Positions 1 through 64,000 of a stretch of DNA of 64,000 nucleotides are shown here, piece by piece. The DNA is taken from assembly GCF_947495665.1 (NCBI RefSeq), contig NZ_CANLZV010000005.1, forward strand, positions 186,001 to 250,000, in the 5' to 3' direction. Origin of the DNA: an uncultured Sunxiuqinia sp. (lineage in GTDB: Bacteria > Bacteroidota > Bacteroidia > Bacteroidales > Prolixibacteraceae). Position numbers and translations under genes: made by a program. The notes below the pieces were generated by a model. The model worked only from the letters and a program-made list of their open reading frames with translations. It ran no database searches and was not told where the DNA came from. Position 1 is the first letter of the stretch, and each line of letters opens with the position of its first letter.

Positions 1-121
1 TGCTTTTGATGTTACTTAAGCTAAATGCCTGATGTTTTTCCATGACTAAAAGAATTGTTTCGCTTTTCTCCTAAACTTTGGATATTGTGTATCTTGCCGT
101 CGGTTGATCAAAGACTGAATC

Positions 122-1084
122 ATGGGAAAAGCCAAACTTACAAATTGGATGGTCATTCTGAACCCGCAGGCCGGAAGCGGACAGGGACGCAAAGACGTGG
201 AGAAAATACGAAAACGGCTGCATAAGGCAGGTTTTCAGTTTGAATTATTTATCTCGAACTATCCGCAACATGCCATCCATCTAACGATGAAAGGGATTGA
301 GCGTGGCTACCGGAAACTGATTGTGGCTGGGGGCGATGGAACAATGAATGAGGTGGCAAACGGTGTGCTTCAGCAGCAGGTTTGTGCGCCATCGGAAGTG
401 ATTGTAGGGATGATTCCGGTAGGAACAGGCAACGATTGGATCAAAACTTTTGGTATTCCCAACAACTACAAAAAAGCGATCAAGCGGATTCGAAAAGGCA
501 AAACCATTTTGCAGGATGTCGGCTTGATCAACTACCAGGAAGGAGAACAGCAAAAACAGCGATTTTTTACGAATATGGCCGGTTTTGGCTTTGATGCTTT
601 AGTTGCCCAAAAAGCCAATCGACTGAAGGAAAAGGGACATACTGGCTGGCGGATTTACTTGCAAAGCCTGGTTACCGGTTACCTGAATTACCAAACCCGA
701 AAAGTGAGCCTTCGTTTGGATGGTGAAAAGGTGGAAGATCTGATCTTTTCGACCAGTATTGGCATTGGAAAATACAATGGTGGAGGCATGATGCAGGCGC
801 CGGGAGCCATTCCCAATAACGGGGTTTTTCAGGTGACTGTCATTCGTGAAATTGGCTTGGGCGGTATTCTAAAAAACTTGCCGGGCCTATTCAATGGCCA
901 GTTTGTGAACGATGAGCGGGTATCTGTCTTTCAGGCCAGCAAGGTGGTCGTAGCTTCTGAAAACCAGATTGAAGGTGAAGCGGACGGCGAAAACCTGGGA
1001 AACCATCAGTTCGAGCTGGAAATTTTACCACAACAACTGCAGGTGATTGTCGGGAAGAAATCAAAAGTTAAACTGCATGAATAG
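122..1084 (+). CDS. Diacylglycerol kinase family lipid kinase (YegS/DagK-like)
   Basis: A 320-residue soluble protein of the diacylglycerol/sphingosine kinase catalytic family. The N-terminus carries the nucleotide-binding pattern (NPQAGSGQG at about residues 14-22), followed by the family signature GGDGTMNEV (about 70-78) and PVGTGNDW (about 99-106), all expected of a kinase that phosphorylates a membrane lipid with ATP. Length is normal for the bacterial family (about 290-330). It is transcribed alone; the next gene is convergent. A weak promoter-like TATCTTG lies at 90-96, a suitable distance before the ATG. The exact lipid substrate cannot be read from sequence, so no symbol is given. Confidence 0.88.
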   Translation: MGKAKLTNWMVILNPQAGSGQGRKDVEKIRKRLHKAGFQFELFISNYPQHAIHLTMKGIERGYRKLIVAGGDGTMNEVANGVLQQQVCAPSEVIVGMIPVGTGNDWIKTFGIPNNYKKAIKRIRKGKTILQDVGLINYQEGEQQKQRFFTNMAGFGFDALVAQKANRLKEKGHTGWRIYLQSLVTGYLNYQTRKVSLRLDGEKVEDLIFSTSIGIGKYNGGGMMQAPGAIPNNGVFQVTVIREIGLGGILKNLPGLFNGQFVNDERVSVFQASKVVVASENQIEGEADGENLGNHQFELEILPQQLQVIVGKKSKVKLHE

Positions 1085-1097
1085 TTTGCTTTTCAGG

Positions 1098-1997
1098 CTA
1101 CTGGTCTCCATTTTCTTGACACATTCTTTCGCCTAATGCAATAATTTCCCGCGCAAGCTTTTCGCTGGTGGCGTAAAGAATTCCCCGATGGTTGAGATAA
1201 GTGGAATCCGGGCGGTTCAAATCCAGCGGATTGCCATGCATGTCGCTAACCCAGGCTCCGGCTTCCTGGTAGATGCAGGCGCTGGCAGCGTAATCCCATA
1301 GGCTACCTCCCCCCAGTTCTTTTTTGGCATATTTGAAATAGCAGGCCGGGGCTTGTTCCAGCACCCAGCAGGCATTCAGTGCGGCACCCCCCTGAAAGCG
1401 TGTTTGAAGTCCCTGATAACCCATTTTTTGGCTAATAATTTCCAGCTCTTGAAGGCTTTGTTCAAATTGCGGCAAATCTTGAAAACTGGTATCGCTAATC
1501 AGGTGTAGGGGGGCTTCCTCGGGAATTGACACTTGCCATTTTTGACCGTTGCGATAAGCTCCTTGCCCTTTTGCCGCTTTATACAGGGTTTGGGTCAGTG
1601 GGTCGTAAATAACCCCGATAACCGGCTCTCCGGCTTGCGAAACCAAGCCGATGGACACGGCGTAGCCATGCCGTTGCTTAATAAAGGCCAGCGTGCCATC
1701 CATGGGGTCGATGCACCAAAAATAATCCTTTTCGAAGCGTTCGTGGTTGTCCGGACTTTCTTCGCCCAAAGTGCCTAAATCATATTGTTTGGTGACTGCA
1801 GCCAAGGAATTCAGAATCATTTCCTGAGCCATCAGATCAACTTCAGTTACTACTTGCGAAGCCAGACTGTCGCCCACGCCTTTATTCTTCACAGCCATCT
1901 TTTGCTGGCTGTAGCTTGATATTAATTGGCCGGCTTGCTGAGCAGCATGAATAGCAGCCTTGCTGAGTATTTGAAGATCCTGTTGATTTAGTTTCAT
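1098..1997 (-). CDS. Inositol monophosphatase/CysQ-family phosphatase
   Basis: About 299 residues, Mg-dependent, Li-sensitive phosphatase superfamily. The metal-binding motifs are visible: GEESPD (first acidic motif), DPMDGT (the family signature) and the C-terminal GGSLWDYAAS motif. Members hydrolyse inositol monophosphate, 3'-phosphoadenosine 5'-phosphate (CysQ) or sugar bisphosphates; the sequence does not decide among them. An upstream ATG at 2051 would overlap the preceding gene by 44 bases. The ATG at 1997, giving an N-terminus MKLNQQDLQ and an 10-base gap after the upstream stop, is preferred. It is probably co-transcribed with the phosphotransferase gene upstream. Confidence 0.85.
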   Translation of the reverse strand: MKLNQQDLQILSKAAIHAAQQAGQLISSYSQQKMAVKNKGVGDSLASQVVTEVDLMAQEMILNSLAAVTKQYDLGTLGEESPDNHERFEKDYFWCIDPMDGTLAFIKQRHGYAVSIGLVSQAGEPVIGVIYDPLTQTLYKAAKGQGAYRNGQKWQVSIPEEAPLHLISDTSFQDLPQFEQSLQELEIISQKMGYQGLQTRFQGGAALNACWVLEQAPACYFKYAKKELGGGSLWDYAASACIYQEAGAWVSDMHGNPLDLNRPDSTYLNHRGILYATSEKLAREIIALGERMCQENGDQ

Positions 1998-2007
1998 GGT
2001 AATGGGC

Positions 2008-2985
2008 TTACGAATTAATGTGTTTAACAACGCGACGGGCCAGTCGTTCACTGTAACTGTTTATTTTCCAATGGCCGGGGCTCCAGCCTTTCAGAAAGCG
2101 GTGAAAATCGGTCCAGGCTACCGGGAAAAGTTCGCGCCAGTTGGCTTCCAATGCATCCTGATCGATGGCTGGCTTTTGGGGGGTCAGCGCTTGCCGCAAA
2201 GCCTGAAAGTAGGTGTCCAGCAGCTGACTTTCCAGGCGTTCACAATCCTCTTCGTACAAACAGCTGCCAATAAAATAGGCCACATCTTTCATGCCGCATC
2301 CGCCGCCTACATATTGAAAATCGACGGCTGCGACGTTTTTCCCGTCGGGTGAAAAGCAGAAGTTGGCCAGCTTGGCATCGCCATGTACAAAAGTTTGAAA
2401 CGGGCTTTCGCGTAGTTGTTGGTCAATGGCTCGGGCCGCTTTTTTCAGCGGAAGATCATCCAGTACTTTCAACTCATCAGGGCGGGTATCCAGGTGCCAG
2501 TAAGTACCTACTTCCCAAAGTCCGTTTGGTTTTTCATGCATGAAAGTGGCATGGAAATTAGCCAGCCATTGCAGGCAGGTAGCCAATTCATTCCAGCTAA
2601 CGGAGGATTTTCGCTTCGGGTATCCGGCTTCGTCTAAATCTTCCATCACCATCAGCACTTCGTCGCCCTGGCTTTCCAGTGCCAGGCAATGCGGAATGCG
2701 GCAGGTTTCATCGCATTGCTTGCTCCAGTTTTTATACCAGTTGGTTTCAACCTGGTACGAATGCAGTTTGCGCTGATGCGAGAGGTCGGTGTTCCAGCCA
2801 CGTGGGTGATGGTCCTGGTTGGGCAGGCGAACATGCTTGACCACCACGCTCCTGTAGGACGATCCCTGTAGCTGATAACGATCAATGCTGCCATAGCCGC
2901 TCCACAGGCTTTGGATGTGTTCTTTGTTGGTCAGTTTACTGGCTCCGGTTGCTTCCCGGATGATTTGCAAAAAGTACTCATTCAT
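2008..2985 (-). CDS. Aminoglycoside-phosphotransferase/ecdysteroid-kinase-like protein
   Basis: A 325-residue protein with the protein-kinase-like fold of the APH/choline kinase group. The catalytic loop reads [11 protein letters not shown] (HGDxxxxN, about residues 204-214) and the metal-binding motif reads AAVDFQYVG (DFQ in place of DFG, as in choline and ecdysteroid kinases). It should transfer phosphate from ATP to a small hydroxylated substrate, which is unknown. It is the first gene of a probable two-gene unit with the IMPase-family phosphatase, so kinase and phosphatase may act on related small molecules (inference). A perfect -7 box lies upstream at 3020-3027. Confidence 0.78.
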
Positions 2986-3019
2986 AGTGTCAACGCTTGC
3001 TTTTCCCTGAAATAAGGCG

Positions 3020-3027
3020 CAAAGATA
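3020..3027 (-). promoter_or_regulatory. Bacteroidota -7 promoter box for the phosphotransferase gene
   Basis: On the minus strand this reads TATCTTTG, a perfect match to the Bacteroidota -7 consensus TAnnTTTG. It lies 35 bases before the start codon at 2985, giving a leader of roughly 25-30 bases. Confidence 0.6.
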
Positions 3028-3090
3028 ATGATTCAGGTGTGTTAAGCGAATTCCCCGGAAGAGCAGCCAGCAAACGGGACGTTAATTCAA

Positions 3091-3543
3091 TCAGGTGTGA
3101 GGCCGGTAAGCGGGATTGTTCTGGTTGTAAAACGGATCGCGCAGGCAGACAATGGCCAGACCCAATTCGATGGCCGTAAAGGTGAGCCAAAAAAGATTGA
3201 ATGATCCCAGATGCATCATCAGGCCGAGGGCTGCAAACACAATGGTAACGATAACCGTCCAGCGTTTACCTCTGAATAAACCGATTGTTACCAATACCTT
3301 CAGAATGAAGAAAGGAAGGCCGAATATAACGACCAGAACGCCAATGGAACCGATAGCTAGTGAGGGGAGAAGAGACTCTACATCGGGAAGCGCAAAGGCG
3401 GAGAATAAACCCCCTACGGTGAGGCCTAACATGATGACAAAGAAAAACAGGATGGAGAATAGAATTTGAGCGACGCCGATGAGCCCCAATACGGTTCCTT
3501 GCCACGGAATTACAGGTTTTGGTGAGGGTGAGAGAAGTTCCAT
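3091..3543 (-). CDS. Hypothetical integral membrane protein
   Basis: A 150-residue protein with about four predicted membrane helices (about residues 17-50, 62-90, 95-112 and 115-132) and a short polar C-terminus ending NPAYRPHT. I recognise no enzymatic motif and cannot assign a family. Hydrophobic pattern, absence of frame breaks and a reasonable ATG support a real gene. It sits alone between the phosphotransferase and the divergent HAD phosphatase. Confidence 0.6.
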   Translation of the reverse strand: MELLSPSPKPVIPWQGTVLGLIGVAQILFSILFFFVIMLGLTVGGLFSAFALPDVESLLPSLAIGSIGVLVVIFGLPFFILKVLVTIGLFRGKRWTVIVTIVFAALGLMMHLGSFNLFWLTFTAIELGLAIVCLRDPFYNQNNPAYRPHT

Positions 3544-3690
3544 AAGGTTTTGTATTTGGTTAAATTACCAGTGAAATTAAAACATAATCTCATCAGTCGC
3601 AAGTACTTTGCAGCCTGATTCGGTAAAACCCGAATGAAGCTTTTTAAGCTTTCGATATTTTCCACTTACTTTGTTGTTAAAACAGACGAT

Positions 3691-4338
3691 ATGACCCATT
3701 TCTCGCACCTTATTTTCGACTTGGACGGAACGCTGGTAAACTCGAAGCTTGGCTTGCATAATGCGTTAAACTATGTGTTGGATGCCATGTCGCTCGACCT
3801 GGATAGTGAGGCTGTTATTGATCAATTAATTGGACCTCCGATTCAGGATGGCTTGAAGCATATTCTGAATTTTGACGAGAAGCAAAGTCAGCTGGCTATG
3901 AGGCTTTTTCGGGAGTACTACAGTGAGCGTGGGATGTACGAGGCTGAAGTGTATCCCGGTATCTTGGAATTGCTGCAGGAGTTGGATGGGCAGGGGCGAA
4001 AGCTGTATGTGGCCACTTCGAAGAAAGATGAGTTTATGAAGCGGGTTTTGCGCCACTTCGAACTGGATCGTTACCTGGTAGATGCCGAAGGAGCGGGAAG
4101 TGGCGAGAAACATACCAAGGCCGAGCTGATTACCCGGGTGATGGATCGAAACCAAATTTTTCCTTCGCAAGAAGTGGTGATGGTTGGCGATACCAAATTC
4201 GATATTGTAGGCGGAAAGGCCAATGAAATAAGCACGATTGCAGTGGGCTATGGGTTTGGCAACAACGAGGATCTTAAAAGCCTAAATCCGGACTATTTTG
4301 TCGAAGAGGCCGAAGACTTGTTTGATTTATTGGCTTGA
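3691..4338 (+). CDS. HAD-superfamily phosphatase (phosphoglycolate phosphatase-like)
   Basis: A 215-residue haloacid dehalogenase-type hydrolase. Motif I is FDLDGTLVNS at the N-terminus, motif II is the threonine/serine in VATSKK, motif III is the lysine near GEKHTKAEL, and motif IV is MVGDTKFDI. The alpha-helical cap between motifs I and II (about residues 15-85) is the Gph/PGMB type. An in-frame ATG exists 57 bases upstream, but the conserved N-terminus starts at 3691 and a near-consensus -7 box (TTACTTTG, 3666-3673) would lie inside the longer version, so 3691 is preferred. Substrate is unproven: phosphoglycolate, a nucleotide or a sugar phosphate. Confidence 0.82.
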   Translation: MTHFSHLIFDLDGTLVNSKLGLHNALNYVLDAMSLDLDSEAVIDQLIGPPIQDGLKHILNFDEKQSQLAMRLFREYYSERGMYEAEVYPGILELLQELDGQGRKLYVATSKKDEFMKRVLRHFELDRYLVDAEGAGSGEKHTKAELITRVMDRNQIFPSQEVVMVGDTKFDIVGGKANEISTIAVGYGFGNNEDLKSLNPDYFVEEAEDLFDLLA

Positions 4339-4455
4339 TGAAGTTTAACTTTTAGCCAACTACCACGACCATCGGCCAGTTTTTCATTTACTACCTGCCA
4401 TTCACTTTGGAGACAAAAGCAGAGGTTCTCTGGAATTGGTTTTCAAATGGTGGTC

Positions 4456-4486
4456 AAAAAAAATCCCGAACCGGAGTCCAGGATTT
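4456..4486 (-). terminator. Rho-independent terminator after pheS
   Basis: On the minus strand AAATCC ... GGATTT forms a GC-containing hairpin with a 14-base loop region that can extend the stem, followed directly by a run of eight T. It lies 24 bases after the pheS stop. Confidence 0.6.
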
Positions 4487-4509
4487 CTTTGTGTGAATTT
4501 ATTTTTATT

Positions 4510-5529
4510 CTAATATGCTGATTCAAATTGACGTAGGAAACGAACGTCGTTTTCGAAGAAATGGCGGATGTCTTTGATTCCGTATTTCAACATGGTAATT
4601 CGTTCAATTCCCATTCCGAAGGCAAATCCGGTGTATTTTTTCGAGTCAATACCGCAGGAATCCAAAACGTTTGGATCAATCATTCCGCAACCCAAAATCT
4701 CAAGCCATCCGGTGTATTTACAAACGTTACAGCCCTTTCCGCCACAAATGGAGCAGCTCACATCCATTTCAGCCGATGGCTCGGTAAATGGGAAGTAAGA
4801 TGGGCGCAGACGAATCTCGGTTTTTTCGCCAAACAGTTCGCGTGAGAAGTACAGCAGCGTCTGCTTCAAATCGGCAAACGATACGTTTTCATCCACATAC
4901 AGTCCTTCAATTTGGTGGAAAATACAGTGGGCACGAGCTGAAATGGCTTCGTTGCGGAAAACGCGTCCGGGGAAAATTGCGCGGATGGGAGGTTGTGTTT
5001 TCTGCATCACACGGGCCTGCACACTGGACGTGTGGGTACGTAGCAGCACATCCGGATCTTTTTCAATGAAGAAAGTATCCTGCATGTCGCGTGCGGGGTG
5101 CTCCGGTGGGAAATTCAAGGCCGAGAACACATGCCAGTCGTCTTCAATTTCGGGGCCTTCAGCCACGGTAAATCCAAGACGGGCAAATATTTCAACAATT
5201 TCATTACGAACAATGGCCAGTGGGTGACGCGTTCCCAGTCGCATGGGTTCACCCGGGCGGCTCAAGTCAGTGCTTCCATCTCCCTGATCAGCATTCTCAA
5301 AGCTTTCTTTTAGCTCGTTAATCTTATCGAGGGCCTTATTCTTTAAAACATTGATGGCTTGTCCAACAGCTTTTTTCTGCTCGGCAGGTACCGTTTTAAA
5401 ATCAGCAAACAATTGGCTAACCAATCCTTTTTTACTGATATACTTGATGCGGAGTTCTTCCACTTCGTCTTTACCTGAAGCACTCAAGGCTTCAATTTCC
5501 TCTTGTAACTGCTTAATTTTGTCTAACAT
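4510..5529 (-). CDS. pheS: Phenylalanyl-tRNA synthetase alpha subunit
   Basis: A 339-residue class II aminoacyl-tRNA synthetase alpha subunit, the normal bacterial length. The N-terminal coiled-coil arm (residues about 1-85) binds tRNA-Phe. The catalytic core shows HPLAIVRNEI, the motif 2 region FPGRVFRNEAISARAHCIFH and motif 3 GMGIERITMLKYGI. Cysteines in DVSCSICGGKGCNVC form a zinc-knuckle-like cluster as seen in many PheS. Start: the frame is open further upstream to 5607, but the family start MLDKIKQLQEEI and a promoter box at 5555-5562 place the ATG at 5529. The beta subunit gene pheT is not adjacent, as is usual in this phylum. Confidence 0.96.
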   Translation of the reverse strand: MLDKIKQLQEEIEALSASGKDEVEELRIKYISKKGLVSQLFADFKTVPAEQKKAVGQAINVLKNKALDKINELKESFENADQGDGSTDLSRPGEPMRLGTRHPLAIVRNEIVEIFARLGFTVAEGPEIEDDWHVFSALNFPPEHPARDMQDTFFIEKDPDVLLRTHTSSVQARVMQKTQPPIRAIFPGRVFRNEAISARAHCIFHQIEGLYVDENVSFADLKQTLLYFSRELFGEKTEIRLRPSYFPFTEPSAEMDVSCSICGGKGCNVCKYTGWLEILGCGMIDPNVLDSCGIDSKKYTGFAFGMGIERITMLKYGIKDIRHFFENDVRFLRQFESAY

Positions 5530-5554
5530 CGTCTGTCCTGTTGAAATAGATCGG

Positions 5555-5562
5555 CAAAGATA
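5555..5562 (-). promoter_or_regulatory. -7 promoter box of pheS
   Basis: Minus strand TATCTTTG, a perfect TAnnTTTG, 26 bases before the pheS ATG. It lies inside the longer open frame and therefore also supports the shorter start. It suggests pheS has its own promoter rather than depending on the cyclophilin genes upstream. Confidence 0.62.
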
Positions 5563-5611
5563 ATCATTCAAGGGGGAAAACGTAAATTGGATGGAAGGAA
5601 ATACCAAAAGC

Positions 5612-6952
5612 CTAGTCGATAATGGTGATTTTTTTCACCCGAATATCGTTTAAGGGCCTGAAATCTTCATCTGTTTGAAGCTTTACTATTTCATCGGCTA
5701 CCTGCAACCCATCGACCACTTCACCAAAAATGGTGTAGGTTCCGTCCAGGTGAGGAGCACCGCCCTCAATTTTGTAAATCCGCCGTTGTTCGGGCGTAAA
5801 CCGTTGTCCATTCTCTTCTTCAATGGCATCCAGTTCACTGTCGGAGTACACCCGGCCGGTGACAATGTAAAACTGGGAGCCATCGGAACGACGTTTGCTG
5901 TTGCCGCGATCGGGCTTTCGGGGGGAGCCTATCATGCCCCGCCGATGGAAGAAGCCTGGAACAATATGAGCCGGCAGGGTGTAACCGGGACCTTTCCAGC
6001 CTACAATGTCATTGGGGCCGGCGTAGCGGGTGTCCGCAGCACCGCTTTGAATGCCAAAGCCTTTGATTACACGGTGAATCAGTAGGCTGTCGTAGTAGTT
6101 TTCACGCACCAGCCGGATAAAATTATCACGGTATTCGGGCGTTTCGTTGAACAGCCGGATCTGAATCGTGCCATAGTCGGTTTCCATGCGCAAGCCTTTA
6201 ACTTTGCTGTTGGCTTTGCTCATGGCCTCGCTCGCCTGGGTGCGCAAGTTTTCCAGTTTTTGCACGGTTGCTGATTGCTTCTCCAGTAGGGCTGCAATGT
6301 AGGTTGACGGAATAACCAAATTTTGGTTTTCGTAGGTAACAACTTCCGCATAACCCAGGCCAATGCACTGAAGGTTGGAAACAAAGACCGGAGTTCCGTA
6401 AGATTTTGATCGGAAGAGGTTGTCAACGCGGTATTGGTTAACCCCGGCAACCTTGCCGTAATTGAGCACCTGGCCGCGATGCAGGGGGAGGGTGTTGCTT
6501 TGAGGTTTGGTCAGGTAGATGCTTTTGGCGGTTTTGGGAACAATGCCCGGATAAAGCGGAATGGGGGTGCGTTCAATGCCTTCTACCTTTAGCAGCACCA
6601 GATTGTTGATCCGGTCAACGGCCAGAAACCCTGAAATGGCATAGGTCTTCTCTTCATCAAATGGAGTGATGCGGACATCTGTGGCATTCTTGAGCATGGA
6701 TAGCCGGCATACAATCTCCTGTTTGCCAACAAAGAATGCCGTTTCGCTTTCTAAAAAACGCCCCTTGTTGAAGCTTTCAATTTTAACCAGCGATGGAACG
6801 ACTTGAGCATAGTTTTGAGCCGAATCAGCTGGTTTCGCTTTTGCTTGTTTCGCCTCAGGCGAAGTGTTTTTCTCTTTTTGAGAAGACGATGTGCAGCTAA
6901 TCAGGTGTCCGCAAATGAGCAGAAAAAACAAGGCGTACTTTAGGTATTTCAT
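5612..6952 (-). CDS. Lipoprotein: degenerate trypsin-like domain fused to cyclophilin PPIase
   Basis: A 446-residue predicted lipoprotein (signal peptide and lipobox LISC, Cys at about 20). Residues about 50-230 look like a trypsin/HtrA-type beta-barrel: ETAFFVGKQEIVC, then NNLVLLKV, then SYGTPVFVSNLQCIGLG. All three catalytic positions appear replaced (Ser-Met-Leu where HV(I/V) is expected, Asn-Asn where Asp is expected, Tyr in place of the GNSGGP serine), so it should not be a protease. A helical linker (about 230-255) leads to a cyclophilin domain (about 260-446) with HRVIKGFGIQSG, GSQFYIV and YTIFGEVV; the catalytic Arg is kept. Last of three translationally coupled cyclophilin genes (ATGA overlap). 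Probably a periplasmic folding factor with a peptide-binding pseudoprotease (inference). Confidence 0.82.
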   Translation of the reverse strand: MKYLKYALFFLLICGHLISCTSSSQKEKNTSPEAKQAKAKPADSAQNYAQVVPSLVKIESFNKGRFLESETAFFVGKQEIVCRLSMLKNATDVRITPFDEEKTYAISGFLAVDRINNLVLLKVEGIERTPIPLYPGIVPKTAKSIYLTKPQSNTLPLHRGQVLNYGKVAGVNQYRVDNLFRSKSYGTPVFVSNLQCIGLGYAEVVTYENQNLVIPSTYIAALLEKQSATVQKLENLRTQASEAMSKANSKVKGLRMETDYGTIQIRLFNETPEYRDNFIRLVRENYYDSLLIHRVIKGFGIQSGAADTRYAGPNDIVGWKGPGYTLPAHIVPGFFHRRGMIGSPRKPDRGNSKRRSDGSQFYIVTGRVYSDSELDAIEEENGQRFTPEQRRIYKIEGGAPHLDGTYTIFGEVVDGLQVADEIVKLQTDEDFRPLNDIRVKKITIID

Positions 6953-7758
6953 TCGATCAGATTCACTTCAATGGTTACATCTTTCAGGGGGCGGTTGTTT
7001 TCATCGGTTTCCAGCGCAGCAATTTTATCAATCACCTCAAAACCGCTGATGCACTGGCCAAAAATGGTGTACTTGCCATCCAGATCAGGATAACCGCCCA
7101 CGGTGGTGTATGCTTTGCGCTGAGCCTCGGAGAACTCCAGTACATTTGGATTGAGTTGATAGGCCGATTCAATGTCTCTTTTAACTCGTTCGGCAATGGC
7201 CCGAAACTCATCCACTTTCTTCTCGGCTTTCAACTGTTTTAGCTCCTCCCGGATAGCGGGGGTGTAAATCTGTTTCGTAATCTTTTTACGAATGGGACGG
7301 TTAACAGCCATTTCCAGCGTATCCAGCTGTCCTTCTGTAAAAACCTGGCCTTTTACGATGTAGAATTGCGAAATATCGGACTGCTTGAAGGGGTTAACCT
7401 CATCGGGTTGACGGGGAGCACACAAGGCACCTTTTTGATGGTAATAGTGTTTCAGAATTTCATCATCTACCGTATGTTCCGGATCGCCATAACCAATGCG
7501 CTTGCCGGGAGGTGCGTTGCGCGATGACTTGGAGCCTCCCTGGATCAAGAAGTTTTGAATGACACGGTAGAATAAGGTTCCATCGTAGTAGCCCTCGCTG
7601 GCCAGCTTGATGAAGGCATTGCGGTGTTTGGGCGTGTCGTTGTACAGTTCAAACTTCATGGTGCCCAGGTTGGTTTTAATTTCAACCACCCGGTCTTGCG
7701 CCTGACTCACGTTGTGCAGGCTCAGTAAAAAGAGTATGATCAGTGTTAGTTGCTTCAT
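6949..7758 (-). CDS. Secreted cyclophilin-type peptidylprolyl isomerase
   Basis: A 269-residue cyclophilin that catalyses cis-trans isomerisation at proline. A cleavable signal peptide ends SQAQ-D, so the protein is periplasmic and not a lipoprotein. The active-site run FYRVIQNFLIQGGS holds the catalytic Arg, Phe and Gln; ISQFYIVKG and DGKYTIFGQ complete the barrel. Between them is a charged helical insertion of about 80 residues (about 140-220), absent from classical cyclophilins and shared with the upstream paralogue. The start overlaps the upstream stop by one base (TAATG) and its end overlaps the next gene by four (ATGA), so the three genes are probably translated in a coupled manner. Confidence 0.92.
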   Translation of the reverse strand: MKQLTLIILFLLSLHNVSQAQDRVVEIKTNLGTMKFELYNDTPKHRNAFIKLASEGYYDGTLFYRVIQNFLIQGGSKSSRNAPPGKRIGYGDPEHTVDDEILKHYYHQKGALCAPRQPDEVNPFKQSDISQFYIVKGQVFTEGQLDTLEMAVNRPIRKKITKQIYTPAIREELKQLKAEKKVDEFRAIAERVKRDIESAYQLNPNVLEFSEAQRKAYTTVGGYPDLDGKYTIFGQCISGFEVIDKIAALETDENNRPLKDVTIEVNLIE

Positions 7759-8582
7759 TAATCCAGTACTTTCACTTTCATTTGAATATCTTCTACCGGA
7801 CGGTCATACCGGTCTGTTTCAACGGCAGCAATTTTGTCCAGCACATCCAGTCCATCAATCACTTCGCCAAAGATGGTGTATTCCTGATCCAGTGAGGGAT
7901 AGCCTCCAACAGTGGTGTAAGCCTCACGGCGCTCGGCTGACAGTTTTTTCGCAGGCAGCTGGCTGGCTTCTGCGTTGGCTTCTTCTCTGATTTCAACGAC
8001 ACGAATATTGAATTGATCCTGATCGCCGGCTTTCCGAAGCTCGTTCAGTTCTTGTTGAGCCTGATCCAAATGTTTTTTCATGATGGCTCGTTGTTGTTGC
8101 TGATTCATCTTTTGTTCCAGCGTGTCTAAGGCACCTGGCGTGAATACCGTTCCCTGCAAAATATAAAACTGGGAACCCGATGAACGCTTTTCCGGGTTGT
8201 CAGGGCCTCCCCGCCGGGCAGCAGCAAGCACGCCCTTTTTGTGGAAAAACTGATCGTTAATCTCAGCTGGCAGCGTGTAGCCCGGATCGCCTCCACCCAG
8301 CCGCTGGCCTGGTGTCGCATTCTTCGAATCCGGATCGCCTCCCTGAATCATAAAATTCTCAATGATCCGATGAAAGAGCAATCCGTCATAAAAACCTTCA
8401 TTGGCCAGTTTGATAAAATTATCGCGGTGAATAGGCGTTTCATCAAACAAACGGAGGGTGATGTCGCCATAGGAGGTCTCTATCTTTACCACACTGCCGT
8501 TTTCTTTGTTACTTTTCGAGTTTACACATGAAACCTGGAAAAACAAGAATCCGGCAAGGCAGGTTATCAGGAGCTTTTTCAT
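7758..8582 (-). CDS. Lipoprotein cyclophilin-type peptidylprolyl isomerase
   Basis: About 274 residues. The N-terminus MKKLLITCLAGFLFF leads to a lipobox QVSC, so the mature protein is lipid-anchored. The cyclophilin core is intact: LFHRIIENFMIQGGD, GSQFYILQG and QEYTIFGEVIDG. A helical insertion rich in Gln, Glu and Lys (about residues 165-240) matches the one in the downstream paralogue. The frame is open far upstream (to 8816), but the signal peptide and a perfect -7 box at 8639-8646 fix the start at 8582. First gene of the cyclophilin trio. Confidence 0.92.
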   Translation of the reverse strand: MKKLLITCLAGFLFFQVSCVNSKSNKENGSVVKIETSYGDITLRLFDETPIHRDNFIKLANEGFYDGLLFHRIIENFMIQGGDPDSKNATPGQRLGGGDPGYTLPAEINDQFFHKKGVLAAARRGGPDNPEKRSSGSQFYILQGTVFTPGALDTLEQKMNQQQQRAIMKKHLDQAQQELNELRKAGDQDQFNIRVVEIREEANAEASQLPAKKLSAERREAYTTVGGYPSLDQEYTIFGEVIDGLDVLDKIAAVETDRYDRPVEDIQMKVKVLD

Positions 8583-8638
8583 AGAATTTGCTTTAATTAT
8601 TGAGATCATTTTAAGATGCTGTTGCTTTAGCGTTTGCA

Positions 8639-8646
8639 CAAATATA
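8639..8646 (-). promoter_or_regulatory. -7 promoter box of the cyclophilin operon
   Basis: Minus strand TATATTTG, a perfect TAnnTTTG, 57 bases before the ATG of the first cyclophilin. No good TTTG was found at -33. Confidence 0.55.
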
Positions 8647-8729
8647 ATTAAACTTGGGAGTGTCACGAAACGAAGATTGTAATTGCGAAAATCAGGACGT
8701 CTCTTAAAAATAAGTATCTTGACGGCCTC

Positions 8730-9278
8730 ATGGAAAAGCTGATTGTAAACTCCAAAATTGCCTTGGAACCACTGAAATTTTCGCATGCATTTCAAATGTT
8801 TCAGGCGATTGATCAAAACCGCAGGTTTTTATCACCCTGGCTTCCTTTTGTGCAGGACACCGAGACTCAGGAAGATACTGAATCCTTTATTCAGTCGGTT
8901 ACATCTGTTGCTGCCAAAGACCGCGACGAGGTATTTGTGATTTGGTATAATGATCGGTTTGCTGGTTTAATTGGTTTTAAAGATAGTGACCGGGTGAACC
9001 GGAAAACTGAAATTGGCTACTGGTTGATTGAATCGATGACCGGAAAAGGAATCATTGTATTGTCAACCAAGGCTTTAATTGAGTTCGCTTTTTCGCATTT
9101 AAAGATGAACCGGATCGTGATTCGTTGTGGGGTGGGGAATCACAAGAGTTCAGCGGTTCCGAAACGGCTTGGTTTCCAAATGGAAGGCATTGAACGGGAC
9201 GGTGAAAAGCATCAGAGCAGGTACATTGATCTGGAAGTGTATAGCTTGCTTCGGAAAGAATGGGCTAATGGATTGTAA
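8730..9278 (+). CDS. GNAT N-acetyltransferase, RimJ/RimL type
   Basis: A 182-residue acetyl-CoA-dependent transferase. The fold is seen in the order substrate-binding N-terminus (LEPLKFSHAFQMFQAI), strand 4 (EIGYWLIESMTGKGI, acetyl-CoA pyrophosphate loop, slightly altered from the Q/RxxGxG/A pattern) and RIVIRCGVGNHKSSAVPKRLGFQMEGIERD, typical of the RimL branch that acetylates N-termini of ribosomal proteins. Substrate is unknown; paralogues act on ribosomal serine/alanine N-termini or small amines. Divergent from the cyclophilin operon, whose predicted leader lies within about 100 bases, so the two promoters share one short intergenic region. Confidence 0.85.
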   Translation: MEKLIVNSKIALEPLKFSHAFQMFQAIDQNRRFLSPWLPFVQDTETQEDTESFIQSVTSVAAKDRDEVFVIWYNDRFAGLIGFKDSDRVNRKTEIGYWLIESMTGKGIIVLSTKALIEFAFSHLKMNRIVIRCGVGNHKSSAVPKRLGFQMEGIERDGEKHQSRYIDLEVYSLLRKEWANGL

Positions 9279-9387
9279 GCTACCAATGTTACTTTTAAAC
9301 TTATTCACATAAATTTTCCTTCTAATTTTTTCGATTTCCCAAAACTATTTTAATCTTTGAATCGTTTAGTGGTTTGTTCGACTATTT

Positions 9388-9395
9388 TATATTTG
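9388..9395 (+). promoter_or_regulatory. -7 promoter box of the carrier-like gene
   Basis: TATATTTG, a perfect TAnnTTTG, 55 bases before the ATG of the acyl-carrier-like gene. Confidence 0.55.
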
Positions 9396-9450
9396 CAATG
9401 AATTTATGTCCTTGAGCCAATGAATAGTTGGGCATAGATTAAAATTAAAC

Positions 9451-9690
9451 ATGATGGAAAACAAGACAATTAGAAGAACCTTATACCGGGTTTTAAGAAA
9501 AACAGGTGTGCCTAGAAAGGAGATCGAACTGGACGCAGCCTTTGATGAAGACCTAAATTTTGATCACGTCGATTGGGCGTTATTCCTTTTTTATCTGGAA
9601 GAATGTTTCAAAATCAATGTACAGGATGAAGAAGTTTCCCGCATGCGTCAAGTGAAAGATACTTTGAATATGATGGAAACAATGGCATAA
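9451..9690 (+). CDS. Acyl-carrier-protein-like protein lacking the phosphopantetheine serine
   Basis: A 79-residue acidic helical protein whose layout follows acyl carrier proteins: helix 1, then DEDLNFDHVDWALFLFYLEECF, then KINVQDEEVSRMRQVKDTLNMM, which matches the usual run from the DSL motif through helix 2 to the helix 3-4 region. At the DSLD position the sequence is DHVD, so the serine that carries 4'-phosphopantetheine is a histidine. It should therefore not be a functional acyl carrier; it may be a structural or regulatory ACP paralogue (inference). It stands alone with its own promoter (9388-9395) and terminator (9718-9750). Two adjacent ATGs make the first residue uncertain. Confidence 0.7.
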   Translation: MMENKTIRRTLYRVLRKTGVPRKEIELDAAFDEDLNFDHVDWALFLFYLEECFKINVQDEEVSRMRQVKDTLNMMETMA

Positions 9691-9717
9691 TGCTAAATGT
9701 TAGTTAGCAATCTACAG

Positions 9718-9750
9718 AAGACGGCCCCAGGTCGTCTTTTTTGTTTTTTT
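9718..9750 (+). terminator. Rho-independent terminator
   Basis: AAGACGGCC / GGTCGTCTT forms a nine-base-pair stem (one G-T pair) with a CCA loop, followed by TTTTTG and a second T run. It ends the carrier-like transcript. Confidence 0.8.
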
Positions 9751-9816
9751 TTGAATTTATCTTAAGCAAGAGTTGTAAATTGAATGTTATTTAGGAAACT
9801 TTAAATTCATCAGATT

Positions 9817-10629
9817 ATGGAATTTTTACAGCAAGGTACAGAATGGTTAACTGAAATGGCTGTTCTTTATGGTGTTAAGCTGATTGCAGCAGTGGTTACC
9901 CTCCTGATTGGTTTATGGGTGATTAATATTATTTCGAATGCTTTCTCCCGCTTAATGGACAAAAGGGAAGTCGACATTTCCCTTCGAGGCTTTCTGAAAA
10001 GTATGTTCAGTATTATCCTGAAGGTTTTATTGATCGTTTCGGTTATCGGAATGATGGGCGTCGAGATGACTTCGTTTATTGCGATTCTCGGTGCGGCCGG
10101 TTTGGCAGTTGGCATGGCTTTGTCTGGTACTTTGCAAAACTTTGCAGGTGGAGTTATTATTCTTATTATCAAACCCTTTAAGGTGGGCGATTATATTGAG
10201 GCCCAAGGGTATGCCGGAACTGTTCGCGAGATTCAGATTTTCAATACCGTTCTGAAAACGCCGGATAACATTACCATTGTTATTCCTAATGGAGGCTTAT
10301 CTACGGGGTCAGTAAAAAACTATTCAACAGAGGCGCGTCGCCGGGTTGATTTTGTTTTTGGTATTGCCTATGGCGATGATTACGATCAGGCGAAGGCCTT
10401 AATTACACGCTTGGTTGAAGCGGACACGCGAATACTGAAAGATCCTGCTCCGTTTATTGTTTTAAGTGAGTTGGCTGACAGTTCGGTCAATATTACTGTT
10501 CGGGTATGGGCTGAAGCTGCCGACTACTGGAGCATCAAGTTTGATTTGACGGAGAAGGTGTATAAAGAGTTCCCAAAATCAGGACTGAACATTCCGTTTC
10601 CCCAACTGGATGTACATGTTCAAAAATAA
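9817..10629 (+). CDS. Small-conductance mechanosensitive channel MscS family
   Basis: A 270-residue inner-membrane channel that opens on membrane tension to release solutes during hypo-osmotic shock. Three membrane helices lie at about residues 18-38, 60-80 and 86-110; the pore helix TM3 has the Gly/Ala-rich pattern AAGLAVGMALSGTLQNFAGG. The beta domain follows (KPFKVGDYIEAQG, IVIPNGGLSTG), then the alpha/beta cytoplasmic cage domain to the C-terminus. Length is that of minimal MscS (E. coli 286). A DUF3078 outer-membrane-type gene starts 15 bases downstream and may be co-transcribed. Confidence 0.94.
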   Translation: MEFLQQGTEWLTEMAVLYGVKLIAAVVTLLIGLWVINIISNAFSRLMDKREVDISLRGFLKSMFSIILKVLLIVSVIGMMGVEMTSFIAILGAAGLAVGMALSGTLQNFAGGVIILIIKPFKVGDYIEAQGYAGTVREIQIFNTVLKTPDNITIVIPNGGLSTGSVKNYSTEARRRVDFVFGIAYGDDYDQAKALITRLVEADTRILKDPAPFIVLSELADSSVNITVRVWAEAADYWSIKFDLTEKVYKEFPKSGLNIPFPQLDVHVQK

Positions 10630-10644
10630 AGACTTACTCTGGTT

Positions 10645-11547
10645 ATGAAACTATTTTTTTCAATGAAATATTTACTAAGCATTTTGCTGTTAATTCCTTT
10701 CATCGGGTTCTCACAATCGGCAAACGATACCACAAAAGTGTGGACCAAGGGCGGAACCATTTCAATCAATTTTTCGCAGGTTTCGCTCACCAACTGGGCA
10801 GCCGGAGGTAAGAGTTCGGCGTCGGGAACAGCACTTTTCAATGTTTTTGCCAATTATAGAAAGGATAATTTGAGTTGGGAAAATGCCTTGGATTTAGGTT
10901 ACGGGCTTTTAAAAGAAGAAGATGATAAGCCAGTAAAAACAGATGATAAAATTGATTTCAGCTCAAAGTTCGGCTTGAAACCCTCACCTGAAAGCAAGAT
11001 CTTCTACTCGGCCTTGTTTAACTTTCGCACACAAATGACCGATGGCTATAAATATCCGGATACGGAAAAAGTCATCTCTTCGTTTATGGCGCCGGGATAC
11101 CTTACATTGGCCTTGGGGGCCGACTATAAGCCGAATGATAAGTTCTCGTTGTTGGTGTCGCCACTGACCGGTAAAATGACGGTCGTGTCGGATGAGGAAC
11201 TGGCTGAAAATTATGGTCTTGATGCGGGCAAGAAAAGCCGATCGGAGCTTGGTGCTTTTATTAAGACCCAGTTTAAAACAACGGTGGTAAAGAACGTTAG
11301 CCTGGAATCGAAGCTGGACTTATTTTCCAACTATCTGGATACACCGCAGAATATTGACATTCATTGGGATGTTTTGGTGAATATGAAAATTAATGATTAC
11401 CTCTCGGCTAATTTAATCACCAACATGATTTATGACGATGATGTCAACATTGCCGTCGATAACAATGATGATGGAGTGATTGATTCAACAGGCCCACGGA
11501 TCCAGTTTAAGCAATTATTTGGTGTTGGACTGAGTGTAAAATTCTAA
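10645..11547 (+). CDS. DUF3078 family secreted protein
   Basis: A 300-residue protein with a signal peptide (LLIPFIGFSQ, cleaved near residue 23). The sequence WTKGGTISINFSQVSLTNWAAGG is the hallmark I know from DUF3078, a Bacteroidota family of unknown function. The rest alternates polar and aromatic residues (for example SKFGLKPSPESKIFYSALFNFRTQ) and ends in a short strand finishing VGLSVKF, as outer-membrane beta-barrels do, so an outer-membrane location is likely (inference). The stop codon lies in the first arm of a 12-base-pair inverted repeat. Confidence 0.8.
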   Translation: MKLFFSMKYLLSILLLIPFIGFSQSANDTTKVWTKGGTISINFSQVSLTNWAAGGKSSASGTALFNVFANYRKDNLSWENALDLGYGLLKEEDDKPVKTDDKIDFSSKFGLKPSPESKIFYSALFNFRTQMTDGYKYPDTEKVISSFMAPGYLTLALGADYKPNDKFSLLVSPLTGKMTVVSDEELAENYGLDAGKKSRSELGAFIKTQFKTTVVKNVSLESKLDLFSNYLDTPQNIDIHWDVLVNMKINDYLSANLITNMIYDDDVNIAVDNNDDGVIDSTGPRIQFKQLFGVGLSVKF

Positions 11548-11579
11548 AAAGAGGGTTTTTGAAGGTGTTTTTAGAATTT
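11539..11579 (+). repeat. Perfect 12-bp inverted repeat over the DUF3078 stop codon
   Basis: AAATTCTAAAAA (11539-11550) and TTTTTAGAATTT (11568-11579) are perfect inverted copies separated by 17 bases; the TAA stop is inside the first arm. The stem is AT-rich and no T run follows, so this may be a 3'-end stabiliser or weak terminator rather than a classical terminator. Confidence 0.6.
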
Positions 11580-11891
11580 CTGCTTTACAAAATAATTTCA
11601 CTCATGAGTCCACAGGGCCTGTTTCGGGCCCAAAAGTGCCAGTTCATATAATCTAGGTGAAAAAACTTGGAATATGGTGGTACTTGAAGTAATTTTGAAT
11701 TGATTCAAGAGAGGAAAATCGTAAACCTTTTCTTCTTACTCTCTTTAATTGTTCTCTTAAGCACACAAGCATTTCAAGCCGGCGAATTCTCGCCGGCTTT
11801 CTTTTGGAATAGGTTTTACAGAGAATTGAGCTAAGCATGGCTTAGCGGATGGACGAGAGAGTTGCTTTATGGAGGGTAATTGTAATACGGT
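11580..11891. other. Intergenic region with several inverted repeats; possible small RNA
   Basis: No convincing protein gene. Structures seen: GGGCC/GGCCC near 11616-11630; AAGAGAG/CTCTCTT near 11707-11754; a strong plus-strand terminator at 11777-11806; and GCTAAGC-ATG-GCTTAGC at 11830-11846. The terminator stands 230 bases from the nearest plus-strand gene end, which would fit a separate short transcript of about 120-170 nt ending there. No perfect -7 box was found for it. Confidence 0.35.
11777..11806 (+). terminator. Strong rho-independent terminator hairpin
   Basis: AAGCCGGCGA / TCGCCGGCTT form a perfect ten-base-pair stem with an ATTC loop, followed by TCTTTT. It could end DUF3078 read-through or a small RNA (see the surrounding region). 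Confidence 0.8.
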
Positions 11892-12098
11892 TCATTTAAC
11901 AAGAATCGTCTGTCCTTCAAACTCAATTTGATCACCAGTCCGTATTTTAGCCCGTTTGCGGTATTCAACTTCGCCATTTAAGCTCACCAGTCCGTCTTCA
12001 ACAACCAGTTTGGCCATGCCCCCTGACTCTACTAGCCGCATCAGCTTCAGGAGTTTAATCAGTTCAATATAGTCTGTTTTTAATTCAAATTCGATCAT
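11892..12098 (-). CDS. Small S4-domain RNA-binding protein (YbcJ-like)
   Basis: A 68-residue protein that is almost entirely an S4 domain. The two-helix plus beta-hairpin pattern is clear: YIELIKLLKLMRLVESGGMAK, then VEDGLVSLNGEVEYRKRAKIRTGDQIEF. Stand-alone S4 proteins such as YbcJ/YaaA bind structured RNA, often ribosomal. The end overlaps nothing. It lies 9 bases after the YjbR gene and is probably co-transcribed with it from the promoter at 12482-12489. Confidence 0.88.
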   Translation of the reverse strand: MIEFELKTDYIELIKLLKLMRLVESGGMAKLVVEDGLVSLNGEVEYRKRAKIRTGDQIEFEGQTILVK

Positions 12099-12107
12099 GC
12101 TTTGCTT

Positions 12108-12464
12108 TTAAAGTTTTGATAATTCGTTTTGCTGTTTTTTGCTTAGTTTTTCAACAACCAGCCCATAAGAGTGGTCGATCCATTCCCGGATTTGTTGGTC
12201 GGAGACGGTGCCATCCACCAAAACGGTGTTCCAGTGTTTCTTATTCATGTGATAACCCGGCAAAACACAGCTGTGTTGTTCGCGAAGCTCAATGGCTTTT
12301 TCGGGTGTACATTTCAGGTTCACGCTTAAATCTCCTTCCAGGTCTGTCAATGCAAACAGTTTACCCATGACTTTAAAAACCAGTGTGGTTTCGTCAAAGG
12401 GGAAATCTTCTGTTGCGCCTGGTTTCGAAAGGCAGTAATCTCTTAGTTCTTCAATGTTCATCAC
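12108..12464 (-). CDS. MmcQ/YjbR family DNA-binding-like protein
   Basis: A 118-residue protein of the YjbR (CyaY-like fold) family. Recognisable elements are the N-terminal MNIEELRDYCLSKPGATEDFPF, the strand LVFKVMGKLFALTD and the C-terminal YHMNKKHWNTV followed by IREWIDHSYGLVV. E. coli YjbR binds double-stranded DNA in vitro, but the cellular role is unknown. First gene of a two-gene unit with the S4 protein. Confidence 0.88.
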   Translation of the reverse strand: MMNIEELRDYCLSKPGATEDFPFDETTLVFKVMGKLFALTDLEGDLSVNLKCTPEKAIELREQHSCVLPGYHMNKKHWNTVLVDGTVSDQQIREWIDHSYGLVVEKLSKKQQNELSKL

Positions 12465-12481
12465 CTTGCTTTTGTAAGGGC

Positions 12482-12489
12482 CAAAAATA
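12482..12489 (-). promoter_or_regulatory. -7 promoter box for the YjbR-S4 unit
   Basis: Minus strand TATTTTTG, a perfect TAnnTTTG, 18 bases before the ATG at 12464, implying a short leader of about 10 bases. Confidence 0.55.
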
Positions 12490-12506
12490 GGATTAAATGA
12501 TCAATT

Positions 12507-12869
12507 TCAGGCGGTTGGATAAAAGGCATCCTTAAAATGCTCCAGCTCAAAGTTTTGTCCGTAGAAAATGATTGAAATGACATCGAACCGGGTGTCTCGG
12601 TTGCTGTCTTTTTCCAGAATATAGGCTTCGGCCGCATTGACCAGAAACCGGATTTTCTGGTTGCTTATGGCTTCAGCGGGGTGTTCGTAGCTGTCAGTGC
12701 TTCGGGTTTTCACTTCTACAATCACCAGCTCATCCCGGTCGAGAGCGATAATATCAATCTCGTAGTAATGATGCCGCCAATTGGTTTCCAGTATTTGGTA
12801 GCCCAAGGTGCGCAGGTGTTCTTGCGCCAGTTCTTCACCCTTATTCCCGATTTCTTTTTGACGACTCAT
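12507..12869 (-). CDS. UPF0102 (YraN-like) putative endonuclease
   Basis: A 120-residue protein with the PD-(D/E)xK nuclease-like fold. The motif residues appear in order: GEELAQEHLRTLGYQIL, NWRHHYYEIDIIALD (E and D), and VIVEVKTRS (ExK). These residues would bind Mg and cut nucleic acid, as in Holliday-junction resolvase-like enzymes; the true role of the family is not established. Length and start agree with the family (110-130 residues). Divergent from the efflux operon. Confidence 0.88.
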   Translation of the reverse strand: MSRQKEIGNKGEELAQEHLRTLGYQILETNWRHHYYEIDIIALDRDELVIVEVKTRSTDSYEHPAEAISNQKIRFLVNAAEAYILEKDSNRDTRFDVISIIFYGQNFELEHFKDAFYPTA

Positions 12870-12998
12870 GACCCAAAGATTTTAAGCAAGTTAAGGGAAT
12901 GGTTTTGATTGGCAAAATTGGTAAATTAGTTGGCAAACAATTTACTCTCTGGATTGTCTTTTAAAATAAACATTTGTTCTCATTTCAACTGCCGTACT

Positions 12999-14234
12999 AT
13001 GCTTAAACTGCTCCCGATTTTACTCGTTTTTTGTGCTGCTGTTGCCCATGGGCAAAACCCTGTTTTGTCGATTCAGCAAGCGGTTGATTCAGCCTTACTG
13101 AATAATCCCGACCTCAATCAGGCCAAAGCGTTGCTCAGCCAAAAGGAAAATGAATGGCGAACCCTGACAGGCATTGAGGCCCCTGAAATCAGCTATTTTG
13201 AAGAGGGAATGAACTCCCGCGCGGCCAAACCTTTTGAAGAAAGGCGATGGACCATTTCGCAATCCGTCGATTTTCCGCTGACGACCATCTATCGGTTAAA
13301 AGCGGTTAAACAGGAAGCCAAAGCCTTAAGCTTTCGAATTAAGGCCTTGGAGAATGAGATCAAATCGCAGGTGAAATCCCGCTACATTGAAGTTCTTTAT
13401 GCTCTGCACCTGCAGGCGTTGGGCAAGCAACAAAGCAAGCTGGCCGAAGAGCTGTATAAAGCGGCCTATGCCCGTTTTGAAACTGGTATGGGCAATGGGA
13501 TGGAGCTGTTAAATGCCGAGCTGCAGGTTTCGGAAGCTCAGAATGTGGTGAGCGAATCCAATCGGTTGTTGCACCAGGCTCGTTACAGTTTGTTCTACCT
13601 GATTGGGCTTGAAATTGCTGAAATCAGCTATGACATTCATTTTTCGGACACCTTGAACAGCCGGGTGGTCGATATCAGCCAGATTCAGGCCCTGGCGGTT
13701 TTGCAGGAGCAACCAAGCTATTTGGCTGCCTTGTATGACTATCAGGCTTCTGAAAACAAGCTAAAAGAGGCTAAAAGTAATATTCTTCCCGACATCCGGT
13801 TCAATCTTTACAAGCAGAATTACGGCGATGGCTTCAACTTCAATGGTTTTGAAGTGGGCTTAAGTATTCCCATCTGGCTTCCTTTTGAGCAGAAAGGCAA
13901 AATACGCATGGCTGAAGCGCGGCAAACCGAAGTGGAGTGGCAGCAAAAGGCCATTGAACTGGATATGAAACAACAAATTGAACATGCCTGGCATAGCTAT
14001 GAAAGCAGCAAACAGATTATTGATCGCTACAATGAAACCATGAGTGGGAAGTCGCAAAAACTGCAGCAATTGAGTTTAAAAGCCTATCAGCTTGGTGAAA
14101 TTGATTTGTTGAATCTGCTTAATGCGCAGCAAACCTATCTGCTCAATCAAAAGCGCTACCTCTTGTCTTTACGCGATTACTACCTTCAGCTGGCGCAGTT
14201 GGAGAAATTTCTGGATCAGGAACTAGTCTATTAA
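12999..14234 (+). CDS. TolC-family outer-membrane efflux protein (metal RND operon)
   Basis: A 411-residue outer-membrane channel subunit. A signal peptide (PILLVFCAAVAHGQ) precedes the repeated TolC layout with long alpha-helical hairpins (for example SALNEIKSQ-like coiled regions near residues 105-200 and 300-410). The internal duplication can be followed through AYARFETGMGNGMELLNAELQ and AYQLGEIDLLNLLNAQQ, the paired helix-to-strand transitions. A longer frame reaches 12930, but the signal peptide starts at 12999. First gene of a three-gene operon with adaptor and pump (11 and 16 base gaps). It should form the exit duct for metal ions. Confidence 0.9.
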   Translation: MLKLLPILLVFCAAVAHGQNPVLSIQQAVDSALLNNPDLNQAKALLSQKENEWRTLTGIEAPEISYFEEGMNSRAAKPFEERRWTISQSVDFPLTTIYRLKAVKQEAKALSFRIKALENEIKSQVKSRYIEVLYALHLQALGKQQSKLAEELYKAAYARFETGMGNGMELLNAELQVSEAQNVVSESNRLLHQARYSLFYLIGLEIAEISYDIHFSDTLNSRVVDISQIQALAVLQEQPSYLAALYDYQASENKLKEAKSNILPDIRFNLYKQNYGDGFNFNGFEVGLSIPIWLPFEQKGKIRMAEARQTEVEWQQKAIELDMKQQIEHAWHSYESSKQIIDRYNETMSGKSQKLQQLSLKAYQLGEIDLLNLLNAQQTYLLNQKRYLLSLRDYYLQLAQLEKFLDQELVY

Positions 14235-14245
14235 ACACACACATC

Positions 14246-15448
14246 ATGACACTAAAGAAACATTTTTATCCTTTAAACATGCTTTTGCTTCTTCTGACCC
14301 TTGGGGTTGGGTGTTCCAACGATAAGGCCAGCAAGGAAGTCCCGGTTCAGATTGAGGAATCACCGCCATCAGTTTCCGGAATGCCGGAAGGGAAGTTAAT
14401 TATCCAGCTGTCGGACAAAGAGAAAGATGAATTGCAGATTGAAACTGCCAGGGTAAGCAGCAACATTCAGAATTATCGCTTACAGGTTCCCGGGGTGGTT
14501 TTTCCGGCATCGGGCTATGTTAGCATCATCAGTACCCCGCTCGACGGACGGGTGAGCGCAGTCATGATTCGGGATGGTGATCCGGTTCGGAAAGGGCAGG
14601 AGCTGTTTAAAATTGAAAGCCTGGTGTTTGGTAACCTCGTGGCCGAATATTTACAGGGACTGGCTGAGGAGCGTTTTCAAACCACCCGTTTGGAACGGCT
14701 GAAACAACTGGTTGAGCAAACCATTAGTTCGAAGGCTGAACTGGATCGGGCCATGTCGGATTACCAGCGGGCTTCTGCGGCCTCTATTGCCGCTTTTGCC
14801 AAGCTGAAAGCTATAGGTGTACCCGACCATGAAATTGAAGCCTTGAAAAGCGCAGAAAACATCGATCCGAGTTTGAAAATTCATGCTCCCATTGGCGGCA
14901 AGTTTGATCAGCGAATGGTGGAGTTGGGGCAATCGGTGAATGCACTGGAAAAGCTCGGTCGCATCATCGATACCGACAAAGTGCTCATAAAAGGTTACCT
15001 GAGCCCGGAAGATGCTCGTTCTATCCAAATGGGGGACTCTGTCCGGATTGGCCGACGCGACAATGACCAATTGGGAATCGCTGCAGTGGTGAGCTCGGTA
15101 AATCCGGGGCTGGACGAAGAAAACCGATCGGTAGTGGTTAATGTCGAAGTTCATCCGGAGGACGGTTGGCCCAAGCCCGGGGAAACCGTGCGTATGGAAA
15201 TTGCAACCCGCTCTCTGGGCGAAGTGTTTGCGGTTCCATTAAAAGCGGTGACTTACGATGGCAATCAGGCTGTTGTCTTTGTCAAAAAGGATGAGAGCAC
15301 CTACGAAAAGCGAGGGATTGAGATTACGGAGATTCAGGATCAGTTTGCCATTGTGAATGAAGGCATGCAGGAGGAGGAGGAAGTGGCCATTTCGCAGGTT
15401 TTTAGTTTGAAGGCCCTTTCACGCTTTGAAATGATAGCGGAAGAATAA
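14246..15448 (+). CDS. RND efflux periplasmic adaptor, CusB/CzcB-like
   Basis: A 400-residue membrane-fusion protein. The N-terminus is a lipoprotein signal (LLLTLGVGC, Cys at about 23). The biotinyl-lipoyl-like half motifs are ISTPLDGRVSAVMIRDGDPVRKGQELFKIES and, after a helical hairpin (about 130-190), IHAPIGGKFDQRMVELGQSVN; a beta-barrel and membrane-proximal domain follow (GIAAVVSSVNPGLDEENRSV). It should bridge the TolC-like duct and the CzcA-like pump. It lacks the His/Cys/Met-rich extensions of some metal adaptors. Confidence 0.92.
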   Translation: MTLKKHFYPLNMLLLLLTLGVGCSNDKASKEVPVQIEESPPSVSGMPEGKLIIQLSDKEKDELQIETARVSSNIQNYRLQVPGVVFPASGYVSIISTPLDGRVSAVMIRDGDPVRKGQELFKIESLVFGNLVAEYLQGLAEERFQTTRLERLKQLVEQTISSKAELDRAMSDYQRASAASIAAFAKLKAIGVPDHEIEALKSAENIDPSLKIHAPIGGKFDQRMVELGQSVNALEKLGRIIDTDKVLIKGYLSPEDARSIQMGDSVRIGRRDNDQLGIAAVVSSVNPGLDEENRSVVVNVEVHPEDGWPKPGETVRMEIATRSLGEVFAVPLKAVTYDGNQAVVFVKKDESTYEKRGIEITEIQDQFAIVNEGMQEEEEVAISQVFSLKALSRFEMIAEE

Positions 15449-15464
15449 TTTAACCACCACGATT

Positions 15465-18400
15465 ATGCTCAATCAAATTATAGAGTTTTCAGTCAGACAA
15501 AAATTCGTAGCACTATCTTTAGTTGTTTTGATGGGGGCTGCCGGGGTGTTCTCTTTACTGAGACTGCCCATCAACTCCCTGCCTGATGTTACTCCCGTTC
15601 AGGTATTGGTGATTACCAAGGCGGGTCGGTATTCGCCTTACGATGTGGAAAAGCTGGTGAGTTATCCCATCGAAACAGCCATGAACGGCTTACCCGATGT
15701 AAAAGAGGTGCGCTCCATTTCTCAGTTTGGCTTGTCGGCAGTGACGGTCGAATTTGAGGAGAACACCGATATTTATTTCGCGCGCCAAATGGTTAGTCAG
15801 CGTTTGCAGTCCATTAACGATGAGCTGCCACCTGATGTTTCAACTCCCCAGTTGGGACCAATTTCGACGGCCCTGGGCGAAATCTATCAGTATGAAGTGA
15901 AGGGCGAGAATTATTCCCTGACTGAGCTCCGGGAGATTCAGGACTGGCTGATTGCCCCGCAACTGAAAATCGTTAAAGGAGTTACCGAGATCAACTCATT
16001 TGGAGGTTTTGTCAAGCAGTACAATGTAGTCATTCAGCCGGGCAAAATGCGCAATTACGGGGTCGGCATTCAGGAAATCATCACGGCCATTGAGCAAAAC
16101 AACAGCGTGTCGGGAGGTAACTTTTTGGAGCATAACCGGGAGCAATACATTATTCGTGGTTTTGGTCAGATTAACCGGAAGGAGGACATTCTCAACATCG
16201 TCGTCACCAAGCTCGACAATAAACCCGTTTTTATCAAGGATTTGGCCGATGTGGAGCTGGGAACACAGATTAGGCAAGGCGGTGTTACGCGCGATGGGAA
16301 AGGCGAAGTGGTTACCGGTATTGTGATGATGCTGCGCGGAGGAAATGGCCGGGAGGTGATTGCTGAAATTGAAGAAAAAATTGCATCCGTCAATGAAAAC
16401 CTGCCCGAGGGTGTGACGATTGAGAAGTTTTACGATCAATCCGATTTGATTGAACGAACCACCGGAACCATCACCACCAACCTGGTTGAAGGAGGATTTT
16501 TGGTTATTGTGGTTTTGTTGCTGTTGTTGGGTGAGTTCTCCGGGGCTATCATCGTAGCCATGGTTATTCCGCTTTCCATGTTGTTCGCTTTCATCGGCAT
16601 GCGCGAATTTGGGCTCGCTGCCAACCTCATGAGCTTGGGAGCAATTGACTTTGGGATGGTGGTGGATGGCTCTGTGGTGATGGTGGAAAATATCATCAAA
16701 AGGCTGCGCGAAAAGCAGGGCGGAAAAGACACCGATGAGGTGATTATCAAGGCGGCCCGACAAGTGGTTCGCCCCATATTTTTTGGCGTACTTATTATTC
16801 TGATGGTGTATGTACCCATCATGACCTTCAGAGGAATGGAAGGTATTTTATACCGGCCGATGGCCATAACGGTGGCTGCCGCAGTGTTGGGATCGTTGCT
16901 GTTGGCACTGGTGTTTATTCCCTCGGTTTCAGCCTTGATTTTCAAACGAGGTGTCAAGCCCCGAAAAAACTGGCTGATTAACTGGTTACAACCTATTTAT
17001 CAGCGGTTCTTAGAGCGCAACATTCAAAAGCGCTTTTTGGTACTAAGCGTGGCGCTTGCAGTTTTTGGCCTTTCCATGGTGGTGATGGTACGACTGGGAA
17101 GTGAGTTTTTACCTGAGCTCGAAGAAGGTTCTATTTTGGTGGAACAAGTGCGAATGCCTTCCGTTACGCTCGAAGAGTCCATTGAAAATGCCAACTGGCT
17201 GGGTGGTCAGCTCATGAAAAATATTCCGGAAATTCAAACGGTGGTTCCCAAAACCGGACGTTCCGATTTAGCCAACGATTGGATGGGCGTTCATCAAACC
17301 GATGTTTGGGTGGTGTTGAAAAGCCCTGATGAGTGGCGCAGTGGAATTACCAAACAGGACATTATTGCTGAAATTGAGCCTTACCTGAAAACAGAACCCG
17401 GGCTGGCTTACAACTTTACTCAACCCATAGCCATGCGGGTGGATGAGCTGACCAGTGGGGTGAAATCGGACCTGGCCGTGAAGATTTATGGTGAAGACCT
17501 GGAAGAGCTGAATCGTATTGGTGAGTCGATTTCGCAGGTGGTGGCTGGCCTGGATGGCACAGATAACTTTTTTGTGGAGCAGGCCATTGGACAACCTTAC
17601 TTAACCATTGCTATTGACCGCGAAGCCGTGGCTTCATTTGGTTTGAATGTTGATGAAGTGCAGCAAGTTATTGAGGCCGGGATTGGCGGACAAGTGGCCG
17701 GTCAAGTATATGAAGGCCAGCGGCGCTTTGATATTCTGGTTCGTTACCCGGAAGACATCCGTCAGCAATTGCAGCAGATTCAGGAAATTCCTGTTTATCT
17801 GGCCAATGGTCAGTCGATACCGTTGAAACGGGTCAGTCAGATCATTGCACAGGAAGGACCACGCGAGATTCAGCGTGAGAATGGCTGGCGTCGTCTGATT
17901 GTGGGTGTTAATATAAAAAACATGGACATCGGAAGTTACGTAGGCCAGTTGCAGGAAGCCATTCGTGAAAAGGCTGTTGTTTCGCCGGGCTATTTTATCG
18001 AATACGGTGGAACCTTTGAAAATCAGCGCCGGGCCATGAACCACCTCTTGCTGGTTGTGCCGCTTTCTTTGTTTATCATTATTGGTTTGTTGTACCTTAA
18101 TTTTGGCAACATGCGTTATGCCATGATCATCTTGCTGAACCTGCCATTTGCCTTGTCTGGTGGAGTTTTTCTTTTGTGGGTGAGAGGCCTGTATCTGTCG
18201 GTTTCAGCAAGTATTGGATTTGTTGCGCTGTTTGGCGTGGCGGTGCTCAATGGCATTGTGCTGCTTGATCACATCAATGAAGTGCGTAAGGAGACTAAAA
18301 AATCGCTTAAGGAAACGGTCATTACCGGGGCGGTAGACCGCTTGCGACCGGTTTTAATGACTGCTCTGGTGGCCAGTTTGGGCTTTATTCCCATGGCCTT

Positions 18401-18572
18401 TAACTCGGGGCCGGGATCAGAAGTTCAGCGGCCCTTGGCAACGGTGGTTATCGGCGGTTTAATCACCTCCACCTTGCTGACCCTGCTGGTGCTTCCAACG
18501 ATTTATTTGTGGGTGGAAAAACGACGAAACAAGCCGGAGGACAAACCTGAAGCGAACCCATTGACGACCTAG
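15465..18572 (+). CDS. Heavy-metal RND efflux pump, CzcA/CusA family
   Basis: A 1035-residue inner-membrane proton antiporter with the RND layout: TM1, large periplasmic loop, TM2-6, second loop, TM8-12. The heavy-metal (HME) subgroup is identified by NFTQPIAMRVDELTSGVKSDL in loop 2 and by the TM4 sequence GAIDFGMVVDGSVVMVEN. The latter keeps the two Asp and one Glu of the CzcA/CnrA type (divalent Zn/Co/Ni) rather than the CusA type, where the first Asp is replaced by Ala (family knowledge). The most likely cargo is therefore Zn, Co or Ni (inference). No regulator is adjacent. Confidence 0.93.
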   Translation: MLNQIIEFSVRQKFVALSLVVLMGAAGVFSLLRLPINSLPDVTPVQVLVITKAGRYSPYDVEKLVSYPIETAMNGLPDVKEVRSISQFGLSAVTVEFEENTDIYFARQMVSQRLQSINDELPPDVSTPQLGPISTALGEIYQYEVKGENYSLTELREIQDWLIAPQLKIVKGVTEINSFGGFVKQYNVVIQPGKMRNYGVGIQEIITAIEQNNSVSGGNFLEHNREQYIIRGFGQINRKEDILNIVVTKLDNKPVFIKDLADVELGTQIRQGGVTRDGKGEVVTGIVMMLRGGNGREVIAEIEEKIASVNENLPEGVTIEKFYDQSDLIERTTGTITTNLVEGGFLVIVVLLLLLGEFSGAIIVAMVIPLSMLFAFIGMREFGLAANLMSLGAIDFGMVVDGSVVMVENIIKRLREKQGGKDTDEVIIKAARQVVRPIFFGVLIILMVYVPIMTFRGMEGILYRPMAITVAAAVLGSLLLALVFIPSVSALIFKRGVKPRKNWLINWLQPIYQRFLERNIQKRFLVLSVALAVFGLSMVVMVRLGSEFLPELEEGSILVEQVRMPSVTLEESIENANWLGGQLMKNIPEIQTVVPKTGRSDLANDWMGVHQTDVWVVLKSPDEWRSGITKQDIIAEIEPYLKTEPGLAYNFTQPIAMRVDELTSGVKSDLAVKIYGEDLEELNRIGESISQVVAGLDGTDNFFVEQAIGQPYLTIAIDREAVASFGLNVDEVQQVIEAGIGGQVAGQVYEGQRRFDILVRYPEDIRQQLQQIQEIPVYLANGQSIPLKRVSQIIAQEGPREIQRENGWRRLIVGVNIKNMDIGSYVGQLQEAIREKAVVSPGYFIEYGGTFENQRRAMNHLLLVVPLSLFIIIGLLYLNFGNMRYAMIILLNLPFALSGGVFLLWVRGLYLSVSASIGFVALFGVAVLNGIVLLDHINEVRKETKKSLKETVITGAVDRLRPVLMTALVASLGFIPMAFNSGPGSEVQRPLATVVIGGLITSTLLTLLVLPTIYLWVEKRRNKPEDKPEANPLTT

Positions 18573-18580
18573 ATCAAAGA

Positions 18581-18710
18581 AGGTGTCTAAAAAGTATAAT
18601 TCTTCGTCATTGCGAAGGAGGAACGACTGAAGCAATCTCTTATTCATAAGATTGCTTTGTTTCACTCGCAATGACGGTTTTACATGCTAAAGCGACCTTT
18701 TGGACAGCCT
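18581..18710. mobile_element. MITE-like palindromic repeat element, 130 bp
   Basis: Imperfect terminal inverted repeats AGGTGTCTAAAAAG (18581-18594) and CTTTTGGACAGCCT (18697-18710) enclose a nested palindrome: CGTCATTGCGA (18605-18615) / TCGCAATGACG (18666-18676), and inside it AGCAATCTCTTAT / ATAAGATTGCT centred at about 18643. The CGTCATTGCGA core is a pattern I recall as dispersed in many bacterial genomes. No open reading frame. It lies between two convergent genes and could fold into a long hairpin that also stops transcription from both sides. Confidence 0.7.
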
Positions 18711-18715
18711 CTTTT

Positions 18716-19618
18716 TTATGTGGTGGTCAGTACGGCCTTTTCTGTGTCAACACTTAACTGGTAGTTGGCGCCAAAAACAAGAGGTAAATTGCGTTCAATA
18801 TGACCGGCCGGAAAATCAAAACATACAGGGAAATGCTCGTCTTTCAGCACATCGCGAATGATCTCCCCGGCTGTTTGCCCAAAGGGGGAATCATTGTCTT
18901 TCATTTCGGTGAAACCGCCTACGATTAGGCCGTTCAGCTTGCTTAGTTTTCCTGCCAGCTTAAGGCTGTGCATCATCCGGTCAAGGTGATAGAGGTATTC
19001 CGACAAGTCTTCAATAAATAAAATGCGGCCCTCGGTTTGAGGTTCGAGCGGAGTGCCCAGCAGACTGTAAAGAATGGACAGGTTGCCGCCAATAAGTGTT
19101 CCGGAGGTTTGCCCAGTCCGGTTAAAAGGATGGCTGGCAACGGTTGTCGCCGGAAGTGTACCTGTCAGGGTTTTCATCAGTTCGTTAAAGCTCTCAGTCG
19201 GCTGATTATCTTTTAGATAAAAGGCGGGCATGGCCCCGTGTATGCTGCAAAAGCCTTCCTGTTGAAGCCGGGCGTGCAGGGTGGTAATGTCACTAAAGCC
19301 TACCAGCCATTTCGGGTGCTTGCGAAAAGCAGACAGGTCGATCTGGTCAATCAGGCGTATGGTGCCATAGCCTCCGCGGGCACAGATGATCGCTTTGCAA
19401 TGCGGGTCGTCCAAGGCTTGCTGCAAGTCATTCAGGCGGTTTTGGTCGGTTGCGGCAAACTGAAAATGAGCATCAAAAACATGATCGCCCGGGATTACCT
19501 CAAAACCTTGCTGGCGGAGTAAATTCACGCCGTCCAGTATTTTTTCTTTCACTACTTTTCCTGCAGGGGCTACAATTCGGATCCGGTCTCCCGGCTGCAA
19601 ATATTCGGGTCTCAACAT
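18716..19618 (-). CDS. ldcA: LD-carboxypeptidase (murein tetrapeptide carboxypeptidase, S66)
   Basis: A 300-residue serine peptidase that removes the terminal D-Ala from the L-Ala-D-Glu-DAP-D-Ala tetrapeptide during murein recycling. Family motifs are present: ARGGYGTIRLIDQ, the nucleophile-containing GFSDITTLHARL (Ser), IEDLSEYLYHLDRMMHSL, and the C-terminal catalytic Glu/His regions VGGFTEMKDN and FDFPAGHIERNLPLVFG. There is no signal peptide, so it is cytoplasmic. It is not next to the peptidoglycan locus at 27-47 kb but would complement it. Confidence 0.92.
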   Translation of the reverse strand: MLRPEYLQPGDRIRIVAPAGKVVKEKILDGVNLLRQQGFEVIPGDHVFDAHFQFAATDQNRLNDLQQALDDPHCKAIICARGGYGTIRLIDQIDLSAFRKHPKWLVGFSDITTLHARLQQEGFCSIHGAMPAFYLKDNQPTESFNELMKTLTGTLPATTVASHPFNRTGQTSGTLIGGNLSILYSLLGTPLEPQTEGRILFIEDLSEYLYHLDRMMHSLKLAGKLSKLNGLIVGGFTEMKDNDSPFGQTAGEIIRDVLKDEHFPVCFDFPAGHIERNLPLVFGANYQLSVDTEKAVLTTT

Positions 19619-19733
19619 GGGGTTCTAAATTTCATTTGAAGGTACAAATCTTCCTGTAATGGTGAAAACCAAATTCAGAAATATAGCGTATCAGTAATAA
19701 CGTAATCAGTATTAATTGTTTAGGTGAAGTGCC

Positions 19734-20384
19734 ATGAGAAAACAAGTCGGTATTTTAGGATCAGGAAGCGTGGGCCGGACATTGGCTGACGGCTTTTTAA
19801 AATATGGTTATGAGGTAAAAGTGGGAACGCGCGACAGACTTCGGCTAGCCCATTGGTTAAAACAAGCCGGAGAAAAAGCCTCCGTTGGTTCCTTTTCAGA
19901 TGCAGCTCACTTTGGCGACCTGGTTGTTTTGGCCGTTAAAGGCAGTGCGGTGGAGTTTGTGCTCGACCTGGCCGGAGCGGCTACTTTGCATGGAAAAACA
20001 GTGATTGATACCTGCAATCCGATTAGTGATGATCAGCCGGTTCATGGCGTTTTGCATTTCTTCACCAAGATGAATTTTTCGCTGATGGAGCACCTGCAGG
20101 AGAAGTACTCACGGATTCACTTTGTCAAAGCATTCAGTTGTGTGGGGAATGAGTTCATGGTGAACCCGGAGTTTGAGGGTGGCAAACCGACCATGTTCAT
20201 TTGTGGAAACAATGAAGACTCTAAAAATCAGGTAAAAGAAGTGCTTGACCTTTTTGGCTGGGAGATTGCTGATATGGGAAAAGCTGAGGCTGCCCGAGCG
20301 ATTGAACCACTTTGTATGCTTTGGTGTATTCCGGGTTTTCAGCACAATGAATGGAGACACGCGTTTAAACTTCTGAAAAAATAA
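19734..20384 (+). CDS. NADPH-dependent F420-reductase-like oxidoreductase
   Basis: A 216-residue protein with an N-terminal Rossmann fold: GILGSGSVGRTLADGFLKYG (GxGxxG variant) followed by VKVGTRD, the NADP-binding end of strand 2. Further family features are DLVVLAVKGSAVEFVLDLAG, VIDTCNPI and FVKAFSCVGNEFMVNP. It belongs to the F420-dependent NADP reductase/dinucleotide-binding family. Since Bacteroidota generally do not make F420, a different hydride partner is likely. Stand-alone gene, convergent with tryptophanase. Confidence 0.82.
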   Translation: MRKQVGILGSGSVGRTLADGFLKYGYEVKVGTRDRLRLAHWLKQAGEKASVGSFSDAAHFGDLVVLAVKGSAVEFVLDLAGAATLHGKTVIDTCNPISDDQPVHGVLHFFTKMNFSLMEHLQEKYSRIHFVKAFSCVGNEFMVNPEFEGGKPTMFICGNNEDSKNQVKEVLDLFGWEIADMGKAEAARAIEPLCMLWCIPGFQHNEWRHAFKLLKK

Positions 20385-20416
20385 GCCTGATCAGGACTTT
20401 CCTCCCAACCAGGCTA
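20376..20416 (-). terminator. Probable terminator after tryptophanase
   Basis: On the minus strand AGCCTG ... CAGGCT pairs around a loop that contains further complementary bases, followed by TTATTTTTTC. It lies about 50 bases after the tryptophanase stop and overlaps the end of the convergent gene region. Confidence 0.45.
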
Positions 20417-20464
20417 TTTGTTTTAGTGGTTTTTGCTTTGGAAAAGGCAGTTATCAAAGTGTTC

Positions 20465-21841
20465 TTAGCTTCGTTCCAGTTTTACCGTAAAATGGCGCAT
20501 AATGGGGGCTTCTTCCGCAATCCGGAAGCCTTTGGTGATTTGGTCCCGTCGATCCAAAATGTTTTTCAATCCGGCTGCTACAACATCCATATGGTTGTTG
20601 GTATACGTCCGACGCGGAATGGCCAGTCGCAAGAATTCCAGCTTTGGATATCGGTTTTCTTTGGTTACCGGATCACGGTCGGCCAGCAAAGTGCCCACTT
20701 CCACACCTCTCACTCCGGCTTCCAAATACAGCTCAACCGCAAGGGTTTGTGCAATGTACTCTTCCTTCGGAACCTGTTGCAGGAAGCGCTTGGCATCCAC
20801 AAAAACAGCGTGCCCGCCCAGTGGTTTCTGAACCGGAATGCCCATTTTAATCAGTTGGTTACCCAGGTAATGAACCTGGCGAATGCGGTTTTCGAGGTAA
20901 TCTCCGTTGGTGACTTCTTCCAGCCCGATGGCCAGTGCATTCATGTCGCGTCCGGCCATCCCTCCGTAGGTGATAAAACCTTCGTACATGATGTTGTAAA
21001 CCGTAGCTTGCTGGTGCCAATCTTTGCGGCGCATCGCCAAAATACCGCCGATATTTACAATCCCATCCTTTTTACTGCTCATGGTCATCCCATCGGCATA
21101 TTGATACATTTCGCTTACAATCTCGCGAATGCTTTTGTTTTGGTAACCCGCCTCCCGGTTCTGAATAAACCAGGCATTTTCAGCAAAACGGGCAGAGTCG
21201 AAAATCACCGGAACCTGGTATTGATCAGCAAGCTCACGGATTTGGCGGAGGTTTTCCATGGACACGGGTTGCCCGCCTGAGCTGTTGCACGTCAGGGTAA
21301 CAATGATCATGGGAATCTGCTCGCGTGGATGTTCTTCCAACACGTGAGTCAGTTTGTCAATTGAAATATTGCCTTTGAAAGGATGGGTTCCGTTGGTGTC
21401 AAAAGCTTCATCAATGGTGCAGTCTATGGCTTTGGCCTTTCGAAATTCAATGTGTCCTTTGGTCGTATCAAAGTGGGAGTTTCCCGGCACCAGCTGGCCT
21501 TCTTTCACCAGAACCGAAAACAGCACATTTTCGGCCGCTCTTCCCTGGTGGACAGGTAAAAAGTAGTCGAATCCAAAGATTGTTTTGACTTTTTCTTTGA
21601 GGTGAAAGTAGGATGATGATCCGGCGTAACTTTCGTCTCCGGTCATCAAGGCACCCCATTGACGGTCGCTCATGGCGCCGGTGCCACTGTCGGTCAGCAG
21701 GTCAATAAAAACCTGGTCACTTTTTAGGTTGAATAAATTGTAATGTGCCTGATGAATCCATTGTTCCCGTTCTTCACGGGTGCTTCGGTAGATGGGCTCT
21801 ACCATTTTTATTTTATAGTTTTCAGCAAAAGGTAAATCCAT
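20465..21841 (-). CDS. tnaA: Tryptophanase (PLP-dependent beta-eliminating lyase)
   Basis: A 458-residue PLP enzyme of the tryptophanase/tyrosine phenol-lyase group, splitting tryptophan to indole, pyruvate and ammonia. Visible elements: IDLLTDSGTGAMSD, PVHQGRAAEN, TCNSSGGQPVS, DSARFAENAWF, the PLP lysine in TMSSKKDGIVNIGG, and C-terminal RHFTVKL. The two enzymes are close. Here the position of the tyrosine-phenol-lyase substrate Arg (ERG) is Val (EVG), and the C-terminal motif is RHFT as in tryptophanase rather than RFFT, so tryptophanase is favoured (residue roles from family knowledge). No transporter gene is adjacent. The promoter region has a 12-bp inverted repeat. Confidence 0.85.
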   Translation of the reverse strand: MDLPFAENYKIKMVEPIYRSTREEREQWIHQAHYNLFNLKSDQVFIDLLTDSGTGAMSDRQWGALMTGDESYAGSSSYFHLKEKVKTIFGFDYFLPVHQGRAAENVLFSVLVKEGQLVPGNSHFDTTKGHIEFRKAKAIDCTIDEAFDTNGTHPFKGNISIDKLTHVLEEHPREQIPMIIVTLTCNSSGGQPVSMENLRQIRELADQYQVPVIFDSARFAENAWFIQNREAGYQNKSIREIVSEMYQYADGMTMSSKKDGIVNIGGILAMRRKDWHQQATVYNIMYEGFITYGGMAGRDMNALAIGLEEVTNGDYLENRIRQVHYLGNQLIKMGIPVQKPLGGHAVFVDAKRFLQQVPKEEYIAQTLAVELYLEAGVRGVEVGTLLADRDPVTKENRYPKLEFLRLAIPRRTYTNNHMDVVAAGLKNILDRRDQITKGFRIAEEAPIMRHFTVKLERS

Positions 21842-21937
21842 TTCTCAATTCATTTGAAGTTAAAGATTACATTAAAATCAGTTAAATGAACTGGAAATGA
21901 AAAGCATCACGGTTTTTGATGTTTTTGAATTGGTCTG

Positions 21938-21978
21938 TTTTTGCTTGTACATCAGGTGTTGACATACAAGCAAAAATA
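21938..21978 (-). promoter_or_regulatory. Tryptophanase promoter with perfect 12-bp inverted repeat
   Basis: TTTTTGCTTGTA (21938-21949) and TACAAGCAAAAA (21965-21976) are perfect inverted copies 15 bases apart. The minus-strand -7 box TATTTTTG (21971-21978) lies within the second arm, so a protein bound to the repeat would cover the core promoter. A 27-codon frame (21965-21882, starting MSTPDVQAK, no Trp) begins about where transcription should start, 40 bases ahead of tnaA. Confidence 0.55.
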
Positions 21979-22020
21979 GGATTTTGACCCGTCAAAAAGT
22001 ATTAAAAATGTCAGTTTTGC

Positions 22021-23256
22021 TTATTTGTTTTTGAGGTCGATAAACCAATTGATGGAAGCAACGCCAAAAGGTAAAATGGCAGATTGATGATCGGCTCCGG
22101 GAAGTTTAACCAGCTTAATCAGATCGTCACTCACATTTAAAGCTTTAAATCCCTCATGCATCTGAACCGAAAGTTGAAGAGGCACGTAGGTGTCGGCTTC
22201 GCCATGGAAAAGTCGGGTAGGGCTTGTTGTTTTCCACGGTTGTACGCTGTTTTGCGCCAGGGCCGTTTGGATCGGCTGGTATTGGGTGTTGGTGGCATAG
22301 CCTGTGCGAAAACCGGCTTGAAACAAGTCTTCAACCTGGGTGGTAAGCTCGTCATTGATTGCATTTCCGGGGGTAACTCCGTTGAAAAGTTCCGGAATTT
22401 TGGCCGCATATTGATCAGCAAAGATCTCATTCAGCGGATTGGGGTATTTGTTATGAACGTGGTAGGCTTTCATGAGGTAAGCCAAAAAATAGGGCATGGG
22501 GTAGCTGTCTTGTTCCACAATCAGTTCATTCAACAGGTTTAAATTATACGGGCCGGCACCACAAGTAGTGGCTTTCAGCTGGTAATCTTCCAGGCCGTTT
22601 TGCTCAATTTCGTGTTTCAGCTGCATGGTTGACCATCCGCCTTGCGAGTAGCCCATCAGGTATAAATCTTCGTTAAGTGAGGCCGAAATATGCTCCTGAC
22701 TGACAAATTCGCGGGTTGCCTTTAGCAAGTCAACCAAGCTGGGCAAGGTGTTGTCTTTTTCAAGGTAGGGGTGAAAAACCTGGGTGGACTCACCAAAGCC
22801 GGGGTAGTCGGGGATAACCACAATAAACCCCAGCGCAGCAAAATTTTTGAGAACCAGAAAAAGCTCGTTGGACTGATCCACCGTCGGGGCTTTGCTGTAT
22901 TCCACATTCGTGCCGTTTTGGAAACTAATTACCGGGTAGTTGCCCGGCTTGTCCGGAACGGAAATTAAGCCGGAAACTAGCAGCGGATCGTCCTCGAAAG
23001 TGGTGTTGTAAGTTACCTTGTACACTTGCGCGCCCGAGCTGACTTCATTGTCCATGGTGCCGTCATCATCGAACTGTGCGGCCAGCAAATTAAACAGAAG
23101 CTGGGCTGAATTTTGGGTAATGGTGCCAAGCTGTTTTTCTGATTCGAGGAAGACAAAGGAAGTTTCAGTAGGTGTAGGATCGTCGTTTTTTCCACAGGAA
23201 ATAAGGAGAAGTGCCAGAAAAAGGACGAATAGGAAACGGTAATATTTTTGATTCAT
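22021..23256 (-). CDS. Secreted alpha/beta-hydrolase lipoprotein (secretory lipase-like)
   Basis: A 411-residue lipoprotein (signal peptide, lipobox LLISC, Cys at about 21). The alpha/beta hydrolase core has the nucleophile elbow LMGYSQGGWST, the acid region LFHGEADTYVPL and the histidine region LPGADHQSA, so a Ser-Asp-His triad is complete. The layout resembles fungal-type secretory lipase and bacterial esterase relatives; substrate is unknown. It sits 21 bases after folK on the same strand and may be transcribed with the folate genes, though a functional link is not evident. Confidence 0.82.
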   Translation of the reverse strand: MNQKYYRFLFVLFLALLLISCGKNDDPTPTETSFVFLESEKQLGTITQNSAQLLFNLLAAQFDDDGTMDNEVSSGAQVYKVTYNTTFEDDPLLVSGLISVPDKPGNYPVISFQNGTNVEYSKAPTVDQSNELFLVLKNFAALGFIVVIPDYPGFGESTQVFHPYLEKDNTLPSLVDLLKATREFVSQEHISASLNEDLYLMGYSQGGWSTMQLKHEIEQNGLEDYQLKATTCGAGPYNLNLLNELIVEQDSYPMPYFLAYLMKAYHVHNKYPNPLNEIFADQYAAKIPELFNGVTPGNAINDELTTQVEDLFQAGFRTGYATNTQYQPIQTALAQNSVQPWKTTSPTRLFHGEADTYVPLQLSVQMHEGFKALNVSDDLIKLVKLPGADHQSAILPFGVASINWFIDLKNK

Positions 23257-23277
23257 CGTTGATCGTTTAATTTAAGT

Positions 23278-23667
23278 TTATTCTTTGTTTGATGCATGAA
23301 ATCCCAGTTCAGCAGCCGATTGGCGCAGGAAGTCACGCGTGTAATAATCCTGGTCAATGAGCTGGCCGTTCCACACCATAAGATCCAAATCAATGGTTCG
23401 GGGACCGTATTTGTGTTGAGTCCGATCGCGTCCAAGTTGATCTTCAACGTCCTTCAGGTATAGGTTTAACTCCTCTTGCGACAAGTTGGTTTCAATTTTA
23501 ACGGCTCCATTTGTAAAATCACTCTGTGCGGTGTAGCCAATGGGCTTGGTTTTTAGCATGGTCGATGTTTGTAAAATGGTACAGGATTTCCCGATCAGCT
23601 GCAGGGCTTCTGCAATGTTTCTTTCCGCGTCAATATTCGATCCGATGCCAATTATGCAGGTGTTCAT
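23278..23667 (-). CDS. folK: 2-amino-4-hydroxy-6-hydroxymethyldihydropteridine pyrophosphokinase
   Basis: A 129-residue HPPK, transferring pyrophosphate from ATP to 6-hydroxymethyl-7,8-dihydropterin for folate synthesis. Family motifs: IGIGSNIDAERNI at the N-terminus, STMLKTKPIGYTAQSDFTNGAVKIET, and the signature DRTQHKYGPRTIDLDLMVWNG, which contains the two Mg-binding Asp. Slightly short against the 155-160 residue enterobacterial enzyme because the C-terminal region is reduced. Its ATG overlaps the folB stop (ATGA), so the two are translationally coupled. Confidence 0.95.
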   Translation of the reverse strand: MNTCIIGIGSNIDAERNIAEALQLIGKSCTILQTSTMLKTKPIGYTAQSDFTNGAVKIETNLSQEELNLYLKDVEDQLGRDRTQHKYGPRTIDLDLMVWNGQLIDQDYYTRDFLRQSAAELGFHASNKE

Positions 23668-24017
23668 CGCTGGGCTTCCATTTCAAAAGAGACCGATTCG
23701 GCAAACCGCAGGGCATGAGGTTTATCTACTTCTACTTTGGCGTGGCGAACACGTTCGTCTTCCATAATTAATTGCAGCAGATTTTTGGTCAAGGCTTCCA
23801 GCAGCTTGAAACGTCCTTCCTGCACAAAAGCAATGATTCGCTTGGTAATCAGCTTGTAGTCGTAAATGCCATCCGGCTCGTCCGACTCCAGCGCTTCTGC
23901 CGGAATGTCCACCTCAATTTCGAGGTTGATTACTACATCTTGCTTGTTGACCAGTTCTTCGGGGTTAAACCCAATATAGGTTCGTATTAAGAGGTCTTTT
24001 ACGCGTATTCGTGCCAT
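23664..24017 (-). CDS. folB: Dihydroneopterin aldolase
   Basis: A 117-residue aldolase converting 7,8-dihydroneopterin to 6-hydroxymethyl-dihydropterin and glycolaldehyde. Features: MARIRVKDLLIRTYIGFNPEE with the conserved start strand and Glu, then INLEIEVD, DYKLITKRIIAFVQEGRFKLLEALTKNL, and VEVDKPHALRFAESVSFE with the conserved lysine (DKP). A frame open to 24059 would overlap the upstream SDR gene; the family N-terminus starts at 24017, four bases after the SDR stop. Middle gene of an SDR-folB-folK group. Confidence 0.95.
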   Translation of the reverse strand: MARIRVKDLLIRTYIGFNPEELVNKQDVVINLEIEVDIPAEALESDEPDGIYDYKLITKRIIAFVQEGRFKLLEALTKNLLQLIMEDERVRHAKVEVDKPHALRFAESVSFEMEAQR

Positions 24018-24021
24018 AGTT

Positions 24022-24750
24022 TTATTCGTTTTTTCCCAGGTTCTCACCGCCATCAGCAAAAAGCAGTTGGCCGGTTAAATGCTTGTTTTCTATAATAAAG
24101 TCGAGGCTTTGCAAAATAGGAGCCAGTCCGCCGGGCTTTTGCATGGGGATGGCTTGAGCCAGCTTCCACAAGTAATCCTCATCCTTGTCTTCCGGAGCTA
24201 AGCTTACGCCCGGTGCAATCGCGTTGACGCGGATGTGTGGCGCAAATTCCAGTGCTGTCATCTTGGTCAGTTCCCAAAGGGCTTTTTTGGACAGGGAGTA
24301 GGCCGCAAAATTGGATTTGTTACTTGTTATTCGGGTGTCAACAAAGTTGATGATCAAAGCTTGCTGACCCTTGTTTGCCAAATCGCGGCTCAGGATAAAA
24401 GGAGCTTGGAAATTGACCGCCAGCTGACGATGAAACAAATCCATCGATGTGGACTTGATGCTCGAAGGTTCAAAAACAGAAGCATTGTTGATTAATAAAT
24501 CAAGCGTTGAAAATTCAGCGAGCACGGCAGGAATGAGCTGTTGAACTTCTTCTTCATTGGATAGGTCGGCCTTGAAAATACGGAAGCAAGCTTCGCTAAA
24601 CTGTTGGTTTAATTCCTGTTGAAGCTTTTGGGCAGCGTCAGCCGAAGTATTGTAATGAAGCGCGATATTCCAGCCGCGGGATGCCAGATGCTGGGCCAAG
24701 GCCTTGCCAATACGTTTTGATGCTCCTGTGATCAGTGCTGTTTTTCTCAT
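24022..24750 (-). CDS. Short-chain dehydrogenase, FolM/pteridine-reductase-like
   Basis: A 242-residue NAD(P)-dependent SDR. Cofactor motif TGASKRIGKALAQHLASRG (TGxxxRIG with an Arg pointing to NADPH), LLINNAS, and the active site Ser/Thr-Tyr-Lys as AAYSLSKKAL with an Asp-Thr-Arg (FVDTRI) at the serine region. TGASKRIG and the DTR segment resemble FolM (dihydromonapterin reductase) and pteridine reductases. The position directly upstream of folB and folK supports a pterin substrate (inference). A general ketoreductase role cannot be excluded. Confidence 0.78.
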   Translation of the reverse strand: MRKTALITGASKRIGKALAQHLASRGWNIALHYNTSADAAQKLQQELNQQFSEACFRIFKADLSNEEEVQQLIPAVLAEFSTLDLLINNASVFEPSSIKSTSMDLFHRQLAVNFQAPFILSRDLANKGQQALIINFVDTRITSNKSNFAAYSLSKKALWELTKMTALEFAPHIRVNAIAPGVSLAPEDKDEDYLWKLAQAIPMQKPGGLAPILQSLDFIIENKHLTGQLLFADGGENLGKNE

Positions 24751-25014
24751 CCGTTTGACGTTTAATTTGCGGCAGGTAAAACTTGAATCTCAATTCTATT
24801 AAACCGCAGAATTAACTGATTAAAGGTATTGTTTTATGTCAATAAAGACAACAGGAGAACACGGAATTTGTTTGTAGCCCATTCCAGATTCCGGCACCTC
24901 CCTCTACTTGATGTTTAAGAATAGCTTTCGTAAGATTCTGATAAATTTTTGAAACTAAAACGTCGCAAATTCCGAAAAATAAAACAGGGCTAATGTTCAT
25001 AAAAGAGATTTATT

Positions 25015-26115
25015 ATGGAAGAAAAAATTATCACTATTGCCATGTTGCCTTACGCTACCGCAGAGGTTTTGCGGTCGATGCTCGAAGCCAAAGGAATTGA
25101 ATGTTCTCTGGAGAATGTGAATTTGATTCAGGGGGCGGTGGCTTCCGGGGTAAAAGTGCGTATTAATGCCAAAGATGCGAGTAAGGCGTATCCGGTTTTG
25201 GATAAAGTGTTGGGTAAGATTGATGAAGACTATAAAAAGCCGGAAGATTTTATCCTCATTCCTGTTGATTTTTCCAGCTACTCTTTAAAGGCGGCGGCAA
25301 TGGCTTTTGAAATTGCCCGAAAACTGAACTCAGGGGTGGTGTTTTACCATGTCATTCCTCAGCCTGATTATTTTACCATTCCGTATTCCGATGTAATGGC
25401 TTTCGATGCCGGTCTTTACGATCACCTGAAGGAGCGGGAAGAATATGTGCACGAGGAGTTTGCGCGGTTTCAGAAAAAGCTGCTGGAACAGGTTGGGCAG
25501 GAAGTCTGGGATGCATTAAAAATGGAACAAATTATCAAGATGGGCTATCCGGAAGAAGACATCCTGGCTTACACGGAACTTCATCCGCCACGGATGATTG
25601 TTATGGGTATTAAGGGACCCTCGAATGAGCTGGATGCCGTGATGGGAAGTACAACGGCAGGGGTGATTTACAAGGCGAAGGTTCCTGTTTTGGTAATTCC
25701 CGAAAAGGCGCCTTTGTTGAATTTATCGTCGGTTAAAAAAGTGGTTTATGCCACCAATTTTGATGATAAGGACTTCCATGCCATTGATAAGTTGCTGGGG
25801 CTGCTAAAACCCTTTAACACCGAAGTAACCTGCCTGCACATTGGCAATGAGGAATACAAGGAGCTGAGCGAAGCCCGGATGAAAAGTATGCGGAAAGTGT
25901 TGAAGAAAAAGTATCCGGATGATTCGCTGACCTGTCAGATTATGACTGGCAATGACGTGTTGGTTGACCTGGAAAAATACATTCAGGAAAAGGGCATTGA
26001 TATTTTGTCCTTAACGACTCATAAACGAAACATGATTACACGGATTTTTAACCCGAGTATTGCCCGAAAAATGGTGTTTCACCTGAAAACCCCCTTGCTG
26101 GTATTTCATGCCTAG
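25015..26115 (+). CDS. DUF2007-like domain fused to two UspA domains
   Basis: A 366-residue soluble protein. Residues about 1-72 (TIAMLPYATAEVLRSMLEAKGIE ... VKVRINAKDASKAYPVLD) look like the DUF2007 putative signal-transducing domain. Residues about 80-238 form a universal stress protein domain with an intact nucleotide motif, G-2x-G-9x-G-S (GIKG ... MGST). Residues about 243-366 are a second Usp domain without that motif. So one half may bind ATP and the other may be structural. Stand-alone gene ending in a strong terminator. Function is unknown; Usp proteins take part in stress endurance. Confidence 0.85.
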   Translation: MEEKIITIAMLPYATAEVLRSMLEAKGIECSLENVNLIQGAVASGVKVRINAKDASKAYPVLDKVLGKIDEDYKKPEDFILIPVDFSSYSLKAAAMAFEIARKLNSGVVFYHVIPQPDYFTIPYSDVMAFDAGLYDHLKEREEYVHEEFARFQKKLLEQVGQEVWDALKMEQIIKMGYPEEDILAYTELHPPRMIVMGIKGPSNELDAVMGSTTAGVIYKAKVPVLVIPEKAPLLNLSSVKKVVYATNFDDKDFHAIDKLLGLLKPFNTEVTCLHIGNEEYKELSEARMKSMRKVLKKKYPDDSLTCQIMTGNDVLVDLEKYIQEKGIDILSLTTHKRNMITRIFNPSIARKMVFHLKTPLLVFHA

Positions 26116-26139
26116 TGATTTTCTGGTTTTAAAGGAAAG

Positions 26140-26192
26140 AAAACAGGAAGTTATCGTGAAGTTCGCTTCAACATAACTTCCTGTTTTTTTTT
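26140..26192. terminator. Long bidirectional terminator
   Basis: AAAACAGGAAGTTAT (26140-26154) and ATAACTTCCTGTTTT (26173-26187) are a perfect 15-base-pair stem, with an inner GAAG-TTCG-CTTC hairpin in the loop. A T run follows on the plus strand. It separates the convergent Usp and riboflavin synthase genes and probably serves the plus strand best. Confidence 0.88.
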
Positions 26193-26208
26193 TAAGGCCT
26201 GATGTTGG

Positions 26209-26817
26209 CTAGTTGAAACTGGCCAATTTAGCCAGGTACTTGCCAATAATATCGAATTCCAGGTTGATAACAGTGCCGGGATTGAAGGTGTGAAAATTGG
26301 TTTCTGCGTAGGTGTAGGGAATGATTGCCACCTGGAAGGAGTTGTCTTTCGAATTGACTACCGTAAGACTTACGCCATTCACTGTTACCGACCCTTTTTC
26401 CACCGTCATGTAACCTTGCTGTGCTTTTTGCTTGTCGAATTCGTATTCGAATGTGAAATACCAGCTGCCATCGGCTTCTTCCACCTTGGTGCAGGTTGCA
26501 GTCTGGTCAACGTGCCCCTGAACAATGTGTCCGTCCAGTCGTCCGTTCATCATCATGCTACGTTCCAGGTTAACTTTTGATCCGACTTCCCAATAGCCCA
26601 GATTGGTTTTTAACAGGGTTTCCTTGATGGCTGTTACCGTGTAGGTTTTCGCCTCATTGTCCACTTTCACAACAGTCAGACAAACACCGTTGTGCGATAC
26701 ACTTTGATCGACTTTCAATTCGTCAACAAATGAACAGGTCAGTGTAAAATGATAATTTTCCTGCTCTTTTTCAATGGCTTTAACTACGCCGTATTCTTCA
26801 ACGATTCCTGAAAACAT
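26209..26817 (-). CDS. ribE: Riboflavin synthase (alpha chain)
   Basis: A 202-residue enzyme that dismutates two lumazines to riboflavin. It is an internal duplication of the lumazine-binding barrel: repeat 1 begins MFSGIVEEYGVVKAIEK and contains SVSHNGVCLTVV; repeat 2 contains GHIVQGHVDQTATCT and KGSVTVNGVSLTVVN. The N-terminal MFSGIVEE, needed for trimer formation, fixes the start. No FMN riboswitch-like element was recognised in the bases upstream. Confidence 0.95.
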   Translation of the reverse strand: MFSGIVEEYGVVKAIEKEQENYHFTLTCSFVDELKVDQSVSHNGVCLTVVKVDNEAKTYTVTAIKETLLKTNLGYWEVGSKVNLERSMMMNGRLDGHIVQGHVDQTATCTKVEEADGSWYFTFEYEFDKQKAQQGYMTVEKGSVTVNGVSLTVVNSKDNSFQVAIIPYTYAETNFHTFNPGTVINLEFDIIGKYLAKLASFN

Positions 26818-27134
26818 AGTACTTCAATTTTTTATCCTGCGAAGTTACCGAATTCGATGGAATTCCAGAAATGGAAAGCCTGACTTTGACGGAGATTGAC
26901 TGCCTGCAGAATGCAACCGGGAGAACCACTTGGCTTGCGAATACCGCTTCTTATTGGTGTGACCAATTGCTGAAATCGGCCTGCACTTTTTTAATTCCGA
27001 ATGTGTATTTGGCCTTTTTCAGGGCCTGAACCGGGCTTTTCTGCTTCATAAACTTGAAAGTCAAAAGAACCATAGGTGAAAAAAATCAGGTCTGATACTC
27101 GCTTATTTGTGCTATCTTGCACAATGCTTTGGAA
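26818..27134. other. Intergenic region upstream of the FadR-type regulator
   Basis: Between riboflavin synthase and the regulator. It holds no convincing gene. The main feature is the palindrome at 26953-26967 (separate entry). A weak TATCTTG promoter-like box lies at 27113-27119, just before the regulator. Confidence 0.5.
26953..26967 (+). promoter_or_regulatory. Candidate FadR-family operator ATTGGT-GTG-ACCAAT
   Basis: A perfect palindrome of six-base arms around GTG. It has the form of GntR/FadR-subfamily operators and matches the ATTGGTnnnACCAAT pattern known for E. coli PdhR (family knowledge). It lies about 170 bases before the FadR-type regulator gene, so autoregulation is plausible but not shown. 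Confidence 0.5.
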
Positions 27135-27878
27135 ATGCAAAACGCCATGAATGATATTTTTAAAAAGATTGGTACGACACAAACTTTAAGTCAAAAAATT
27201 GAGCGGAATATCGAACGGGCTATTCGGGAAAAGAAACTTCCGATTGGTTCTAAGTTGCCTTCAGAGAGGGAGCTTTGTGAGATGTTTGCCGTGAGTCGAA
27301 CAGCGCTTCGCGAAGCCTTGCGGCGCTTAAGTGCCCGGGGGTTGATCGAAATCAGAAAGGGGAGTGGCATGGTCGTGAAAAAGATCAACATGAAAGATGC
27401 CATTGACTCGCTGAACCTGTATTACGACTTGAAATTTGACATGAACCTGATTAGTCAGATCATCGAGTTGCGTCTGGCTTTTGAACCGGAAATTGCAAAA
27501 ATGGCTGCTTTGAACCGGAAAGATGAGGACCTGGCTAATCTGGAGCAAAACCTGATTGATTTTGCAGCTTGCGATCCGGACAATACCCAGCTGGAATCGG
27601 ACATGGACAACAAGTTTCATTTAAATGTGGCCCGGGCTACCGGAAACCCGTTTGTGATTGTAACCATGGAACCGGTACACAACCTGCTGCCTCGCATGCG
27701 GAATTTTATTTATGCCAACATTGAGGGGGAAAAGGAAATTACCTTGGGTTATCACAAAGAAATTGTAAACGCCATACGCGAGCGCGATGCCGAGCGGGCT
27801 TACGAAAAAATGCAAGCCCACCTGGATCGGAATATGCAGGTTTATAATAAGTTCATGAAAATTCCCGAACAGGATTAG
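27135..27878 (+). CDS. GntR-family transcriptional regulator, FadR subfamily
   Basis: About 247 residues. N-terminal winged helix: SQKIERNIERAIREKKLPIGSKLPSERELCEMFAVSRTALREALRRLSARGLIEIRKGSGMVV, a textbook GntR domain. The C-terminal all-helical FCD domain contains IIELRLAFEPEIAKMA, a DNKFHLNVARATGNPF segment (Asp and His metal/effector ligands) and YHKEIVNAIRERD with the second His. Such regulators sense small organic acids or sugars acids. The frame can start at a TTG (27117), but ATGs at 27135 or 27147 follow a promoter-like box at 27113. It ends overlapping murQ tail-to-tail by four bases and probably controls the amino-sugar/muropeptide locus (inference). Confidence 0.88.
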   Translation: MQNAMNDIFKKIGTTQTLSQKIERNIERAIREKKLPIGSKLPSERELCEMFAVSRTALREALRRLSARGLIEIRKGSGMVVKKINMKDAIDSLNLYYDLKFDMNLISQIIELRLAFEPEIAKMAALNRKDEDLANLEQNLIDFAACDPDNTQLESDMDNKFHLNVARATGNPFVIVTMEPVHNLLPRMRNFIYANIEGEKEITLGYHKEIVNAIRERDAERAYEKMQAHLDRNMQVYNKFMKIPEQD

Positions 27879-28690
27879 TGTTTTTTGCTGGCCTCCAGTG
27901 CTTTGTTGACCGAACCATGCAAGAGCAATAAGCGTCTGGCCTTGGCTTCGTCGTAGCCCAGCTCGTCCATGATCATGCGGGTGCCCCGTGCAATGAGTTT
28001 TTGGTTGGTCAGCTGCATGTTTACCATTTTATTTCCTTTTACACGGCCCAGTTTGATCATGAGGGTAGTGGTAATCATATTCAGAATCAGCTTTTGCGAA
28101 GTGCCTGATTTCATGCGTGTGCTACCCGTAACAAACTCTGGTCCAACAATAGCTTCAATGGGAATATCTACTTGTTTGGCCAGTTCGCTGTTGGGATTGT
28201 TGGTAACACAGCCAGTCAGCAATCCATGTTTGCGTGCTTGCTTCACCGCTCCGATGACATAAGGTGTACGGCCCGACGCAGCAATGCCAATCACCGTGTC
28301 CAGCGGGGTAACCTTGTAATTTTGAAGCTCCTGCCAGCCCAGTTCTTCATTGTCCTCAGCAGCTTCAACCGCTTTTCGAATGGCCTGGTCTCCACCGGCA
28401 ATCATTCCAATAACCAAGTCATAGCCAACGCCATAAGTTGGTGGAATTTCTGATGCATCCAGAATGCCTAAACGTCCGCTGGTGCCGGCGCCAACATAAA
28501 AAAGACGTCCTCCTTTGGTCATCCGTTCCACGGTTTGTTTCACCAGCTTCTCAATTTGAGGAATGGTTTTTTGCACGGCAGGAAGTACCTTTTGGTCTTC
28601 TTGATGAATATTATCAAGCAGTTGCCTGACATCCATTTCTTCGAGGTTGTTGTAATGCGAATCGGCTTCAGTTACACTTTCTATTGTCAT
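27875..28690 (-). CDS. murQ: N-acetylmuramic acid 6-phosphate etherase
   Basis: About 271 residues. It cleaves the lactyl ether of MurNAc-6-P, giving GlcNAc-6-P and D-lactate, the committing step of MurNAc recycling. SIS-domain features: GGRLFYVGAGTSGRLGILDASEIPPTYG, the etherase signature IGIAASGRTPYVIGAV, and EVVTGSTRMKSGTSQKL-like VTGSTRMKSGTSQK. C-terminal UBA-like tail ARRLLLLHGSVNKAL is present. An ATG at 28720 would overlap the upstream kinase; 28690 (MTIESVTEAD) follows its stop by ten bases and is preferred. Second gene of the kinase-murQ pair, the same pairing as murK-murQ of Tannerella and Clostridium. Confidence 0.95.
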   Translation of the reverse strand: MTIESVTEADSHYNNLEEMDVRQLLDNIHQEDQKVLPAVQKTIPQIEKLVKQTVERMTKGGRLFYVGAGTSGRLGILDASEIPPTYGVGYDLVIGMIAGGDQAIRKAVEAAEDNEELGWQELQNYKVTPLDTVIGIAASGRTPYVIGAVKQARKHGLLTGCVTNNPNSELAKQVDIPIEAIVGPEFVTGSTRMKSGTSQKLILNMITTTLMIKLGRVKGNKMVNMQLTNQKLIARGTRMIMDELGYDEAKARRLLLLHGSVNKALEASKKH

Positions 28691-28700
28691 CTTTTCAAGT

Positions 28701-29549
28701 TTATTCTTCGGTATGTTCATGATACTCTTTCAACTTATCGATGGGCCCCTTCAGAATGATTGGTGTCGGAAACCCATAAGCTTGAGCCAATTCATCAATG
28801 ATTGGCTTGAAGTGCCAGGCCACAGAGCCCACAAAGCCAAGTGGATAATTTCCGGCTTCGGGCAGCTGAAGGATATTGCGTTCAAAAAACTCTTTGGCGC
28901 TCGTTGTCACCAGCCTGTGGCAGTAGGGGACTGCCAGGTGCCTGGATAGGAAAGGAGCAAAGCCAGCCAGGTACTTGTTTGGCCGTTCGGTCCGATAGAC
29001 TCGTGTCAATACTTCTGCCTGATCGAGTGAAAATTCGCTTTCAAACAGTTTTTTACAATCGGTAGGCATGATGTTTTTGAAATAGTCGCCCAACAGTTTT
29101 TTTCCGAGTACCGCCCCGCTAAATTCATCTCCAAGAATGAAGCCTAGCGGAGGAATGCCGCTAACGGTTTTCTGACCATCGTACAGGCAGCTGTTGGAGC
29201 CCGTGCCCACAATGCAGGCGATTCCGGCTTCGGTGCCAAATAATGCCCGGGCTGCACCCAAAGCATCGCTGGCTGTTTCTATTGAAACATTGGGGAATAG
29301 CCGTTCAAGGGCTTTTTTGATAACATCGCCTCGTTCCTGGTTGATAATGCCTGCCCCGTAGAACTCGATTTTGTCTACACTGGTTCCGGCGGGAAGAAGC
29401 AATTTTTCGCGAAGTTCTTCATAGATATCTTCACTGGTTCTGAAGAACGGATTAATTCCTTTCGTTTGAAAGGCCAGCTCTTTGGAAACCTTACCTGTCA
29501 GCAACCAATCGGTCTTGGTTGATCCACTATCAGCAATTAATCGAATCAT
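28701..29549 (-). CDS. BadF/BadG-type amino-sugar kinase (MurNAc/GlcNAc kinase-like)
   Basis: A 282-residue ASKHA-fold kinase. Phosphate 1 motif IADSGSTKTDWLL at the N-terminus, adenosine/phosphate 2 region ACIVGTGSNSCLYDG, and GFILGDEFSGAVLGKKLLG, all typical of the BadF/BcrA family containing NagK, human GlcNAc kinase and bacterial MurK. Because it directly precedes murQ, MurNAc is the likely substrate, making MurNAc-6-P for the etherase (inference from context and from known murK-murQ pairs). GlcNAc kinase activity is an alternative. A promoter box lies only five bases before the ATG, suggesting a leaderless mRNA. Confidence 0.88.
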   Translation of the reverse strand: MIRLIADSGSTKTDWLLTGKVSKELAFQTKGINPFFRTSEDIYEELREKLLLPAGTSVDKIEFYGAGIINQERGDVIKKALERLFPNVSIETASDALGAARALFGTEAGIACIVGTGSNSCLYDGQKTVSGIPPLGFILGDEFSGAVLGKKLLGDYFKNIMPTDCKKLFESEFSLDQAEVLTRVYRTERPNKYLAGFAPFLSRHLAVPYCHRLVTTSAKEFFERNILQLPEAGNYPLGFVGSVAWHFKPIIDELAQAYGFPTPIILKGPIDKLKEYHEHTEE

Positions 29550-29553
29550 GAAG

Positions 29554-29561
29554 CAAATATA
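29554..29561 (-). promoter_or_regulatory. -7 box directly before the kinase ATG (leaderless candidate)
   Basis: Minus strand TATATTTG, a perfect TAnnTTTG, whose last base is five bases from the ATG at 29549. A -33-like TTTC follows the expected spacing. Transcription would begin at or next to the start codon. Confidence 0.55.
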
Positions 29562-29596
29562 AGGAATTTTGGTTCATAATAAAGAAAGTTATAAGA

Positions 29597-29605
29597 TGTA
29601 TTACA
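29597..29605 (+). promoter_or_regulatory. Palindrome TGTATTACA, candidate operator upstream of the GH9 operon
   Basis: A nine-base palindrome (10 bases ATGTATTACA at 29596-29605) shared with 37801-37810 in front of susC. It lies just before the -33 TTTG of the GH9 promoter, in an activator-like position, and fits the FadR-subfamily core GTA-N-TAC. Confidence 0.4.
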
Positions 29606-29608
29606 GAT

Positions 29609-29640
29609 TTTGCTTTTGTGTGATTAAAAACTTATTTTTG
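29609..29640 (+). promoter_or_regulatory. Promoter of the GH9/symporter/GH3 operon
   Basis: TTTG (29609-29612) then 20 bases then TATTTTTG (29633-29640): both boxes of the Bacteroidota consensus at the expected spacing. Start of transcription near 29647, leader of about 60 bases to the ATG at 29708. Confidence 0.7.
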
Positions 29641-29707
29641 AAGGAGAAACCTAACAGGAGTTTTTGAGCCGTCCAAGGGTCAAAAGTTTTCTTTAAAAAC
29701 CTGACAT

Positions 29708-32185
29708 ATGAACTATAAGCTAATTACGTTCCTTGTATTCTTTGTGTTTTGCGGGGCTTTAAGGCTTTTGGCACAGCCTGTTATTCGTATCAATCAACTG
29801 GGCTATCTTCCCAAGGCATTTAAAACAGCTGTTTTGTTGAGCCCTGAGGAGCTTATAATCGATAAGTTTGAGTTGTATGACAAAATTTCCGGAGAAAAAG
29901 TTTATGAAGCTTCGGCTGAAATTGCAGATGCCTCGCTTTGGGGGATGCAGTCTGCCTACCGGCTTGATTTTTCAGCTTTCCAGGAGGCCGGTGGTTTCTT
30001 TATTCAGGCAGGAGCAACGCAGTCGCCCTCCTTTCACATTGGAAACGATGTTTACGATGGAACGGCCGACTTTGTGCTGAACTACATGCGTCAGCAACGT
30101 TGTGGTTTCAACCCGTTTTTAAATGACTCTTGCCACTTACACGATGGTGTTATTGTCGATCATCCGACCCGTTCCGGCGAGCAGATTGACGTGACCGGTG
30201 GCTGGCATGATGCCTCTGATTACCTGCAATATTTAACGACTTCAGCCAATGCAACCTACCAGATGCTATTTGCCTACCAGCAAAATCCGGAGGCTTTTGG
30301 CGATAAATACCAGGCCAATGGCTTAGCCGGAGCTAATGGAATACCTGATATTTTGGACGAAGCGCGCTGGGGACTGGAGTGGCTTTTGAAAATGAATCCG
30401 GCAAAAGATGAGATGTACAACCAAATTGCTGATGATCGCGATCATAGAGGGTATCGTCTGCCTAACAAGGATACAGTTAGCTATGGGCTGGGGAAAGCAC
30501 GTCCGGTGTATTTTGTTACCGGAAAACCACAAGGTCTGGGAAAACATAAAAACCGGAGTACCGGGGTGGCTTCTACGGCTGCCAAGTATGCCTCGGCGTT
30601 TGCATTGGGCGCTCAGTTGTTTGATGATATAGACCCTCAGTTGGCTGAGGTGATGCACCAAAAGGCTGAAGACGCCTGGACTTTTGCACTTTCTGATCCC
30701 GGGGTTTTTCAAACAGCCTGCATGGTTTCTCCTTATTTCTATGAAGAGGAAAATTACATCGATGATATGGAGTTGGCAGCAGCTTCGCTTTACCAATTGT
30801 CTGGTAAGGATGACTATCAGCAACAGGCGCGTTACTGGGGTGCGCTGGAACCGGTTACCCCCTGGATGGCTTTGCATCGGGCAAGGCATTACCAGTACTA
30901 CCCGTTTGTTAACTTGGGACATGCTTTGCTGGCACAATCCGCCAATGAATCCACTTCCGAGCAATTTCTGGCCCTGATGAAACAAGGACTGAGCCATTTA
31001 AAGCACTTTGCAGGCAATGATCCTTTTCAGCTTGGAATTCCTTTTCAGTGGTGTTCCAACAATTTTGTAGCCGGGGCAGCTACTCAGGCCCGGCTGTACC
31101 GTCAGCTAAGCGGTGATGAGACTTTCGCAACGCTTGAAGCGGCCCTGGTTGACTGGCTTTTAGGCTGTAATCCCTGGGGAACAAGTATGATCTGCGGACT
31201 TCCTGAGGGAGGTGAATACCCGGAAAAACCGCATTCTTCCATCACGGTTCTGATGCATGAAACCACCACTGGCGGGCTGGTGGATGGACCGGTTTACCGA
31301 TCGATTTACGAAAGTCTGCGTGGGATTCTGCTTTTGGAACCGGATGAATATGCCGATTTCCAGAACGGGAAAGCCGTTTATCATGATGATATTGGCGATT
31401 ACTCATCGAATGAACCGACCATGGATGGCACGGCGAGCTTGAGCTTTTTATTTTCCTCGCTGGAAGTTGAGGGGCAAAAAGACCAAAACATGAGCCGAGT
31501 GGTAAAAGACAGTCAGGGGGCACTGGTGCGGATGGATACCACGAGCCGGAAGGTTTACCTGATCTTTTCAGCACATGACTACAACGATGGCGGCGAGCTG
31601 ATTGCTAAAACCTTGAAGAAACACAACCAGAAGGCTTCCTTCTTCTTTACCGGAGACTTTTATGAAAATCAGGATAACCAGAAATTAATTGCCCGGTTGA
31701 TGAAGGATGGCCATTATCTGGGGGCCCATTCAGATAAGCATTTGCTTTACGCTGACTGGGAGAAACGCGACTCACTGCTGGTAACGCGCGAAGTGTTTGA
31801 AAAGGATCTGGTAGCCAACTATCATAAAATGGCCGAGCTGGGCATTGATCCATCCGAAGCACCTTACTTTTTGGCGCCTTACGAATGGTACAATGAAGCC
31901 ATTGTCAACTGGAGTAAGCAGCTGGGTTTGCAAGTGGTTAATTTTACAACGGGGATACGCACCAACGCAGATTATACAACCCCTGACATGAAAAACTACC
32001 GATCATCAGAAAGGATTCTAAATGGCCTGAAAAGCTTTGAAAACGATCAACCGGCCGGACTTAATGGGGCTGTTATTTTGATTCATCTGGGAACAGCTGC
32101 TGAACGAACCGATAAGTTTTATCATCATCTGGATGAACTTTTGGATTTCCTGACCAATAAAGGCTACCAGCCAAGCCGTTTGTGA
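29708..32185 (+). CDS. GH9 glycoside hydrolase fused to a NodB-like polysaccharide deacetylase
   Basis: An 825-residue secreted protein (signal peptide to about 22). Residues 23-105 form a CelD-type N-terminal Ig domain (IRINQLGYLPKAFKTAVL). Residues about 115-585 are a GH9 barrel: the Asp nucleophile/base region TGGWHDASDYLQY (about 165) and the acid Glu in SSNEPTMDGTASL (about 566). Residues about 610-825 resemble a CE4 deacetylase: VYLIFSAHDYNDGGEL, then the metal histidines HSDKH (about 671) and APYEWY, LIHLG. The usual TFDDG motif is altered. GH9 includes cellulases and exo-glucosaminidases. With an attached deacetylase and murQ next door, an amino-sugar glycan is the likelier substrate (inference). 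First gene of the operon. Confidence 0.85.
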   Translation: MNYKLITFLVFFVFCGALRLLAQPVIRINQLGYLPKAFKTAVLLSPEELIIDKFELYDKISGEKVYEASAEIADASLWGMQSAYRLDFSAFQEAGGFFIQAGATQSPSFHIGNDVYDGTADFVLNYMRQQRCGFNPFLNDSCHLHDGVIVDHPTRSGEQIDVTGGWHDASDYLQYLTTSANATYQMLFAYQQNPEAFGDKYQANGLAGANGIPDILDEARWGLEWLLKMNPAKDEMYNQIADDRDHRGYRLPNKDTVSYGLGKARPVYFVTGKPQGLGKHKNRSTGVASTAAKYASAFALGAQLFDDIDPQLAEVMHQKAEDAWTFALSDPGVFQTACMVSPYFYEEENYIDDMELAAASLYQLSGKDDYQQQARYWGALEPVTPWMALHRARHYQYYPFVNLGHALLAQSANESTSEQFLALMKQGLSHLKHFAGNDPFQLGIPFQWCSNNFVAGAATQARLYRQLSGDETFATLEAALVDWLLGCNPWGTSMICGLPEGGEYPEKPHSSITVLMHETTTGGLVDGPVYRSIYESLRGILLLEPDEYADFQNGKAVYHDDIGDYSSNEPTMDGTASLSFLFSSLEVEGQKDQNMSRVVKDSQGALVRMDTTSRKVYLIFSAHDYNDGGELIAKTLKKHNQKASFFFTGDFYENQDNQKLIARLMKDGHYLGAHSDKHLLYADWEKRDSLLVTREVFEKDLVANYHKMAELGIDPSEAPYFLAPYEWYNEAIVNWSKQLGLQVVNFTTGIRTNADYTTPDMKNYRSSERILNGLKSFENDQPAGLNGAVILIHLGTAAERTDKFYHHLDELLDFLTNKGYQPSRL

Positions 32186-32226
32186 TGAGGATGTAGGGTT
32201 GAAATTTTTTATGCTGAATTTATACT

Positions 32227-33696
32227 ATGACTAATTCGCTGATTCTGACTGTTATTCTTTTGTTTTTTGGCTTGTTGATGGTGATTTCTTACCTGACCTC
32301 AAGAAATGCCAGCAACGATACTTTTTTTACGGGAAATCGCCGGTCTCCGTGGTACTTGGTGGCCTTTGGCATGATTGGTTCTACCATTTCGGGGGTGACT
32401 TTTATTTCGGTGCCGGGCGAGGTGGGCAACACGGGCTGGACGTATTTGCAGTTTTTGCTAGGCAACTTTGTCGGTTACTGGATCATTGCATTGGTTTTAA
32501 TTCCTCTGTATTACAAGCTTCGGCTCGTTTCCATCTATACTTATCTCGATCAGCGTTTTGGCCTTCGTTCATACAAAACAGGAGCTTTCTTTTTCCTGCT
32601 TTCTCAAACCATTGGAGCCTCTTTTCGGCTTTACCTGGCGGCTGGTGTGCTTCAACTGGCTTTTTTCGATGCGCTGGGTATTCCTTTCTGGTTGACGGTT
32701 TTGCTCACCCTGCTATTAATCTGGATTTATACGCACCGGGCCGGAATTAAGACGGTTGTGTGGACTGACTCCCTGCAGACACTTTTTATTCTAGGGGCGG
32801 TAGGGATGACCATTTGGGTTATTTCGGAACAACTGGATCTGAGTGCCGGGGGTTTGGTGGAAACAGTGGCCAATCATCCGTACAGCCGGATCTTCGATTG
32901 GGATTGGCAGTCGAAAACCAACTTTTTCAAGCAATTTCTGGCTGGTTTGGGGATCGTGATCACGATCAATGGATTGGATCAGAATATGATGCAGAAAAAC
33001 CTGACCTGCAAAACGCAGCAGGATGCTCAGAAGAATATTTATTGGTTTAGCCTGGCTTTTATCATTGCCAACCTGCTTTTTCTGTGCCTCGGTGTAATGC
33101 TCTATTTTTTCGTGCAGCAAAAAGGGCTGGCTATACCCGAGCGTAGCGATGACCTTTTTCCGATGTTGGCGATGCAATATTTTGGGCCATTGGCCGGAGC
33201 ACTGTTTTTGCTTGGTATTCTGGCTGCAGCCTACTCTAGTGCCGACTCCGCCCTGACGGCGCTGACAACTTCGTTTTGCATTGATTTTCTAAATATTGAT
33301 GCTGAGGCGAATAATAGCAAAGCCACTCGTTTTAAGGTGCACATTGCCTTTTCATTGCTGGTTTTCCTGGTTATAGTCCTCTTCCGTATCATTAACGACG
33401 AAAGTGTGGTGACTGCTGTGTTTCGGGTGGCTGGGTACACCTATGGTCCCTTGCTGGGTTTGTTTACTTTCGGAATTCTGACCAAACGACAGGTGAAGGA
33501 TCGCTATGTTCCTATTGTAGGCTTGCTGTCGCCTGTGTTATCTTTGGTGATTGACCGCAATTCGGAAAGCTGGCTGGGTGGCTACCAATTTGGATTTGAA
33601 CTTTTGCTGCTGAATGGCTTACTTACGTTTATTGGCTTACTCTTGTTGACAAAAAAACATACAAATGAAAACAACGCAACGCTACCTCGCACTTGA
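32227..33696 (+). CDS. Sodium:solute symporter family (SSS) transporter
   Basis: A 489-residue inner-membrane transporter with about 13-14 membrane helices. SSS features: N-terminal helix, RRSPWYLVAFGMIGSTISGVTFISVPG (the Na-site region of TM2), YTYLDQRFGLRSYKTGAF, and later AAAYSSADSALTALTTSFCID, the TM8/TM9 region that binds sodium in this family. Substrates are usually sugars, sialic acids or amino acids. Within this locus MurNAc, GlcNAc or a small muropeptide is plausible; a dedicated MurNAc transporter occurs in the murTKQ locus of Tannerella. It overlaps the next gene by 32 bases. Confidence 0.9.
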   Translation: MTNSLILTVILLFFGLLMVISYLTSRNASNDTFFTGNRRSPWYLVAFGMIGSTISGVTFISVPGEVGNTGWTYLQFLLGNFVGYWIIALVLIPLYYKLRLVSIYTYLDQRFGLRSYKTGAFFFLLSQTIGASFRLYLAAGVLQLAFFDALGIPFWLTVLLTLLLIWIYTHRAGIKTVVWTDSLQTLFILGAVGMTIWVISEQLDLSAGGLVETVANHPYSRIFDWDWQSKTNFFKQFLAGLGIVITINGLDQNMMQKNLTCKTQQDAQKNIYWFSLAFIIANLLFLCLGVMLYFFVQQKGLAIPERSDDLFPMLAMQYFGPLAGALFLLGILAAAYSSADSALTALTTSFCIDFLNIDAEANNSKATRFKVHIAFSLLVFLVIVLFRIINDESVVTAVFRVAGYTYGPLLGLFTFGILTKRQVKDRYVPIVGLLSPVLSLVIDRNSESWLGGYQFGFELLLLNGLLTFIGLLLLTKKHTNENNATLPRT

Positions 33697-34774
33697 TGTG
33701 CTCCGCGGCATTACGATTGCTGCGATGATAACCGTGAATACTCCCGGCAGCTGGTCGCATATCTATGCTCCTTTGCGCCATGCAGCCTGGCATGGATGTA
33801 CGCCCACCGATTTGGTCTTTCCATTTTTTCTGTTTGTGGTTGGGGTATCCATGTTTTTCTCTTTTTCAAAATACGGCAATCAGCTGAACAGGGAGTCGCT
33901 GGTGCGCCTGAGTCGGCGAACGGTGTTGATCTTTGCCATCGGCTTGTTTCTGAATTCTTTTCCGCAGTGGAGTAAGGATTTTTCTCAGTTGCGGATTATG
34001 GGCGTGCTGCAGCGGATTGCACTGGTTTATGGGTTCGCCTCCTTGATTGTCTTATCGGTTCAAAAGAAGTATCTGCCATACATAGGTGGAGGTATTTTGT
34101 TGGTTTATTGGGGAATAATATATTTTATGGGAACGGGTGACCCATACAGCCTGGAGAGCAATGCCACCATCCCGTTTGACCGAATGATTCTGGGTGAGCA
34201 ACACCTGTACCGGGGCTTTGGTATTCCTTTCGATCCGGAGGGTTTGTTGAGTACATTGCCGGCTATTGTAACGGCAATACTGGGTTACTTGGCCGGTTCG
34301 CTAATCAAGCAGCATGAGAAACTGCAAGTACCCAAACAATTGGTGCTTTGGGGCATTGCAGGGGTGATCGGCGGATTGGTCTGGGGACAGTTTTTCCCAA
34401 TCAACAAGGCCCTTTGGACAAGCTCGTATGTGCTTTATACGGGAGGGCTGGCCAGTATTTTCCTGGGTGTGTTGGTCTGGATTATCGACTTGAAGCATTA
34501 TCAGAAGTGGACCTCCTTTTTTGTGGTATTCGGCATGAACCCCTTGTTTATCTTCGCGCTGTCTGGCTTGTGGGCCATTACCATCAGCCGGATTATTCGT
34601 TGGGAAGGCCGGAATGGCGAAATGCAAAATGCTTACAGCTGGCTTTACCAAGAGGTTTTTGTACCATTGGCCGGTCCTTTGAACGGGTCGCTCCTGTTTG
34701 CCCTTACCCACATTGTTTTCTTCTGGTTTATAGGCTATGTGCTTTACAAGAAGAAAATATTCATCAAGGTTTAA
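33665..34774 (+). CDS. NagX/DUF5009 membrane protein (HGSNAT-like acyltransferase family)
   Basis: A 369-residue membrane protein with about ten helices. The N-terminus RYLALDVLRGITIAAMITVNTPGSW and the segment HAAWHGCTPTDLVFPFFLFVVGVSM are the signature of the family of human heparan-alpha-glucosaminide N-acetyltransferase, and of NagX found in bacterial GlcNAc gene clusters. The histidine in HAAWHG corresponds to the active-site His of HGSNAT (family knowledge). It could transacetylate terminal glucosamine across the membrane, which would complement the deacetylase domain upstream (inference), or assist amino-sugar uptake. Its start lies inside the symporter gene. Confidence 0.87.
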   Translation: MKTTQRYLALDVLRGITIAAMITVNTPGSWSHIYAPLRHAAWHGCTPTDLVFPFFLFVVGVSMFFSFSKYGNQLNRESLVRLSRRTVLIFAIGLFLNSFPQWSKDFSQLRIMGVLQRIALVYGFASLIVLSVQKKYLPYIGGGILLVYWGIIYFMGTGDPYSLESNATIPFDRMILGEQHLYRGFGIPFDPEGLLSTLPAIVTAILGYLAGSLIKQHEKLQVPKQLVLWGIAGVIGGLVWGQFFPINKALWTSSYVLYTGGLASIFLGVLVWIIDLKHYQKWTSFFVVFGMNPLFIFALSGLWAITISRIIRWEGRNGEMQNAYSWLYQEVFVPLAGPLNGSLLFALTHIVFFWFIGYVLYKKKIFIKV

Positions 34775-34808
34775 TGATTAAATTGCGGAAACCAAAACAG
34801 CTTTCGGT

Positions 34809-37799
34809 ATGAAACGGATTCTCTTTTTTAGCTTGCTTTTCATTCTTCTTGCGGCAAAAACGCAGGCTCAGTTTGTGATGAATGTCTTGCTGCAGGACCA
34901 TTGGGTTGATTCTGTGTTTCAATCGCTGACACCCGAACAGCGCATCGGACAGCTGGTTTGGATTAACACGGCAGCCAATGCAGACCTGGAGAAACAATTT
35001 GAAGTTGCAGAACTGATTGAAAAATATAACCTCGGCGGAGCTATTTTTTTCACCGGCGACCCGGTTAAGCAAGCTCGTTTAACCAACTTGTACCAATCGG
35101 TTGCTCAAACGCCTCTGATGATTGCCATGGATGCAGAGTGGGGGGTAGGAATGCGGCTTCCAGGAGTTATTGCTTTCCCATACAATATGATGTTGGGGGC
35201 ATCGGATGATCCTGAATTGATAAGGGAAGTCGGGAAAGAGATGGCCCGGCAGATGAAACGGCTGGGTGTGCAAATGAGCTTCGGGCCTGTTGCCGACAGC
35301 AACACGCAGCCGTTGAATCCGATTATTGGGATGCGTTCTTTTGGTGAATCTCCGCAACGTGTGGCCGACTTCAGTTTGGCGTATATGCAGGGCTTGCAGG
35401 AGAATGGTATTTTGGCAGTAGCCAAGCATTTCCCTGGGCATGGCGACACCCAAACTGACTCGCACTACAGCCTTCCGCTGGTTCCTTATTCACGTGAACG
35501 ACTCGACTCTGTTGAGCTATTTCCTTTTCGTCGGTTGGCCGATGCAGGGATTGCAGGCGTGATGACGGCTCACCTGAATGTTCCGCAACTGGCGTTGAAG
35601 GGAATTCCTTCAAGCTTGTCTGCCCGCATTATTCAAGGAGTTTTGCGTGATGAATGGCAATACGATGGCTTAGTTGTTACTGATGCCATGAACATGGCCG
35701 GGGCAAATACCTATGGTGCGCCGGGCGAGATAGAAGCACTGGCACTAAAAGCAGGCAATGATGTGGTGGAGTTTCCGAAAGACATCGAGCAGGCGATAGC
35801 AGGCATTAAACGGGCAATTGAGCAGGGGAATCTTAGTTGGGACGAAGTGAACAGCAAATGCCGGCGTGTTTTGGCAGCTAAGCGTTGGGCCGGACTTGAT
35901 CAACTGGAGCCGGTTGATCCGCATGGTTTGCTTGAGGACCTGAATGCCCCGCAAACCGAATTGGTAAAGCGGAAAGTGATTGAGTCGTCGCTTACTTTGC
36001 TTGAAAACAGCCAGGAGCTGATTCCGCTGATGCGGCTCGATACCCTTCGCATAGCCTGCCTGACGGTAGGAAGTACCCCGGTGACGCCTTTCCTGAAGAT
36101 GTTGGCGAAATACACGGAGATCCACGATTTTTTTCTTCCGGAGAATTTTTCAAAAGAGGAGCTGGAAGCCGTAAAGGAGCAGTTGCAGGACTTTAATCTG
36201 GTGGTGGCAGGCCTTCACTTGTATGAAAGTAAAACAAGGCGTTCGATGCAGGTGGGCAACATGCAGCGCACCAGACCGGAACGTCCCTATGGATTAAGCG
36301 GGCAGACAGAAGCTTTGCTGAACTACCTGGCCAATGATAAAAAGTCCATTGAGGTATTTTTCTCCAGTCCTTATGCTTTGGCTGAAGTGAAGAACTTTCA
36401 GGCACCCGAAGGCCTGATTATGGCTTATCAGAATGATTCACTGGTGCAGGAGCTCGCGGCTCAGTTAATTTTTGGCGGCATTAGCTCGTCCGGGAAGTTG
36501 CCGGTCAGCCTGGGAGACTATTACGCGGCAGGCGATGGTTTGACCATTCTTGAACCGATTCGTCTGAAGTATACCATTCCGGAGGAAGTGGGTTTTAACA
36601 GCAGCCGGCTGAATAGGCGCATTGATTCTTTGGTGAGAGAAGCCATCGTCAAGAAGGCCACTCCGGGCTGCAGCGTGTTGGCTGCCAAGGACGGGAAAGT
36701 AATTTTCAATAAAACCTATGGGTACCACACCTATGAACAACTGGTGCCTGTGCGGGAAAATGACCTGTATGATTTGGCTTCGGTGACCAAAATTACCGGC
36801 GCGCTGGCCGCTGTCTTGAAAATGACCGATGATGGACTGATTGATTTGGATGAGCCGTTCTCAAAGGCCTGGCCCGACTGGCAAAAACGTTTGTTCCATC
36901 GTTCCAATAAAGAAGCACTGAGTTGGCGGGAAATTCTGGCGCATCAGGCAGGATTGATACCCTACCTGAACTTTTGGACTGAAACCGTGGACGATGGCAG
37001 CTTGAAACCGCGTTGGTATTCCTTTCAGAAGCAGAAGGATTATACTCTGGAGGTGGCTCCGGGCTTGTTTCTGAATGAAAAGTTTACAAAGAAAATGTAT
37101 CGCACCATTCGGAAGTCCAGCCTGAATGAGCCAGGCAAGTATGTGTATAGCGGACTTTCGTTTTTGGTCATACCAAAATTGACTCAGCGGCTAACCGGCC
37201 AGAATTACGTCGATTTTCTGGATCAAAACTATTATCAGCGTCTGGGGGCTGGCCGCTTGACCTACAACCCGCTTGAAAAGTTTTCAGTAAACGAAATTGT
37301 GCCTGCAGAATACGATCAGTACTACCGCAAACGTCAGATACACGGCACGGTGCATGATGAAGCAGCGGCTGTGCTGGGTGGCGTATCCGGAAATGCCGGT
37401 TTGTTTGGCACGGCCAACGACCTGGCCAAGCTGATGCAGATGTATTTGCAGATGGGCACATACGGCGGATACCAATATCTGCAGTCTCAAACAATGCAGG
37501 AGTTTACCCGTGTGCAATTTCCGGAAAATGACAACCGACGGGGGCTGGGCTTTGATAAGCCCTTACTCAACAACCGGGAGTTAACGCCCGATGCCGCTTA
37601 TCCTTGTATCGGAGCCAGCCCTGCAAGCTTTGGACACTCTGGGTTTACCGGCACTTTTGTTTGGGCCGACCCCGAAAGTCAACTGGTTTATATCTTTTTG
37701 AGCAACAGGGTTTACCCCAGCCGCGAAGGCAATTTATTAGGTCGAATGAATGTTCGAACAGGCCTCCTTCAGATTTTTTACGATGAACTTGCTCAATAA
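34809..37799 (+). CDS. NagZ-type GH3 beta-N-acetylglucosaminidase fused to a class C serine hydrolase
   Basis: A 996-residue secreted protein (signal peptide ending TQAQ, about residue 22). Residues about 25-365 are a GH3 barrel with the NagZ signature KHFPGHGDTQTDSHYSLP (about 205-222, catalytic Asp-His dyad) and the nucleophile Asp in VVTDAMNMAGA (about 293). Residues about 370-590 are a GH3 C-terminal alpha/beta domain. Residues about 610-996 are a beta-lactamase/esterase-like domain: SVTK (SxxK, about 657), a YSG motif (KYVYSGLSF) and HSGFTG (about 942). Likely action: removal of GlcNAc from GlcNAc-MurNAc fragments, with the second domain cutting a peptide, amide or ester bond (inference). 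Confidence 0.9.
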   Translation: MKRILFFSLLFILLAAKTQAQFVMNVLLQDHWVDSVFQSLTPEQRIGQLVWINTAANADLEKQFEVAELIEKYNLGGAIFFTGDPVKQARLTNLYQSVAQTPLMIAMDAEWGVGMRLPGVIAFPYNMMLGASDDPELIREVGKEMARQMKRLGVQMSFGPVADSNTQPLNPIIGMRSFGESPQRVADFSLAYMQGLQENGILAVAKHFPGHGDTQTDSHYSLPLVPYSRERLDSVELFPFRRLADAGIAGVMTAHLNVPQLALKGIPSSLSARIIQGVLRDEWQYDGLVVTDAMNMAGANTYGAPGEIEALALKAGNDVVEFPKDIEQAIAGIKRAIEQGNLSWDEVNSKCRRVLAAKRWAGLDQLEPVDPHGLLEDLNAPQTELVKRKVIESSLTLLENSQELIPLMRLDTLRIACLTVGSTPVTPFLKMLAKYTEIHDFFLPENFSKEELEAVKEQLQDFNLVVAGLHLYESKTRRSMQVGNMQRTRPERPYGLSGQTEALLNYLANDKKSIEVFFSSPYALAEVKNFQAPEGLIMAYQNDSLVQELAAQLIFGGISSSGKLPVSLGDYYAAGDGLTILEPIRLKYTIPEEVGFNSSRLNRRIDSLVREAIVKKATPGCSVLAAKDGKVIFNKTYGYHTYEQLVPVRENDLYDLASVTKITGALAAVLKMTDDGLIDLDEPFSKAWPDWQKRLFHRSNKEALSWREILAHQAGLIPYLNFWTETVDDGSLKPRWYSFQKQKDYTLEVAPGLFLNEKFTKKMYRTIRKSSLNEPGKYVYSGLSFLVIPKLTQRLTGQNYVDFLDQNYYQRLGAGRLTYNPLEKFSVNEIVPAEYDQYYRKRQIHGTVHDEAAAVLGGVSGNAGLFGTANDLAKLMQMYLQMGTYGGYQYLQSQTMQEFTRVQFPENDNRRGLGFDKPLLNNRELTPDAAYPCIGASPASFGHSGFTGTFVWADPESQLVYIFLSNRVYPSREGNLLGRMNVRTGLLQIFYDELAQ

Positions 37800-37800
37800 C

Positions 37801-37842
37801 ATGTATTACATCTTACCAATTGAATAATATTTCATAACTTAG
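37801..37842 (+). promoter_or_regulatory. Candidate operator and weak promoter upstream of susC
   Basis: ATGTATTACAT (37801-37811) is a perfect 11-base palindrome sharing ten bases with the GH9 upstream motif. A near-consensus -7 box TAACTTAG (7 of 8 matches) follows at 37835-37842, with spacing close to that in the GH9 promoter. It starts two bases after the GH3 stop codon. Confidence 0.38.
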
Positions 37843-38005
37843 TTGGCAATTAAAAGATGGTGAAGTTGATTTTGTGTCGTCCTGACTGATTAGCATCTTT
37901 ATTTAAAGTGCTCACTATATGATCCTTGTCTTATGTACTCTACTAAACTATTAATCTTAGGAATTATTCTTCTGATTACATTAACTTTTCAAAATCTCTT
38001 GTATT

Positions 38006-41000
38006 ATGAAAAAAAGCTTATTACTTATCTTTCTTCTGTGTTTGGTGATACAGCTCACCCAGGCACAAACCCGGTCGATTAGTGGAGAAGTCCGCAGCAA
38101 ATCGACCAACGAACCTCTTCCCGGCGTATCGTTGGTGGTAAAAGGAACCACCCAGGGTACGGTGACTGACGTTGATGGTCGGTATAGCCTTTCTGTGCAG
38201 CAAGGTGCAGTTCTTCAAGTTAGCTTTATTGGAATGCAACCGCAGGAAGTTACGGTTGGCAATGCTTCAACGATCAATATTGAATTAGAAGCTTCAGTTG
38301 AGGATTTGACTGAAGTTGTGGTAGTGGGCTATGGCACACAAAAGAAAGCGAACCTTACCGGTGCTGTTGCTTCGGTGGATACCAAGGTGTTGGAAGCAAG
38401 ACCCATTGCCGATGTCGGGCGTGGATTGCAGGGATCGACTCCTGGGTTGAACGTGGTTGTTCCCAGTGGAGAGGTTGGTTCTGACCCGATTTTGAAAATT
38501 CGTGGACAACTTGGTTCTTTAGAAGGAGGTTCATCCCCTTTGATTTTGCTGGATAACGTAGAAATTCCTTCCATTCAATTGGTTAATCCTGATGATATTG
38601 AATCGATTTCTATTTTGAAAGATGCCGCTTCAGCTTCAATTTACGGATCAAAAGGGGCTTTTGGAGTTATTCTTATTAACACCAAAAAGGGAGCCAAAAC
38701 GGAAAGCGTTAATGTTTCATATTCCGGCAACCTGTCCTTCCAGAATATTTCGAAGAAAATAGAAATGGCCGGAGTTGATGCTTTGGAGTACTCGGTGCTG
38801 GCCATGGAGCGTGTTGGTGCCACTTCAATAGGAGCTTTCTGGAAAGTAACCAGAGATAGTTATGAAAAGGCCAAAGCTTGGGAAGAAACGTGGGGAGATC
38901 AAGTAGGAACAGGTGATCCGATGCTATATGGACGCGATTGGTATGTTGATGCGGATAACCGCAAATTGGGACTTCGTACCTATGATCCGTACGACTACAT
39001 GATTAAGGAGTGGACACCTACGCAGCAACATAACTTGTCGGTGAGTGGTAAATCAGGAGCTACGGATTACAACATTGGTTTTGGTTACCTGGATCAAACA
39101 GGTATGCTGAAGCCAGCCAAAGAGGATGATTTTAAACGTTACAATGGCTCGGTGCGTGTTGGTACGCAAGTGAATAGCTTTCTGAAGGTCCATGGAGGAA
39201 CAATCTTTTCCAAGCGGGTTAAGCGTTATCCGTTTGCCACAGCTTCAACAACTGCTGACCCTTGGTTGTATCTTTACCGTTGGAGCCCAATCTATCCGCT
39301 CTCTACGGAAGACGGAGATCCCATCCGGAGCCCGGTTTCAGAAGTGCAACAGGCCAATACGGCTTTCCAGGAAACCAATTATACCAGCTTAAACGGAGGT
39401 TTTGTTTTAACTCCGCTTGAAGATTGGAATATCAATTTCGATTACACACATGCCAATGAGGAATACATCAACAAAAATCCGGGAACACGCTATACGGCCC
39501 GCAACAGCTGGTCGGCAGGAATTCCTAAGTATGATGAAAGCGGAAACCGGATTTATGTGAATGATGCCGGGCAACCCGTTTCTTCAACTGCTCCGGGAGC
39601 TATGGCCGCCTACGAATTGAATATGATGACCTATACAGGTGTGGGCTCAAACCCTGACCGGGTTTACCGCTATGCCCGAAACCGGAAATGGAATACCATC
39701 AATTTAAGTACCACTTATGATTTGGATATTAATGAGATCCATGCCTTCAACTTCATGTTGGGTTTGAACCGTGTGGGCTATGAATTGGGGTCAAACTACT
39801 CGCAACGCCTGGAACTGGTGGATTATGAGAATCCGCAGTTTGATTTGGCAACCGGGACACAAACGGCAGGCGGAAGTGAATATTGGGAGTCTCAACTCGG
39901 ATTTTTCGGGCGTGTAAACTATAATTTCAAGGAAAAATATTTGTTTGAAGCTAACCTTCGCTACGACGGAACTTCCAAATTTCCTTCTTACCTGCAATGG
40001 CAGTGGTTCCCTTCATTTTCTGCCGGATGGCGTGTAAGTGAAGAACCTTGGATGGAGGCCCTGCAGCCAGCGCTTAGCTCGTTGAAATTTAGGGGATCCT
40101 GGGGATCAATCGGTGACCAGTCGGTCAGCAACTCCTTGTACATTCCAACGATGAGTGGCGGTTACAACAGTTGGGTAATTAGTGGCGCACGGCTTTATGA
40201 ATTCGGCACCCCAACATCGGTGTCTTCTTCCATTACCTGGCAGGATATTACAACACTCGACCTGGGCTTCGATGCTCGTTTTGTTGACAATAAACTTGGC
40301 CTTACCTTCGACTGGTATCGTCGCGATACGGAAAACATGATTGTGCCTCAGGAAGGTTTGCCGGTAACTTACGGAACCAGTGCTCCTAAAGGCAATTTTG
40401 GTTCACTCCGAACCAATGGTTTCGAAGTCCAGCTGGATTACAACCACCGGTTTAAAAATGGCCTGGGCATTAACGTAGTTGCAACTCTGGCCGATGCCAA
40501 AACGAAAATTACCAAGTATGGATCAACTACCAGTATCAACTCTTGGTATGTTGGAAAAACCTACGGCGAAATTTGGGGCTACGAGACCGACCGGCTGTAC
40601 CAGAAAGATGACTTTGTGTATGATAGCAACGGAGACCTGGTCACTACGGTAACAGAAGATGGTTATACGATTAATCAGCTGTCGGACTCAGAAGCGGCAA
40701 CGCAAGGCTATATCCAATCGGGTAACTTCCGGTTTGGCCCTGGCGATGTGAAATTTAAAGACCTGAATGGTGATGGTGAAATTAATGCAGGAAATCGCTT
40801 AACAGATGATCACGGAGATCTGAAAGTGATTGGAAACAGCACTCCTCGCTACGAATATGGTTTGCGCTTGGGCGCTGACTATAAAGGATTCGACTTGTCT
40901 GTATTTATTCAGGGAGTAGGCAAACGCGATGTATGGGGAAGTGGCTTCCTGGCTATCCCCGGATTTCAAGCCTCTGACGGTGCTATGCCGCAGGCCATTG

Positions 41001-41377
41001 CCGGCGATTTCTGGAGAGAAGACCGGACCGATGCGTTCTACCCGGCTCCCTATAACCTGGCTGGGAGCAGCACTTCTTTAAACATGGTTCCGCAAAGCCG
41101 CTACTTGCTTGACATGTCTTACCTAAGGGTGAAAAATATTACGGTTGGTTACAGCCTTCCGGAGAACCTGGTGAGCAAAATGTATCTGAAAAGCCTGCGC
41201 GTTTATGTGGCGCTGGAAAACTTCTTCACCAAGGATAACTTGCGTGATCTGCCGATTGATCCGGAAGAAATTGCCGGTTATTCCATGTGGAACAGTTCGA
41301 ACTACAATTTGGGCCGTACCGGAGTGGGTACGCCTACCTTTAAAAGTGCGTCGGTTGGCGTTCAGTTGAACTTCTAA
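38006..41377 (+). CDS. SusC-like TonB-dependent outer-membrane transporter
   Basis: A 1123-residue outer-membrane receptor. Order: signal peptide (IQLTQAQ), a carboxypeptidase-D regulatory-like domain (SGEVRSKSTNEPLPGVSLVVKG, about 25-100), the SusC hallmark VVVGYGTQKKANLTGAV at the start of the plug (about 106-122), plug motif ISILKDAASASIYGSKGAFGVI, then a 22-strand barrel ending VGVQLNF. It imports oligosaccharide or peptide-sized ligands with TonB energy and pairs with the SusD protein 12 bases downstream. There is no STN domain and no adjacent anti-sigma/ECF pair, so regulation is probably by the FadR-type or another one-component regulator. The ligand is inferred to be a peptidoglycan fragment. 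Confidence 0.95.
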   Translation: MKKSLLLIFLLCLVIQLTQAQTRSISGEVRSKSTNEPLPGVSLVVKGTTQGTVTDVDGRYSLSVQQGAVLQVSFIGMQPQEVTVGNASTINIELEASVEDLTEVVVVGYGTQKKANLTGAVASVDTKVLEARPIADVGRGLQGSTPGLNVVVPSGEVGSDPILKIRGQLGSLEGGSSPLILLDNVEIPSIQLVNPDDIESISILKDAASASIYGSKGAFGVILINTKKGAKTESVNVSYSGNLSFQNISKKIEMAGVDALEYSVLAMERVGATSIGAFWKVTRDSYEKAKAWEETWGDQVGTGDPMLYGRDWYVDADNRKLGLRTYDPYDYMIKEWTPTQQHNLSVSGKSGATDYNIGFGYLDQTGMLKPAKEDDFKRYNGSVRVGTQVNSFLKVHGGTIFSKRVKRYPFATASTTADPWLYLYRWSPIYPLSTEDGDPIRSPVSEVQQANTAFQETNYTSLNGGFVLTPLEDWNINFDYTHANEEYINKNPGTRYTARNSWSAGIPKYDESGNRIYVNDAGQPVSSTAPGAMAAYELNMMTYTGVGSNPDRVYRYARNRKWNTINLSTTYDLDINEIHAFNFMLGLNRVGYELGSNYSQRLELVDYENPQFDLATGTQTAGGSEYWESQLGFFGRVNYNFKEKYLFEANLRYDGTSKFPSYLQWQWFPSFSAGWRVSEEPWMEALQPALSSLKFRGSWGSIGDQSVSNSLYIPTMSGGYNSWVISGARLYEFGTPTSVSSSITWQDITTLDLGFDARFVDNKLGLTFDWYRRDTENMIVPQEGLPVTYGTSAPKGNFGSLRTNGFEVQLDYNHRFKNGLGINVVATLADAKTKITKYGSTTSINSWYVGKTYGEIWGYETDRLYQKDDFVYDSNGDLVTTVTEDGYTINQLSDSEAATQGYIQSGNFRFGPGDVKFKDLNGDGEINAGNRLTDDHGDLKVIGNSTPRYEYGLRLGADYKGFDLSVFIQGVGKRDVWGSGFLAIPGFQASDGAMPQAIAGDFWREDRTDAFYPAPYNLAGSSTSLNMVPQSRYLLDMSYLRVKNITVGYSLPENLVSKMYLKSLRVYVALENFFTKDNLRDLPIDPEEIAGYSMWNSSNYNLGRTGVGTPTFKSASVGVQLNF

Positions 41378-41389
41378 AACGAAACAGTT

Positions 41390-43228
41390 ATGAAAAAACA
41401 GATATTACTTATTTTACCCTTGGTTATACTTGTGCTGGGAGCCTGTGATGATTTCCTGGATAGGTCTTCCTTAACCGAGATGAACGATGATACCTACTGG
41501 ACAACAGAGAACAACCTCCGATTATTCTCCAATGGCTTTTACTCCAACTATTTTGTGGGGTACAACTCGGGATGGGGAAGTGCCTATGCGCCATTACGTG
41601 GTTACTATTTTTCAGATGATTTCTCATCCACCGGCAAGCTGGGGAGCTTTGAAACTCAGGCGCCTTCTTCCCGGGCTGATGATGACGAGGTAGTATCGAT
41701 GATGAATAGCTACGCCGGGCCTACCTGGAACTTTGCCTGGGTGCGCAAAGCCAATATATTCATGGAGCGCATTGCAGCGATGCAGGAAGCCGGAGTTGAG
41801 CTGAGCGAAGAAACTTTCCAGCACTGGACGGCTGTGGCCCGTTTCTTCCGGGGATTTGAATACAGCCGCCTGGTGAGCGTGTTTGGCGATGTGCCGTACT
41901 ATGGCGAAGTGATTGATGATTCGAACCTGGACGCACTTTATAAGGACCGGGACGACCGGACCTTTGTGATGGATCAGGTGTATGATGATTTTGTGTATGT
42001 GATGGAGAATATGCGTACTTCGGACGGTAATGCACAATACCTGAACCGTTACATTGCGGCGAGTTTCATTTCGCGCCTGATGTTGTTTGAAGGAACCTGG
42101 CAGAAATACCACCTGAACAATACGGAAAAAGCAAGCAAATACCTGGAACTGGCTGCTGATGCTGCCGACTTTGTCATGTCTTCCGGTATGTATTCTTTTA
42201 CAAGCGATTTCCGTTCTTTGTTTGGGTCTCAGGATTTGGCCGGGAATAAAGAAGTGATCCTGTTCCGGCATTACGATGCTTCAATTGGGATTACTCACCA
42301 TGTTGCATCCTATTCCAACCTAACAGAAGGACAGTATAATGCGCCTAACCTTTCTTTGGCCAAAGCATTTATCTGTACCGATGGCAAGCCGTATCAGTTG
42401 TCGGCAGTTCCCAATGCCGATGAGCTCAGCATTCAAAATCTGGCAGCCACTCGAGATCCCCGTTTTGAAGCTACTTTTTGGGATGCGCCAAAAAAAGAGT
42501 CGAGCACCTTGCTGTATGCTTGCAAGTTTATTGATCGGGTAGGGGTTACTTATTATGGATCAACTTATCCTTCGATGTATGGATCAAACACCAACACCAA
42601 TGATGCGCCGGTGATGCGTTTGGGTGAAGTGGTTTTAAACTGGATTGAAGCCAAGGCAGAGCTTGCAACCATGGGAGGAGCAGCGGTTACTCAAGCCGAC
42701 TTGGATGTGTCGATTAATGCAATTCGCAGTCGTCCATTGGACGCAGTAGCCATTGAGAAGGGCATTCAGCAAACTGTTCCGTTACTTCTGGCCGAGTTGC
42801 CTGATGACCCGGCAAGAGATGCTGATGTGTCAGCACTGATTTGGGAAATTCGCCGCGAACGCCGCATGGAGTTTGTCTATGAGCATTCGCGCCTGCTGGA
42901 TATTAAGCGCTGGAATAAGATCGACTATATGAGTGGTGCCGATAATCCGGATATTCTTCGTGGACCTTGGATTGATTTTGAAACCGATTTCCCTGAGTGG
43001 CTGGTTGAAGAAAAAGAAGGTGTTCTGCGTGTTGAAACAGCTGATGGAACTGTTGTAACCTACAATGGCTCCAACGCGGCCGAGATTGTTGGCTACTATG
43101 TTCCTGAGAATGTTTCAGACCGCGATCCTTTTACTGACCGGGTTTACCTGGCTCCTGTGGGCAATGCCCAGATCAGTGAGTATATGGATAAAGGATACAC
43201 CCTGAGTCAAACTCCGGGTTGGGAATAA
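41390..43228 (+). CDS. SusD/RagB family substrate-binding lipoprotein
   Basis: A 612-residue surface lipoprotein (signal peptide, lipobox LGAC, Cys at about 19, followed by DDFLDR as typical of SusD). The TPR-like helical N-terminus (AWVRKANIFMERIAAM ... HWTAVARFFRGFEYSRLVSVFGDVPYYGEV) and the C-terminal RRERRMEFVYEHSRLLDIKRW motif place it firmly in the family. It forms the lid of the SusC transporter and binds the glycan or glycopeptide. A 16-base-pair terminator directly follows. Confidence 0.95.
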   Translation: MKKQILLILPLVILVLGACDDFLDRSSLTEMNDDTYWTTENNLRLFSNGFYSNYFVGYNSGWGSAYAPLRGYYFSDDFSSTGKLGSFETQAPSSRADDDEVVSMMNSYAGPTWNFAWVRKANIFMERIAAMQEAGVELSEETFQHWTAVARFFRGFEYSRLVSVFGDVPYYGEVIDDSNLDALYKDRDDRTFVMDQVYDDFVYVMENMRTSDGNAQYLNRYIAASFISRLMLFEGTWQKYHLNNTEKASKYLELAADAADFVMSSGMYSFTSDFRSLFGSQDLAGNKEVILFRHYDASIGITHHVASYSNLTEGQYNAPNLSLAKAFICTDGKPYQLSAVPNADELSIQNLAATRDPRFEATFWDAPKKESSTLLYACKFIDRVGVTYYGSTYPSMYGSNTNTNDAPVMRLGEVVLNWIEAKAELATMGGAAVTQADLDVSINAIRSRPLDAVAIEKGIQQTVPLLLAELPDDPARDADVSALIWEIRRERRMEFVYEHSRLLDIKRWNKIDYMSGADNPDILRGPWIDFETDFPEWLVEEKEGVLRVETADGTVVTYNGSNAAEIVGYYVPENVSDRDPFTDRVYLAPVGNAQISEYMDKGYTLSQTPGWE

Positions 43229-43245
43229 GCGATTAAAAGAACTTT

Positions 43246-43286
43246 GAAAGACTCACTGGATTTTTCATCCGGTGGGTCTTTCTTTT
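43246..43286 (+). terminator. Rho-independent terminator after susD
   Basis: GAAAGACTCACTGGAT / ATCCGGTGGGTCTTTC pair over 16 positions with two G-T pairs and a five-base loop, followed by TTTTG. It would end or attenuate susCD transcription before the phosphoesterase gene. Confidence 0.82.
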
Positions 43287-43302
43287 GATAAAGCCAATTG
43301 AA

Positions 43303-45147
43303 ATGATGAAGCGAATTTATTTTCTGTTGCTGCTCTGTCTGACTACGGTTTTTAGCTGGGCGCAAGCACTGCATTTTGCGCATATTACGGATACGCATAT
43401 TGGAGGAACCAACGCTGCAGAAGACCTGGAACGAACAGTGGACGACATTAACCGGCAGGATAGCCTTGATTTTGTGATTCTATCCGGTGATATTACCGAG
43501 TTTGGATCTGATGACGAACTGGAGCTGGCTAAGCGTATTTTGGATAAGCTGACTAAACCCTGGTACATCGTGCCGGGCAATCACGACTCGAAATGGTCGG
43601 AAAGTGGGAACAACAGCTTTGTGGAGGTGTTTGGCTGCGAAGAGTTTGCTTTTGAACAAGGAGGATATTTGTTTATCGGTACAGCCAGTGGCCCAAACAT
43701 GCGCATGGCACCCGGTTTGGTGCCGCGCGAGCAAGTGGTGTTTCTGGATTCAGTTTTGACGAATATGGCCAGGCCGGATCAGCCCATTATTTCGATTAAT
43801 CATTACCCACTCAACGAATCGCTTTCCAATTGGCATATTTTAATCGATAAATTCAAAACCCACAATATTCAGGCAACACTTTTGGGGCACGGGCATCAGA
43901 ATAAATTGTACAATTTTGAAGGAATTCCGGGAGTGATGAGCCGCTCGAATTTGCGCGCCAAAAGCGATACCGGCGGCTATAATATCGCAACCATTGCGCG
44001 CGATACCCTGTTTTATGCCGAACGTACGCCGGGAGGCAAAACGCATCCAGTATGGTGTCGGGTGCCTCTTCAAAATCATCATTTCAGTCAAGATACGACT
44101 TCTTACCCGCGGCCGGATTATACGTCTAATCAGCAATTCTCAAGGGTGAAAAGCCGTTGGGAAATTCAGGATGACAGCGACATAGGGACGGGGCTTAGCC
44201 GATCAGAGAATTATGCCGTGTATGGCACAACATCCGGTAAAATTGTAGCGCGTGACATTCGAAACGGGAAGCTTATCTGGAGCTTTTCTACCGGAGGTAA
44301 GGTATATTCGACTCCAGCCATTGCACAAAACCGGGTTGTGTGTGCTTCCACCGACCAGAAGATTTACTGTTTAAACCTGAAAACGGGGAAACAGGAATGG
44401 GTATTTCCTACGGGCAAAGGAATTGTGGCCTCTCCGGCCATTGACGGTAAGGCTGTTTTTATTGGCTCTTCCGAAGGAGTTTTTCGGTCGATCGATCTGA
44501 TGACAGGTGAACTGAACTGGCAGTTTGACCAAGTGAGAAACTTTGTGGAGTGCCGTCCGCTGGTTGATCAAAACCGGGTTTATTTTGGCTCCTGGGGTAA
44601 CACTTTCTATGCCTTGGATGCCCTGACTGGGAAGCTGATCTGGAAGCGGGAGAAATACACTAATCGCATGTTATCGCCGGCGGCTGTATGGCCTGTTGCA
44701 GCCAACAATAAAATCTTTATTGTGGCTCCCGACCGCCGCATGACTGCCCTGAATGCCGAAACAGGTGAGGAAATCTGGGACTCGGGCGAATACAGTTGTC
44801 GCGAGTCTATTGGGATTTCGGAGGATGGCCAGTGGGTATACATCAAAAACATGTACGAAGGCAATGTGAATGCTTTTTATACGGCTGCTGATACCCAGGA
44901 GCTGGCTTGGGAATGCCAGGCAGATTTGGGCTACGAAATAGCCCCTTCACCTATCACGGAGGATGGAAATGTGGTGTTTGTGCCTACTACGGAAGGAGTG
45001 GTTTGCGCCATCGATAAAACGAGCCACCAGGTGCTTTGGAAGTACAAAGTGTCGCATGCCTTGATTAACCATGTGCTGCCTGTGGGAAAAAACCGGGTAT
45101 TGGTTTCGGTGCTTGACGGCAAGGTCGCTTGTTTAGAATACGATTAG
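43303..45147 (+). CDS. Secreted calcineurin-like phosphoesterase fused to a PQQ-type beta-propeller
   Basis: About 614 residues with a signal peptide (LLLLCLTTVFSWAQ). Residues about 20-260 are a metallophosphoesterase: HITDTHIGG (DxH), VILSGDITE (GD), VPGNHDS (GNHD) and GHGHQNK (GHxH), so the dinuclear metal site is complete. Residues about 285-614 form a propeller of PQQ-like repeats, each with a Gly-Lys-x-x-Trp pattern (NGKLIWSF, TGKQEWVF, TGELNWQF, TGKLIWKR, TGEEIWD). The cofactor is not implied; such propellers often bind partners. A TTG start at 43285 is possible but the ATG at 43303 fits the signal peptide better. Substrate is unknown: a phosphodiester or phosphomonoester outside the membrane. 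Confidence 0.88.
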   Translation: MMKRIYFLLLLCLTTVFSWAQALHFAHITDTHIGGTNAAEDLERTVDDINRQDSLDFVILSGDITEFGSDDELELAKRILDKLTKPWYIVPGNHDSKWSESGNNSFVEVFGCEEFAFEQGGYLFIGTASGPNMRMAPGLVPREQVVFLDSVLTNMARPDQPIISINHYPLNESLSNWHILIDKFKTHNIQATLLGHGHQNKLYNFEGIPGVMSRSNLRAKSDTGGYNIATIARDTLFYAERTPGGKTHPVWCRVPLQNHHFSQDTTSYPRPDYTSNQQFSRVKSRWEIQDDSDIGTGLSRSENYAVYGTTSGKIVARDIRNGKLIWSFSTGGKVYSTPAIAQNRVVCASTDQKIYCLNLKTGKQEWVFPTGKGIVASPAIDGKAVFIGSSEGVFRSIDLMTGELNWQFDQVRNFVECRPLVDQNRVYFGSWGNTFYALDALTGKLIWKREKYTNRMLSPAAVWPVAANNKIFIVAPDRRMTALNAETGEEIWDSGEYSCRESIGISEDGQWVYIKNMYEGNVNAFYTAADTQELAWECQADLGYEIAPSPITEDGNVVFVPTTEGVVCAIDKTSHQVLWKYKVSHALINHVLPVGKNRVLVSVLDGKVACLEYD

Positions 45148-45261
45148 GCTAAGCTGACACCGAGTACGTACCTTATGCACCGCTGGGGCTGCAAAGGTTT
45201 TGTTTTCTTAAAGCAGAGGGTGTAACTTTAGGGGAGTCTGAGAATAACTTAAGAATTTGGA

Positions 45262-46434
45262 ATGACTAAGAAGCTGCGTTTCGTTTTTCTTTGGATTGTC
45301 AGCCTGGGCATTGGATCAGGTTGCATGGTTGAGCCGTTAAAGGAGCCGGTTAACCGGATAGTGCTGAATGTGGACAAGCACATTGTGCCTGATCATCGGG
45401 TGGCGGTGTTCGAGGTAGAAGCCCGGCAGGAAGCGGGGCAGGTGGTCCTTCGTGGTAAAACCAATGTTGTTGAGGCGCATCGGGCGCTTCTGGACAGTCT
45501 GGAAGTGCTGGGACTCTCGGTGATTGACTCGCTGAAGCAGCTTCCGGCTGCTGAATTGGGCGAGCACACCTGGGCGTTAACAAGCCTGTCGGTTAGCCCC
45601 ATTCGGAAACGACCTTCTTTTGCTTCTGAAATGGTTTCGCAGGCAATTATGGGCACCCCGGTTGCCTTGCTCGACCGGAAGGGTAGCTGGTACCTGATTC
45701 AAACACCTGACCAGTATGTGGGCTGGATAACGGGAAGCAGCTTACAACGACTAACAAACAAGGAATTAAAGGCCTGGAATAAGAGTAACCGCCTCGTTTT
45801 TACTGAAATTAGCGGAACGGTTTATAGCGATGCGGATGAATTGAGCGACCCGGTGTCTGACTTGGCGCTGGGATGTATGGTGAAGGGCCTTGGCAAGCAA
45901 AACGGCTATTGGCAGGTTGAGTTGCCCGATAGACGCAAGGGCTTTGTCAAAATAGCTGACTGGATGACTTTTGAACAATGGGCCGTTGATCAGCCGCAGG
46001 TTGAGGCGGTTATAGCTACCGCCAAAAGTCTGTTGGGGCGGCCTTATCTATGGGGCGGCACCTCCGCTAAAGGCGTCGATTGCTCGGGACTGATCAAGAC
46101 CGCCTACTTGTCGCAAGGCCTTATTCTGGCCCGCGATGCTTCGCAACAAGCCCGCTATGGCCAAGTTCTGCCTCTGACGGATTCCACGCGTTTTGAGCCG
46201 GGCGATTTGTTGTTTTTTGGGGGCAGTAAAGAGCGGATTACCCATGTCGCTTTGTACCTGGAGAACGATCATTATATTCATGCTTCCGGAAGGGTAAAAA
46301 TCAATAGCCTGAACCCGGAGCATGCCAGTTTTGATGCGGCGCGAAAAGATGATCTGGTTTCCGCATGCCGGGTATTCAATGCCTTGGGAACAACGCAAAT
46401 CACCCTTGCCAGGGATCATCCCTGGTATAACTGA
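45262..46434 (+). CDS. SH3-SH3-NlpC/P60 lipoprotein (YkfC-like muropeptide endopeptidase)
   Basis: A 390-residue lipoprotein (lipobox GSGC, Cys at about 21). Two bacterial SH3 domains (about 95-160, with GSWYLIQTPDQYVGWI, and about 172-232, with GYWQVELPDRRKGFV) precede an NlpC/P60 papain-like domain (about 245-375). The catalytic triad is visible: Cys in GVDCSGLIKTAYL, His in ITHVALYLEND, and His in YIHASGRVKI. The layout matches YkfC-type gamma-D-Glu-L-diaminoacid endopeptidases, which release L-Ala-D-Glu from muropeptides. The epimerase for exactly that dipeptide starts 6 bases downstream, which strongly supports the assignment. Confidence 0.92.
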   Translation: MTKKLRFVFLWIVSLGIGSGCMVEPLKEPVNRIVLNVDKHIVPDHRVAVFEVEARQEAGQVVLRGKTNVVEAHRALLDSLEVLGLSVIDSLKQLPAAELGEHTWALTSLSVSPIRKRPSFASEMVSQAIMGTPVALLDRKGSWYLIQTPDQYVGWITGSSLQRLTNKELKAWNKSNRLVFTEISGTVYSDADELSDPVSDLALGCMVKGLGKQNGYWQVELPDRRKGFVKIADWMTFEQWAVDQPQVEAVIATAKSLLGRPYLWGGTSAKGVDCSGLIKTAYLSQGLILARDASQQARYGQVLPLTDSTRFEPGDLLFFGGSKERITHVALYLENDHYIHASGRVKINSLNPEHASFDAARKDDLVSACRVFNALGTTQITLARDHPWYN

Positions 46435-46440
46435 ACGATT

Positions 46441-47586
46441 ATGAAACACAACCGACGGAATTTTATTCGTACCACCGGATTGGCTAGCATTTTTGGGCTG
46501 TCCGGAATTAAAACAGCAGCGGCCATGAATCCAACGAAGAACCAACCAGTTGCCCGGGGCTTGCAATTGCGCTTTAAGCCTTTTGAGTTGACGCTGAAGC
46601 ATGCGTTTACCCTGGCAGGGAGTTCGCGCACCACCACACCGGTAATGCTGACCGAGCTGGAGTATGACGGTGTTACAGGCTATGGCGAAGCCTCCATGCC
46701 CCCGTATTTGGGTGAAAGTCATGAAACAGCTGCCCGCTTTTTGGCCTCGCTCGATTTGGCGCAGTTTAAGGACCCTTTTCAGGTGGAAAAGATACTGGAC
46801 TATGTGGATGAGGCAGCAGCCGGAAATTGTGCCGCCAAAGCCTCGGTGGACATTGCCTTGCACGACCTGCTCGGGAAGTTGATGGGGCGGCCCTGGTATA
46901 AAATATGGGGGTACGATCCGGCGCTGACACCCAATACTTCCTTCACCATTGGGATTGACAGCCGCGAGGTGGTTCTTCAAAAAGTGAAGGAGGCGGCACC
47001 CTATAAAATTCTGAAAGTGAAGCTGGGGCGCGACAACGATAAGGCGATGATTGAAACCATCCGCGAAGTGACGGACGTGCCCTTGTGTGTGGATGTGAAC
47101 CAAGGCTGGCACGACCGGCAAGCTGCCCTGGATATGATTTATTGGCTGAAGGAAAAAGGGGTGGTCTTTGTTGAGCAGCCGATGCCCAAGACGGCGCTGG
47201 ACGATATGGCCTGGCTAACGCAGCACAGTCCGCTGCCAACCATTGCCGATGAGGCTTTGCAGCGGTTGGATGATGTTCAAAAAGCGCACGGGGTGTATGC
47301 CGGCATTAACATCAAGCTGATGAAATGCACGGGAATGCGCGAGGCCCACAAAATGATTAACCTGGCCAAAGCACTCGATTTGAAAGTGATGATGGGCTGC
47401 ATGACCGAAACTTCCTGCGCCGTATCTGCTGCGGCCCAATTGTCGCCTCGGGTAGACTGGGCCGACCTGGATGGCAACCTTCTTATCGCCAACGATCCCT
47501 TTGTAGGCGTTCAGGTGGTGGATGGGAAGGTGGTCTTGAATGACTGGCCGGGCATTGGGGTGAAACTTAGGAATTCGTCTTTGTAA
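46441..47586 (+). CDS. L-Ala-D/L-Glu epimerase, enolase superfamily, with Tat signal
   Basis: A 381-residue dipeptide epimerase. Catalytic features of the muconate-lactonising subgroup: KxK in ILKVKLGRDN, metal ligands Asp in CVDVNQGWH, Glu in VEQPMPK and Asp in IADEAL, and the second catalytic Lys in NIKLMKCTG. It converts L-Ala-D-Glu to L-Ala-L-Glu, which ordinary peptidases can cut. The N-terminus carries a twin-arginine motif (NRRNFIRTTGLASIFGLSG), so the protein should be exported folded by Tat; known YkfB and YcjG are cytoplasmic. Six bases after the NlpC/P60 gene, so both enzymes probably work outside the inner membrane on the same peptide. Confidence 0.9.
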   Translation: MKHNRRNFIRTTGLASIFGLSGIKTAAAMNPTKNQPVARGLQLRFKPFELTLKHAFTLAGSSRTTTPVMLTELEYDGVTGYGEASMPPYLGESHETAARFLASLDLAQFKDPFQVEKILDYVDEAAAGNCAAKASVDIALHDLLGKLMGRPWYKIWGYDPALTPNTSFTIGIDSREVVLQKVKEAAPYKILKVKLGRDNDKAMIETIREVTDVPLCVDVNQGWHDRQAALDMIYWLKEKGVVFVEQPMPKTALDDMAWLTQHSPLPTIADEALQRLDDVQKAHGVYAGINIKLMKCTGMREAHKMINLAKALDLKVMMGCMTETSCAVSAAAQLSPRVDWADLDGNLLIANDPFVGVQVVDGKVVLNDWPGIGVKLRNSSL

Positions 47587-47610
47587 CGAGGGCTTGAATT
47601 AAAAAGGCTA

Positions 47611-47700
47611 GGGCATAGGCATAGGCATAGGGAAAGTCATCCGTTGAATCCTGGTTCTTCAATCCAAAGATCCGAACATCCAGCAATCCGAAAATCCAAT
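47611..47700. repeat. Short tandem and degenerate repeats
   Basis: GGCATAGGCATAGGCATAGG (47611-47630) is three copies of the hexamer GCATAG. From about 47658 to 47700 the words ATCCAA, ATCCGAA and ATCCA recur. The tract lies between two convergent genes and resembles dispersed intergenic repeats; no coding potential. Confidence 0.6.
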
Positions 47701-47709
47701 TGTGCGAGC

Positions 47710-48684
47710 CTACTTTTTTCGGGTAGTTACGTAGTTTACCAGCTCGATCAGCGCGGTGCGGGAGTCCGACTCGGGGAATTCGTTGATGGCCGTAATGGCG
47801 CGGTCGCGGTAGTAATTCATTTGCTCGGTGGCATAATCCAGTCCGCCGCGTTCCACCACCAGCTTAACCAGTTCCTGCACCTTGGCCGTGTTCTTGTTTT
47901 TACGCTTCACCTCGTGCAAAATCCGGCGTTTTTCCTTTTCGTCCGAATTGCTCAGCACATAAAGCAAGGGGAGGGTAATCTTCTTCTCCTTGATGTCGTT
48001 TCCGGTGGGTTTGCCCAGCAAGCCTTTGGCCTGGTAGTCAAAAATATCATCCTTAATCTGGAAGGCAATTCCCGCGTCAATTCCAATCCGGAACATTTTT
48101 TCAACCACTGCCTCATCATCGGTAACAGAAGCCGCCCCAATAGCCATACTGGTGGCAATCAGCGAAGCGGTTTTCTTTTCAATAATTTCGAAGTAGGTAT
48201 CGTAATCAATATCGAGTTTGCGGCTTTTACGCATCTGCAAAATCTCGCCTTCGCTCATGTCTTTAACTGAGCGGCTGATTAAATGCAGGAAGTTGTATTT
48301 TTTGTTGTCAATGTTCAGCAACATGCCTTTGGCCAGGATGTAGTCGCCCACCAGTACGGCCAGTTTGTTCTTCCACAACGCATTGATAGAGAAGCTTCCG
48401 CGTCGCTCATACGATTCGTCCACCACGTCGTCGTGTACCAGGGTAGCGGTGTGCAAAAGCTCAATGGACGAGGCCGCCATGTTGGTGGATTCATTGAAGT
48501 CACCATTCATTTTAGCCGCCAGAAAAACGAACATCGGGCGCATTTGCTTGCCCTTCTTTCGCAAAAGGTAATTGATGATGAGTGATAAAAAGGGGATATC
48601 ACTTTGGATTGTTGCCTTGAAGTAATCTTCAAAGGCTTCCAACTCAGTTTGTATGGGGGCTTTAATGATATCCAAAGAAGTCAT
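47710..48684 (-). CDS. Polyprenyl diphosphate synthase (long-chain, octaprenyl-like)
   Basis: About 324 residues, all-trans prenyltransferase. First Asp-rich motif LVHDDVVDES, second FQIKDDIFDYQAKG, and KGKQMRPMFVFLAAK (the GKxxRP region) are all present. It extends farnesyl diphosphate with isopentenyl units, probably for the menaquinone side chain. Upstream ATG at 48708 is possible, but MTSLDIIKAPIQTEL at 48684 matches the usual family beginning. Single gene; convergent with the epimerase. Confidence 0.93.
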   Translation of the reverse strand: MTSLDIIKAPIQTELEAFEDYFKATIQSDIPFLSLIINYLLRKKGKQMRPMFVFLAAKMNGDFNESTNMAASSIELLHTATLVHDDVVDESYERRGSFSINALWKNKLAVLVGDYILAKGMLLNIDNKKYNFLHLISRSVKDMSEGEILQMRKSRKLDIDYDTYFEIIEKKTASLIATSMAIGAASVTDDEAVVEKMFRIGIDAGIAFQIKDDIFDYQAKGLLGKPTGNDIKEKKITLPLLYVLSNSDEKEKRRILHEVKRKNKNTAKVQELVKLVVERGGLDYATEQMNYYRDRAITAINEFPESDSRTALIELVNYVTTRKK

Positions 48685-48862
48685 CTGTTTGATTTTGGAA
48701 CGGTTCAAAAATAGTAAATTAATTAAGTTTTTGCTTGAATGTCTCCGTCTAACACAAATTTCAACTGGATTTGTTCATGGCTGGCCGGCCGGGGGATATT
48801 TGTATTCTTTCTAAAATGGGGCTATTCCGGAACTTTTATTTCACTTGAATATTAAATATTTA

Positions 48863-48870
48863 TATATTTG
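48863..48870 (+). promoter_or_regulatory. -7 promoter box of the arsR-type gene
   Basis: TATATTTG, a perfect TAnnTTTG, 21 bases before the ATG, inside a very AT-rich stretch (48849-48878) that could hold the repressor's own operator. Confidence 0.6.
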
Positions 48871-48891
48871 CATTTGTAATTAGAAAACAAC

Positions 48892-49197
48892 ATGATAAAG
48901 ATTCAGGAAATAGACCCCGACCGGTTGGAAATGGCCGCCAATATGCTAAAAGCAATTGCACATCCCATGCGGATTGCCATATTGAAACACCTGGAAGGAG
49001 GCAAGAAATTGACCGTTACGCAAATTCATGAGCTTTTGGGGATTGAACAATCCACGACTTCCCATCATTTGGGTATCTTGAAAGATAAAGGTGTTTTGTG
49101 TTCACGTCGTGAAGGTAAAAACACGTTTTACTACCTGAAACATGATGTGTTAAGCCAGGTGGTGGATTGCCTGGAACGCTGTACTTGCGGAGAATAA
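48892..49197 (+). CDS. ArsR-family winged-helix regulator
   Basis: A 101-residue helix-turn-helix protein. The DNA-binding part reads MLKAIAHPMRIAILKHLEGG ... LLGIEQSTTSHHLGILKDKGVLCSRREGKNTFYYL, typical of ArsR/SmtB. The alpha3 metal motif ELCVCDL is absent, but the C-terminus has three cysteines (C93, C97, C99, in CLERCTCGE) that could bind metal or respond to oxidation, sulfide or a thiol. Stand-alone unit with its own promoter and terminator. The target is unknown; the RND operon at 53-59.6 kb, with a similar AT-rich promoter, is a candidate (inference). Confidence 0.88.
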   Translation: MIKIQEIDPDRLEMAANMLKAIAHPMRIAILKHLEGGKKLTVTQIHELLGIEQSTTSHHLGILKDKGVLCSRREGKNTFYYLKHDVLSQVVDCLERCTCGE

Positions 49198-49220
49198 TGG
49201 ATGAAAACTACGATAGTTTA

Positions 49221-49246
49221 AAAGCCGGCGGAAAGCCGGCTTTTTT
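49221..49246 (+). terminator. Rho-independent terminator after the arsR-type gene
   Basis: AAAGCCGGC (49221-49229), loop GGAAA, GCCGGCTTT (49235-49243), then more T. Nine base pairs. Confidence 0.88.
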
Positions 49247-49293
49247 CGTTTATTGACTGGAAGTTCTTAATTTCGCGGCATTAATATTTATCG

Positions 49294-49743
49294 ATGACAA
49301 AAATCAGAGTAAGCAAGCAATTTGGGTTTGAAATGTCTCATGCCCTGACCAATTACGATGGGCTGTGCAGTAACCTGCACGGGCATTCTTATAAGCTGCA
49401 GGTGACCATTATGGGAGAACCATTGTACAAGGCAGGCGACCCAAAAGACGGGATGGTAATGGATTTTAGTGTGTTGAAAAAGCTGGTTGAAAAGCATATT
49501 GTCGAGCCCCTGGATCACTCCATCATGCTCAACAATGTGGCGGCCCACAATAAGCTAAGCGAGCTGGGCGAGCTGTATAGGCGGCAGCACTTGGTTAATT
49601 TTCAGCCAACAACGGAAAATATGGTTATTTTTATTGCTGATAAGCTTAAGCATATTTTGCCTGAACATCTTGAATTATTTAGTGTTCGGCTGTATGAAAC
49701 CAAGAACTCGTTTGCCGAGTGGTTCGCTTCCGATAACCCTTAA
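49294..49743 (+). CDS. queD: 6-carboxy-5,6,7,8-tetrahydropterin synthase family protein
   Basis: A 149-residue member of the PTPS/QueD family, acting on dihydroneopterin triphosphate in the queuosine/7-deazaguanine route. Zinc histidines are in FEMSHAL and LHGHSY, the catalytic Cys in YDGLCSNLHGHSY, and the later conserved segment is GMVMDFSVLKKLVEKHIVEPLDHSIMLN. The C-terminal VRLYETKNSFAEW supplies the substrate Glu. QueD is favoured over tetrahydrobiopterin synthase by bacterial context. It sits 11 bases before polA and is probably co-transcribed. Confidence 0.88.
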   Translation: MTKIRVSKQFGFEMSHALTNYDGLCSNLHGHSYKLQVTIMGEPLYKAGDPKDGMVMDFSVLKKLVEKHIVEPLDHSIMLNNVAAHNKLSELGELYRRQHLVNFQPTTENMVIFIADKLKHILPEHLELFSVRLYETKNSFAEWFASDNP

Positions 49744-49754
49744 AAAATAGCAAC

Positions 49755-52538
49755 ATGCCTGAACAGAATGAACAAAATAACCGACTTTTTCTACTCGATG
49801 CCTACGCGTTGATTTACCGCTCGTATTTCGCGTTCATCAAAAATCCGCGCTTCAACTCGAAGGGGCTAAACACTTCTACCATGCTGGGGTTTGTCAACTC
49901 GCTGGAGCAGTTGCTGAACAAGGAAAACCCCACGCACATTGCCGTGGTTTTCGATGTGCATGCACCCACTTTCCGGCACGAGCTGTTTGATGAATATAAA
50001 GGCACGCGTGATGAGATGCCCGAAGACATTCGCAAAGCCATTCCCTGGGTTCGGAAGATTATTGAAGCCTATAACATTCCGATTCTGGAAAAAGAAGGTT
50101 TTGAAGCCGACGATGTGATTGGCACCCTGGCCAAGAAAGGCGAAAAAGCCGGTTACCAGGTTTTTATGATGACTCCGGACAAGGATTATGCGCAACTGGT
50201 TTCCGACAATATTTTCATGTATAAACCCGGACGTGCCGGTAACGATGTGGAAGTGTGGGGTGTGGAGCAAGTGAAGGAGAAGTTTGAGGTTGAAACACCG
50301 GAGCAGGTAATCGATATTCTGGGCCTGATGGGCGACTCGGCCGATAACATTCCCGGATGCCCTGGTATTGGCCCGAAAACGGCCATGAAACTCATTTCGG
50401 CCTATCATTCCATCGACGGCATTTACGAGCACATTAACGAGCTGAAAGGGAAGCAGAAGGAAAACCTGGAGAACCATGAAGAGCAGGTGCGTCTGTCGCG
50501 TAAGCTGGCCACCATTGTGCTGGATGTTCCGGTTGACTTTGATGAAAAGTCACTGACCAAAGATGCTCCTAACCTGGAGGTGCTGCGCGATATCTACAAC
50601 GAGCTGGAGTTTCGTACGATGGCTCAAAAGCTGGGGGTACCCGAAAAGCCGGCTCAGGCCAGTTTTGAACAAGGAACCTTGTTTGGCGGAAGCCAAGGCA
50701 CCGAACCGGTTATGCGAAAAGACTTAAACAATCTTGAGAATACGTCGCACCAGTATTTCCTGGTTGAAAATGCGATGCAACGGGCCAGCCTCCGCGCCGA
50801 ACTATCAGTGCAGGAAGAGTTTTGTTTCGACACGGAAACCACCGGGCTGGACACCCATACGGCCGAGTTGGTGTGCTTGTCGTTTGCCTTTAAAAAAGGG
50901 GAAGCCTACTGTGTAACGTTGCCGCGCAAACGCGAAGAAGCCCAAAAGGTGGTGGAAGAATTCCGCCTGGTTTTTGAAGATGAAAACGTGCGTAAAATCG
51001 GGCAAAACATCAAGTACGATATCCTGATGCTGAAACATTATGGGGTAGAGGTTCGCGGTCCGCTTTACGATACCATGATTGCGCATTACCTTATTCAGCC
51101 CGAACTGCGACACAACCTCGACTACCTGTGCGAGACTTACCTGGGCTACCAGAAGGTGGAAACCGAAAGCCTGATTGGCAAAAAAGGAAAGAAGCAGCAA
51201 ACCATGCGGCAGGTACCGGTGGACAAGCTGAAAGACTATGCCTGCGAAGATGCTGACCTGACCTTGCAGCTGAAGCTGGCCCTCGATCCGGATTTGGATA
51301 AAACGGGTGTTCGCTCGGTTTTCGAAGAAATTGAAATGCCACTTATTCCGGTTTTGGCCGATATGGAAATGACCGGAGTAAGCCTGAATACGAAAGAGCT
51401 GGATGTGTTTGCAGATCAATTGCGCACGCAAATCATTGCGCTCGAAAAAGAAATTATTGAACTGGCTGGCGAAGAATTTAATGTTTCGTCGCCCAAGCAG
51501 CTGGGGCCCATTTTGTTTGAGAAACTGAACATTGTGAGCAAAGCCAAAAAGACCAAAACCAAGCAATATTCAACTTCCGAAGAGGTGTTGAGTAAGCTGG
51601 TGGATAAACACCCGATTGTTCCAAAAATTTTGAAGTTCAGAGGATTGAAAAAGCTGCTTTCGACGTATGTAGAAGCTTTGCCGCTGCTGGTCAATCCGAA
51701 AACCGGCAGACTGCATACCAGCTACAACCAGGCCATTGCAGCTACCGGACGCCTGAGTTCGACCAACCCCAACCTTCAGAATATTCCGATCCGGGATGAA
51801 AACGGCCGCGAAATTCGTCGGGCTTTTACGGCTTCGGATGAGAATCACCTGTTTTTGTCGGCTGACTACTCGCAAATTGAATTGCGGATCATGGCCGCCC
51901 TCAGTAAAGATGAGCATTTGCTGGAAGCTTTCCGGAACCAGCAGGATGTGCATGCGGCTACGGCTGCCAAAATCTACAAGGTGCCGCTGGAGGAGGTGAC
52001 TTCGGATATGCGCCGGAAAGCCAAGACCGCCAACTTTGGGATTATCTACGGAATTTCTGCCTTTGGCTTGTCTGAACGCTTGAATATTTCGCGTAGTGAA
52101 GCCAAAGAGCTGATTGACGGCTACTTCGAGAACTTCTCAAGGGTGAAGGAATTTATGGATGAAAGTATCCAGCTGGCCCGTGATAAAGGGTATGTGGAAA
52201 CCATACGCGGACGCCGCCGCTACCTGAAAGATATTGAGTCGGCCAATGCCGTGGTGCGTGGTGTGGCTGAACGAAACGCCATCAATGCGCCTATTCAGGG
52301 CTCAGCAGCCGATATCATCAAGCTGGCTATGATCAACATCTGGAAAGTGCTGAATGCGCAAAATCTGAAGGCTAAAATGACCTTACAGGTGCATGATGAA
52401 TTGAACTTCGATGTTCCGAAAGACGAGCTGGAGCAAGTGAAGAAGATTGTAAAAGAGCAAATGGAGCACGCTGTTGACATTGGGCTGCCACTCACAGTTG
52501 AAATGGATGCCGCTTCAAACTGGATGGAAGCGCACTAG
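49755..52538 (+). CDS. polA: DNA polymerase I
   Basis: A 927-residue repair and replication polymerase, full length. Residues about 1-290: 5'-3' exonuclease (FLLDAYALIYRSYFAF, EADDVIGTLA, TPDKDYAQL, GCPGIGPKTA). Residues about 330-520: 3'-5' proofreading domain with all acidic residues (FDTETTGLDT, NIKYDILML, YACEDADLT), so proofreading should be active, unlike in Taq-type enzymes. Residues about 550-927: polymerase with motif A SADYSQIELRIMAAL, motif B RRKAKTANFGIIYG and motif C LQVHDEL. Followed by a strong terminator. Confidence 0.97.
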   Translation: MPEQNEQNNRLFLLDAYALIYRSYFAFIKNPRFNSKGLNTSTMLGFVNSLEQLLNKENPTHIAVVFDVHAPTFRHELFDEYKGTRDEMPEDIRKAIPWVRKIIEAYNIPILEKEGFEADDVIGTLAKKGEKAGYQVFMMTPDKDYAQLVSDNIFMYKPGRAGNDVEVWGVEQVKEKFEVETPEQVIDILGLMGDSADNIPGCPGIGPKTAMKLISAYHSIDGIYEHINELKGKQKENLENHEEQVRLSRKLATIVLDVPVDFDEKSLTKDAPNLEVLRDIYNELEFRTMAQKLGVPEKPAQASFEQGTLFGGSQGTEPVMRKDLNNLENTSHQYFLVENAMQRASLRAELSVQEEFCFDTETTGLDTHTAELVCLSFAFKKGEAYCVTLPRKREEAQKVVEEFRLVFEDENVRKIGQNIKYDILMLKHYGVEVRGPLYDTMIAHYLIQPELRHNLDYLCETYLGYQKVETESLIGKKGKKQQTMRQVPVDKLKDYACEDADLTLQLKLALDPDLDKTGVRSVFEEIEMPLIPVLADMEMTGVSLNTKELDVFADQLRTQIIALEKEIIELAGEEFNVSSPKQLGPILFEKLNIVSKAKKTKTKQYSTSEEVLSKLVDKHPIVPKILKFRGLKKLLSTYVEALPLLVNPKTGRLHTSYNQAIAATGRLSSTNPNLQNIPIRDENGREIRRAFTASDENHLFLSADYSQIELRIMAALSKDEHLLEAFRNQQDVHAATAAKIYKVPLEEVTSDMRRKAKTANFGIIYGISAFGLSERLNISRSEAKELIDGYFENFSRVKEFMDESIQLARDKGYVETIRGRRRYLKDIESANAVVRGVAERNAINAPIQGSAADIIKLAMINIWKVLNAQNLKAKMTLQVHDELNFDVPKDELEQVKKIVKEQMEHAVDIGLPLTVEMDAASNWMEAH

Positions 52539-52546
52539 ATAAAATC

Positions 52547-52587
52547 AAACGAGACGATCGCCGCAGCAATCGTCTCGTTTTTGTTTT
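52547..52587. terminator. Bidirectional terminator between polA and a convergent small gene
   Basis: AAACGAGACGAT (52547-52558) and ATCGTCTCGTTT (52569-52580) form a perfect 12-base-pair stem with a ten-base loop, followed on the plus strand by TTGTTTT. Confidence 0.85.
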
Positions 52588-52726
52588 AGCCGATCAGGCC
52601 AAAGTATTGCATGATGACTTTTAGTAGAACCAGAGCGGTAATAAGACCCACCATTCCGATTCCAAACCAGATGAAATCCTTATTTGATTTTTTCTCTACT
52701 TCGGGTGTTTTATTTTGCTTTTCCAT
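52586..52726 (-). CDS. Small single-pass membrane protein, 46 residues
   Basis: Starts MEKQNKTPEVEKKSNKD and continues into a hydrophobic helix (about residues 18-38, FIWFGIGMVGLITALVLL), ending QYFGLIG. The charged N-terminus followed by one membrane helix, a clean ATG and a terminator placed just after its stop indicate a real gene. Small membrane proteins of this shape are common in Bacteroidota, but no function is known to me. Confidence 0.6.
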   Translation of the reverse strand: MEKQNKTPEVEKKSNKDFIWFGIGMVGLITALVLLKVIMQYFGLIG

Positions 52727-52842
52727 GTCAATTTGTATTAAACGATTAAACTTAGGGTGATCTCTTCAGGAGATCAGATTACTTGTTCCTGAACGTTGAA
52801 TAACCACTCAGGAGGCAGGGGTGTACATGTGGAAAAGAAAGA

Positions 52843-53193
52843 CTAACACCGCAAGGCATGTTCGCGAATAAAGAGCGGAACAGGGGCCTCATAGTCAATT
52901 AATAAGAAGGTTAAACGGATGGTGTTTCGAAAGCTGAATCCCCGGGGAACGCGCTGTGTTGGAAACAGGGAACGAACAAAGGGTTTCAGGTTTTCAGCAG
53001 TCGTCTGACCGCTGCTACTTTCCTGGTTGAACAGGAACAAGGGCGGCATGCCCGGTAACTGAATAGCAGCCTGATGTTCAACAAAAGCGATATGATTGCG
53101 GGCCACCGATGGGGTGGGATGTTCGGAAGTGGTAACTGCCAACAGGTAGATACCCAAAGCAAAAAACAGCAATCGAATCAGTTGTTTAATCAT
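52843..53193 (-). CDS. Hypothetical secreted protein, 116 residues
   Basis: A signal-peptide-like N-terminus (MIKQLIRLLFFALGIYLLAVTTS) precedes a proline- and arginine-containing region with no motif I recognise. A perfect -7 box (TATATTTG on the minus strand, 53210-53217) lies 17 bases before the ATG, which supports a transcribed gene. No family assignment. Confidence 0.5.
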   Translation of the reverse strand: MIKQLIRLLFFALGIYLLAVTTSEHPTPSVARNHIAFVEHQAAIQLPGMPPLFLFNQESSSGQTTAENLKPFVRSLFPTQRVPRGFSFRNTIRLTFLLIDYEAPVPLFIREHALRC

Positions 53194-53209
53194 CCTGCTA
53201 AATTTTGTG

Positions 53210-53217
53210 CAAATATA
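53210..53217 (-). promoter_or_regulatory. -7 promoter box of the 116-residue hypothetical gene
   Basis: Minus strand TATATTTG, perfect match to TAnnTTTG, leader of about 10 bases. Confidence 0.5.
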
Positions 53218-53311
53218 GGCATGCTTTCTATTGGTTGTTCTTTGAGCATCAAAAATTTAACCTTCCTTAGCTTTTGGACAGAAATTTCAACTACGAAAGA
53301 ATGGTTGGAGT

Positions 53312-53351
53312 AAAAAAAAAGGATTGCAACACTTTGGCTGCAATCCTTTTT
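53312..53351. terminator. Terminator of the second RND operon
   Basis: AAAAAGGATTGCA / TGCAATCCTTTTT, 13 base pairs around a ten-base loop; on the minus strand a run of nine T follows. It ends the operon 5 bases after the DUF2892 stop. Confidence 0.85.
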
Positions 53352-53356
53352 CCCAT

Positions 53357-53542
53357 TTATTTTTCGACACCACTCTTTTCCAGAATAAGCTCCAGCGGAC
53401 AGAACCTGGTGAAGGATGACTGTAGCAGGTTAAGACCTACAAATGCCGTTAGAATCAGCCAGTACTCACTGACAAATACCGCCAACAGAACACTTACTGT
53501 GATCATCAAGCCGGCTACGGCCCGTACAATTCGTTCTCTCAT
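53357..53542 (-). CDS. DUF2892 (YgaP membrane-like) protein
   Basis: A 61-residue protein with two membrane helices and the DUF2892 pattern: RERIVRAVAGLMITVSVLL, then ILTAFVGLNLLQSSFTRFCPLELIL. The conserved Phe-Thr-x-Phe-Cys-Pro is the hallmark of the family, which in YgaP is attached to a rhodanese domain. Function is unknown; the conserved Cys and the rhodanese link suggest sulfur chemistry (inference). Last gene of the operon, 18 bases after the PII-like gene. Confidence 0.85.
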   Translation of the reverse strand: MRERIVRAVAGLMITVSVLLAVFVSEYWLILTAFVGLNLLQSSFTRFCPLELILEKSGVEK

Positions 53543-53560
53543 TGTGTTTCACTTTTAGGG

Positions 53561-53875
53561 TTAAACAAATTTCTCGACACCTCCAACAATGTAGGCGTTT
53601 ATCGGACTCATTTCTTCAATGCTTTGGTTGAACTGATCAATCCGTTCCAGCAGTTGATTGGCTTTGTCGTCGGCCAAAAACATAAAGGAAACCATGTAGT
53701 TGTAAGGATTTTTTTGGGCGGCAAACCAATTGGAAAAATCGGTGTTGCCATCTGCCTGTTCCATAAAACCTTCGACATCCATCTCGCTGTAGGCGTTAAT
53801 TTTAATGCTTTTCAGAATTTGCTGCAGCTCCGGATGGTAGGCTTTTACACATTGAATAATTACAAATTTCATCAT
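53561..53875 (-). CDS. PII-like/ferredoxin-fold small protein in RND operon
   Basis: A 104-residue protein beginning MMKFVIIQCVKAYHPELQQILKSIKINAYSEMDVEGF. The alternating beta-alpha-beta pattern resembles PII-like signalling proteins seen next to transporters and RND pumps (compare DUF3240). It lacks the PII T-loop tyrosine motif. It overlaps the stop of the pump gene by four bases (ATGA), so its amount is tied to the pump, and it may gate or sense the transport (inference). Family assignment is by shape rather than a clear motif. Confidence 0.65.
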   Translation of the reverse strand: MMKFVIIQCVKAYHPELQQILKSIKINAYSEMDVEGFMEQADGNTDFSNWFAAQKNPYNYMVSFMFLADDKANQLLERIDQFNQSIEEMSPINAYIVGGVEKFV

Positions 53876-56800
53876 GACAGTTCATTTAAAGGTTCATTGG
53901 ATTGATTTTGCTCTTGGTCGCCATTGTCGACGGGCGTTTCGGCTACCGGGTATTTTTTACGCTCGGTCATGTAATAGATCAGCGGCACAATCACCAGGGT
54001 CAGGAAGGTGGAAGCAATGGATCCACCCATCAGTGAAATCGCCAGTCCCTGGAAAATAGGGTCAAACAAAATAACCACAGCACCAATCACTACCGTACCT
54101 GCAGTCAACAAAATCGGCGTTGTCCGTACTGCTCCGGCTTCAATCACAGCTTCTTTCAGCGGTACACCATCGGCCAGCCTCAAGTTTATAAAGTCGATCA
54201 GCAGGATGGCATTTCGGACCATAATCCCGGCTAGTGCGATCAGACCAATCATGGATGTTGCCGTAAAGAAAGCACCCATCAACCAGTGACCGATTAAGAT
54301 ACCCACCAGCGACAACGGGATGGAAATCATCATCACAAACGGCACTTTAAAGTTTTGGAACCAACCAATAATCAACAAATAAATGACAAGCAGGACCACG
54401 GCAAAAGCAGTTCCCAAATCACGGAACACTTCGTAGGTAATTTGCCATTCACCATCCCATTTCAGACTGTAATCGTCCTGAACAAAGGGCTGTTCTGTGA
54501 ATTCCTCACTCAACGTGTACCCTTCGGGAAGCTGAATCTGACCCAGATTTTCCGACATGTCCAGGATGCCATACACCGGGCTTTCCAGTTTTCCGGCAAT
54601 GTCAGCCGTTACATAAACCACGCGCTTTTGATTTTTGCGGTAAATGCTCTTGTCCTGTAAGCCTTCTTCAATTTCCACCACATCACCCAAGGCGACCATT
54701 TGTCCGGTCGGACTCATGATATTTACCTTTTTCAGGTCGTTGATGCCAGAGCGTTCCTGCTCCTTAAAGCGAAGAACAATGCCAATTTGCTCATGTTCCT
54801 TTTCCTGGTAAAGCTGAGCGACCTCATGACCACCCAAAGCCATTTGAAGGCTGTGGACCACTTGCTGCGTTGAAAGGCCAAGCAGGGCCGCTTTTTCTTT
54901 CAATACATTGAATTTGTATTCGTGCTGGTCGTCTTCCATGTGCCAGTCAATGTCTACAACATCGGCTGTTTGGCCAAACAAATCCTTTACCTGGCGGGCT
55001 ACTTCCATCTGTCCTTCGTAATCCGGACCGTACACTTCAGCAACCAGGGTTGACATTACGGGAGGACCCGGTGGAACTTCCACAACCTTTACATTGGCCT
55101 GGTATTTCTCTGCCAGGCGGTGCAGTTCCGGACGCATCAGTTTGGCAATATCATGACTTTGCAATTTCCGCTCACCTTTGTCGGTCAGGTTTACCTGAAT
55201 ATCGGCTACATTGGATCCGCTTCTCAGGTCATAATGACGAACCAGACCGTTAAAGTTCATGGGCGAAGCCGTACCCACATAGGTTTGGTAGTTCACCACA
55301 TTTTCCTGCGTGGCAATGTAGGCTGCCAGCTCTTTGGCAACCACAGCCGTACGCTCCAGTGTAGTTCCTTCGGGCATGTCAATAATCACCTGAAACTCGT
55401 TTTTGTTGTCGAACGGAAGCATTTTTACAGCCACCATCTTAAAGTAAACCAAGGTTGTTGAACCCAGCAGCAGCACTGTTACACCAATGATAAAGGTCCA
55501 GCGTTTCCATGGCGACTCCAACATGGGTCTCATGGTCTTGGCGTAAAGCTTGTAAATCATGCTGTCTTCCAGACGGAATGCTTTTTTCTCGTGGTCATCC
55601 TTGTCATCCGTGCGAAGCAAGCGATAAGCCAGGTACGGTGTAATCGTCAGGGCTACCAGCAGGGAGAATATCATGGCAATGGATGCGCCAATGGGCATCG
55701 GGCTCATGTAAGGTCCCATCAGTCCGGACACAAATACCATGGGCAGTACCGCCGCAATTACGGTAAAGGTTGCCAAAATGGTCGGGTTACCAACCTCATC
55801 AATGGAACGCAGTGCCGCCTGGATGAACGGTAATTTCTTCATTTTAAAGTGACGGTGCATATTTTCGGCAATAATGATGGAGTCGTCCACCACAATTCCG
55901 GTAACAAACACCAGCGCGAACAAGGTAATCCGGTTCAGCGTGTAATCCAGGAAATAGTAGCTGAACATGGTTAAGGCAAAGGTGATGGGAACCGAAAGAA
56001 AGACCACCAGACCGCCTCGCCATCCCATGGCCAGCATAACCACAAAGGTTACTGCAACAATGGCTCCTAACAGGTGCATCAACAGCTCGGCTACTTTGTG
56101 CGAAGCGGTTTCGCCATAGTTTCGGGTAACATCCACCTGCACATCCTCGGGAATGAGGCTTTTTTCCAGCAGGTCAATTTTTTCCAGAATGGCATCCGAT
56201 ACTTTCATGGCATCCGCACCACGACGCTTGGCAATGGAGATGGTAACGGCAGGATATTCACCCTGGAATTCGTCTTTTTTCTCATGGATATCGCCAAAGC
56301 CAAAATTCACATATTGAACAGGTTCTTGCGGGCCATCCAGCACTTCAGCGACCTGTTTCAGGTACACCGGGCTTCCGTTGTGAATACCAACCACCAGGTT
56401 GGCCACATCGTCGGCATTTTTCAAAAATTCACCGGCTTCCACCAGGTACTCCTGATCGTTGCTGTTGAACGAACCGGCATTGAACTGGGTATTGGCTAGC
56501 TGAATTTTCTGGGCAATGCTCAATGCATCCACCTGAAAACCGGCCATCTGCTCGTTGTTCAGTACCACACGCACCTGACGTGACCGTCCACCAATAATTT
56601 TGGTTTCCGAAACATCACTGACTTGTTCTATTTCATTGTTAACCTCCTGCGCAATGCGGCGCAGTTCATAGTCGTCGTAGTTTTCACTCCAGAACGTCAG
56701 ACCAAGCACGGGAACATCGTCAATCGAACGGGTTTTCACCAAGGGAAGGCTGGTTCCTTTAGGCATTTGGTCCATGTGTTTCATAATCTCGTTGTACATT

Positions 56801-57135
56801 TTCACCAACGAGCGCTCCACGTCTTCACCCACATAAAACTGAACGATCAGCATCGCTTGTCCGGGCATGGAAGTAGAGTAGACGTATTCAACCCCGGGAA
56901 TATTGGCCACCACTTTTTCAAGTGGTTGCATCACCCGTGATTCAATTTCTTGAGGGCTGGCCCCGGGGTAGCGGAAGAAAATATCGGCAATGGGAACATC
57001 AATTTGAGGTTCCTCTTCCCGCGGGGTAAGGTAAGAGCTGTAAATCCCAATGGCCAAAAAGGCAATCATCAATAGGGGAGTCAGCTTTGAATTTATAAAT
57101 TGTTTGGCGATACCGCCTGCAAATCCTGTCTTCAT
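53872..57135 (-). CDS. RND-family efflux permease
   Basis: A 1087-residue inner-membrane pump. RND layout is complete: TM1, IADIFFRYPGASPQEIESRVMQPLEKVVANIPGVEYVYS at the start of the first porter domain, TM2-6 with the proton-relay Asp pair in FVTGIVVDDSIIIAEN, the second porter domain, and the C-terminal helices with IALAGIMVRNAILLIDFINLR. It lacks the HME signature found in the pump at 15.5 kb, so the substrate is more likely organic or unusual. Adaptor and TolC genes lie upstream in one operon. Confidence 0.92.
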   Translation of the reverse strand: MKTGFAGGIAKQFINSKLTPLLMIAFLAIGIYSSYLTPREEEPQIDVPIADIFFRYPGASPQEIESRVMQPLEKVVANIPGVEYVYSTSMPGQAMLIVQFYVGEDVERSLVKMYNEIMKHMDQMPKGTSLPLVKTRSIDDVPVLGLTFWSENYDDYELRRIAQEVNNEIEQVSDVSETKIIGGRSRQVRVVLNNEQMAGFQVDALSIAQKIQLANTQFNAGSFNSNDQEYLVEAGEFLKNADDVANLVVGIHNGSPVYLKQVAEVLDGPQEPVQYVNFGFGDIHEKKDEFQGEYPAVTISIAKRRGADAMKVSDAILEKIDLLEKSLIPEDVQVDVTRNYGETASHKVAELLMHLLGAIVAVTFVVMLAMGWRGGLVVFLSVPITFALTMFSYYFLDYTLNRITLFALVFVTGIVVDDSIIIAENMHRHFKMKKLPFIQAALRSIDEVGNPTILATFTVIAAVLPMVFVSGLMGPYMSPMPIGASIAMIFSLLVALTITPYLAYRLLRTDDKDDHEKKAFRLEDSMIYKLYAKTMRPMLESPWKRWTFIIGVTVLLLGSTTLVYFKMVAVKMLPFDNKNEFQVIIDMPEGTTLERTAVVAKELAAYIATQENVVNYQTYVGTASPMNFNGLVRHYDLRSGSNVADIQVNLTDKGERKLQSHDIAKLMRPELHRLAEKYQANVKVVEVPPGPPVMSTLVAEVYGPDYEGQMEVARQVKDLFGQTADVVDIDWHMEDDQHEYKFNVLKEKAALLGLSTQQVVHSLQMALGGHEVAQLYQEKEHEQIGIVLRFKEQERSGINDLKKVNIMSPTGQMVALGDVVEIEEGLQDKSIYRKNQKRVVYVTADIAGKLESPVYGILDMSENLGQIQLPEGYTLSEEFTEQPFVQDDYSLKWDGEWQITYEVFRDLGTAFAVVLLVIYLLIIGWFQNFKVPFVMMISIPLSLVGILIGHWLMGAFFTATSMIGLIALAGIMVRNAILLIDFINLRLADGVPLKEAVIEAGAVRTTPILLTAGTVVIGAVVILFDPIFQGLAISLMGGSIASTFLTLVIVPLIYYMTERKKYPVAETPVDNGDQEQNQSNEPLNELS

Positions 57136-57144
57136 GTTTCTTTC

Positions 57145-58245
57145 TTATTGGGTTACCACTAATGCACCATCAAACAGTTTTCCGTTTGAAGATTGAATAT
57201 ATGTTTCGCCATCGGCCAGGCCTGAAAGGATTTCGATGGAATCCCCTACGCTTGTACCGGTTTTCACCCAGCGAAGCAAGGCTTGACCGGTTTGTCCCAC
57301 GGCATACAGCCCAACCAGTTGTCCTTTGGTAACCAAGGCCGACTGAGGAACCAAAATCTGTGGTTGTGTTCCTTTTTCGTAAAATACGGTGGCGTACATG
57401 CCGCTGTATAAGTTGGTGGTTTGGTCTGCTTGTTTGTTAATAATTACTTTGGCTTCGAATTGGTTACCGGTGTTGGCCGACGATGGATTGATTTCGGCAA
57501 TGACTCCATCCAGCTGCTGGTTATTCAGCGCGTTAAACTGTACTTTGACCGGGTCATTGAGCTGTAAGCGGGCAATGTCGGCTTCCGGAATTCGGGCAAT
57601 CACTTTCCATTGCGAGGGGCTTTCGATGCTCAACAAAGGCATTCCGGGATTGGCCATGTCGCCTTCCTGTACATATTTTCCGGTAATTACCCCACTGTAA
57701 GGGGCACGAATGGCCGCATAACGAAGCGATTCTTCCACTTCTTTTTTCATCTGCTGAACAGCTTCCAGGCGCGCTTGGGCCATCCGGTAGTGGGTACGAA
57801 TGTCATCCATTTCCTTGTCTGATGCACTGTTGGCTGCATACAAGGCTTCAAAGCGTTTCAGGTCTTTTTCGGCACTTTCAAAAGCGGTTGTGGCTTCTAC
57901 CATGTTGGCTTCCACCTGGGCTTTTTTAGCCAGAATGTCCTGGTTGCGGATTTGCAACAACAAATCGCCTTGTTTTACCTGTTGCCCCGGCTTCACATAT
58001 ATCCGGCTTACCTGTCCCATCATACGGGTACTCAGGTTGGCTATTTTTTCAGCCTCCAGTTTGCCCGAGAAGCTGTGAACGACGGGATAGTCTTTTAACG
58101 CAGCAACGGCCAGTTGTGCTTCAACTTTGGTTGGCGAAGTGGTTTGTTTTTGGTCTTTATTGCCACAAGCAGAAACCAGAATTCCTAAGGCAAGGGTTGC
58201 TATTAGCGTGGCTTTTTTCATCTTATTTGTTTTCATTGTGGTCAT
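57145..58245 (-). CDS. RND efflux periplasmic adaptor lipoprotein
   Basis: A 366-residue membrane-fusion protein. Signal peptide with lipobox LVSAC (Cys at about 27 from the first ATG; starts at 58245, 58236 or 58221 all remain possible). Lipoyl-like half motifs: GQVSRIYVKPGQQVKQGDLLLQIRN and IRAPYSGVITGKYVQEGDMANPG, with a helical hairpin between (about 105-170), then beta-barrel FNALNNQQLDGVIAEINPSSA. It links the TolC-like channel upstream with the pump gene 9 bases downstream. Confidence 0.92.
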   Translation of the reverse strand: MTTMKTNKMKKATLIATLALGILVSACGNKDQKQTTSPTKVEAQLAVAALKDYPVVHSFSGKLEAEKIANLSTRMMGQVSRIYVKPGQQVKQGDLLLQIRNQDILAKKAQVEANMVEATTAFESAEKDLKRFEALYAANSASDKEMDDIRTHYRMAQARLEAVQQMKKEVEESLRYAAIRAPYSGVITGKYVQEGDMANPGMPLLSIESPSQWKVIARIPEADIARLQLNDPVKVQFNALNNQQLDGVIAEINPSSANTGNQFEAKVIINKQADQTTNLYSGMYATVFYEKGTQPQILVPQSALVTKGQLVGLYAVGQTGQALLRWVKTGTSVGDSIEILSGLADGETYIQSSNGKLFDGALVVTQ

Positions 58246-58250
58246 GGCTT

Positions 58251-59582
58251 TTATTCGTTTATGTCTTTTTCAAGCAGCAATTCCATTTCGAAAACTGCTT
58301 GTTTGTAATTATAAATGGATTGGATGTAGTCCAGGTTTTTCTTTGATGCCAGTGCTTCGGCAATTAATAAATCGGTTGTTTTTTCCAGGCCTTGCTCAAA
58401 GCGGTTGGTGCGAATGCGTAATGACTCCGCTGCTTGTTCCTTGGCCAGTTTGCTGGAATGAACTTGCTTGAAATTTAGCTCCAGCTTCCGTTTGGCCTGG
58501 TTCAGCTGCATTTGGCTTTGAGACAGGTAATCCTGGTATTGGTATTCGGCTTCGTCGAGCTGTGAGCTGGCTTGCTGAACACTTCCAATGTTTTTATAGC
58601 CGCTGAACAAGTCCCAGGTTAAGCTGGCACCCACCATGTAATTGTTGGCCGACATGCCTAAAATTTCCCGGTCATTCCATTCGTAAGCACCAAAGGCATT
58701 TAAGCGTGGAATGAATTTCATTTTCTCGGAACGTAGTTTGTTTTCTCCTGCTTCAATTTGTTTCTGTATGGCTTTGAGGTCAGAGCGTTGTTCCAGTTGT
58801 TCGGCACCCACATTCCAGCTAAACAGCGCAGGTTCGCGGGTCATCGAGTCGGTAAGCAAAATGTTGGTTCCTAGATCCATGCCCAGTAAGTGAGCCAAAT
58901 ACTCAGCGGCTGCTTGCTGCTGGTTCTCGGCTTCATTGAGTTGGTTGCGGCGTTCTTCATATCGAACAGACGCTTCCAAAACATCAGCATGTTTCACAAA
59001 ACCTTGTGCTTCGTTGTCTTTGGTGAGCTTTAGGGCTTCTTCGGCTACAGCAACGGATTGTTTCAATACCTTTACCGCTGATTGCGCCAGTTCCAGTTGA
59101 AAATAAGCTCTTTTGACTTCGTAACGGATTTGTTGATGCGTCCGCTTGCTTTGCAAAGTCATGGCTTCGTACTGGTTTTTGGCAGCCTTGCGGGCGTACA
59201 AACCATCCACGTTGAGGATGGGCTGCTGAAGCTCAATTTTTGTACTGTAGTTTTCAATAGCATCCGGATCGTTCAATGTTGCCGGATTAAAATCGGCTTG
59301 GTTGACGATCTCCTGTTTCAGTTTGAACCCAAATGACGACAACGGATCGTTGGTTTTTACGCCGGTATGACTAACGGACAAACCGGGTAAAAAGACAGCG
59401 TTGGTCATTCGGTAGGTTCCTTGCGCGGCTTTTTGTCTGGCTTCGGCGCTTTTTGCGGCCAGGTTGTTATTTTTAGCCAGTTCCAGCGCCTCATCTAAGC
59501 TAAGCGACCTTGTTTGTGCCATGCTTATCAATGGCAGGCCAAGGCTTAGGAACAAAACATAAAGGTGTAATCTCTTTTTCAT
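58251..59582 (-). CDS. TolC-family outer-membrane efflux protein (second RND operon)
   Basis: A 443-residue outer-membrane channel protein with signal peptide (SLGLPLISMAQ). The duplicated helical-hairpin layout is visible, with TKDNEAQGFVKHADVLEASVRYEE and RTNRFEQGLEKTTDLLIAEALASK as the paired helix-strand junctions. First gene of the five-gene operon TolC-adaptor-pump-PII-like-DUF2892; the adaptor starts 5 bases later. Its promoter box is at 59614-59621. Confidence 0.92.
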   Translation of the reverse strand: MKKRLHLYVLFLSLGLPLISMAQTRSLSLDEALELAKNNNLAAKSAEARQKAAQGTYRMTNAVFLPGLSVSHTGVKTNDPLSSFGFKLKQEIVNQADFNPATLNDPDAIENYSTKIELQQPILNVDGLYARKAAKNQYEAMTLQSKRTHQQIRYEVKRAYFQLELAQSAVKVLKQSVAVAEEALKLTKDNEAQGFVKHADVLEASVRYEERRNQLNEAENQQQAAAEYLAHLLGMDLGTNILLTDSMTREPALFSWNVGAEQLEQRSDLKAIQKQIEAGENKLRSEKMKFIPRLNAFGAYEWNDREILGMSANNYMVGASLTWDLFSGYKNIGSVQQASSQLDEAEYQYQDYLSQSQMQLNQAKRKLELNFKQVHSSKLAKEQAAESLRIRTNRFEQGLEKTTDLLIAEALASKKNLDYIQSIYNYKQAVFEMELLLEKDINE

Positions 59583-59613
59583 ACTTTTCAGTCGTTATCG
59601 ATTTCTGATGGGA

Positions 59614-59621
59614 CAAATATA
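59614..59621 (-). promoter_or_regulatory. -7 promoter box of the second RND operon
   Basis: Minus strand TATATTTG, a perfect TAnnTTTG, 31 bases before the TolC ATG. Just upstream (59629-59660) is an AT-rich tract containing ATATATTTATAT, similar in character to the arsR-type promoter region, a possible operator. Confidence 0.6.
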
Positions 59622-59834
59622 GTATTTTTTCATATAAATATATAGAAATGTAGATATGTGAATTATTGAGCCTGTTTTTTCAGCTATCATTTTAACATTT
59701 TCAGTGATCCATTCTACTTTTGGGTGCTGCTGAAGTAGTTGAAGGAGAGTGTGTTGTCTTTTTTGAAGACAAGCTGATTAGAATTGGGGAGTACGAATGT
59801 TAAATTTATGTTATGCGCCTTTGGACGCTTAAAA

Positions 59835-60785
59835 TCAGACTGATTTCTGAAAAATTGAGGGGTAAACTTCAAGAAAACGATCGAGTTTTGATGCCTTTTT
59901 AATCGGCTTATAGGTTTTGGCCGGATTGGGAAAACTATTGGCAAAGTAACTCCAGAATTGTTTCATCTTCATCAATACATGACCGTCATCCTGCAACCAA
60001 GCCCGGTAAGCGTCCAACACCTGCTGGTGAAATTGCATTTTGAGTTGTAGCGCTTCCTGCTCGCTTATTGTTTCTCCTTTCAATTGGTTGATCAACAGGG
60101 GATCGCTTAAAATTCCCCGCCCAATCATCCAGGTTCGTTGGCTGGGAACGAGTTGAAGAATTTCGTCTATATCTGCTTTGGAAGAAATATCGCCATTGTA
60201 TACCAGCGGCTTGTCGGACAAAGCCACCAGCTGGGCAAAAAGCTTGCGATTGGCTTGGCCTTTATACAGCTGTTTGGCTGTTCGCGGGTGGAAAATCAAC
60301 TTTTCGAAAGGGTAGTTTTGCAGAAGCTCAAACTGGTTCAGAATGGTTTGCTCATCGGTCATTCCCGATCGAAACTTGACGGACACCTGAAAATTAAAGT
60401 CTGAAAACAAATTATCCAAAACCGCTTTAAGCGCTGTAGTATTTTCCAGCAGGGCAGTTCCCCGACCGCGTTTGGTGGCCATGGGGTAGGGGCAGCCCAG
60501 GTTTAGGTTGACCTTGGAATAGCCCATTTGTTGGAGTTCGCTGGCAAGCAGCTTCAGTTCGTCAGCATTGGCACAGAGGATTTGCGGAACCACGGGCATG
60601 TCGATGTTATTTTCGGGTAAGCAGTCGCGCAACTGGCTGTTTCTTATTTTTTTACCCGGACCAATAGCCAAATAGGGAATGTAAAATTCGTCGATGGAAC
60701 CAATCAGCTGATGATGGCAGCGTCGGTAAACAAAATCGGTAAATCCCTGTAATGGCGCTAAATAGAAATGATGGTCTAATAACAT
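59835..60785 (-). CDS. tRNA-dihydrouridine synthase
   Basis: A 316-residue FMN enzyme that reduces uridines in tRNA D-loops with NADPH. Family motifs: YLAPLQGFTDFVYR at the N-terminus (FMN binding), PQILCANADELKLLASEL, the catalytic Cys in VNLNLGCPYPMATKRGRGTAL, VKFRSGM, IFHPRTAKQLYKGQ, and VYNGDISSKADIDEIL with WMIGRGIL. Closest by feel to DusC-like Dus enzymes; the tRNA position cannot be read. Single gene. Confidence 0.93.
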   Translation of the reverse strand: MLLDHHFYLAPLQGFTDFVYRRCHHQLIGSIDEFYIPYLAIGPGKKIRNSQLRDCLPENNIDMPVVPQILCANADELKLLASELQQMGYSKVNLNLGCPYPMATKRGRGTALLENTTALKAVLDNLFSDFNFQVSVKFRSGMTDEQTILNQFELLQNYPFEKLIFHPRTAKQLYKGQANRKLFAQLVALSDKPLVYNGDISSKADIDEILQLVPSQRTWMIGRGILSDPLLINQLKGETISEQEALQLKMQFHQQVLDAYRAWLQDDGHVLMKMKQFWSYFANSFPNPAKTYKPIKKASKLDRFLEVYPSIFQKSV

Positions 60786-60849
60786 CGTTTGGTTAATAAC
60801 TATTTTGCTACAAAGGTAGTCAGCTCGCTTATTTAACCTCGGAAATTTC

Positions 60850-60857
60850 TATTTTTG
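60850..60857 (+). promoter_or_regulatory. -7 promoter box of the DUF4271-hemD unit
   Basis: TATTTTTG, a perfect TAnnTTTG, 25 bases before the ATG at 60882. It overlaps a possible TTG start at 60855, which is therefore unlikely. Confidence 0.58.
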
Positions 60858-60881
60858 TATGAAAATTTAGCTTTGGCTGAA

Positions 60882-61871
60882 ATGTTAGAACAAGCACTTC
60901 AAAATGACACTCTTTTGCAACAGCTGAATCGTCCTGTTGAAACCGAGTCTTCCGGAACGGTTCAGGTGCCGGTAAAACTGATTCAGCCAGCTGCTATTCG
61001 TAAACTGGATTCGATCAATCAACAAGATAGTACGGTTACGGCTGGAGTTCAGGGGGCCGGATCGGCACAAACAACAACCAATAAGGCAACAGTTCGCTCG
61101 GGAGCCAAAGCTGCTGAAGACCTTCAGTTAGCCAAACCGATTCGTGCACAAAAGGTGGAAACCTTTACCGAAGAGCCTTCGAAACCCTGGATATCTTTGC
61201 CTGAGAAGTCTTTTATGAATGAAAAGCCTGATTGGGTTATTGGGGTTTTTATTCTGGCACTTATCTTACTGGCTACCGTTCGTTTGTTCTTTAACAAGTA
61301 CTTGAGCCAGCTATTCCATGCAGTAATCAATTATTCCACTTCCAGCCGGCTGTTTCGCGATCGGTCGGTAAGTGTTACCCACGCCTCGTTTCGGTTGGAC
61401 CTGATTTTTTACTTGATCTTTAGTGTTTTTATCTTCCAGTTTTTTGATGAGTTTAACTTGTCGCTTGCCTCAAGTAGTTTTAATACTTACCTGATCATTT
61501 TAGGCGTAGTTATTGGCTATTATATCCTCAAGCGATTGGCTTATTTGTTCGCTGGATTTGTGGGTGAAACCAGCTCGGAAACAACAGAATTTCTGTATAA
61601 TATGCATCTTTATAGCCGGATTTTGGGATTATTTTTAATTCCGGTGAGTTTGGTGATTTCTTTTGGTGCTTTACAGAATCCGCGGCTGGCCGTATTTACA
61701 GGGCTATTTATTTGTGCAGCCTTCTATTTCTTGTTGTTATTTCGTGGCGCTAAAATATTAATTACAAAACATTTTTCTATTTTTTATTTGATTTTATACC
61801 TTTGTACCCTTGAAATTTTACCGTTGATTTTTATCTGCAATTTGGTATTGGTTAAAAACGGGATTAAATAA
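60882..61871 (+). CDS. DUF4271 membrane protein
   Basis: About 329 residues. A polar N-terminal region (about 1-115, rich in Gln, Thr and Ala, including TTTNKATVRSGAKA) leads to a membrane domain with about seven helices (from VIGVFILALILLATVRLFF, through FYLIFSVFIFQFFDEF, to LILYLCTLEILPLIFICNLVLV). This is the DUF4271 family of Bacteroidota, usually just upstream of hemD as here (recalled). Function is unknown. The reading frame extends back to a TTG at 60855, but the promoter box there points to the ATG at 60882. Confidence 0.82.
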   Translation: MLEQALQNDTLLQQLNRPVETESSGTVQVPVKLIQPAAIRKLDSINQQDSTVTAGVQGAGSAQTTTNKATVRSGAKAAEDLQLAKPIRAQKVETFTEEPSKPWISLPEKSFMNEKPDWVIGVFILALILLATVRLFFNKYLSQLFHAVINYSTSSRLFRDRSVSVTHASFRLDLIFYLIFSVFIFQFFDEFNLSLASSSFNTYLIILGVVIGYYILKRLAYLFAGFVGETSSETTEFLYNMHLYSRILGLFLIPVSLVISFGALQNPRLAVFTGLFICAAFYFLLLFRGAKILITKHFSIFYLILYLCTLEILPLIFICNLVLVKNGIK

Positions 61872-61887
61872 TTTAAAGTTTTATAGC

Positions 61888-62637
61888 TTGAAAATCAAGA
61901 AAATATTAGTTTCGCAGCCAAAACCTGAATCTACAAAATCACCTTATTTTGACTTGGCTGAAAAGACGAACGTACAAGTAGACTTCAGGCCATTTATTCA
62001 GGTAGAAGGTGTTTCCGGGAAAGAATTCAGACAAACGAGAATTCAGATTCTTGATCACTCCGCTGTTGTTTTTACAAGTCGTACAGCCATTGATCATTTC
62101 TTCCGAATTTGTCAGGAAACCCGGGTCACTGTTCCCGACTCTATGAAGTACTTCTGCATTTCAGAAGCAACTGCTTACTACCTGCAAAAGTATATTGTTT
62201 ACCGCAAAAGGAAAATCTTCTACGGCGGTGGTCGTTTTGAAGACTTGGTGGAAGTGATGAAGAAGCACAAGAATGAGAAATTTCTTGTTCCTTTGTCGCA
62301 CATTCACAAACAAGAAATTCCGTTGCTGCTTGATAAAGCAGGCTATAATTACACCAAAGCGATTCTTTACAAAACCGTCAGCAGTGATTTATCTGACTTG
62401 AAGGATGTAAACTATGATATCCTGGTTTTCTTTAGTCCTTCGGGCATTAAATCGCTAATTCAGAATTTTCCTGATTTTGAGCAAAACAGCACCAAGATTG
62501 CTTCCTTCGGCCCGACAACGGCAAAGGCAGTTACTGATGCCGGTCTTCGACTGGATATTCAGGCGCCAACTTCTCAGGCACCTTCAATGACCATGGCTTT
62601 GGAGCAGTTTATCAAGGAACACAACAAGGGAAACTAA
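61888..62637 (+). CDS. hemD: Uroporphyrinogen-III synthase
   Basis: A 249-residue cyclase that closes and inverts ring D of hydroxymethylbilane to uroporphyrinogen III. The family is diverse, but KKILVSQPKPESTKSPYFDLAEK, VVFTSRTAIDHFFRI, KFLVPLSHIHKQEIPLLLDKAGY, and DILVFFSPSGIKSLI ... IASFGPTTAKAVTDAG follow the two-domain HemD pattern. The start codon is TTG; there is no in-frame ATG near, and the conserved N-terminus begins exactly here. 16 bases after the DUF4271 gene and ended by its own terminator. Confidence 0.88.
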   Translation: MKIKKILVSQPKPESTKSPYFDLAEKTNVQVDFRPFIQVEGVSGKEFRQTRIQILDHSAVVFTSRTAIDHFFRICQETRVTVPDSMKYFCISEATAYYLQKYIVYRKRKIFYGGGRFEDLVEVMKKHKNEKFLVPLSHIHKQEIPLLLDKAGYNYTKAILYKTVSSDLSDLKDVNYDILVFFSPSGIKSLIQNFPDFEQNSTKIASFGPTTAKAVTDAGLRLDIQAPTSQAPSMTMALEQFIKEHNKGN

Positions 62638-62664
62638 AGACTTTTTCAACAAATAATTGAATAG

Positions 62665-62690
62665 AAAGGGGAATAAACTTCCCCTTTTTT
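62665..62690 (+). terminator. Rho-independent terminator after hemD
   Basis: AAAGGGGAA, loop TAAAC, TTCCCCTTT, then TTT: nine base pairs with a T run. It separates hemD from rnpA. Confidence 0.85.
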
Positions 62691-62711
62691 TATTGTATTT
62701 TCGTTTTTAGG

Positions 62712-63092
62712 ATGCACGCTTTCAAACTCACCAAAAAGGAACGACTTTGCAGCACCAAAATGATTGGGAAGCTATTTGAACAAGGATCGTCGTTTTATAT
62801 CTTTCCTTTGAAAGTGGTGTATCTACCTATGCCTTTAAGCGGGAGTCATCCGGCTGAAGTCAGCTTTTCGGTCTCGAAACGAAACTTTAAGCTGGCTGTG
62901 GTTCGCAACCTGTTGAAAAGGCGCATGCGTGAAGCTTATCGCTTAAATAAACCCGCTTTTTACGAATCACTTCCGGAAGGGAGGCAAGTCGCTGTCATGT
63001 TTATTTATACCTGCAAAGAAGTGAAAGACTACCAGTCCATTGAAAAAGGGATGCAACGAGCCCTGAGAAAACTGAGCGATTTACTGCAATAA
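62712..63092 (+). CDS. rnpA: Ribonuclease P protein component
   Basis: A 126-residue basic protein that helps the RNase P RNA mature tRNA 5' ends. The N-terminus FKLTKKERLCSTKMIGKLFEQGSSF and the signature VVRNLLKRRMREAYRLNK (the RNR motif that binds RNA) are clear. It is not next to rpmH or dnaA, the arrangement usual in many phyla, but this position after hemD is typical of Bacteroidota as I know it. A -7-like TATTTTCG precedes it at 62696-62703. Confidence 0.93.
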   Translation: MHAFKLTKKERLCSTKMIGKLFEQGSSFYIFPLKVVYLPMPLSGSHPAEVSFSVSKRNFKLAVVRNLLKRRMREAYRLNKPAFYESLPEGRQVAVMFIYTCKEVKDYQSIEKGMQRALRKLSDLLQ

Positions 63093-63119
63093 AAAAGGGA
63101 TCGCCCGTGGCAATCCCTT
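63091..63119 (-). terminator. Rho-independent terminator of the DAHP synthase gene
   Basis: Minus strand AAGGGAT, 11-base loop, ATCCCTT, then TTTTA: the T run favours the minus strand gene ending at 63142; it may also act for rnpA. Confidence 0.75.
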
Positions 63120-63141
63120 CCGTATTTTAAGTAGCCATTGG

Positions 63142-64000
63142 CTAATCTTTATCCATAATTTCTGTCTGCATCCGAACTGAGTCTTCGTGAATCAGCTGGA
63201 ATAGAATCTGTACAAAAGTCCGGTTCAAGTTGAGTTTCTCACCCAAATTGATGCGGTTGTTCATTAACTCCGTCCAACGGTTGATTTGAAGTGCTGTTAC
63301 GTTGTTTTCCTTCTTATACCGACCAATTTCACGGGCAATCTCCATACGCGATGAAAGAACTTCCATGAGTTCAGCATCGAGGGCATCAATCCGGTTACGC
63401 ATCAACTCCAGTTGGTTTTCAAATTGTTTGTTGTCCGACGAAGCCTGACGAATAATCAATTTATCGAGCAGTTTGCCCAGTTCAGCCGGCGTAATCTGTT
63501 GTTCCTTATCACTTAAGGCGCAACTTGGATCGCGGTGCGATTCAATCATCAGTCCTTCCATGCCCATGTCAAAGGCTTTCTGTGAAACCTCCTGCAGGTA
63601 TTCGCGTTTCCCGGCAATGTGGCTGGGGTCGCAAATTACGGGTAGGTTGGGTAGCAAGCGTCTCAGCTCGATAAAGGTTTTCCAGTTGGGGTAGTTACGG
63701 TACTTTGTTTCGCGAAATGGGGTAAAGCCACGGTGAATACCGACCAGGTTTTTAATTCCTGCCTGATTTAAGCGCTCAAGAGCTCCCATCCACAATTGGA
63801 CATCGGGATTAACTGGGTTTTTGACCATGATTACGGCATCGGTCCCCTTAACCACATCGGCAATTTCCTGCACCACAAATGGGCTGGCGGTTGATCGGGC
63901 TCCAATCCACAGCACGTCCAATCCTGCATTCAGGGCTTCTTCGGTGTGCTGGGCATTTGCAACCTCGGTACCTACCGGCAAGCCGGTTTCTTTCTTGACT
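63142..64000 (-). CDS. Bifunctional DAHP synthase/chorismate mutase (5' end outside the window)
   Basis: The visible 286 codons are the C-terminal part; the frame runs through the right edge. The first part (from KKETGLPVGTEVANAQHTEEAL) is a type I-beta DAHP synthase: DVLWIGARSTASPFVVQEIAD, VMVKNPVNPD, VGIHRGF and VICDPSHIAGKREYL, joining phosphoenolpyruvate and erythrose 4-phosphate at the start of aromatic synthesis. The last about 90 residues are an AroQ-type chorismate mutase (MRNRIDALDAELMEVLSSRMEIAREIGRYK). The order synthase-mutase is the one known from Bacteroidota; the mutase part may provide prephenate or phenylalanine feedback control. Confidence 0.92.
   Translation of the reverse strand, partial: VKKETGLPVGTEVANAQHTEEALNAGLDVLWIGARSTASPFVVQEIADVVKGTDAVIMVKNPVNPDVQLWMGALERLNQAGIKNLVGIHRGFTPFRETKYRNYPNWKTFIELRRLLPNLPVICDPSHIAGKREYLQEVSQKAFDMGMEGLMIESHRDPSCALSDKEQQITPAELGKLLDKLIIRQASSDNKQFENQLELMRNRIDALDAELMEVLSSRMEIAREIGRYKKENNVTALQINRWTELMNNRINLGEKLNLNRTFVQILFQLIHEDSVRMQTEIMDKD

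Follow-up and report, generated by a model that had tools for sequence, protein, structure and literature searches.

A secreted GH9 glycosidase joined to a conserved, strongly altered CE4-type domain, and its possible role in peptidoglycan salvage in Bacteroidota

The gene at 29708-32185 (+) of the window, the whole stretch of 64,000 nucleotides analyzed here, encodes a secreted protein in which a GH9 glycosidase is joined to a strongly altered domain of the sugar-deacetylase type. Judging from its aligned motifs, this domain is a distinct, conserved CE4-derived subfamily, and its co-occurrence with one particular GH9 subfamily is near-obligate. We tentatively favor the view, somewhat short of probable, that the conserved pair works on the β-1,4 amino-sugar backbone of peptidoglycan fragments, deacetylating first and cutting afterward.

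In the ORF check of the window, a single ORF of 825 amino acids lies exactly at 29708-32185 (+). It starts with a probable signal peptide (residues 1-22; 29708..29773, +), suggested by the sequence and by a hydrophobic N-terminal helix at residues 2-18 of the AlphaFold2 (AF2) model, followed by a CelD_N Ig-like domain (residues 23-105; 29774..30022, +; Pfam PF02927, 5e-15), the GH9 catalytic domain (residues 116-581; 30053..31450, +; PF00759, 2e-72), and a CE4/NodB-fold domain with altered motifs (residues 600-825; 31505..32182, +). The Pfam match of the latter, Polysacc_deac_1 (PF01522, 9e-13), covers residues 610-744, while the structural extent is about 600-825. All three matches, CelD_N, Glyco_hydro_9, and Polysacc_deac_1, exceed the Pfam gathering scores, and the AF2 model of the whole protein, based on 56 homologues, has a mean pLDDT of 90.9 and a pTM of 0.88.

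The two parts travel together across the phylum. A search of 395 phylum genomes with the C-terminal domain found 42 places in 41 genomes at E <1e-59, with ordinary CE4 proteins clearly apart at E >1e-7, and the GH9 part is likewise a sharply separated subfamily (E <1e-123, next matches at about 1e-57). The CE4-like domain occurs in 41 and the GH9 subfamily in 40 of these genomes, and both are found in 36 where about 4 would be expected; five genomes have the CE4-like domain alone and four the GH9 subfamily alone, leaving both parts in 36 of the 45 that have either. Fisher p values for the co-occurrence are 4e-41 by genome and 2.6e-26 by genus, the latter being the better guide given that the test corrects only partly for shared ancestry. 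Counted from coordinates, the parts are fused in 23, adjacent in 8, and unlinked in 5 of the 36 genomes, and the association thus does not rest on linkage alone. Such strict co-retention of the GH9 and CE4-like parts yields a clean, testable prediction of the substrate.

The surroundings of the gene in the window suit a peptidoglycan-salvage cluster. Upstream lie a GntR/FadR-type regulator (27117..27878, +; best subfamily NanR), which is 92% conserved in a genome of the same genus, the N-acetylmuramic acid 6-phosphate etherase MurQ (27878..28720, -; NF003915, 368.9 bits with a cut-off of 168; TIGR00274, 306.8 bits with a cut-off of 302), and a MurK-like N-acetylmuramate kinase (28701..29549, -). 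The PDB matches of the kinase, 8ow9, 8oqw, and 8ow7 (1e-66 to 1e-53), are MurNAc/amino-sugar kinases of T. forsythia (PMC10465942), and its divergent gene begins 159 bp upstream of the GH9/CE4-like gene on the opposite strand. Downstream follow an SSS-family sodium/solute symporter (32227..33696, +; PF00474, 8e-25), a NagX/HGSNAT-family membrane protein (33665..34774, +; PF07786; NF046061, 152.8 bits, below the cut-off of 480), which may be either an amino-sugar N-acetyltransferase or a MurT-like transporter, and a protein with a GH3 NagZ-type domain (motif KHFPGHGDTQTDSH) and a C-terminal AmiE/PBP4B-type β-lactamase-fold domain with SVTK (34809..37799, +). Next come a SusC-type TonB-dependent transporter (38006..41377, +), a SusD-type lipoprotein (41390..43228, +), and a calcineurin-like phosphoesterase with a β-propeller (43285..45147, +), the last of which neighbors the GH9/CE4 pair in several other lineages too. 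An SH3 plus NlpC/P60 peptidoglycan endopeptidase (45262..46434, +; PF00877, 6.6e-25) and an enolase-superfamily protein resembling L-Ala-D/L-Glu epimerases (46441..47586, +; PF13378/PF02746), with a Tat-like signal and scores of 196 bits for DgcA and 131 bits for PRK15129, both below cut-off, complete the set.

The symporter, NagX-like, and NagZ-type genes had been named in a sequence-only reading of this DNA and are as it claimed, the NagZ-type product carrying a β-lactamase-fold domain as well; the upstream MurQ and MurNAc kinase and the downstream NlpC/P60 protein and epimerase went unmentioned there. Among all these neighbors, it is the divergent MurQ and MurNAc kinase and the downstream NlpC/P60 protein and epimerase that point specifically to peptidoglycan. 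Of the genes that make up a Bacteroidota MurNAc-catabolic locus of the murTKQ type, the window has MurQ and a kinase gene of the MurNAc type, and for MurT there is a NagX-family gene, the kinship of NagX and MurT being distant. As for the members expected of a recycling cluster, no AmpG, LytB, or NamZ was recognized from 20 to 64 kb of the window.

Loci in relatives are richer in some lineages and poorer in others. A genome of the same genus retains the GntR regulator, MurQ, MurK, GH9-CE4, NagX, GH3-AmiE, and the phosphoesterase, and in a genome of the same family (G406) the order is AmpG-GH9CE4-LytB-DUF4922-GTF-GHL10-NagX-MurK-MurQ. Pontibacter loci hold MurQ, Amidase_2, GHL10, and a D-2-hydroxyacid-dehydrogenase-type protein, Marinilabiliales-type loci are arranged as LytB-GH9CE4-AmpG, AnmK adjoins CE4-GH9 at one locus, and at another AmpG, LytB, and NamZ all surround the orthologue. 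In six Chitinophagaceae-type loci, a β-lactamase-fold protein is encoded beside the pair, and a seventh genome has such a protein fused to the CE4-like domain. In a sample of 39 loci drawn without regard to neighbors, a peptidoglycan or amino-sugar marker lies within about 10 kb in 6, compared with 4 of 40 control regions, and MurQ is adjacent in none of about 26 more distant genomes with listed coordinates; a general linkage of the pair to MurQ is unsupported outside some lineages. The context is thus strong in the family of the window and in some lineages and silent in many. This weakness is partly offset because MurQ is encoded in 41 of 41 genomes with the CE4-like domain, compared with 279 of all 395 (p = 2.5e-7 counting genomes, 0.007 counting genera), and no competing cellulose or xylan cluster was recognized among the annotated neighbors of the pair.

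It is unlikely, in our judgment, that chitin or chito-oligosaccharides are the substrate instead, with the CE4-like domain deacetylating them, the GH9 domain acting as a glucosaminidase in the way proposed for chitin breakdown in Vibrio, and the peptidoglycan-type neighbors being there through shared GlcNAc catabolism. GH9 exo-glucosaminidases do serve chitin catabolism in Vibrionaceae (PMC6096475), and in some loci NagA, GH20, or GH18 takes the place of peptidoglycan markers: one (L100) has NagA, a NagX-like protein, and GH20, four others (L037, L041, L082, and L131) have NagA, and another (L138) has GH18, a ROK kinase, and an MFS protein. The presence of NagA with GH20 or GH18 makes chitin possible for some relatives. 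The window genome itself carries at least 11 GH20 genes and one GH18 gene, but the latter is on another contig, and chitin would need none of the MurQ, MurK, NlpC/P60, epimerase, AmpG, and LytB genes found in the window and in relatives of its genus and family.

The C-terminal domain, modeled alone, reached an AF2 pLDDT of 92.1, and its top structural match is 4m1b (BA0150; Z 24.5, rmsd 1.8, 191 aligned residues), with CE4 matches ranging over Z 22-24.5 and PdaA at Z 22.0. Set against solved structures, the model is that of a NodB-fold protein, which bears out the CE4 fold supposed for residues 600-825. By sequence profile, the closest solved CE4 proteins are 2j13 and PdaA, both of the MurNAc-deacetylase type. 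Its motifs were compared across 119 aligned sequences of the subfamily. In motif 1 (FSAHDYNDG, residues 620-628; 31565..31591, +), S621 and A622 stand in place of the Asp pair, and the tandem Asp is missing throughout, the base Asp being replaced by Ser/Thr and the metal Asp by Gly/Ala in 119/119. That FSAHDYNDGG (residues 620-629) occupies the place of the canonical CE4 TFDDG region, as pointed out in the sequence-only reading, is therefore a trait of the subfamily; that 119 relatives share the change rules out a sequencing oddity or a decayed motif, and conservation excludes a pseudogene-like or chance origin of the domain. Motif 2, HSDKH (residues 674-678; 31727..31741, +), retains the HSxxH metal histidines recognized earlier, H674 and H678 being invariant in all 119. 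Motif 3, FLAPYEWYN (F721-N729; 31868..31894, +), has lost its Arg, with Leu, Met, Ile, or Val at position 722 in every sequence, and keeps its second Pro in 115. The motif-4 Asp (D755; 31970..31972, +), which aligns by profile with the DW of PdaA, and the motif-5 His (H793; 32084..32086, +) are conserved in 119/119, and the H-x3-H, Asp, and His expected of a CE4 member are thus all in place.

Alongside these losses the subfamily has gained invariant residues of its own, namely E726 (119/119; beside the motif-3 prolines), D700, and R800, and D802 is Asp in 118 of the 119 sequences. Residue 624, right after the altered motif 1, is acidic (Glu/Asp) in 112, and most of the listed motif types that lack an acid there have Asp at residue 623; H623, D624, and D627 are candidate replacements for the lost motif-1 Asp. 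In canonical CE4 enzymes, for which the roles of the base Asp, the metal ligands, and the motif-3 Arg are taken from the literature, the base Asp and the Arg are held together by a salt bridge or hydrogen bond (PMC10967932), and in the subfamily the two losses go hand in hand. We read this pattern as a rewired, working CE4 pocket, with a putative metal site and putative catalysis.

That the GH9 domain cuts an amino-sugar glycan while the CE4-like domain is a dead, substrate-binding pseudoenzyme strikes us as improbable. The motif-1 Asp pair and the motif-3 Arg are indeed gone in 119/119, and the structural neighbors include the CE4 pseudoenzymes 4m1b and 7bkf. However, the metal-free 4m1b (BA0150) is changed in motif 2 as well as in motif 1 (PMC6115787; PMC10967932), and in 2VYO, which is inactive, both His are gone (PMC10967932), unlike in the subfamily described here, in which H674/H678, the motif-4 Asp, and the motif-5 His are all invariant and new invariant acids have been gained. 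The overall interpretation offered from the sequence alone, a GH9 hydrolase fused to an atypical NodB-like deacetylase, stands as to the CE4 fold, the conserved variant, and the preference for an amino-sugar substrate; given the missing Asp pair and Arg, the roles in deacetylation and metal binding stay putative.

GH9 is an enzyme family known mostly for cellulose. In the window protein, the acidic residues reported as intact are D168, D171, and E569, invariant in 108 of 108 relatives, and both the GH9 fold and the Asp/Asp/Glu set are present. An ordinary β-glucanase of the cellulose or xyloglucan type, with the CE4-like part as an accessory domain, would agree with this family membership and with the best solved matches, which are endoglucanases (3x17, Z 36.9), yet we consider it quite improbable. 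The closest solved endoglucanases (3x17/J30 type) have a PHHR motif whose Arg is substituted across the GH9 subfamily, residue 511 being Ser, Ala, or Pro in 108/108 while H509 of the same region is retained; no second GH9 gene was found in the window genome, and no cellulase or hemicellulase neighbor was recognized among the annotated proteins. An amino-sugar substrate has precedent in Vibrionaceae, where certain GH9 enzymes cleave linkages of glucosamine as well as of glucose (PMC6096475). In the exo-glucosaminidases of the VC0615 type, long loops between helices 1-2 and 9-10 block the subsites beyond -1, and the stretch of the window protein taken as the 9-10 loop, read from model secondary structure with uncertain helix numbering, looks short. 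Given the neighborhood, MurQ in 41/41 genomes, the sole GH9 gene, and the loss of the PHHR Arg, the evidence favors an amino sugar over cellulose as substrate of the GH9/CE4-like protein, as had been guessed from the sequence.

For the pair acting on peptidoglycan, we infer the substrate, the bond, the order of action, and the metal site as follows. The CE4-like domain would take an acyl group, most likely N-acetyl, off a GlcNAc or MurNAc unit, using a pocket in which His674/His678 and new acids (Asp/Glu624 or Asp623, and Glu726) may replace the Asp pair and the Arg. The GH9 domain would then hydrolyze the β-1,4 linkage of the sugar whose amine has been freed; some GH9 enzymes accept substrates of this kind, and NagZ-type enzymes would not be expected to. 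The NagZ-AmiE, NlpC/P60, and epimerase proteins of the window could process acetylated sugars and stem peptides, NagX may re-acetylate the released glucosamine or serve as a MurT-like transporter importing the product, and MurK and MurQ would channel MurNAc into GlcNAc-6-P and D-lactate. Removal of another group by the CE4-like domain, either the O-acetyl ester or the lactyl-peptide amide of MurNAc, with GH9 or its partners cutting the exposed strand, could fit the altered base and metal site, the O-acetyl esterases within CE4 (PMC6115787), and the amidase and β-lactamase-fold partners close by, but it is very improbable given that separate proteins supply amidase functions in most loci.

Counted against the peptidoglycan reading are the endoglucanases nearest to the GH9 domain, the pseudoenzyme 4m1b nearest to the CE4-like domain, the lost motif-1 Asp pair and motif-3 Arg, the marker counts of 6/39 and 4/40, the non-adjacency of MurQ, the chitin-type neighbors, and the prevalence of NamZ. 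More doubtful still is the broader proposal of an undescribed route for dismantling peptidoglycan in Bacteroidota and some other phyla, in which a CE4 domain with a new site frees an amine and GH9 cuts there. If it were true, some of the Bacteroidota proteins listed in databases as GH9 cellulases would belong to the machinery of cell-wall recycling, CE4 active sites could be built in a second way, and a glycan-cutting step would be added to peptidoglycan salvage in Bacteroidota.

Among known systems, NamZ is an exo-muramidase. It is encoded in 378 of the 395 genomes, including the window genome, where it lies on another contig beside a second SSS gene and a second GH3/β-lactamase gene. The idea of GH9-CE4 as a replacement for NamZ was dropped in its general form on these grounds; the two loci are parallel at most. 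A literature search, which covered few subscription journals and had CAZy outside its scope, found no description of the GH9-CE4 pair, and a prior description is possible.

With the MurNAc deacetylases PdaA (1ny1/1w17) and BA0424 (2j13), the subfamily of the window protein has in common the NodB fold, the metal His pair, the motif-4 Asp, and the motif-5 His. It differs from them in the replaced motif-1 Asp pair and motif-3 Arg, in the added E726 and R800, both invariant, and D802, and in being fused or linked to GH9. BA0150 (4m1b), an inactive CE4 pseudoenzyme, is the closest structure and has a noncanonical motif 1 as the window protein does, whereas its motif 2 is also changed and that of the subfamily is not. 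The Vibrio/Photobacterium GH9 exo-glucosaminidases VC0615 and PBPRA0520, which act on glucosamine linkages (PMC6096475), resemble the window protein in having an N-terminal Ig-like domain before GH9 (Z about 29-30), but identity is about 20% and they lack a CE4 domain. NagX has been proposed to acetylate glucosamine in the periplasm and is distant kin of the MurNAc transporter MurT (PMC9007349). The peptidoglycan-scavenging operon of T. forsythia, ampG-lytB-ybbC-murTKQ (PMC5388701), is matched in the window by MurK-MurQ and, putatively, by the NagX/MurT-type protein, and relatives of the window protein share AmpG, LytB, GTFs, and GHL10 too, the G406 cluster coming close to that operon. In contrast, the published operon names no GH9 or CE4-like member, and the window locus, unlike it, has the SSS symporter, SusCD, NagZ-AmiE, NlpC/P60, and the epimerase.

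A SusC/SusD pair (38006-43228) is placed within the apparent peptidoglycan-salvage operon, which suggests that wall fragments are imported across the outer membrane. The protein encoded at 43285-45147 combines a calcineurin-like phosphoesterase with a PQQ-type beta-propeller, and its homologues adjoin GH9/CE4 genes in Pontibacter and at L148, L075, L051, L094, and L108. The L-Ala-D/L-Glu-epimerase-like protein (46441-47586) carries an N-terminal Tat-like signal, MKHNRRNFIRTTG, as does its L075 homologue (MSGRRDFIKKTG), and the protein may therefore act outside the cytoplasm.

In the genome of the window, MurQ would be expected to give GlcNAc-6-P, and NagA (TIGR00221) was not found in that whole genome. 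An FAD/Fe-S D-2-hydroxyacid-dehydrogenase-type protein is encoded near GH9/CE4 genes at L045, L054, L056, L059, L061, L070, L079, and L094, all of which, with the exception of L094, also have MurQ; this arrangement would fit a role in oxidizing the D-lactate that MurQ frees.

At L055, L087, L091, L098, L104, and L114, a beta-lactamase-fold (PF13354) protein is encoded next to GH9/CE4 on the upstream side, and in L141 (8714-10624; the same ORF is contained in L031) a serine hydrolase of this fold replaces GH9 in fusion with the CE4-like domain. A second locus of the window's own genome, L152 (G000:C7:100100-120000), combines an SSS (54% identical to that of the window) and a GH3/beta-lactamase fusion (45%) with NamZ, a known exo-muramidase. 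The two loci share these partners, and L152 has NamZ where the window carries GH9-CE4.

Follow-up and report, generated by a model that had tools for sequence, protein, structure and literature searches.

Why would a bacterium join a NagZ-type glycosidase and a serine hydrolase in one exported chain, and on what substrate might the two halves act? The question is raised by a gene in a 64,000-nucleotide stretch of DNA from an uncultured Sunxiuqinia sp. (hereafter the window), where positions 34809..37799 (+) form a single ATG-started open reading frame of 996 amino acids, exactly the span given in a preliminary description of this DNA. It encodes a leader, a two-domain NagZ-type GH3 half and a YfeW/AmiE-like S12 hydrolase. 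This GH3-S12 architecture is already known: fusions from Bacteroides thetaiotaomicron (NP_811352.1) and Salinibacter ruber (YP_444518.1) were listed in 2008 (PMC2605481), and RmNag3 from Rhodothermus marinus was assayed in 2020 (PMC6987092). What is new is a second, family-specific copy of the fusion lying within a candidate peptidoglycan-utilisation locus. Here, we establish from sequence the domains, intact active sites, kinship and gene context of this fusion, and propose a function for it.

An AlphaFold2 model of the fusion has a mean pLDDT of 90.7 and a pTM of 0.90. Reading the N terminus by eye, we identified a probable, hydrophobic Sec leader at residues 1-21 (34809..34871, +), MKRILFFSLLFILLAAKTQAQ, with no lipobox cysteine; a strong N-terminal hydrophobic stretch is present in 46 of the 49 proteins, with start codons set by script, of an alignment (A1) of the window protein and 48 of 75 listed relatives. 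The GH3 N-terminal TIM-barrel domain covers residues 43-356 (34935..35876, +; Pfam PF00933, E 2.6e-75, 254.2 bits against a cut-off of 27) and contains the motif KHFPGHGDTQTDSH at residues 206-219 (35424..35465, +), which carries the NagZ Asp217-His219 dyad. Asp292, within VVTDAMNM (35682..35684, +), is the predicted nucleophile by homology with Bacillus subtilis NagZ. A middle, GH3 C-terminal-like domain follows at approximately residues 381-590 (35949..36578, +; boundaries from phmmer and Foldseek).

By sequence, the solved structures nearest to the GH3 half include B. subtilis NagZ, with a phmmer alignment to 3bmx that spans both GH3 domains (residues 39-570); by fold, chains of B. subtilis NagZ are the best Foldseek matches over about 630 columns, led by the GlcNAc-MurNAc complex 4gyj. 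The half scores 160.6 bits against PRK05337, the curated 340-position NCBIfam model of single-domain NagZ, below the cut-off of 207, and we therefore call it a two-domain NagZ-type enzyme rather than a PRK05337 equivalog. Seven GH3 ORFs of the genome were checked, and among them the NagZ-type motif (KHFPGHG..T..DSH) is confined to the two fusions. The leader, the Pfam domain and the motif thus bear out the preliminary description of a predicted exported NagZ-type GH3, and place this half close to the exported B. subtilis enzyme. Its suggestion that export is unusual for NagZ fell away, because B. subtilis NagZ (YbbD) is exported and acts extracellularly (PMC5061867) and RmNag3 has a predicted signal peptide (PMC6987092).

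The C-terminal half, residues 606-973 (36624..37727, +), matches the Beta-lactamase/S12 family (PF00144, E 1.9e-42). It carries an SxxK motif, S658-V-T-K661 (36780..36791, +), a tyrosine motif, Y780-S781 followed by glycine (37146..37151, +), and a third motif, H943-S-G-F-T-G948 (37635..37652, +), which occupies the place of the β-lactamase KTG. Of the earlier label of class C serine hydrolase, the SxxK hydrolase is borne out, intact by sequence, whereas 'class C' is right for the fold only; a class C β-lactamase assignment does not hold, as the model NF033085 gives 30.2 bits against a cut-off of 415 and the YxN and KTG motifs are replaced by YSG and HSG.

Sequence comparison instead leads to E. 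coli YfeW (PBP4B), the nearest named relative of this half, encoded in the order murQ-murP-yfeW. The two proteins have in common the SxxK, Tyr and H-x-G motifs and the marks DLASxTK, GHxGxTGT and VHD, the last being V848-H849-D850 in the window protein (37350..37358, +). Conservation across the fusions reaches 97% or more at 47 hydrolase residues; YfeW shares 35 of these, a NamZ-joined domain from Burkholderia savannae 30, AmpH 20 and AmpC 18, and a fusion-family HMM ranks them in the same order (214, 150, 48 and 36 bits). In a tree that takes in 30 of 41 thinned fusion rows and omits a reference row with a degenerate SxxK (own_L113), fusions and YfeW are joined at 89/74 support on long branches. 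The S12 half reaches 141.8 bits against the PBP4B/YfeW equivalog NF002968, short of the cut-off of 385, and is thus a relative rather than an ortholog of PBP4B. The PBP4B model also finds a match in B. subtilis.

We collected 101 distinct fusion ORFs including the window's (from 106; phmmer above 400 bits, length above 850 aa), a number that argues against a chance arrangement. R176, D108, K206, H207, D217, S218, H219, D292, S658, K661 and the Y780-S781 motif are present in all 101, and H943, G945, T947 and G948 in 100, with one gap; as judged by residue identity, both active sites are conserved across the set, and the catalytically dead SxxK domain that the preliminary description named as its refutation is not what the sequences contain. 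Position 782 was considered as a mark of the utilisation-locus clade and dropped, since its 25 glycines come from both clades (D in 73 rows, C in 2, E in 1).

Fusions of this exported GH3-S12 type are common among Bacteroidota. Protein searches at E<=1e-60 gave a match in 59 of 61 near relatives and, across the phylum, in 126 of the 148 genomes surveyed; both counts take in proteins that match just one of the two halves. One apparent split operon (L135, genome G151), in which GH3 and S12 first looked like adjacent separate genes, was rejected; its second part lacks a leader, the parts lie in different frames and a T run separates them, which makes a single fusion gene interrupted by a shift of frame, or else an assembly error, the likelier explanation. 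For the five f26 genomes (G062, G140, G159, G182 and G198), the phylum survey lists NagZ-side matches apart from S12-side ones, and a full-length fusion in none. Two of their 11 match rows are interrupted by a single stop codon, and the S12 protein of G182, the sole f26 protein read, bears a leader; the separation looks real.

The surrounding genes provide the context for a substrate. Upstream lie a GntR/FCD regulator (27117..27878, +; Pfam), the MurNAc-6-P etherase MurQ (27875..28720, -; TIGR00274, 306.8 bits, cut-off 302), the genome's sole copy above that cut-off, and a BadF/BcrAD-type kinase that is a MurK candidate (28701..29549, -; PF01869, 19.5 bits, below the cut-off of 31.5). These are followed by a GH9-polysaccharide deacetylase fusion (29708..32185, +; Pfam), an SSF sodium:solute symporter as MurT candidate (32227..33696, +; PF00474) and, overlapping the symporter gene, a NagX-like transmembrane acetyltransferase (33665..34774, +; NF046061, 152.8 bits, below the cut-off of 480). 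Downstream are SusC (38006..41377, +; TIGR04056, 784.5 bits, cut-off 368.25), SusD (41390..43228, +; PF07980, 83 bits, cut-off 23.1), a calcineurin-like phosphoesterase with a PQQ propeller (43285..45147, +; profile search, with counterparts in 9 of the 17 set-A loci), an SH3-NlpC/P60 peptidase of the muropeptide endopeptidase type (45262..46434, +; Pfam) and an enolase-superfamily enzyme that is by context a candidate L-Ala-D/L-Glu epimerase (46441..47586, +; PF13378, PF02746). The SusC/SusD pair (38006-43228), flanked by enzymes on one strand (29708-37799 and 45262-47586), marks this by gene content as a putative polysaccharide utilisation locus. AnmK has no match in the window's genome, leaving an anhydro-MurNAc branch unsupported there.

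A second fusion in this genome is arranged head-to-head with the sole NamZ gene present, about 110 bp away, with an SSF symporter behind. In relatives, NamZ is found within 1.5 kb of the fusion in 10 of 13 core-clade loci. MurQ lies directly upstream in loci L046, L047, L049 and L075. The 17 set-A loci contain NagX in 17, NamZ in 10, MurQ in 5 and AnmK in 4, and orthologous loci also encode Amidase_3. As a control, we took nine other GH3 or S12 loci of the same genome (19.9 kb each); none of the nine contains relatives of MurQ, the kinase, SSF, NagX, NamZ, AnmK, NlpC or the epimerase. Counting against the cell-wall reading, 54 of 63 core-clade loci have none of six peptidoglycan markers within the stretch examined.

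We propose, at a probability of roughly 0.6, that the exported window protein acts, probably in the periplasm, as a bifunctional NagZ-amidase, stripping muropeptides of both GlcNAc and stem peptide and leaving MurNAc. The GH3 half, through the Asp217-His219 acid/base dyad and the Asp292 nucleophile, would take the non-reducing GlcNAc off GlcNAc-MurNAc(-peptide), and the S12 half (Ser658/Lys661/Tyr780) would cleave the amide between MurNAc and L-Ala, in the manner of B. subtilis AmiE. A single chain would thus unite two activities that B. subtilis divides between NagZ and AmiE, yielding GlcNAc, MurNAc and free stem peptide. Cell-wall fragments would enter via SusC/SusD. The SSF symporter would import MurNAc for the kinase and MurQ to process, while NlpC/P60 and the epimerase would trim the stem peptide. 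GlcNAc-ase activity has been demonstrated by others in the homologue RmNag3, where the reported substrates are pNP-GlcNAc, chitobiose and chitopentaose only (PMC6987092). The amidase activity, the periplasmic location and the transport route we infer. The muropeptide that the preliminary description saw as the likely common substrate of both halves is supported by this context, and action of both on one such molecule is plausible. From its choice of amidase, D-Ala-D-Ala peptidase or esterase, we favour a MurNAc-L-Ala amidase because YfeW lies in the murQ operon and AmiE is encoded beside NagZ.

The main rival, unlikely but well ahead of the others, is that the S12 half is a DD-carboxypeptidase or endopeptidase that trims D-Ala while the GH3 half removes GlcNAc. 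It stays in play because YfeW/PBP4B has been described both as a DD-carboxypeptidase and as a penicillin-binding protein of low affinity, and is listed among the DD-CPases in PMC4916385; the intact SxxK, Tyr and HxG motifs also fit. However, such an enzyme would leave MurNAc unfreed in a locus with a MurNAc-6-P etherase gene and candidate genes for MurNAc import and phosphorylation, the contribution of PBP4b to pentapeptide trimming in E. coli at acidic pH is given as smaller or null (PMC4916385), and the counterpart pair in B. subtilis is NagZ with an amidase (PMC5061867). We regard as improbable that the S12 half is a family VIII-type esterase removing O-acetyl or other esters from muropeptides or chitin-like sugars. 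Among the Foldseek and VIA-align matches listed (Z 30.5-36.5), its closest folds are family VIII esterases, EstG and a macrolactin acyltransferase, with AmpC types just under them and no AmiE or YfeW structure, but amidases, peptidases and esterases all have this fold and the comparison cannot separate them; sequence groups the half with YfeW rather than with esterase models (LipL, for example, at 38.9 bits against 141.8 for PBP4B). We know of no role in chitin use for MurQ, NlpC/P60, the epimerase-like enzyme, NamZ, AnmK or Amidase_3. With the first three in the locus, the others in orthologous loci and no chitinase among the locus genes scanned, it is very improbable that the GH3 half is a chitobiase serving chitin use and that the adjoining GH9-deacetylase and NagX relative handle GlcN, even though RmNag3 cleaves chito-oligosaccharides (PMC6987092).

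Returning to the NagZ-amidase, we tentatively raise a broader reading, somewhat short of an even chance, in which 27117-47586 is a locus dedicated to peptidoglycan as food. SusC/SusD would import muropeptides, which the duplicated, specialised fusion would take apart in the periplasm; in parallel, a deacetylase-GH9-NagX branch would remove GlcNAc units as GlcN and re-acetylate it. If so, the bacterium would eat the cell wall of other bacteria, beyond recycling its own, and the locus would exemplify how peptidoglycan serves some Bacteroidota as food. Among the matches listed from the open-licence PMC literature, we found no report of a SusC/SusD peptidoglycan locus with a GH3-S12 fusion. The link of the S12 half with the YfeW/AmiE branch and with MurNAc-catabolic genes gives it a testable role as a MurNAc-L-Ala amidase, and may bear on the role of YfeW in the E. 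coli murQ operon.

RmNag3, the sole assayed exported GH3-S12 fusion that we found in that literature, is the closest known system in layout, matched by description: a predicted signal peptide, GH3 domains 1 and 2 and a C-terminal β-lactamase-type domain (PMC6987092). β-N-acetylglucosaminidase activity belongs to RmNag3; in the published account we found results for its GH3 half alone, no test of the hydrolase half and no cell-wall gene named among its neighbours, whereas the window fusion has MurQ, a MurK-like kinase, a symporter and SusC/SusD nearby. The two fusions listed in 2008 have the same domain pairing and appear there as architecture only, under carbohydrate hydrolysis (PMC2605481). 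The murT-murK-murQ operon of Tannerella forsythia likewise pairs a sodium symporter superfamily member (MurT) and a BadF-type kinase (MurK) with MurQ for MurNAc use (PMC5790795), but we found neither a fusion enzyme nor SusC/SusD named in it. A fusion on B. savannae plasmid pMSMB0266 also couples a YfeW-like hydrolase to an exo-acting peptidoglycan glycosidase, although there the hydrolase is on the N-side and the partner is the muramidase NamZ (DUF1343). E. coli YfeW, 30% identical to the S12 half, stands alone, is reported as a DD-carboxypeptidase and has YSD where the window protein has YSG. In B. subtilis, a two-domain exported NagZ (YbbD), comparable to the GH3 half here, accompanies an amidase, AmiE (YbbE), in a murQRP-amiE-nagZ-ybbC cluster in which amiE adjoins nagZ (PMC5061867); AmiE is likened here by description rather than sequence, and uptake there is by a PTS (MurP) in place of the SSF symporter candidate. 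What B. subtilis keeps as two proteins, the window encodes as one chain.

The fusion, encoded on the forward strand at 34809-37799 (996 aa), begins with a hydrophobic leader in which, reading the sequence by eye, we saw no lipobox cysteine. Residues 43-356 form a GH3 N-terminal domain, residues from about 381 to 590 (approximate limits) a GH3 C-terminal-like domain, and residues 606-973 an S12/PF00144 hydrolase domain. An AlphaFold2 model, computed from an alignment of 49 proteins drawn from the window and related loci, has a mean pLDDT of 90.7 and a pTM of 0.90. We consider the assignment of the NagZ step to the GH3 half well supported, with a probability of roughly 85%. Its top fold match is B. 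subtilis NagZ with GlcNAc-MurNAc (4gyj); the same enzyme is the second PDB sequence match, spanning fusion residues 39-570, after a Paenibacillus GH3 GlcNAc-ase (6k5j, E 2.9e-66). The Asp217-His219 dyad, Asp292, Lys206-His207, Arg176 and Asp108 are conserved in 101/101 distinct fusions, and the NagZ-type motif is confined to the two fusions among the seven GH3 ORFs checked in the window's genome. The fusion scored 160.6 vs the 207 bits needed for the NCBIfam NagZ equivalog, a single-domain type model of 340 positions.

In the S12 half, Ser658, Lys661 and Tyr780 are conserved in all 101 distinct fusions and His943/Gly945 in 100, the remaining one having a gap. Class C beta-lactamase identity was ruled out (30.2 bits vs a cut-off of 415), and fold searches returned the general S12 fold only. 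The nearest of the named references compared is E. coli YfeW (PBP4B), with 30.1% identity across 372 columns and the shared marks DLASxTK, VHD and GHxGxTGT. YfeW retains 35 of the 47 near-invariant fusion hydrolase residues (AmpH 20, AmpC 18) and scores 214 bits against the family HMM (AmpH 48, AmpC 36). It also stands beside the fusions in our tree with moderate support (89/74), the program flagging long branches. An amidase is the somewhat favored activity, less supported than the GH3 step. The main doubt arises because YfeW is described as a DD-carboxypeptidase in PMC4916385, and because kinship to AmiE, the B. subtilis amidase encoded beside NagZ, is indirect.

The window locus places the fusion start 35 bp downstream of a NagX-like gene (match under the NCBIfam cut-off) that overlaps an SSF symporter gene. 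SusC/SusD begin 207 bp past the fusion, and behind them come genes for a phosphoesterase-propeller protein, an NlpC/P60 protein and an enolase-superfamily enzyme. Upstream, on the opposite strand, lie MurQ and a BadF-type kinase, the kinase match falling under the Pfam cut-off. For a control we took nine 19.9-kb stretches around the genome's other GH3 and S12 genes; they contained no relatives of MurQ, kinase, SSF, NagX, NamZ, AnmK, Amidase_3, NlpC or epimerase, while three of them held a distant SusC. We propose that both halves would act on one muropeptide, the GH3 half in the NagZ step and the S12 half as an amidase, and that the MurNAc left over would pass to the symporter, kinase and MurQ.

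The phosphoesterase-propeller protein (43285-45147) is a calcineurin-like phosphoesterase fused to a PQQ beta-propeller. Near the NagX-like acetyltransferase, 29708-32185 encodes a GH9-polysaccharide deacetylase fusion, whose PDB matches include 5dgq, a GH9 exo-glucosaminidase. Together with NagX, this protein suggests a branch of GlcNAc deacetylation, GlcN release and re-acetylation.

We sorted 80 loci of relatives by identity and neighbors into set A (the PUL clade; 17 loci, identity 57-72%) and set B (the core clade; 63 loci, 39-47%). NagX occurs in all 17 set-A loci; contig ends cut some stretches, so that the other counts are lower bounds: SusC at least 11, GH9-deacetylase and NamZ at least 10 each, phosphoesterase at least 9, SSF at least 6, MurQ and kinase at least 5 each, AnmK, NlpC and epimerase at least 4 each, and Amidase_3 at least 3. 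One Maribellus locus (L028) combines MurQ, kinase, GH9-deacetylase, a transglutaminase-like protein, SSF, AnmK and NagX with the fusion, SusC, SusD, NamZ, Amidase_3 and phosphoesterase. The transglutaminase-like protein, found in at least 7/17 set-A loci (for example L028 4419-5870 and L042 15322-16809), was not seen in the window's copy of the locus. Within set B, MurQ occurs in 5/63 loci (directly upstream of the fusion in four), NamZ and NagX in none, and 54/63 lack any of MurQ, AnmK, NamZ, NagX, Amidase_3 and epimerase. Of 13 core-clade loci of relatives taken with flanks of 1.5 kb (L015-L027), 10 have an adjoining NamZ and 4 an adjoining SSF. The neighbor counts of sets A and B thus make the peptidoglycan context uneven across clades: it is strong for set A and the core copies of the window's family, but absent for most others.

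The second fusion of the window's genome (contig C7, 46% identity to the window copy) lies head-to-head with the single NamZ gene that this 4.7 Mb genome has, starting ~110 bp from it, with an SSF symporter gene following. A tree of the C-terminal part joins the window copy to set-A copies within the Bacteroidales branch (5 rows, 100/99). The simplest reading is a duplication, with one copy recruited into the SusC/SusD locus. This genome gave no AnmK match, which leaves an anhydro-MurNAc branch unsupported there.

Matches at E<=1e-60 occur in 59/61 near relatives and 126/148 phylum genomes, which are not fusion counts because GH3-only or S12-only matches are included. Exported S12-only proteins were found at L137 and L138. 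Three S12-bearing proteins are too short for a GH3 barrel (L035 6899-8827, L056 10417-12474 and L137 6586-8442); the L137 match begins at residue 394, which suggests that the hydrolase has kept a portion of the middle GH3 C-like domain. On a Burkholderia savannae plasmid (L121 4827-7217), a YfeW-like S12 domain is fused to NamZ; the genes next to it encode a polysaccharide deacetylase and a putative glycoside hydrolase. At L135 (4431-7348) the fusion gene is split over two frames at a run of T, either a broken gene or an assembly error.

The open-access literature searched yielded neither a SusC/SusD locus with this enzyme set nor an assay of the S12 half of such fusions. The fusion architecture itself is already known: a 2008 listing includes GH3-S12 proteins of B. 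thetaiotaomicron and S. ruber, and next to them the S12-DUF1343 pairing (PMC2605481), and RmNag3, a Rhodothermus marinus fusion of the same three-part layout, was assayed in 2020, its authors seeing a resemblance to B. subtilis NagZ plus AmiE (PMC6987092). The E. coli gene order is murQ-murP-yfeW. The B. subtilis gene ybbC was later given the name NamZ, and the Pfam NamZ_N model gives a match in that species. There the order is murQ-murR-murP-amiE-nagZ-ybbC, and the amidase AmiE and NagZ act sequentially on released muropeptides (PMC5061867). Tannerella MurT shares its superfamily with the window symporter, and Tannerella MurK with the window kinase (PMC5790795).
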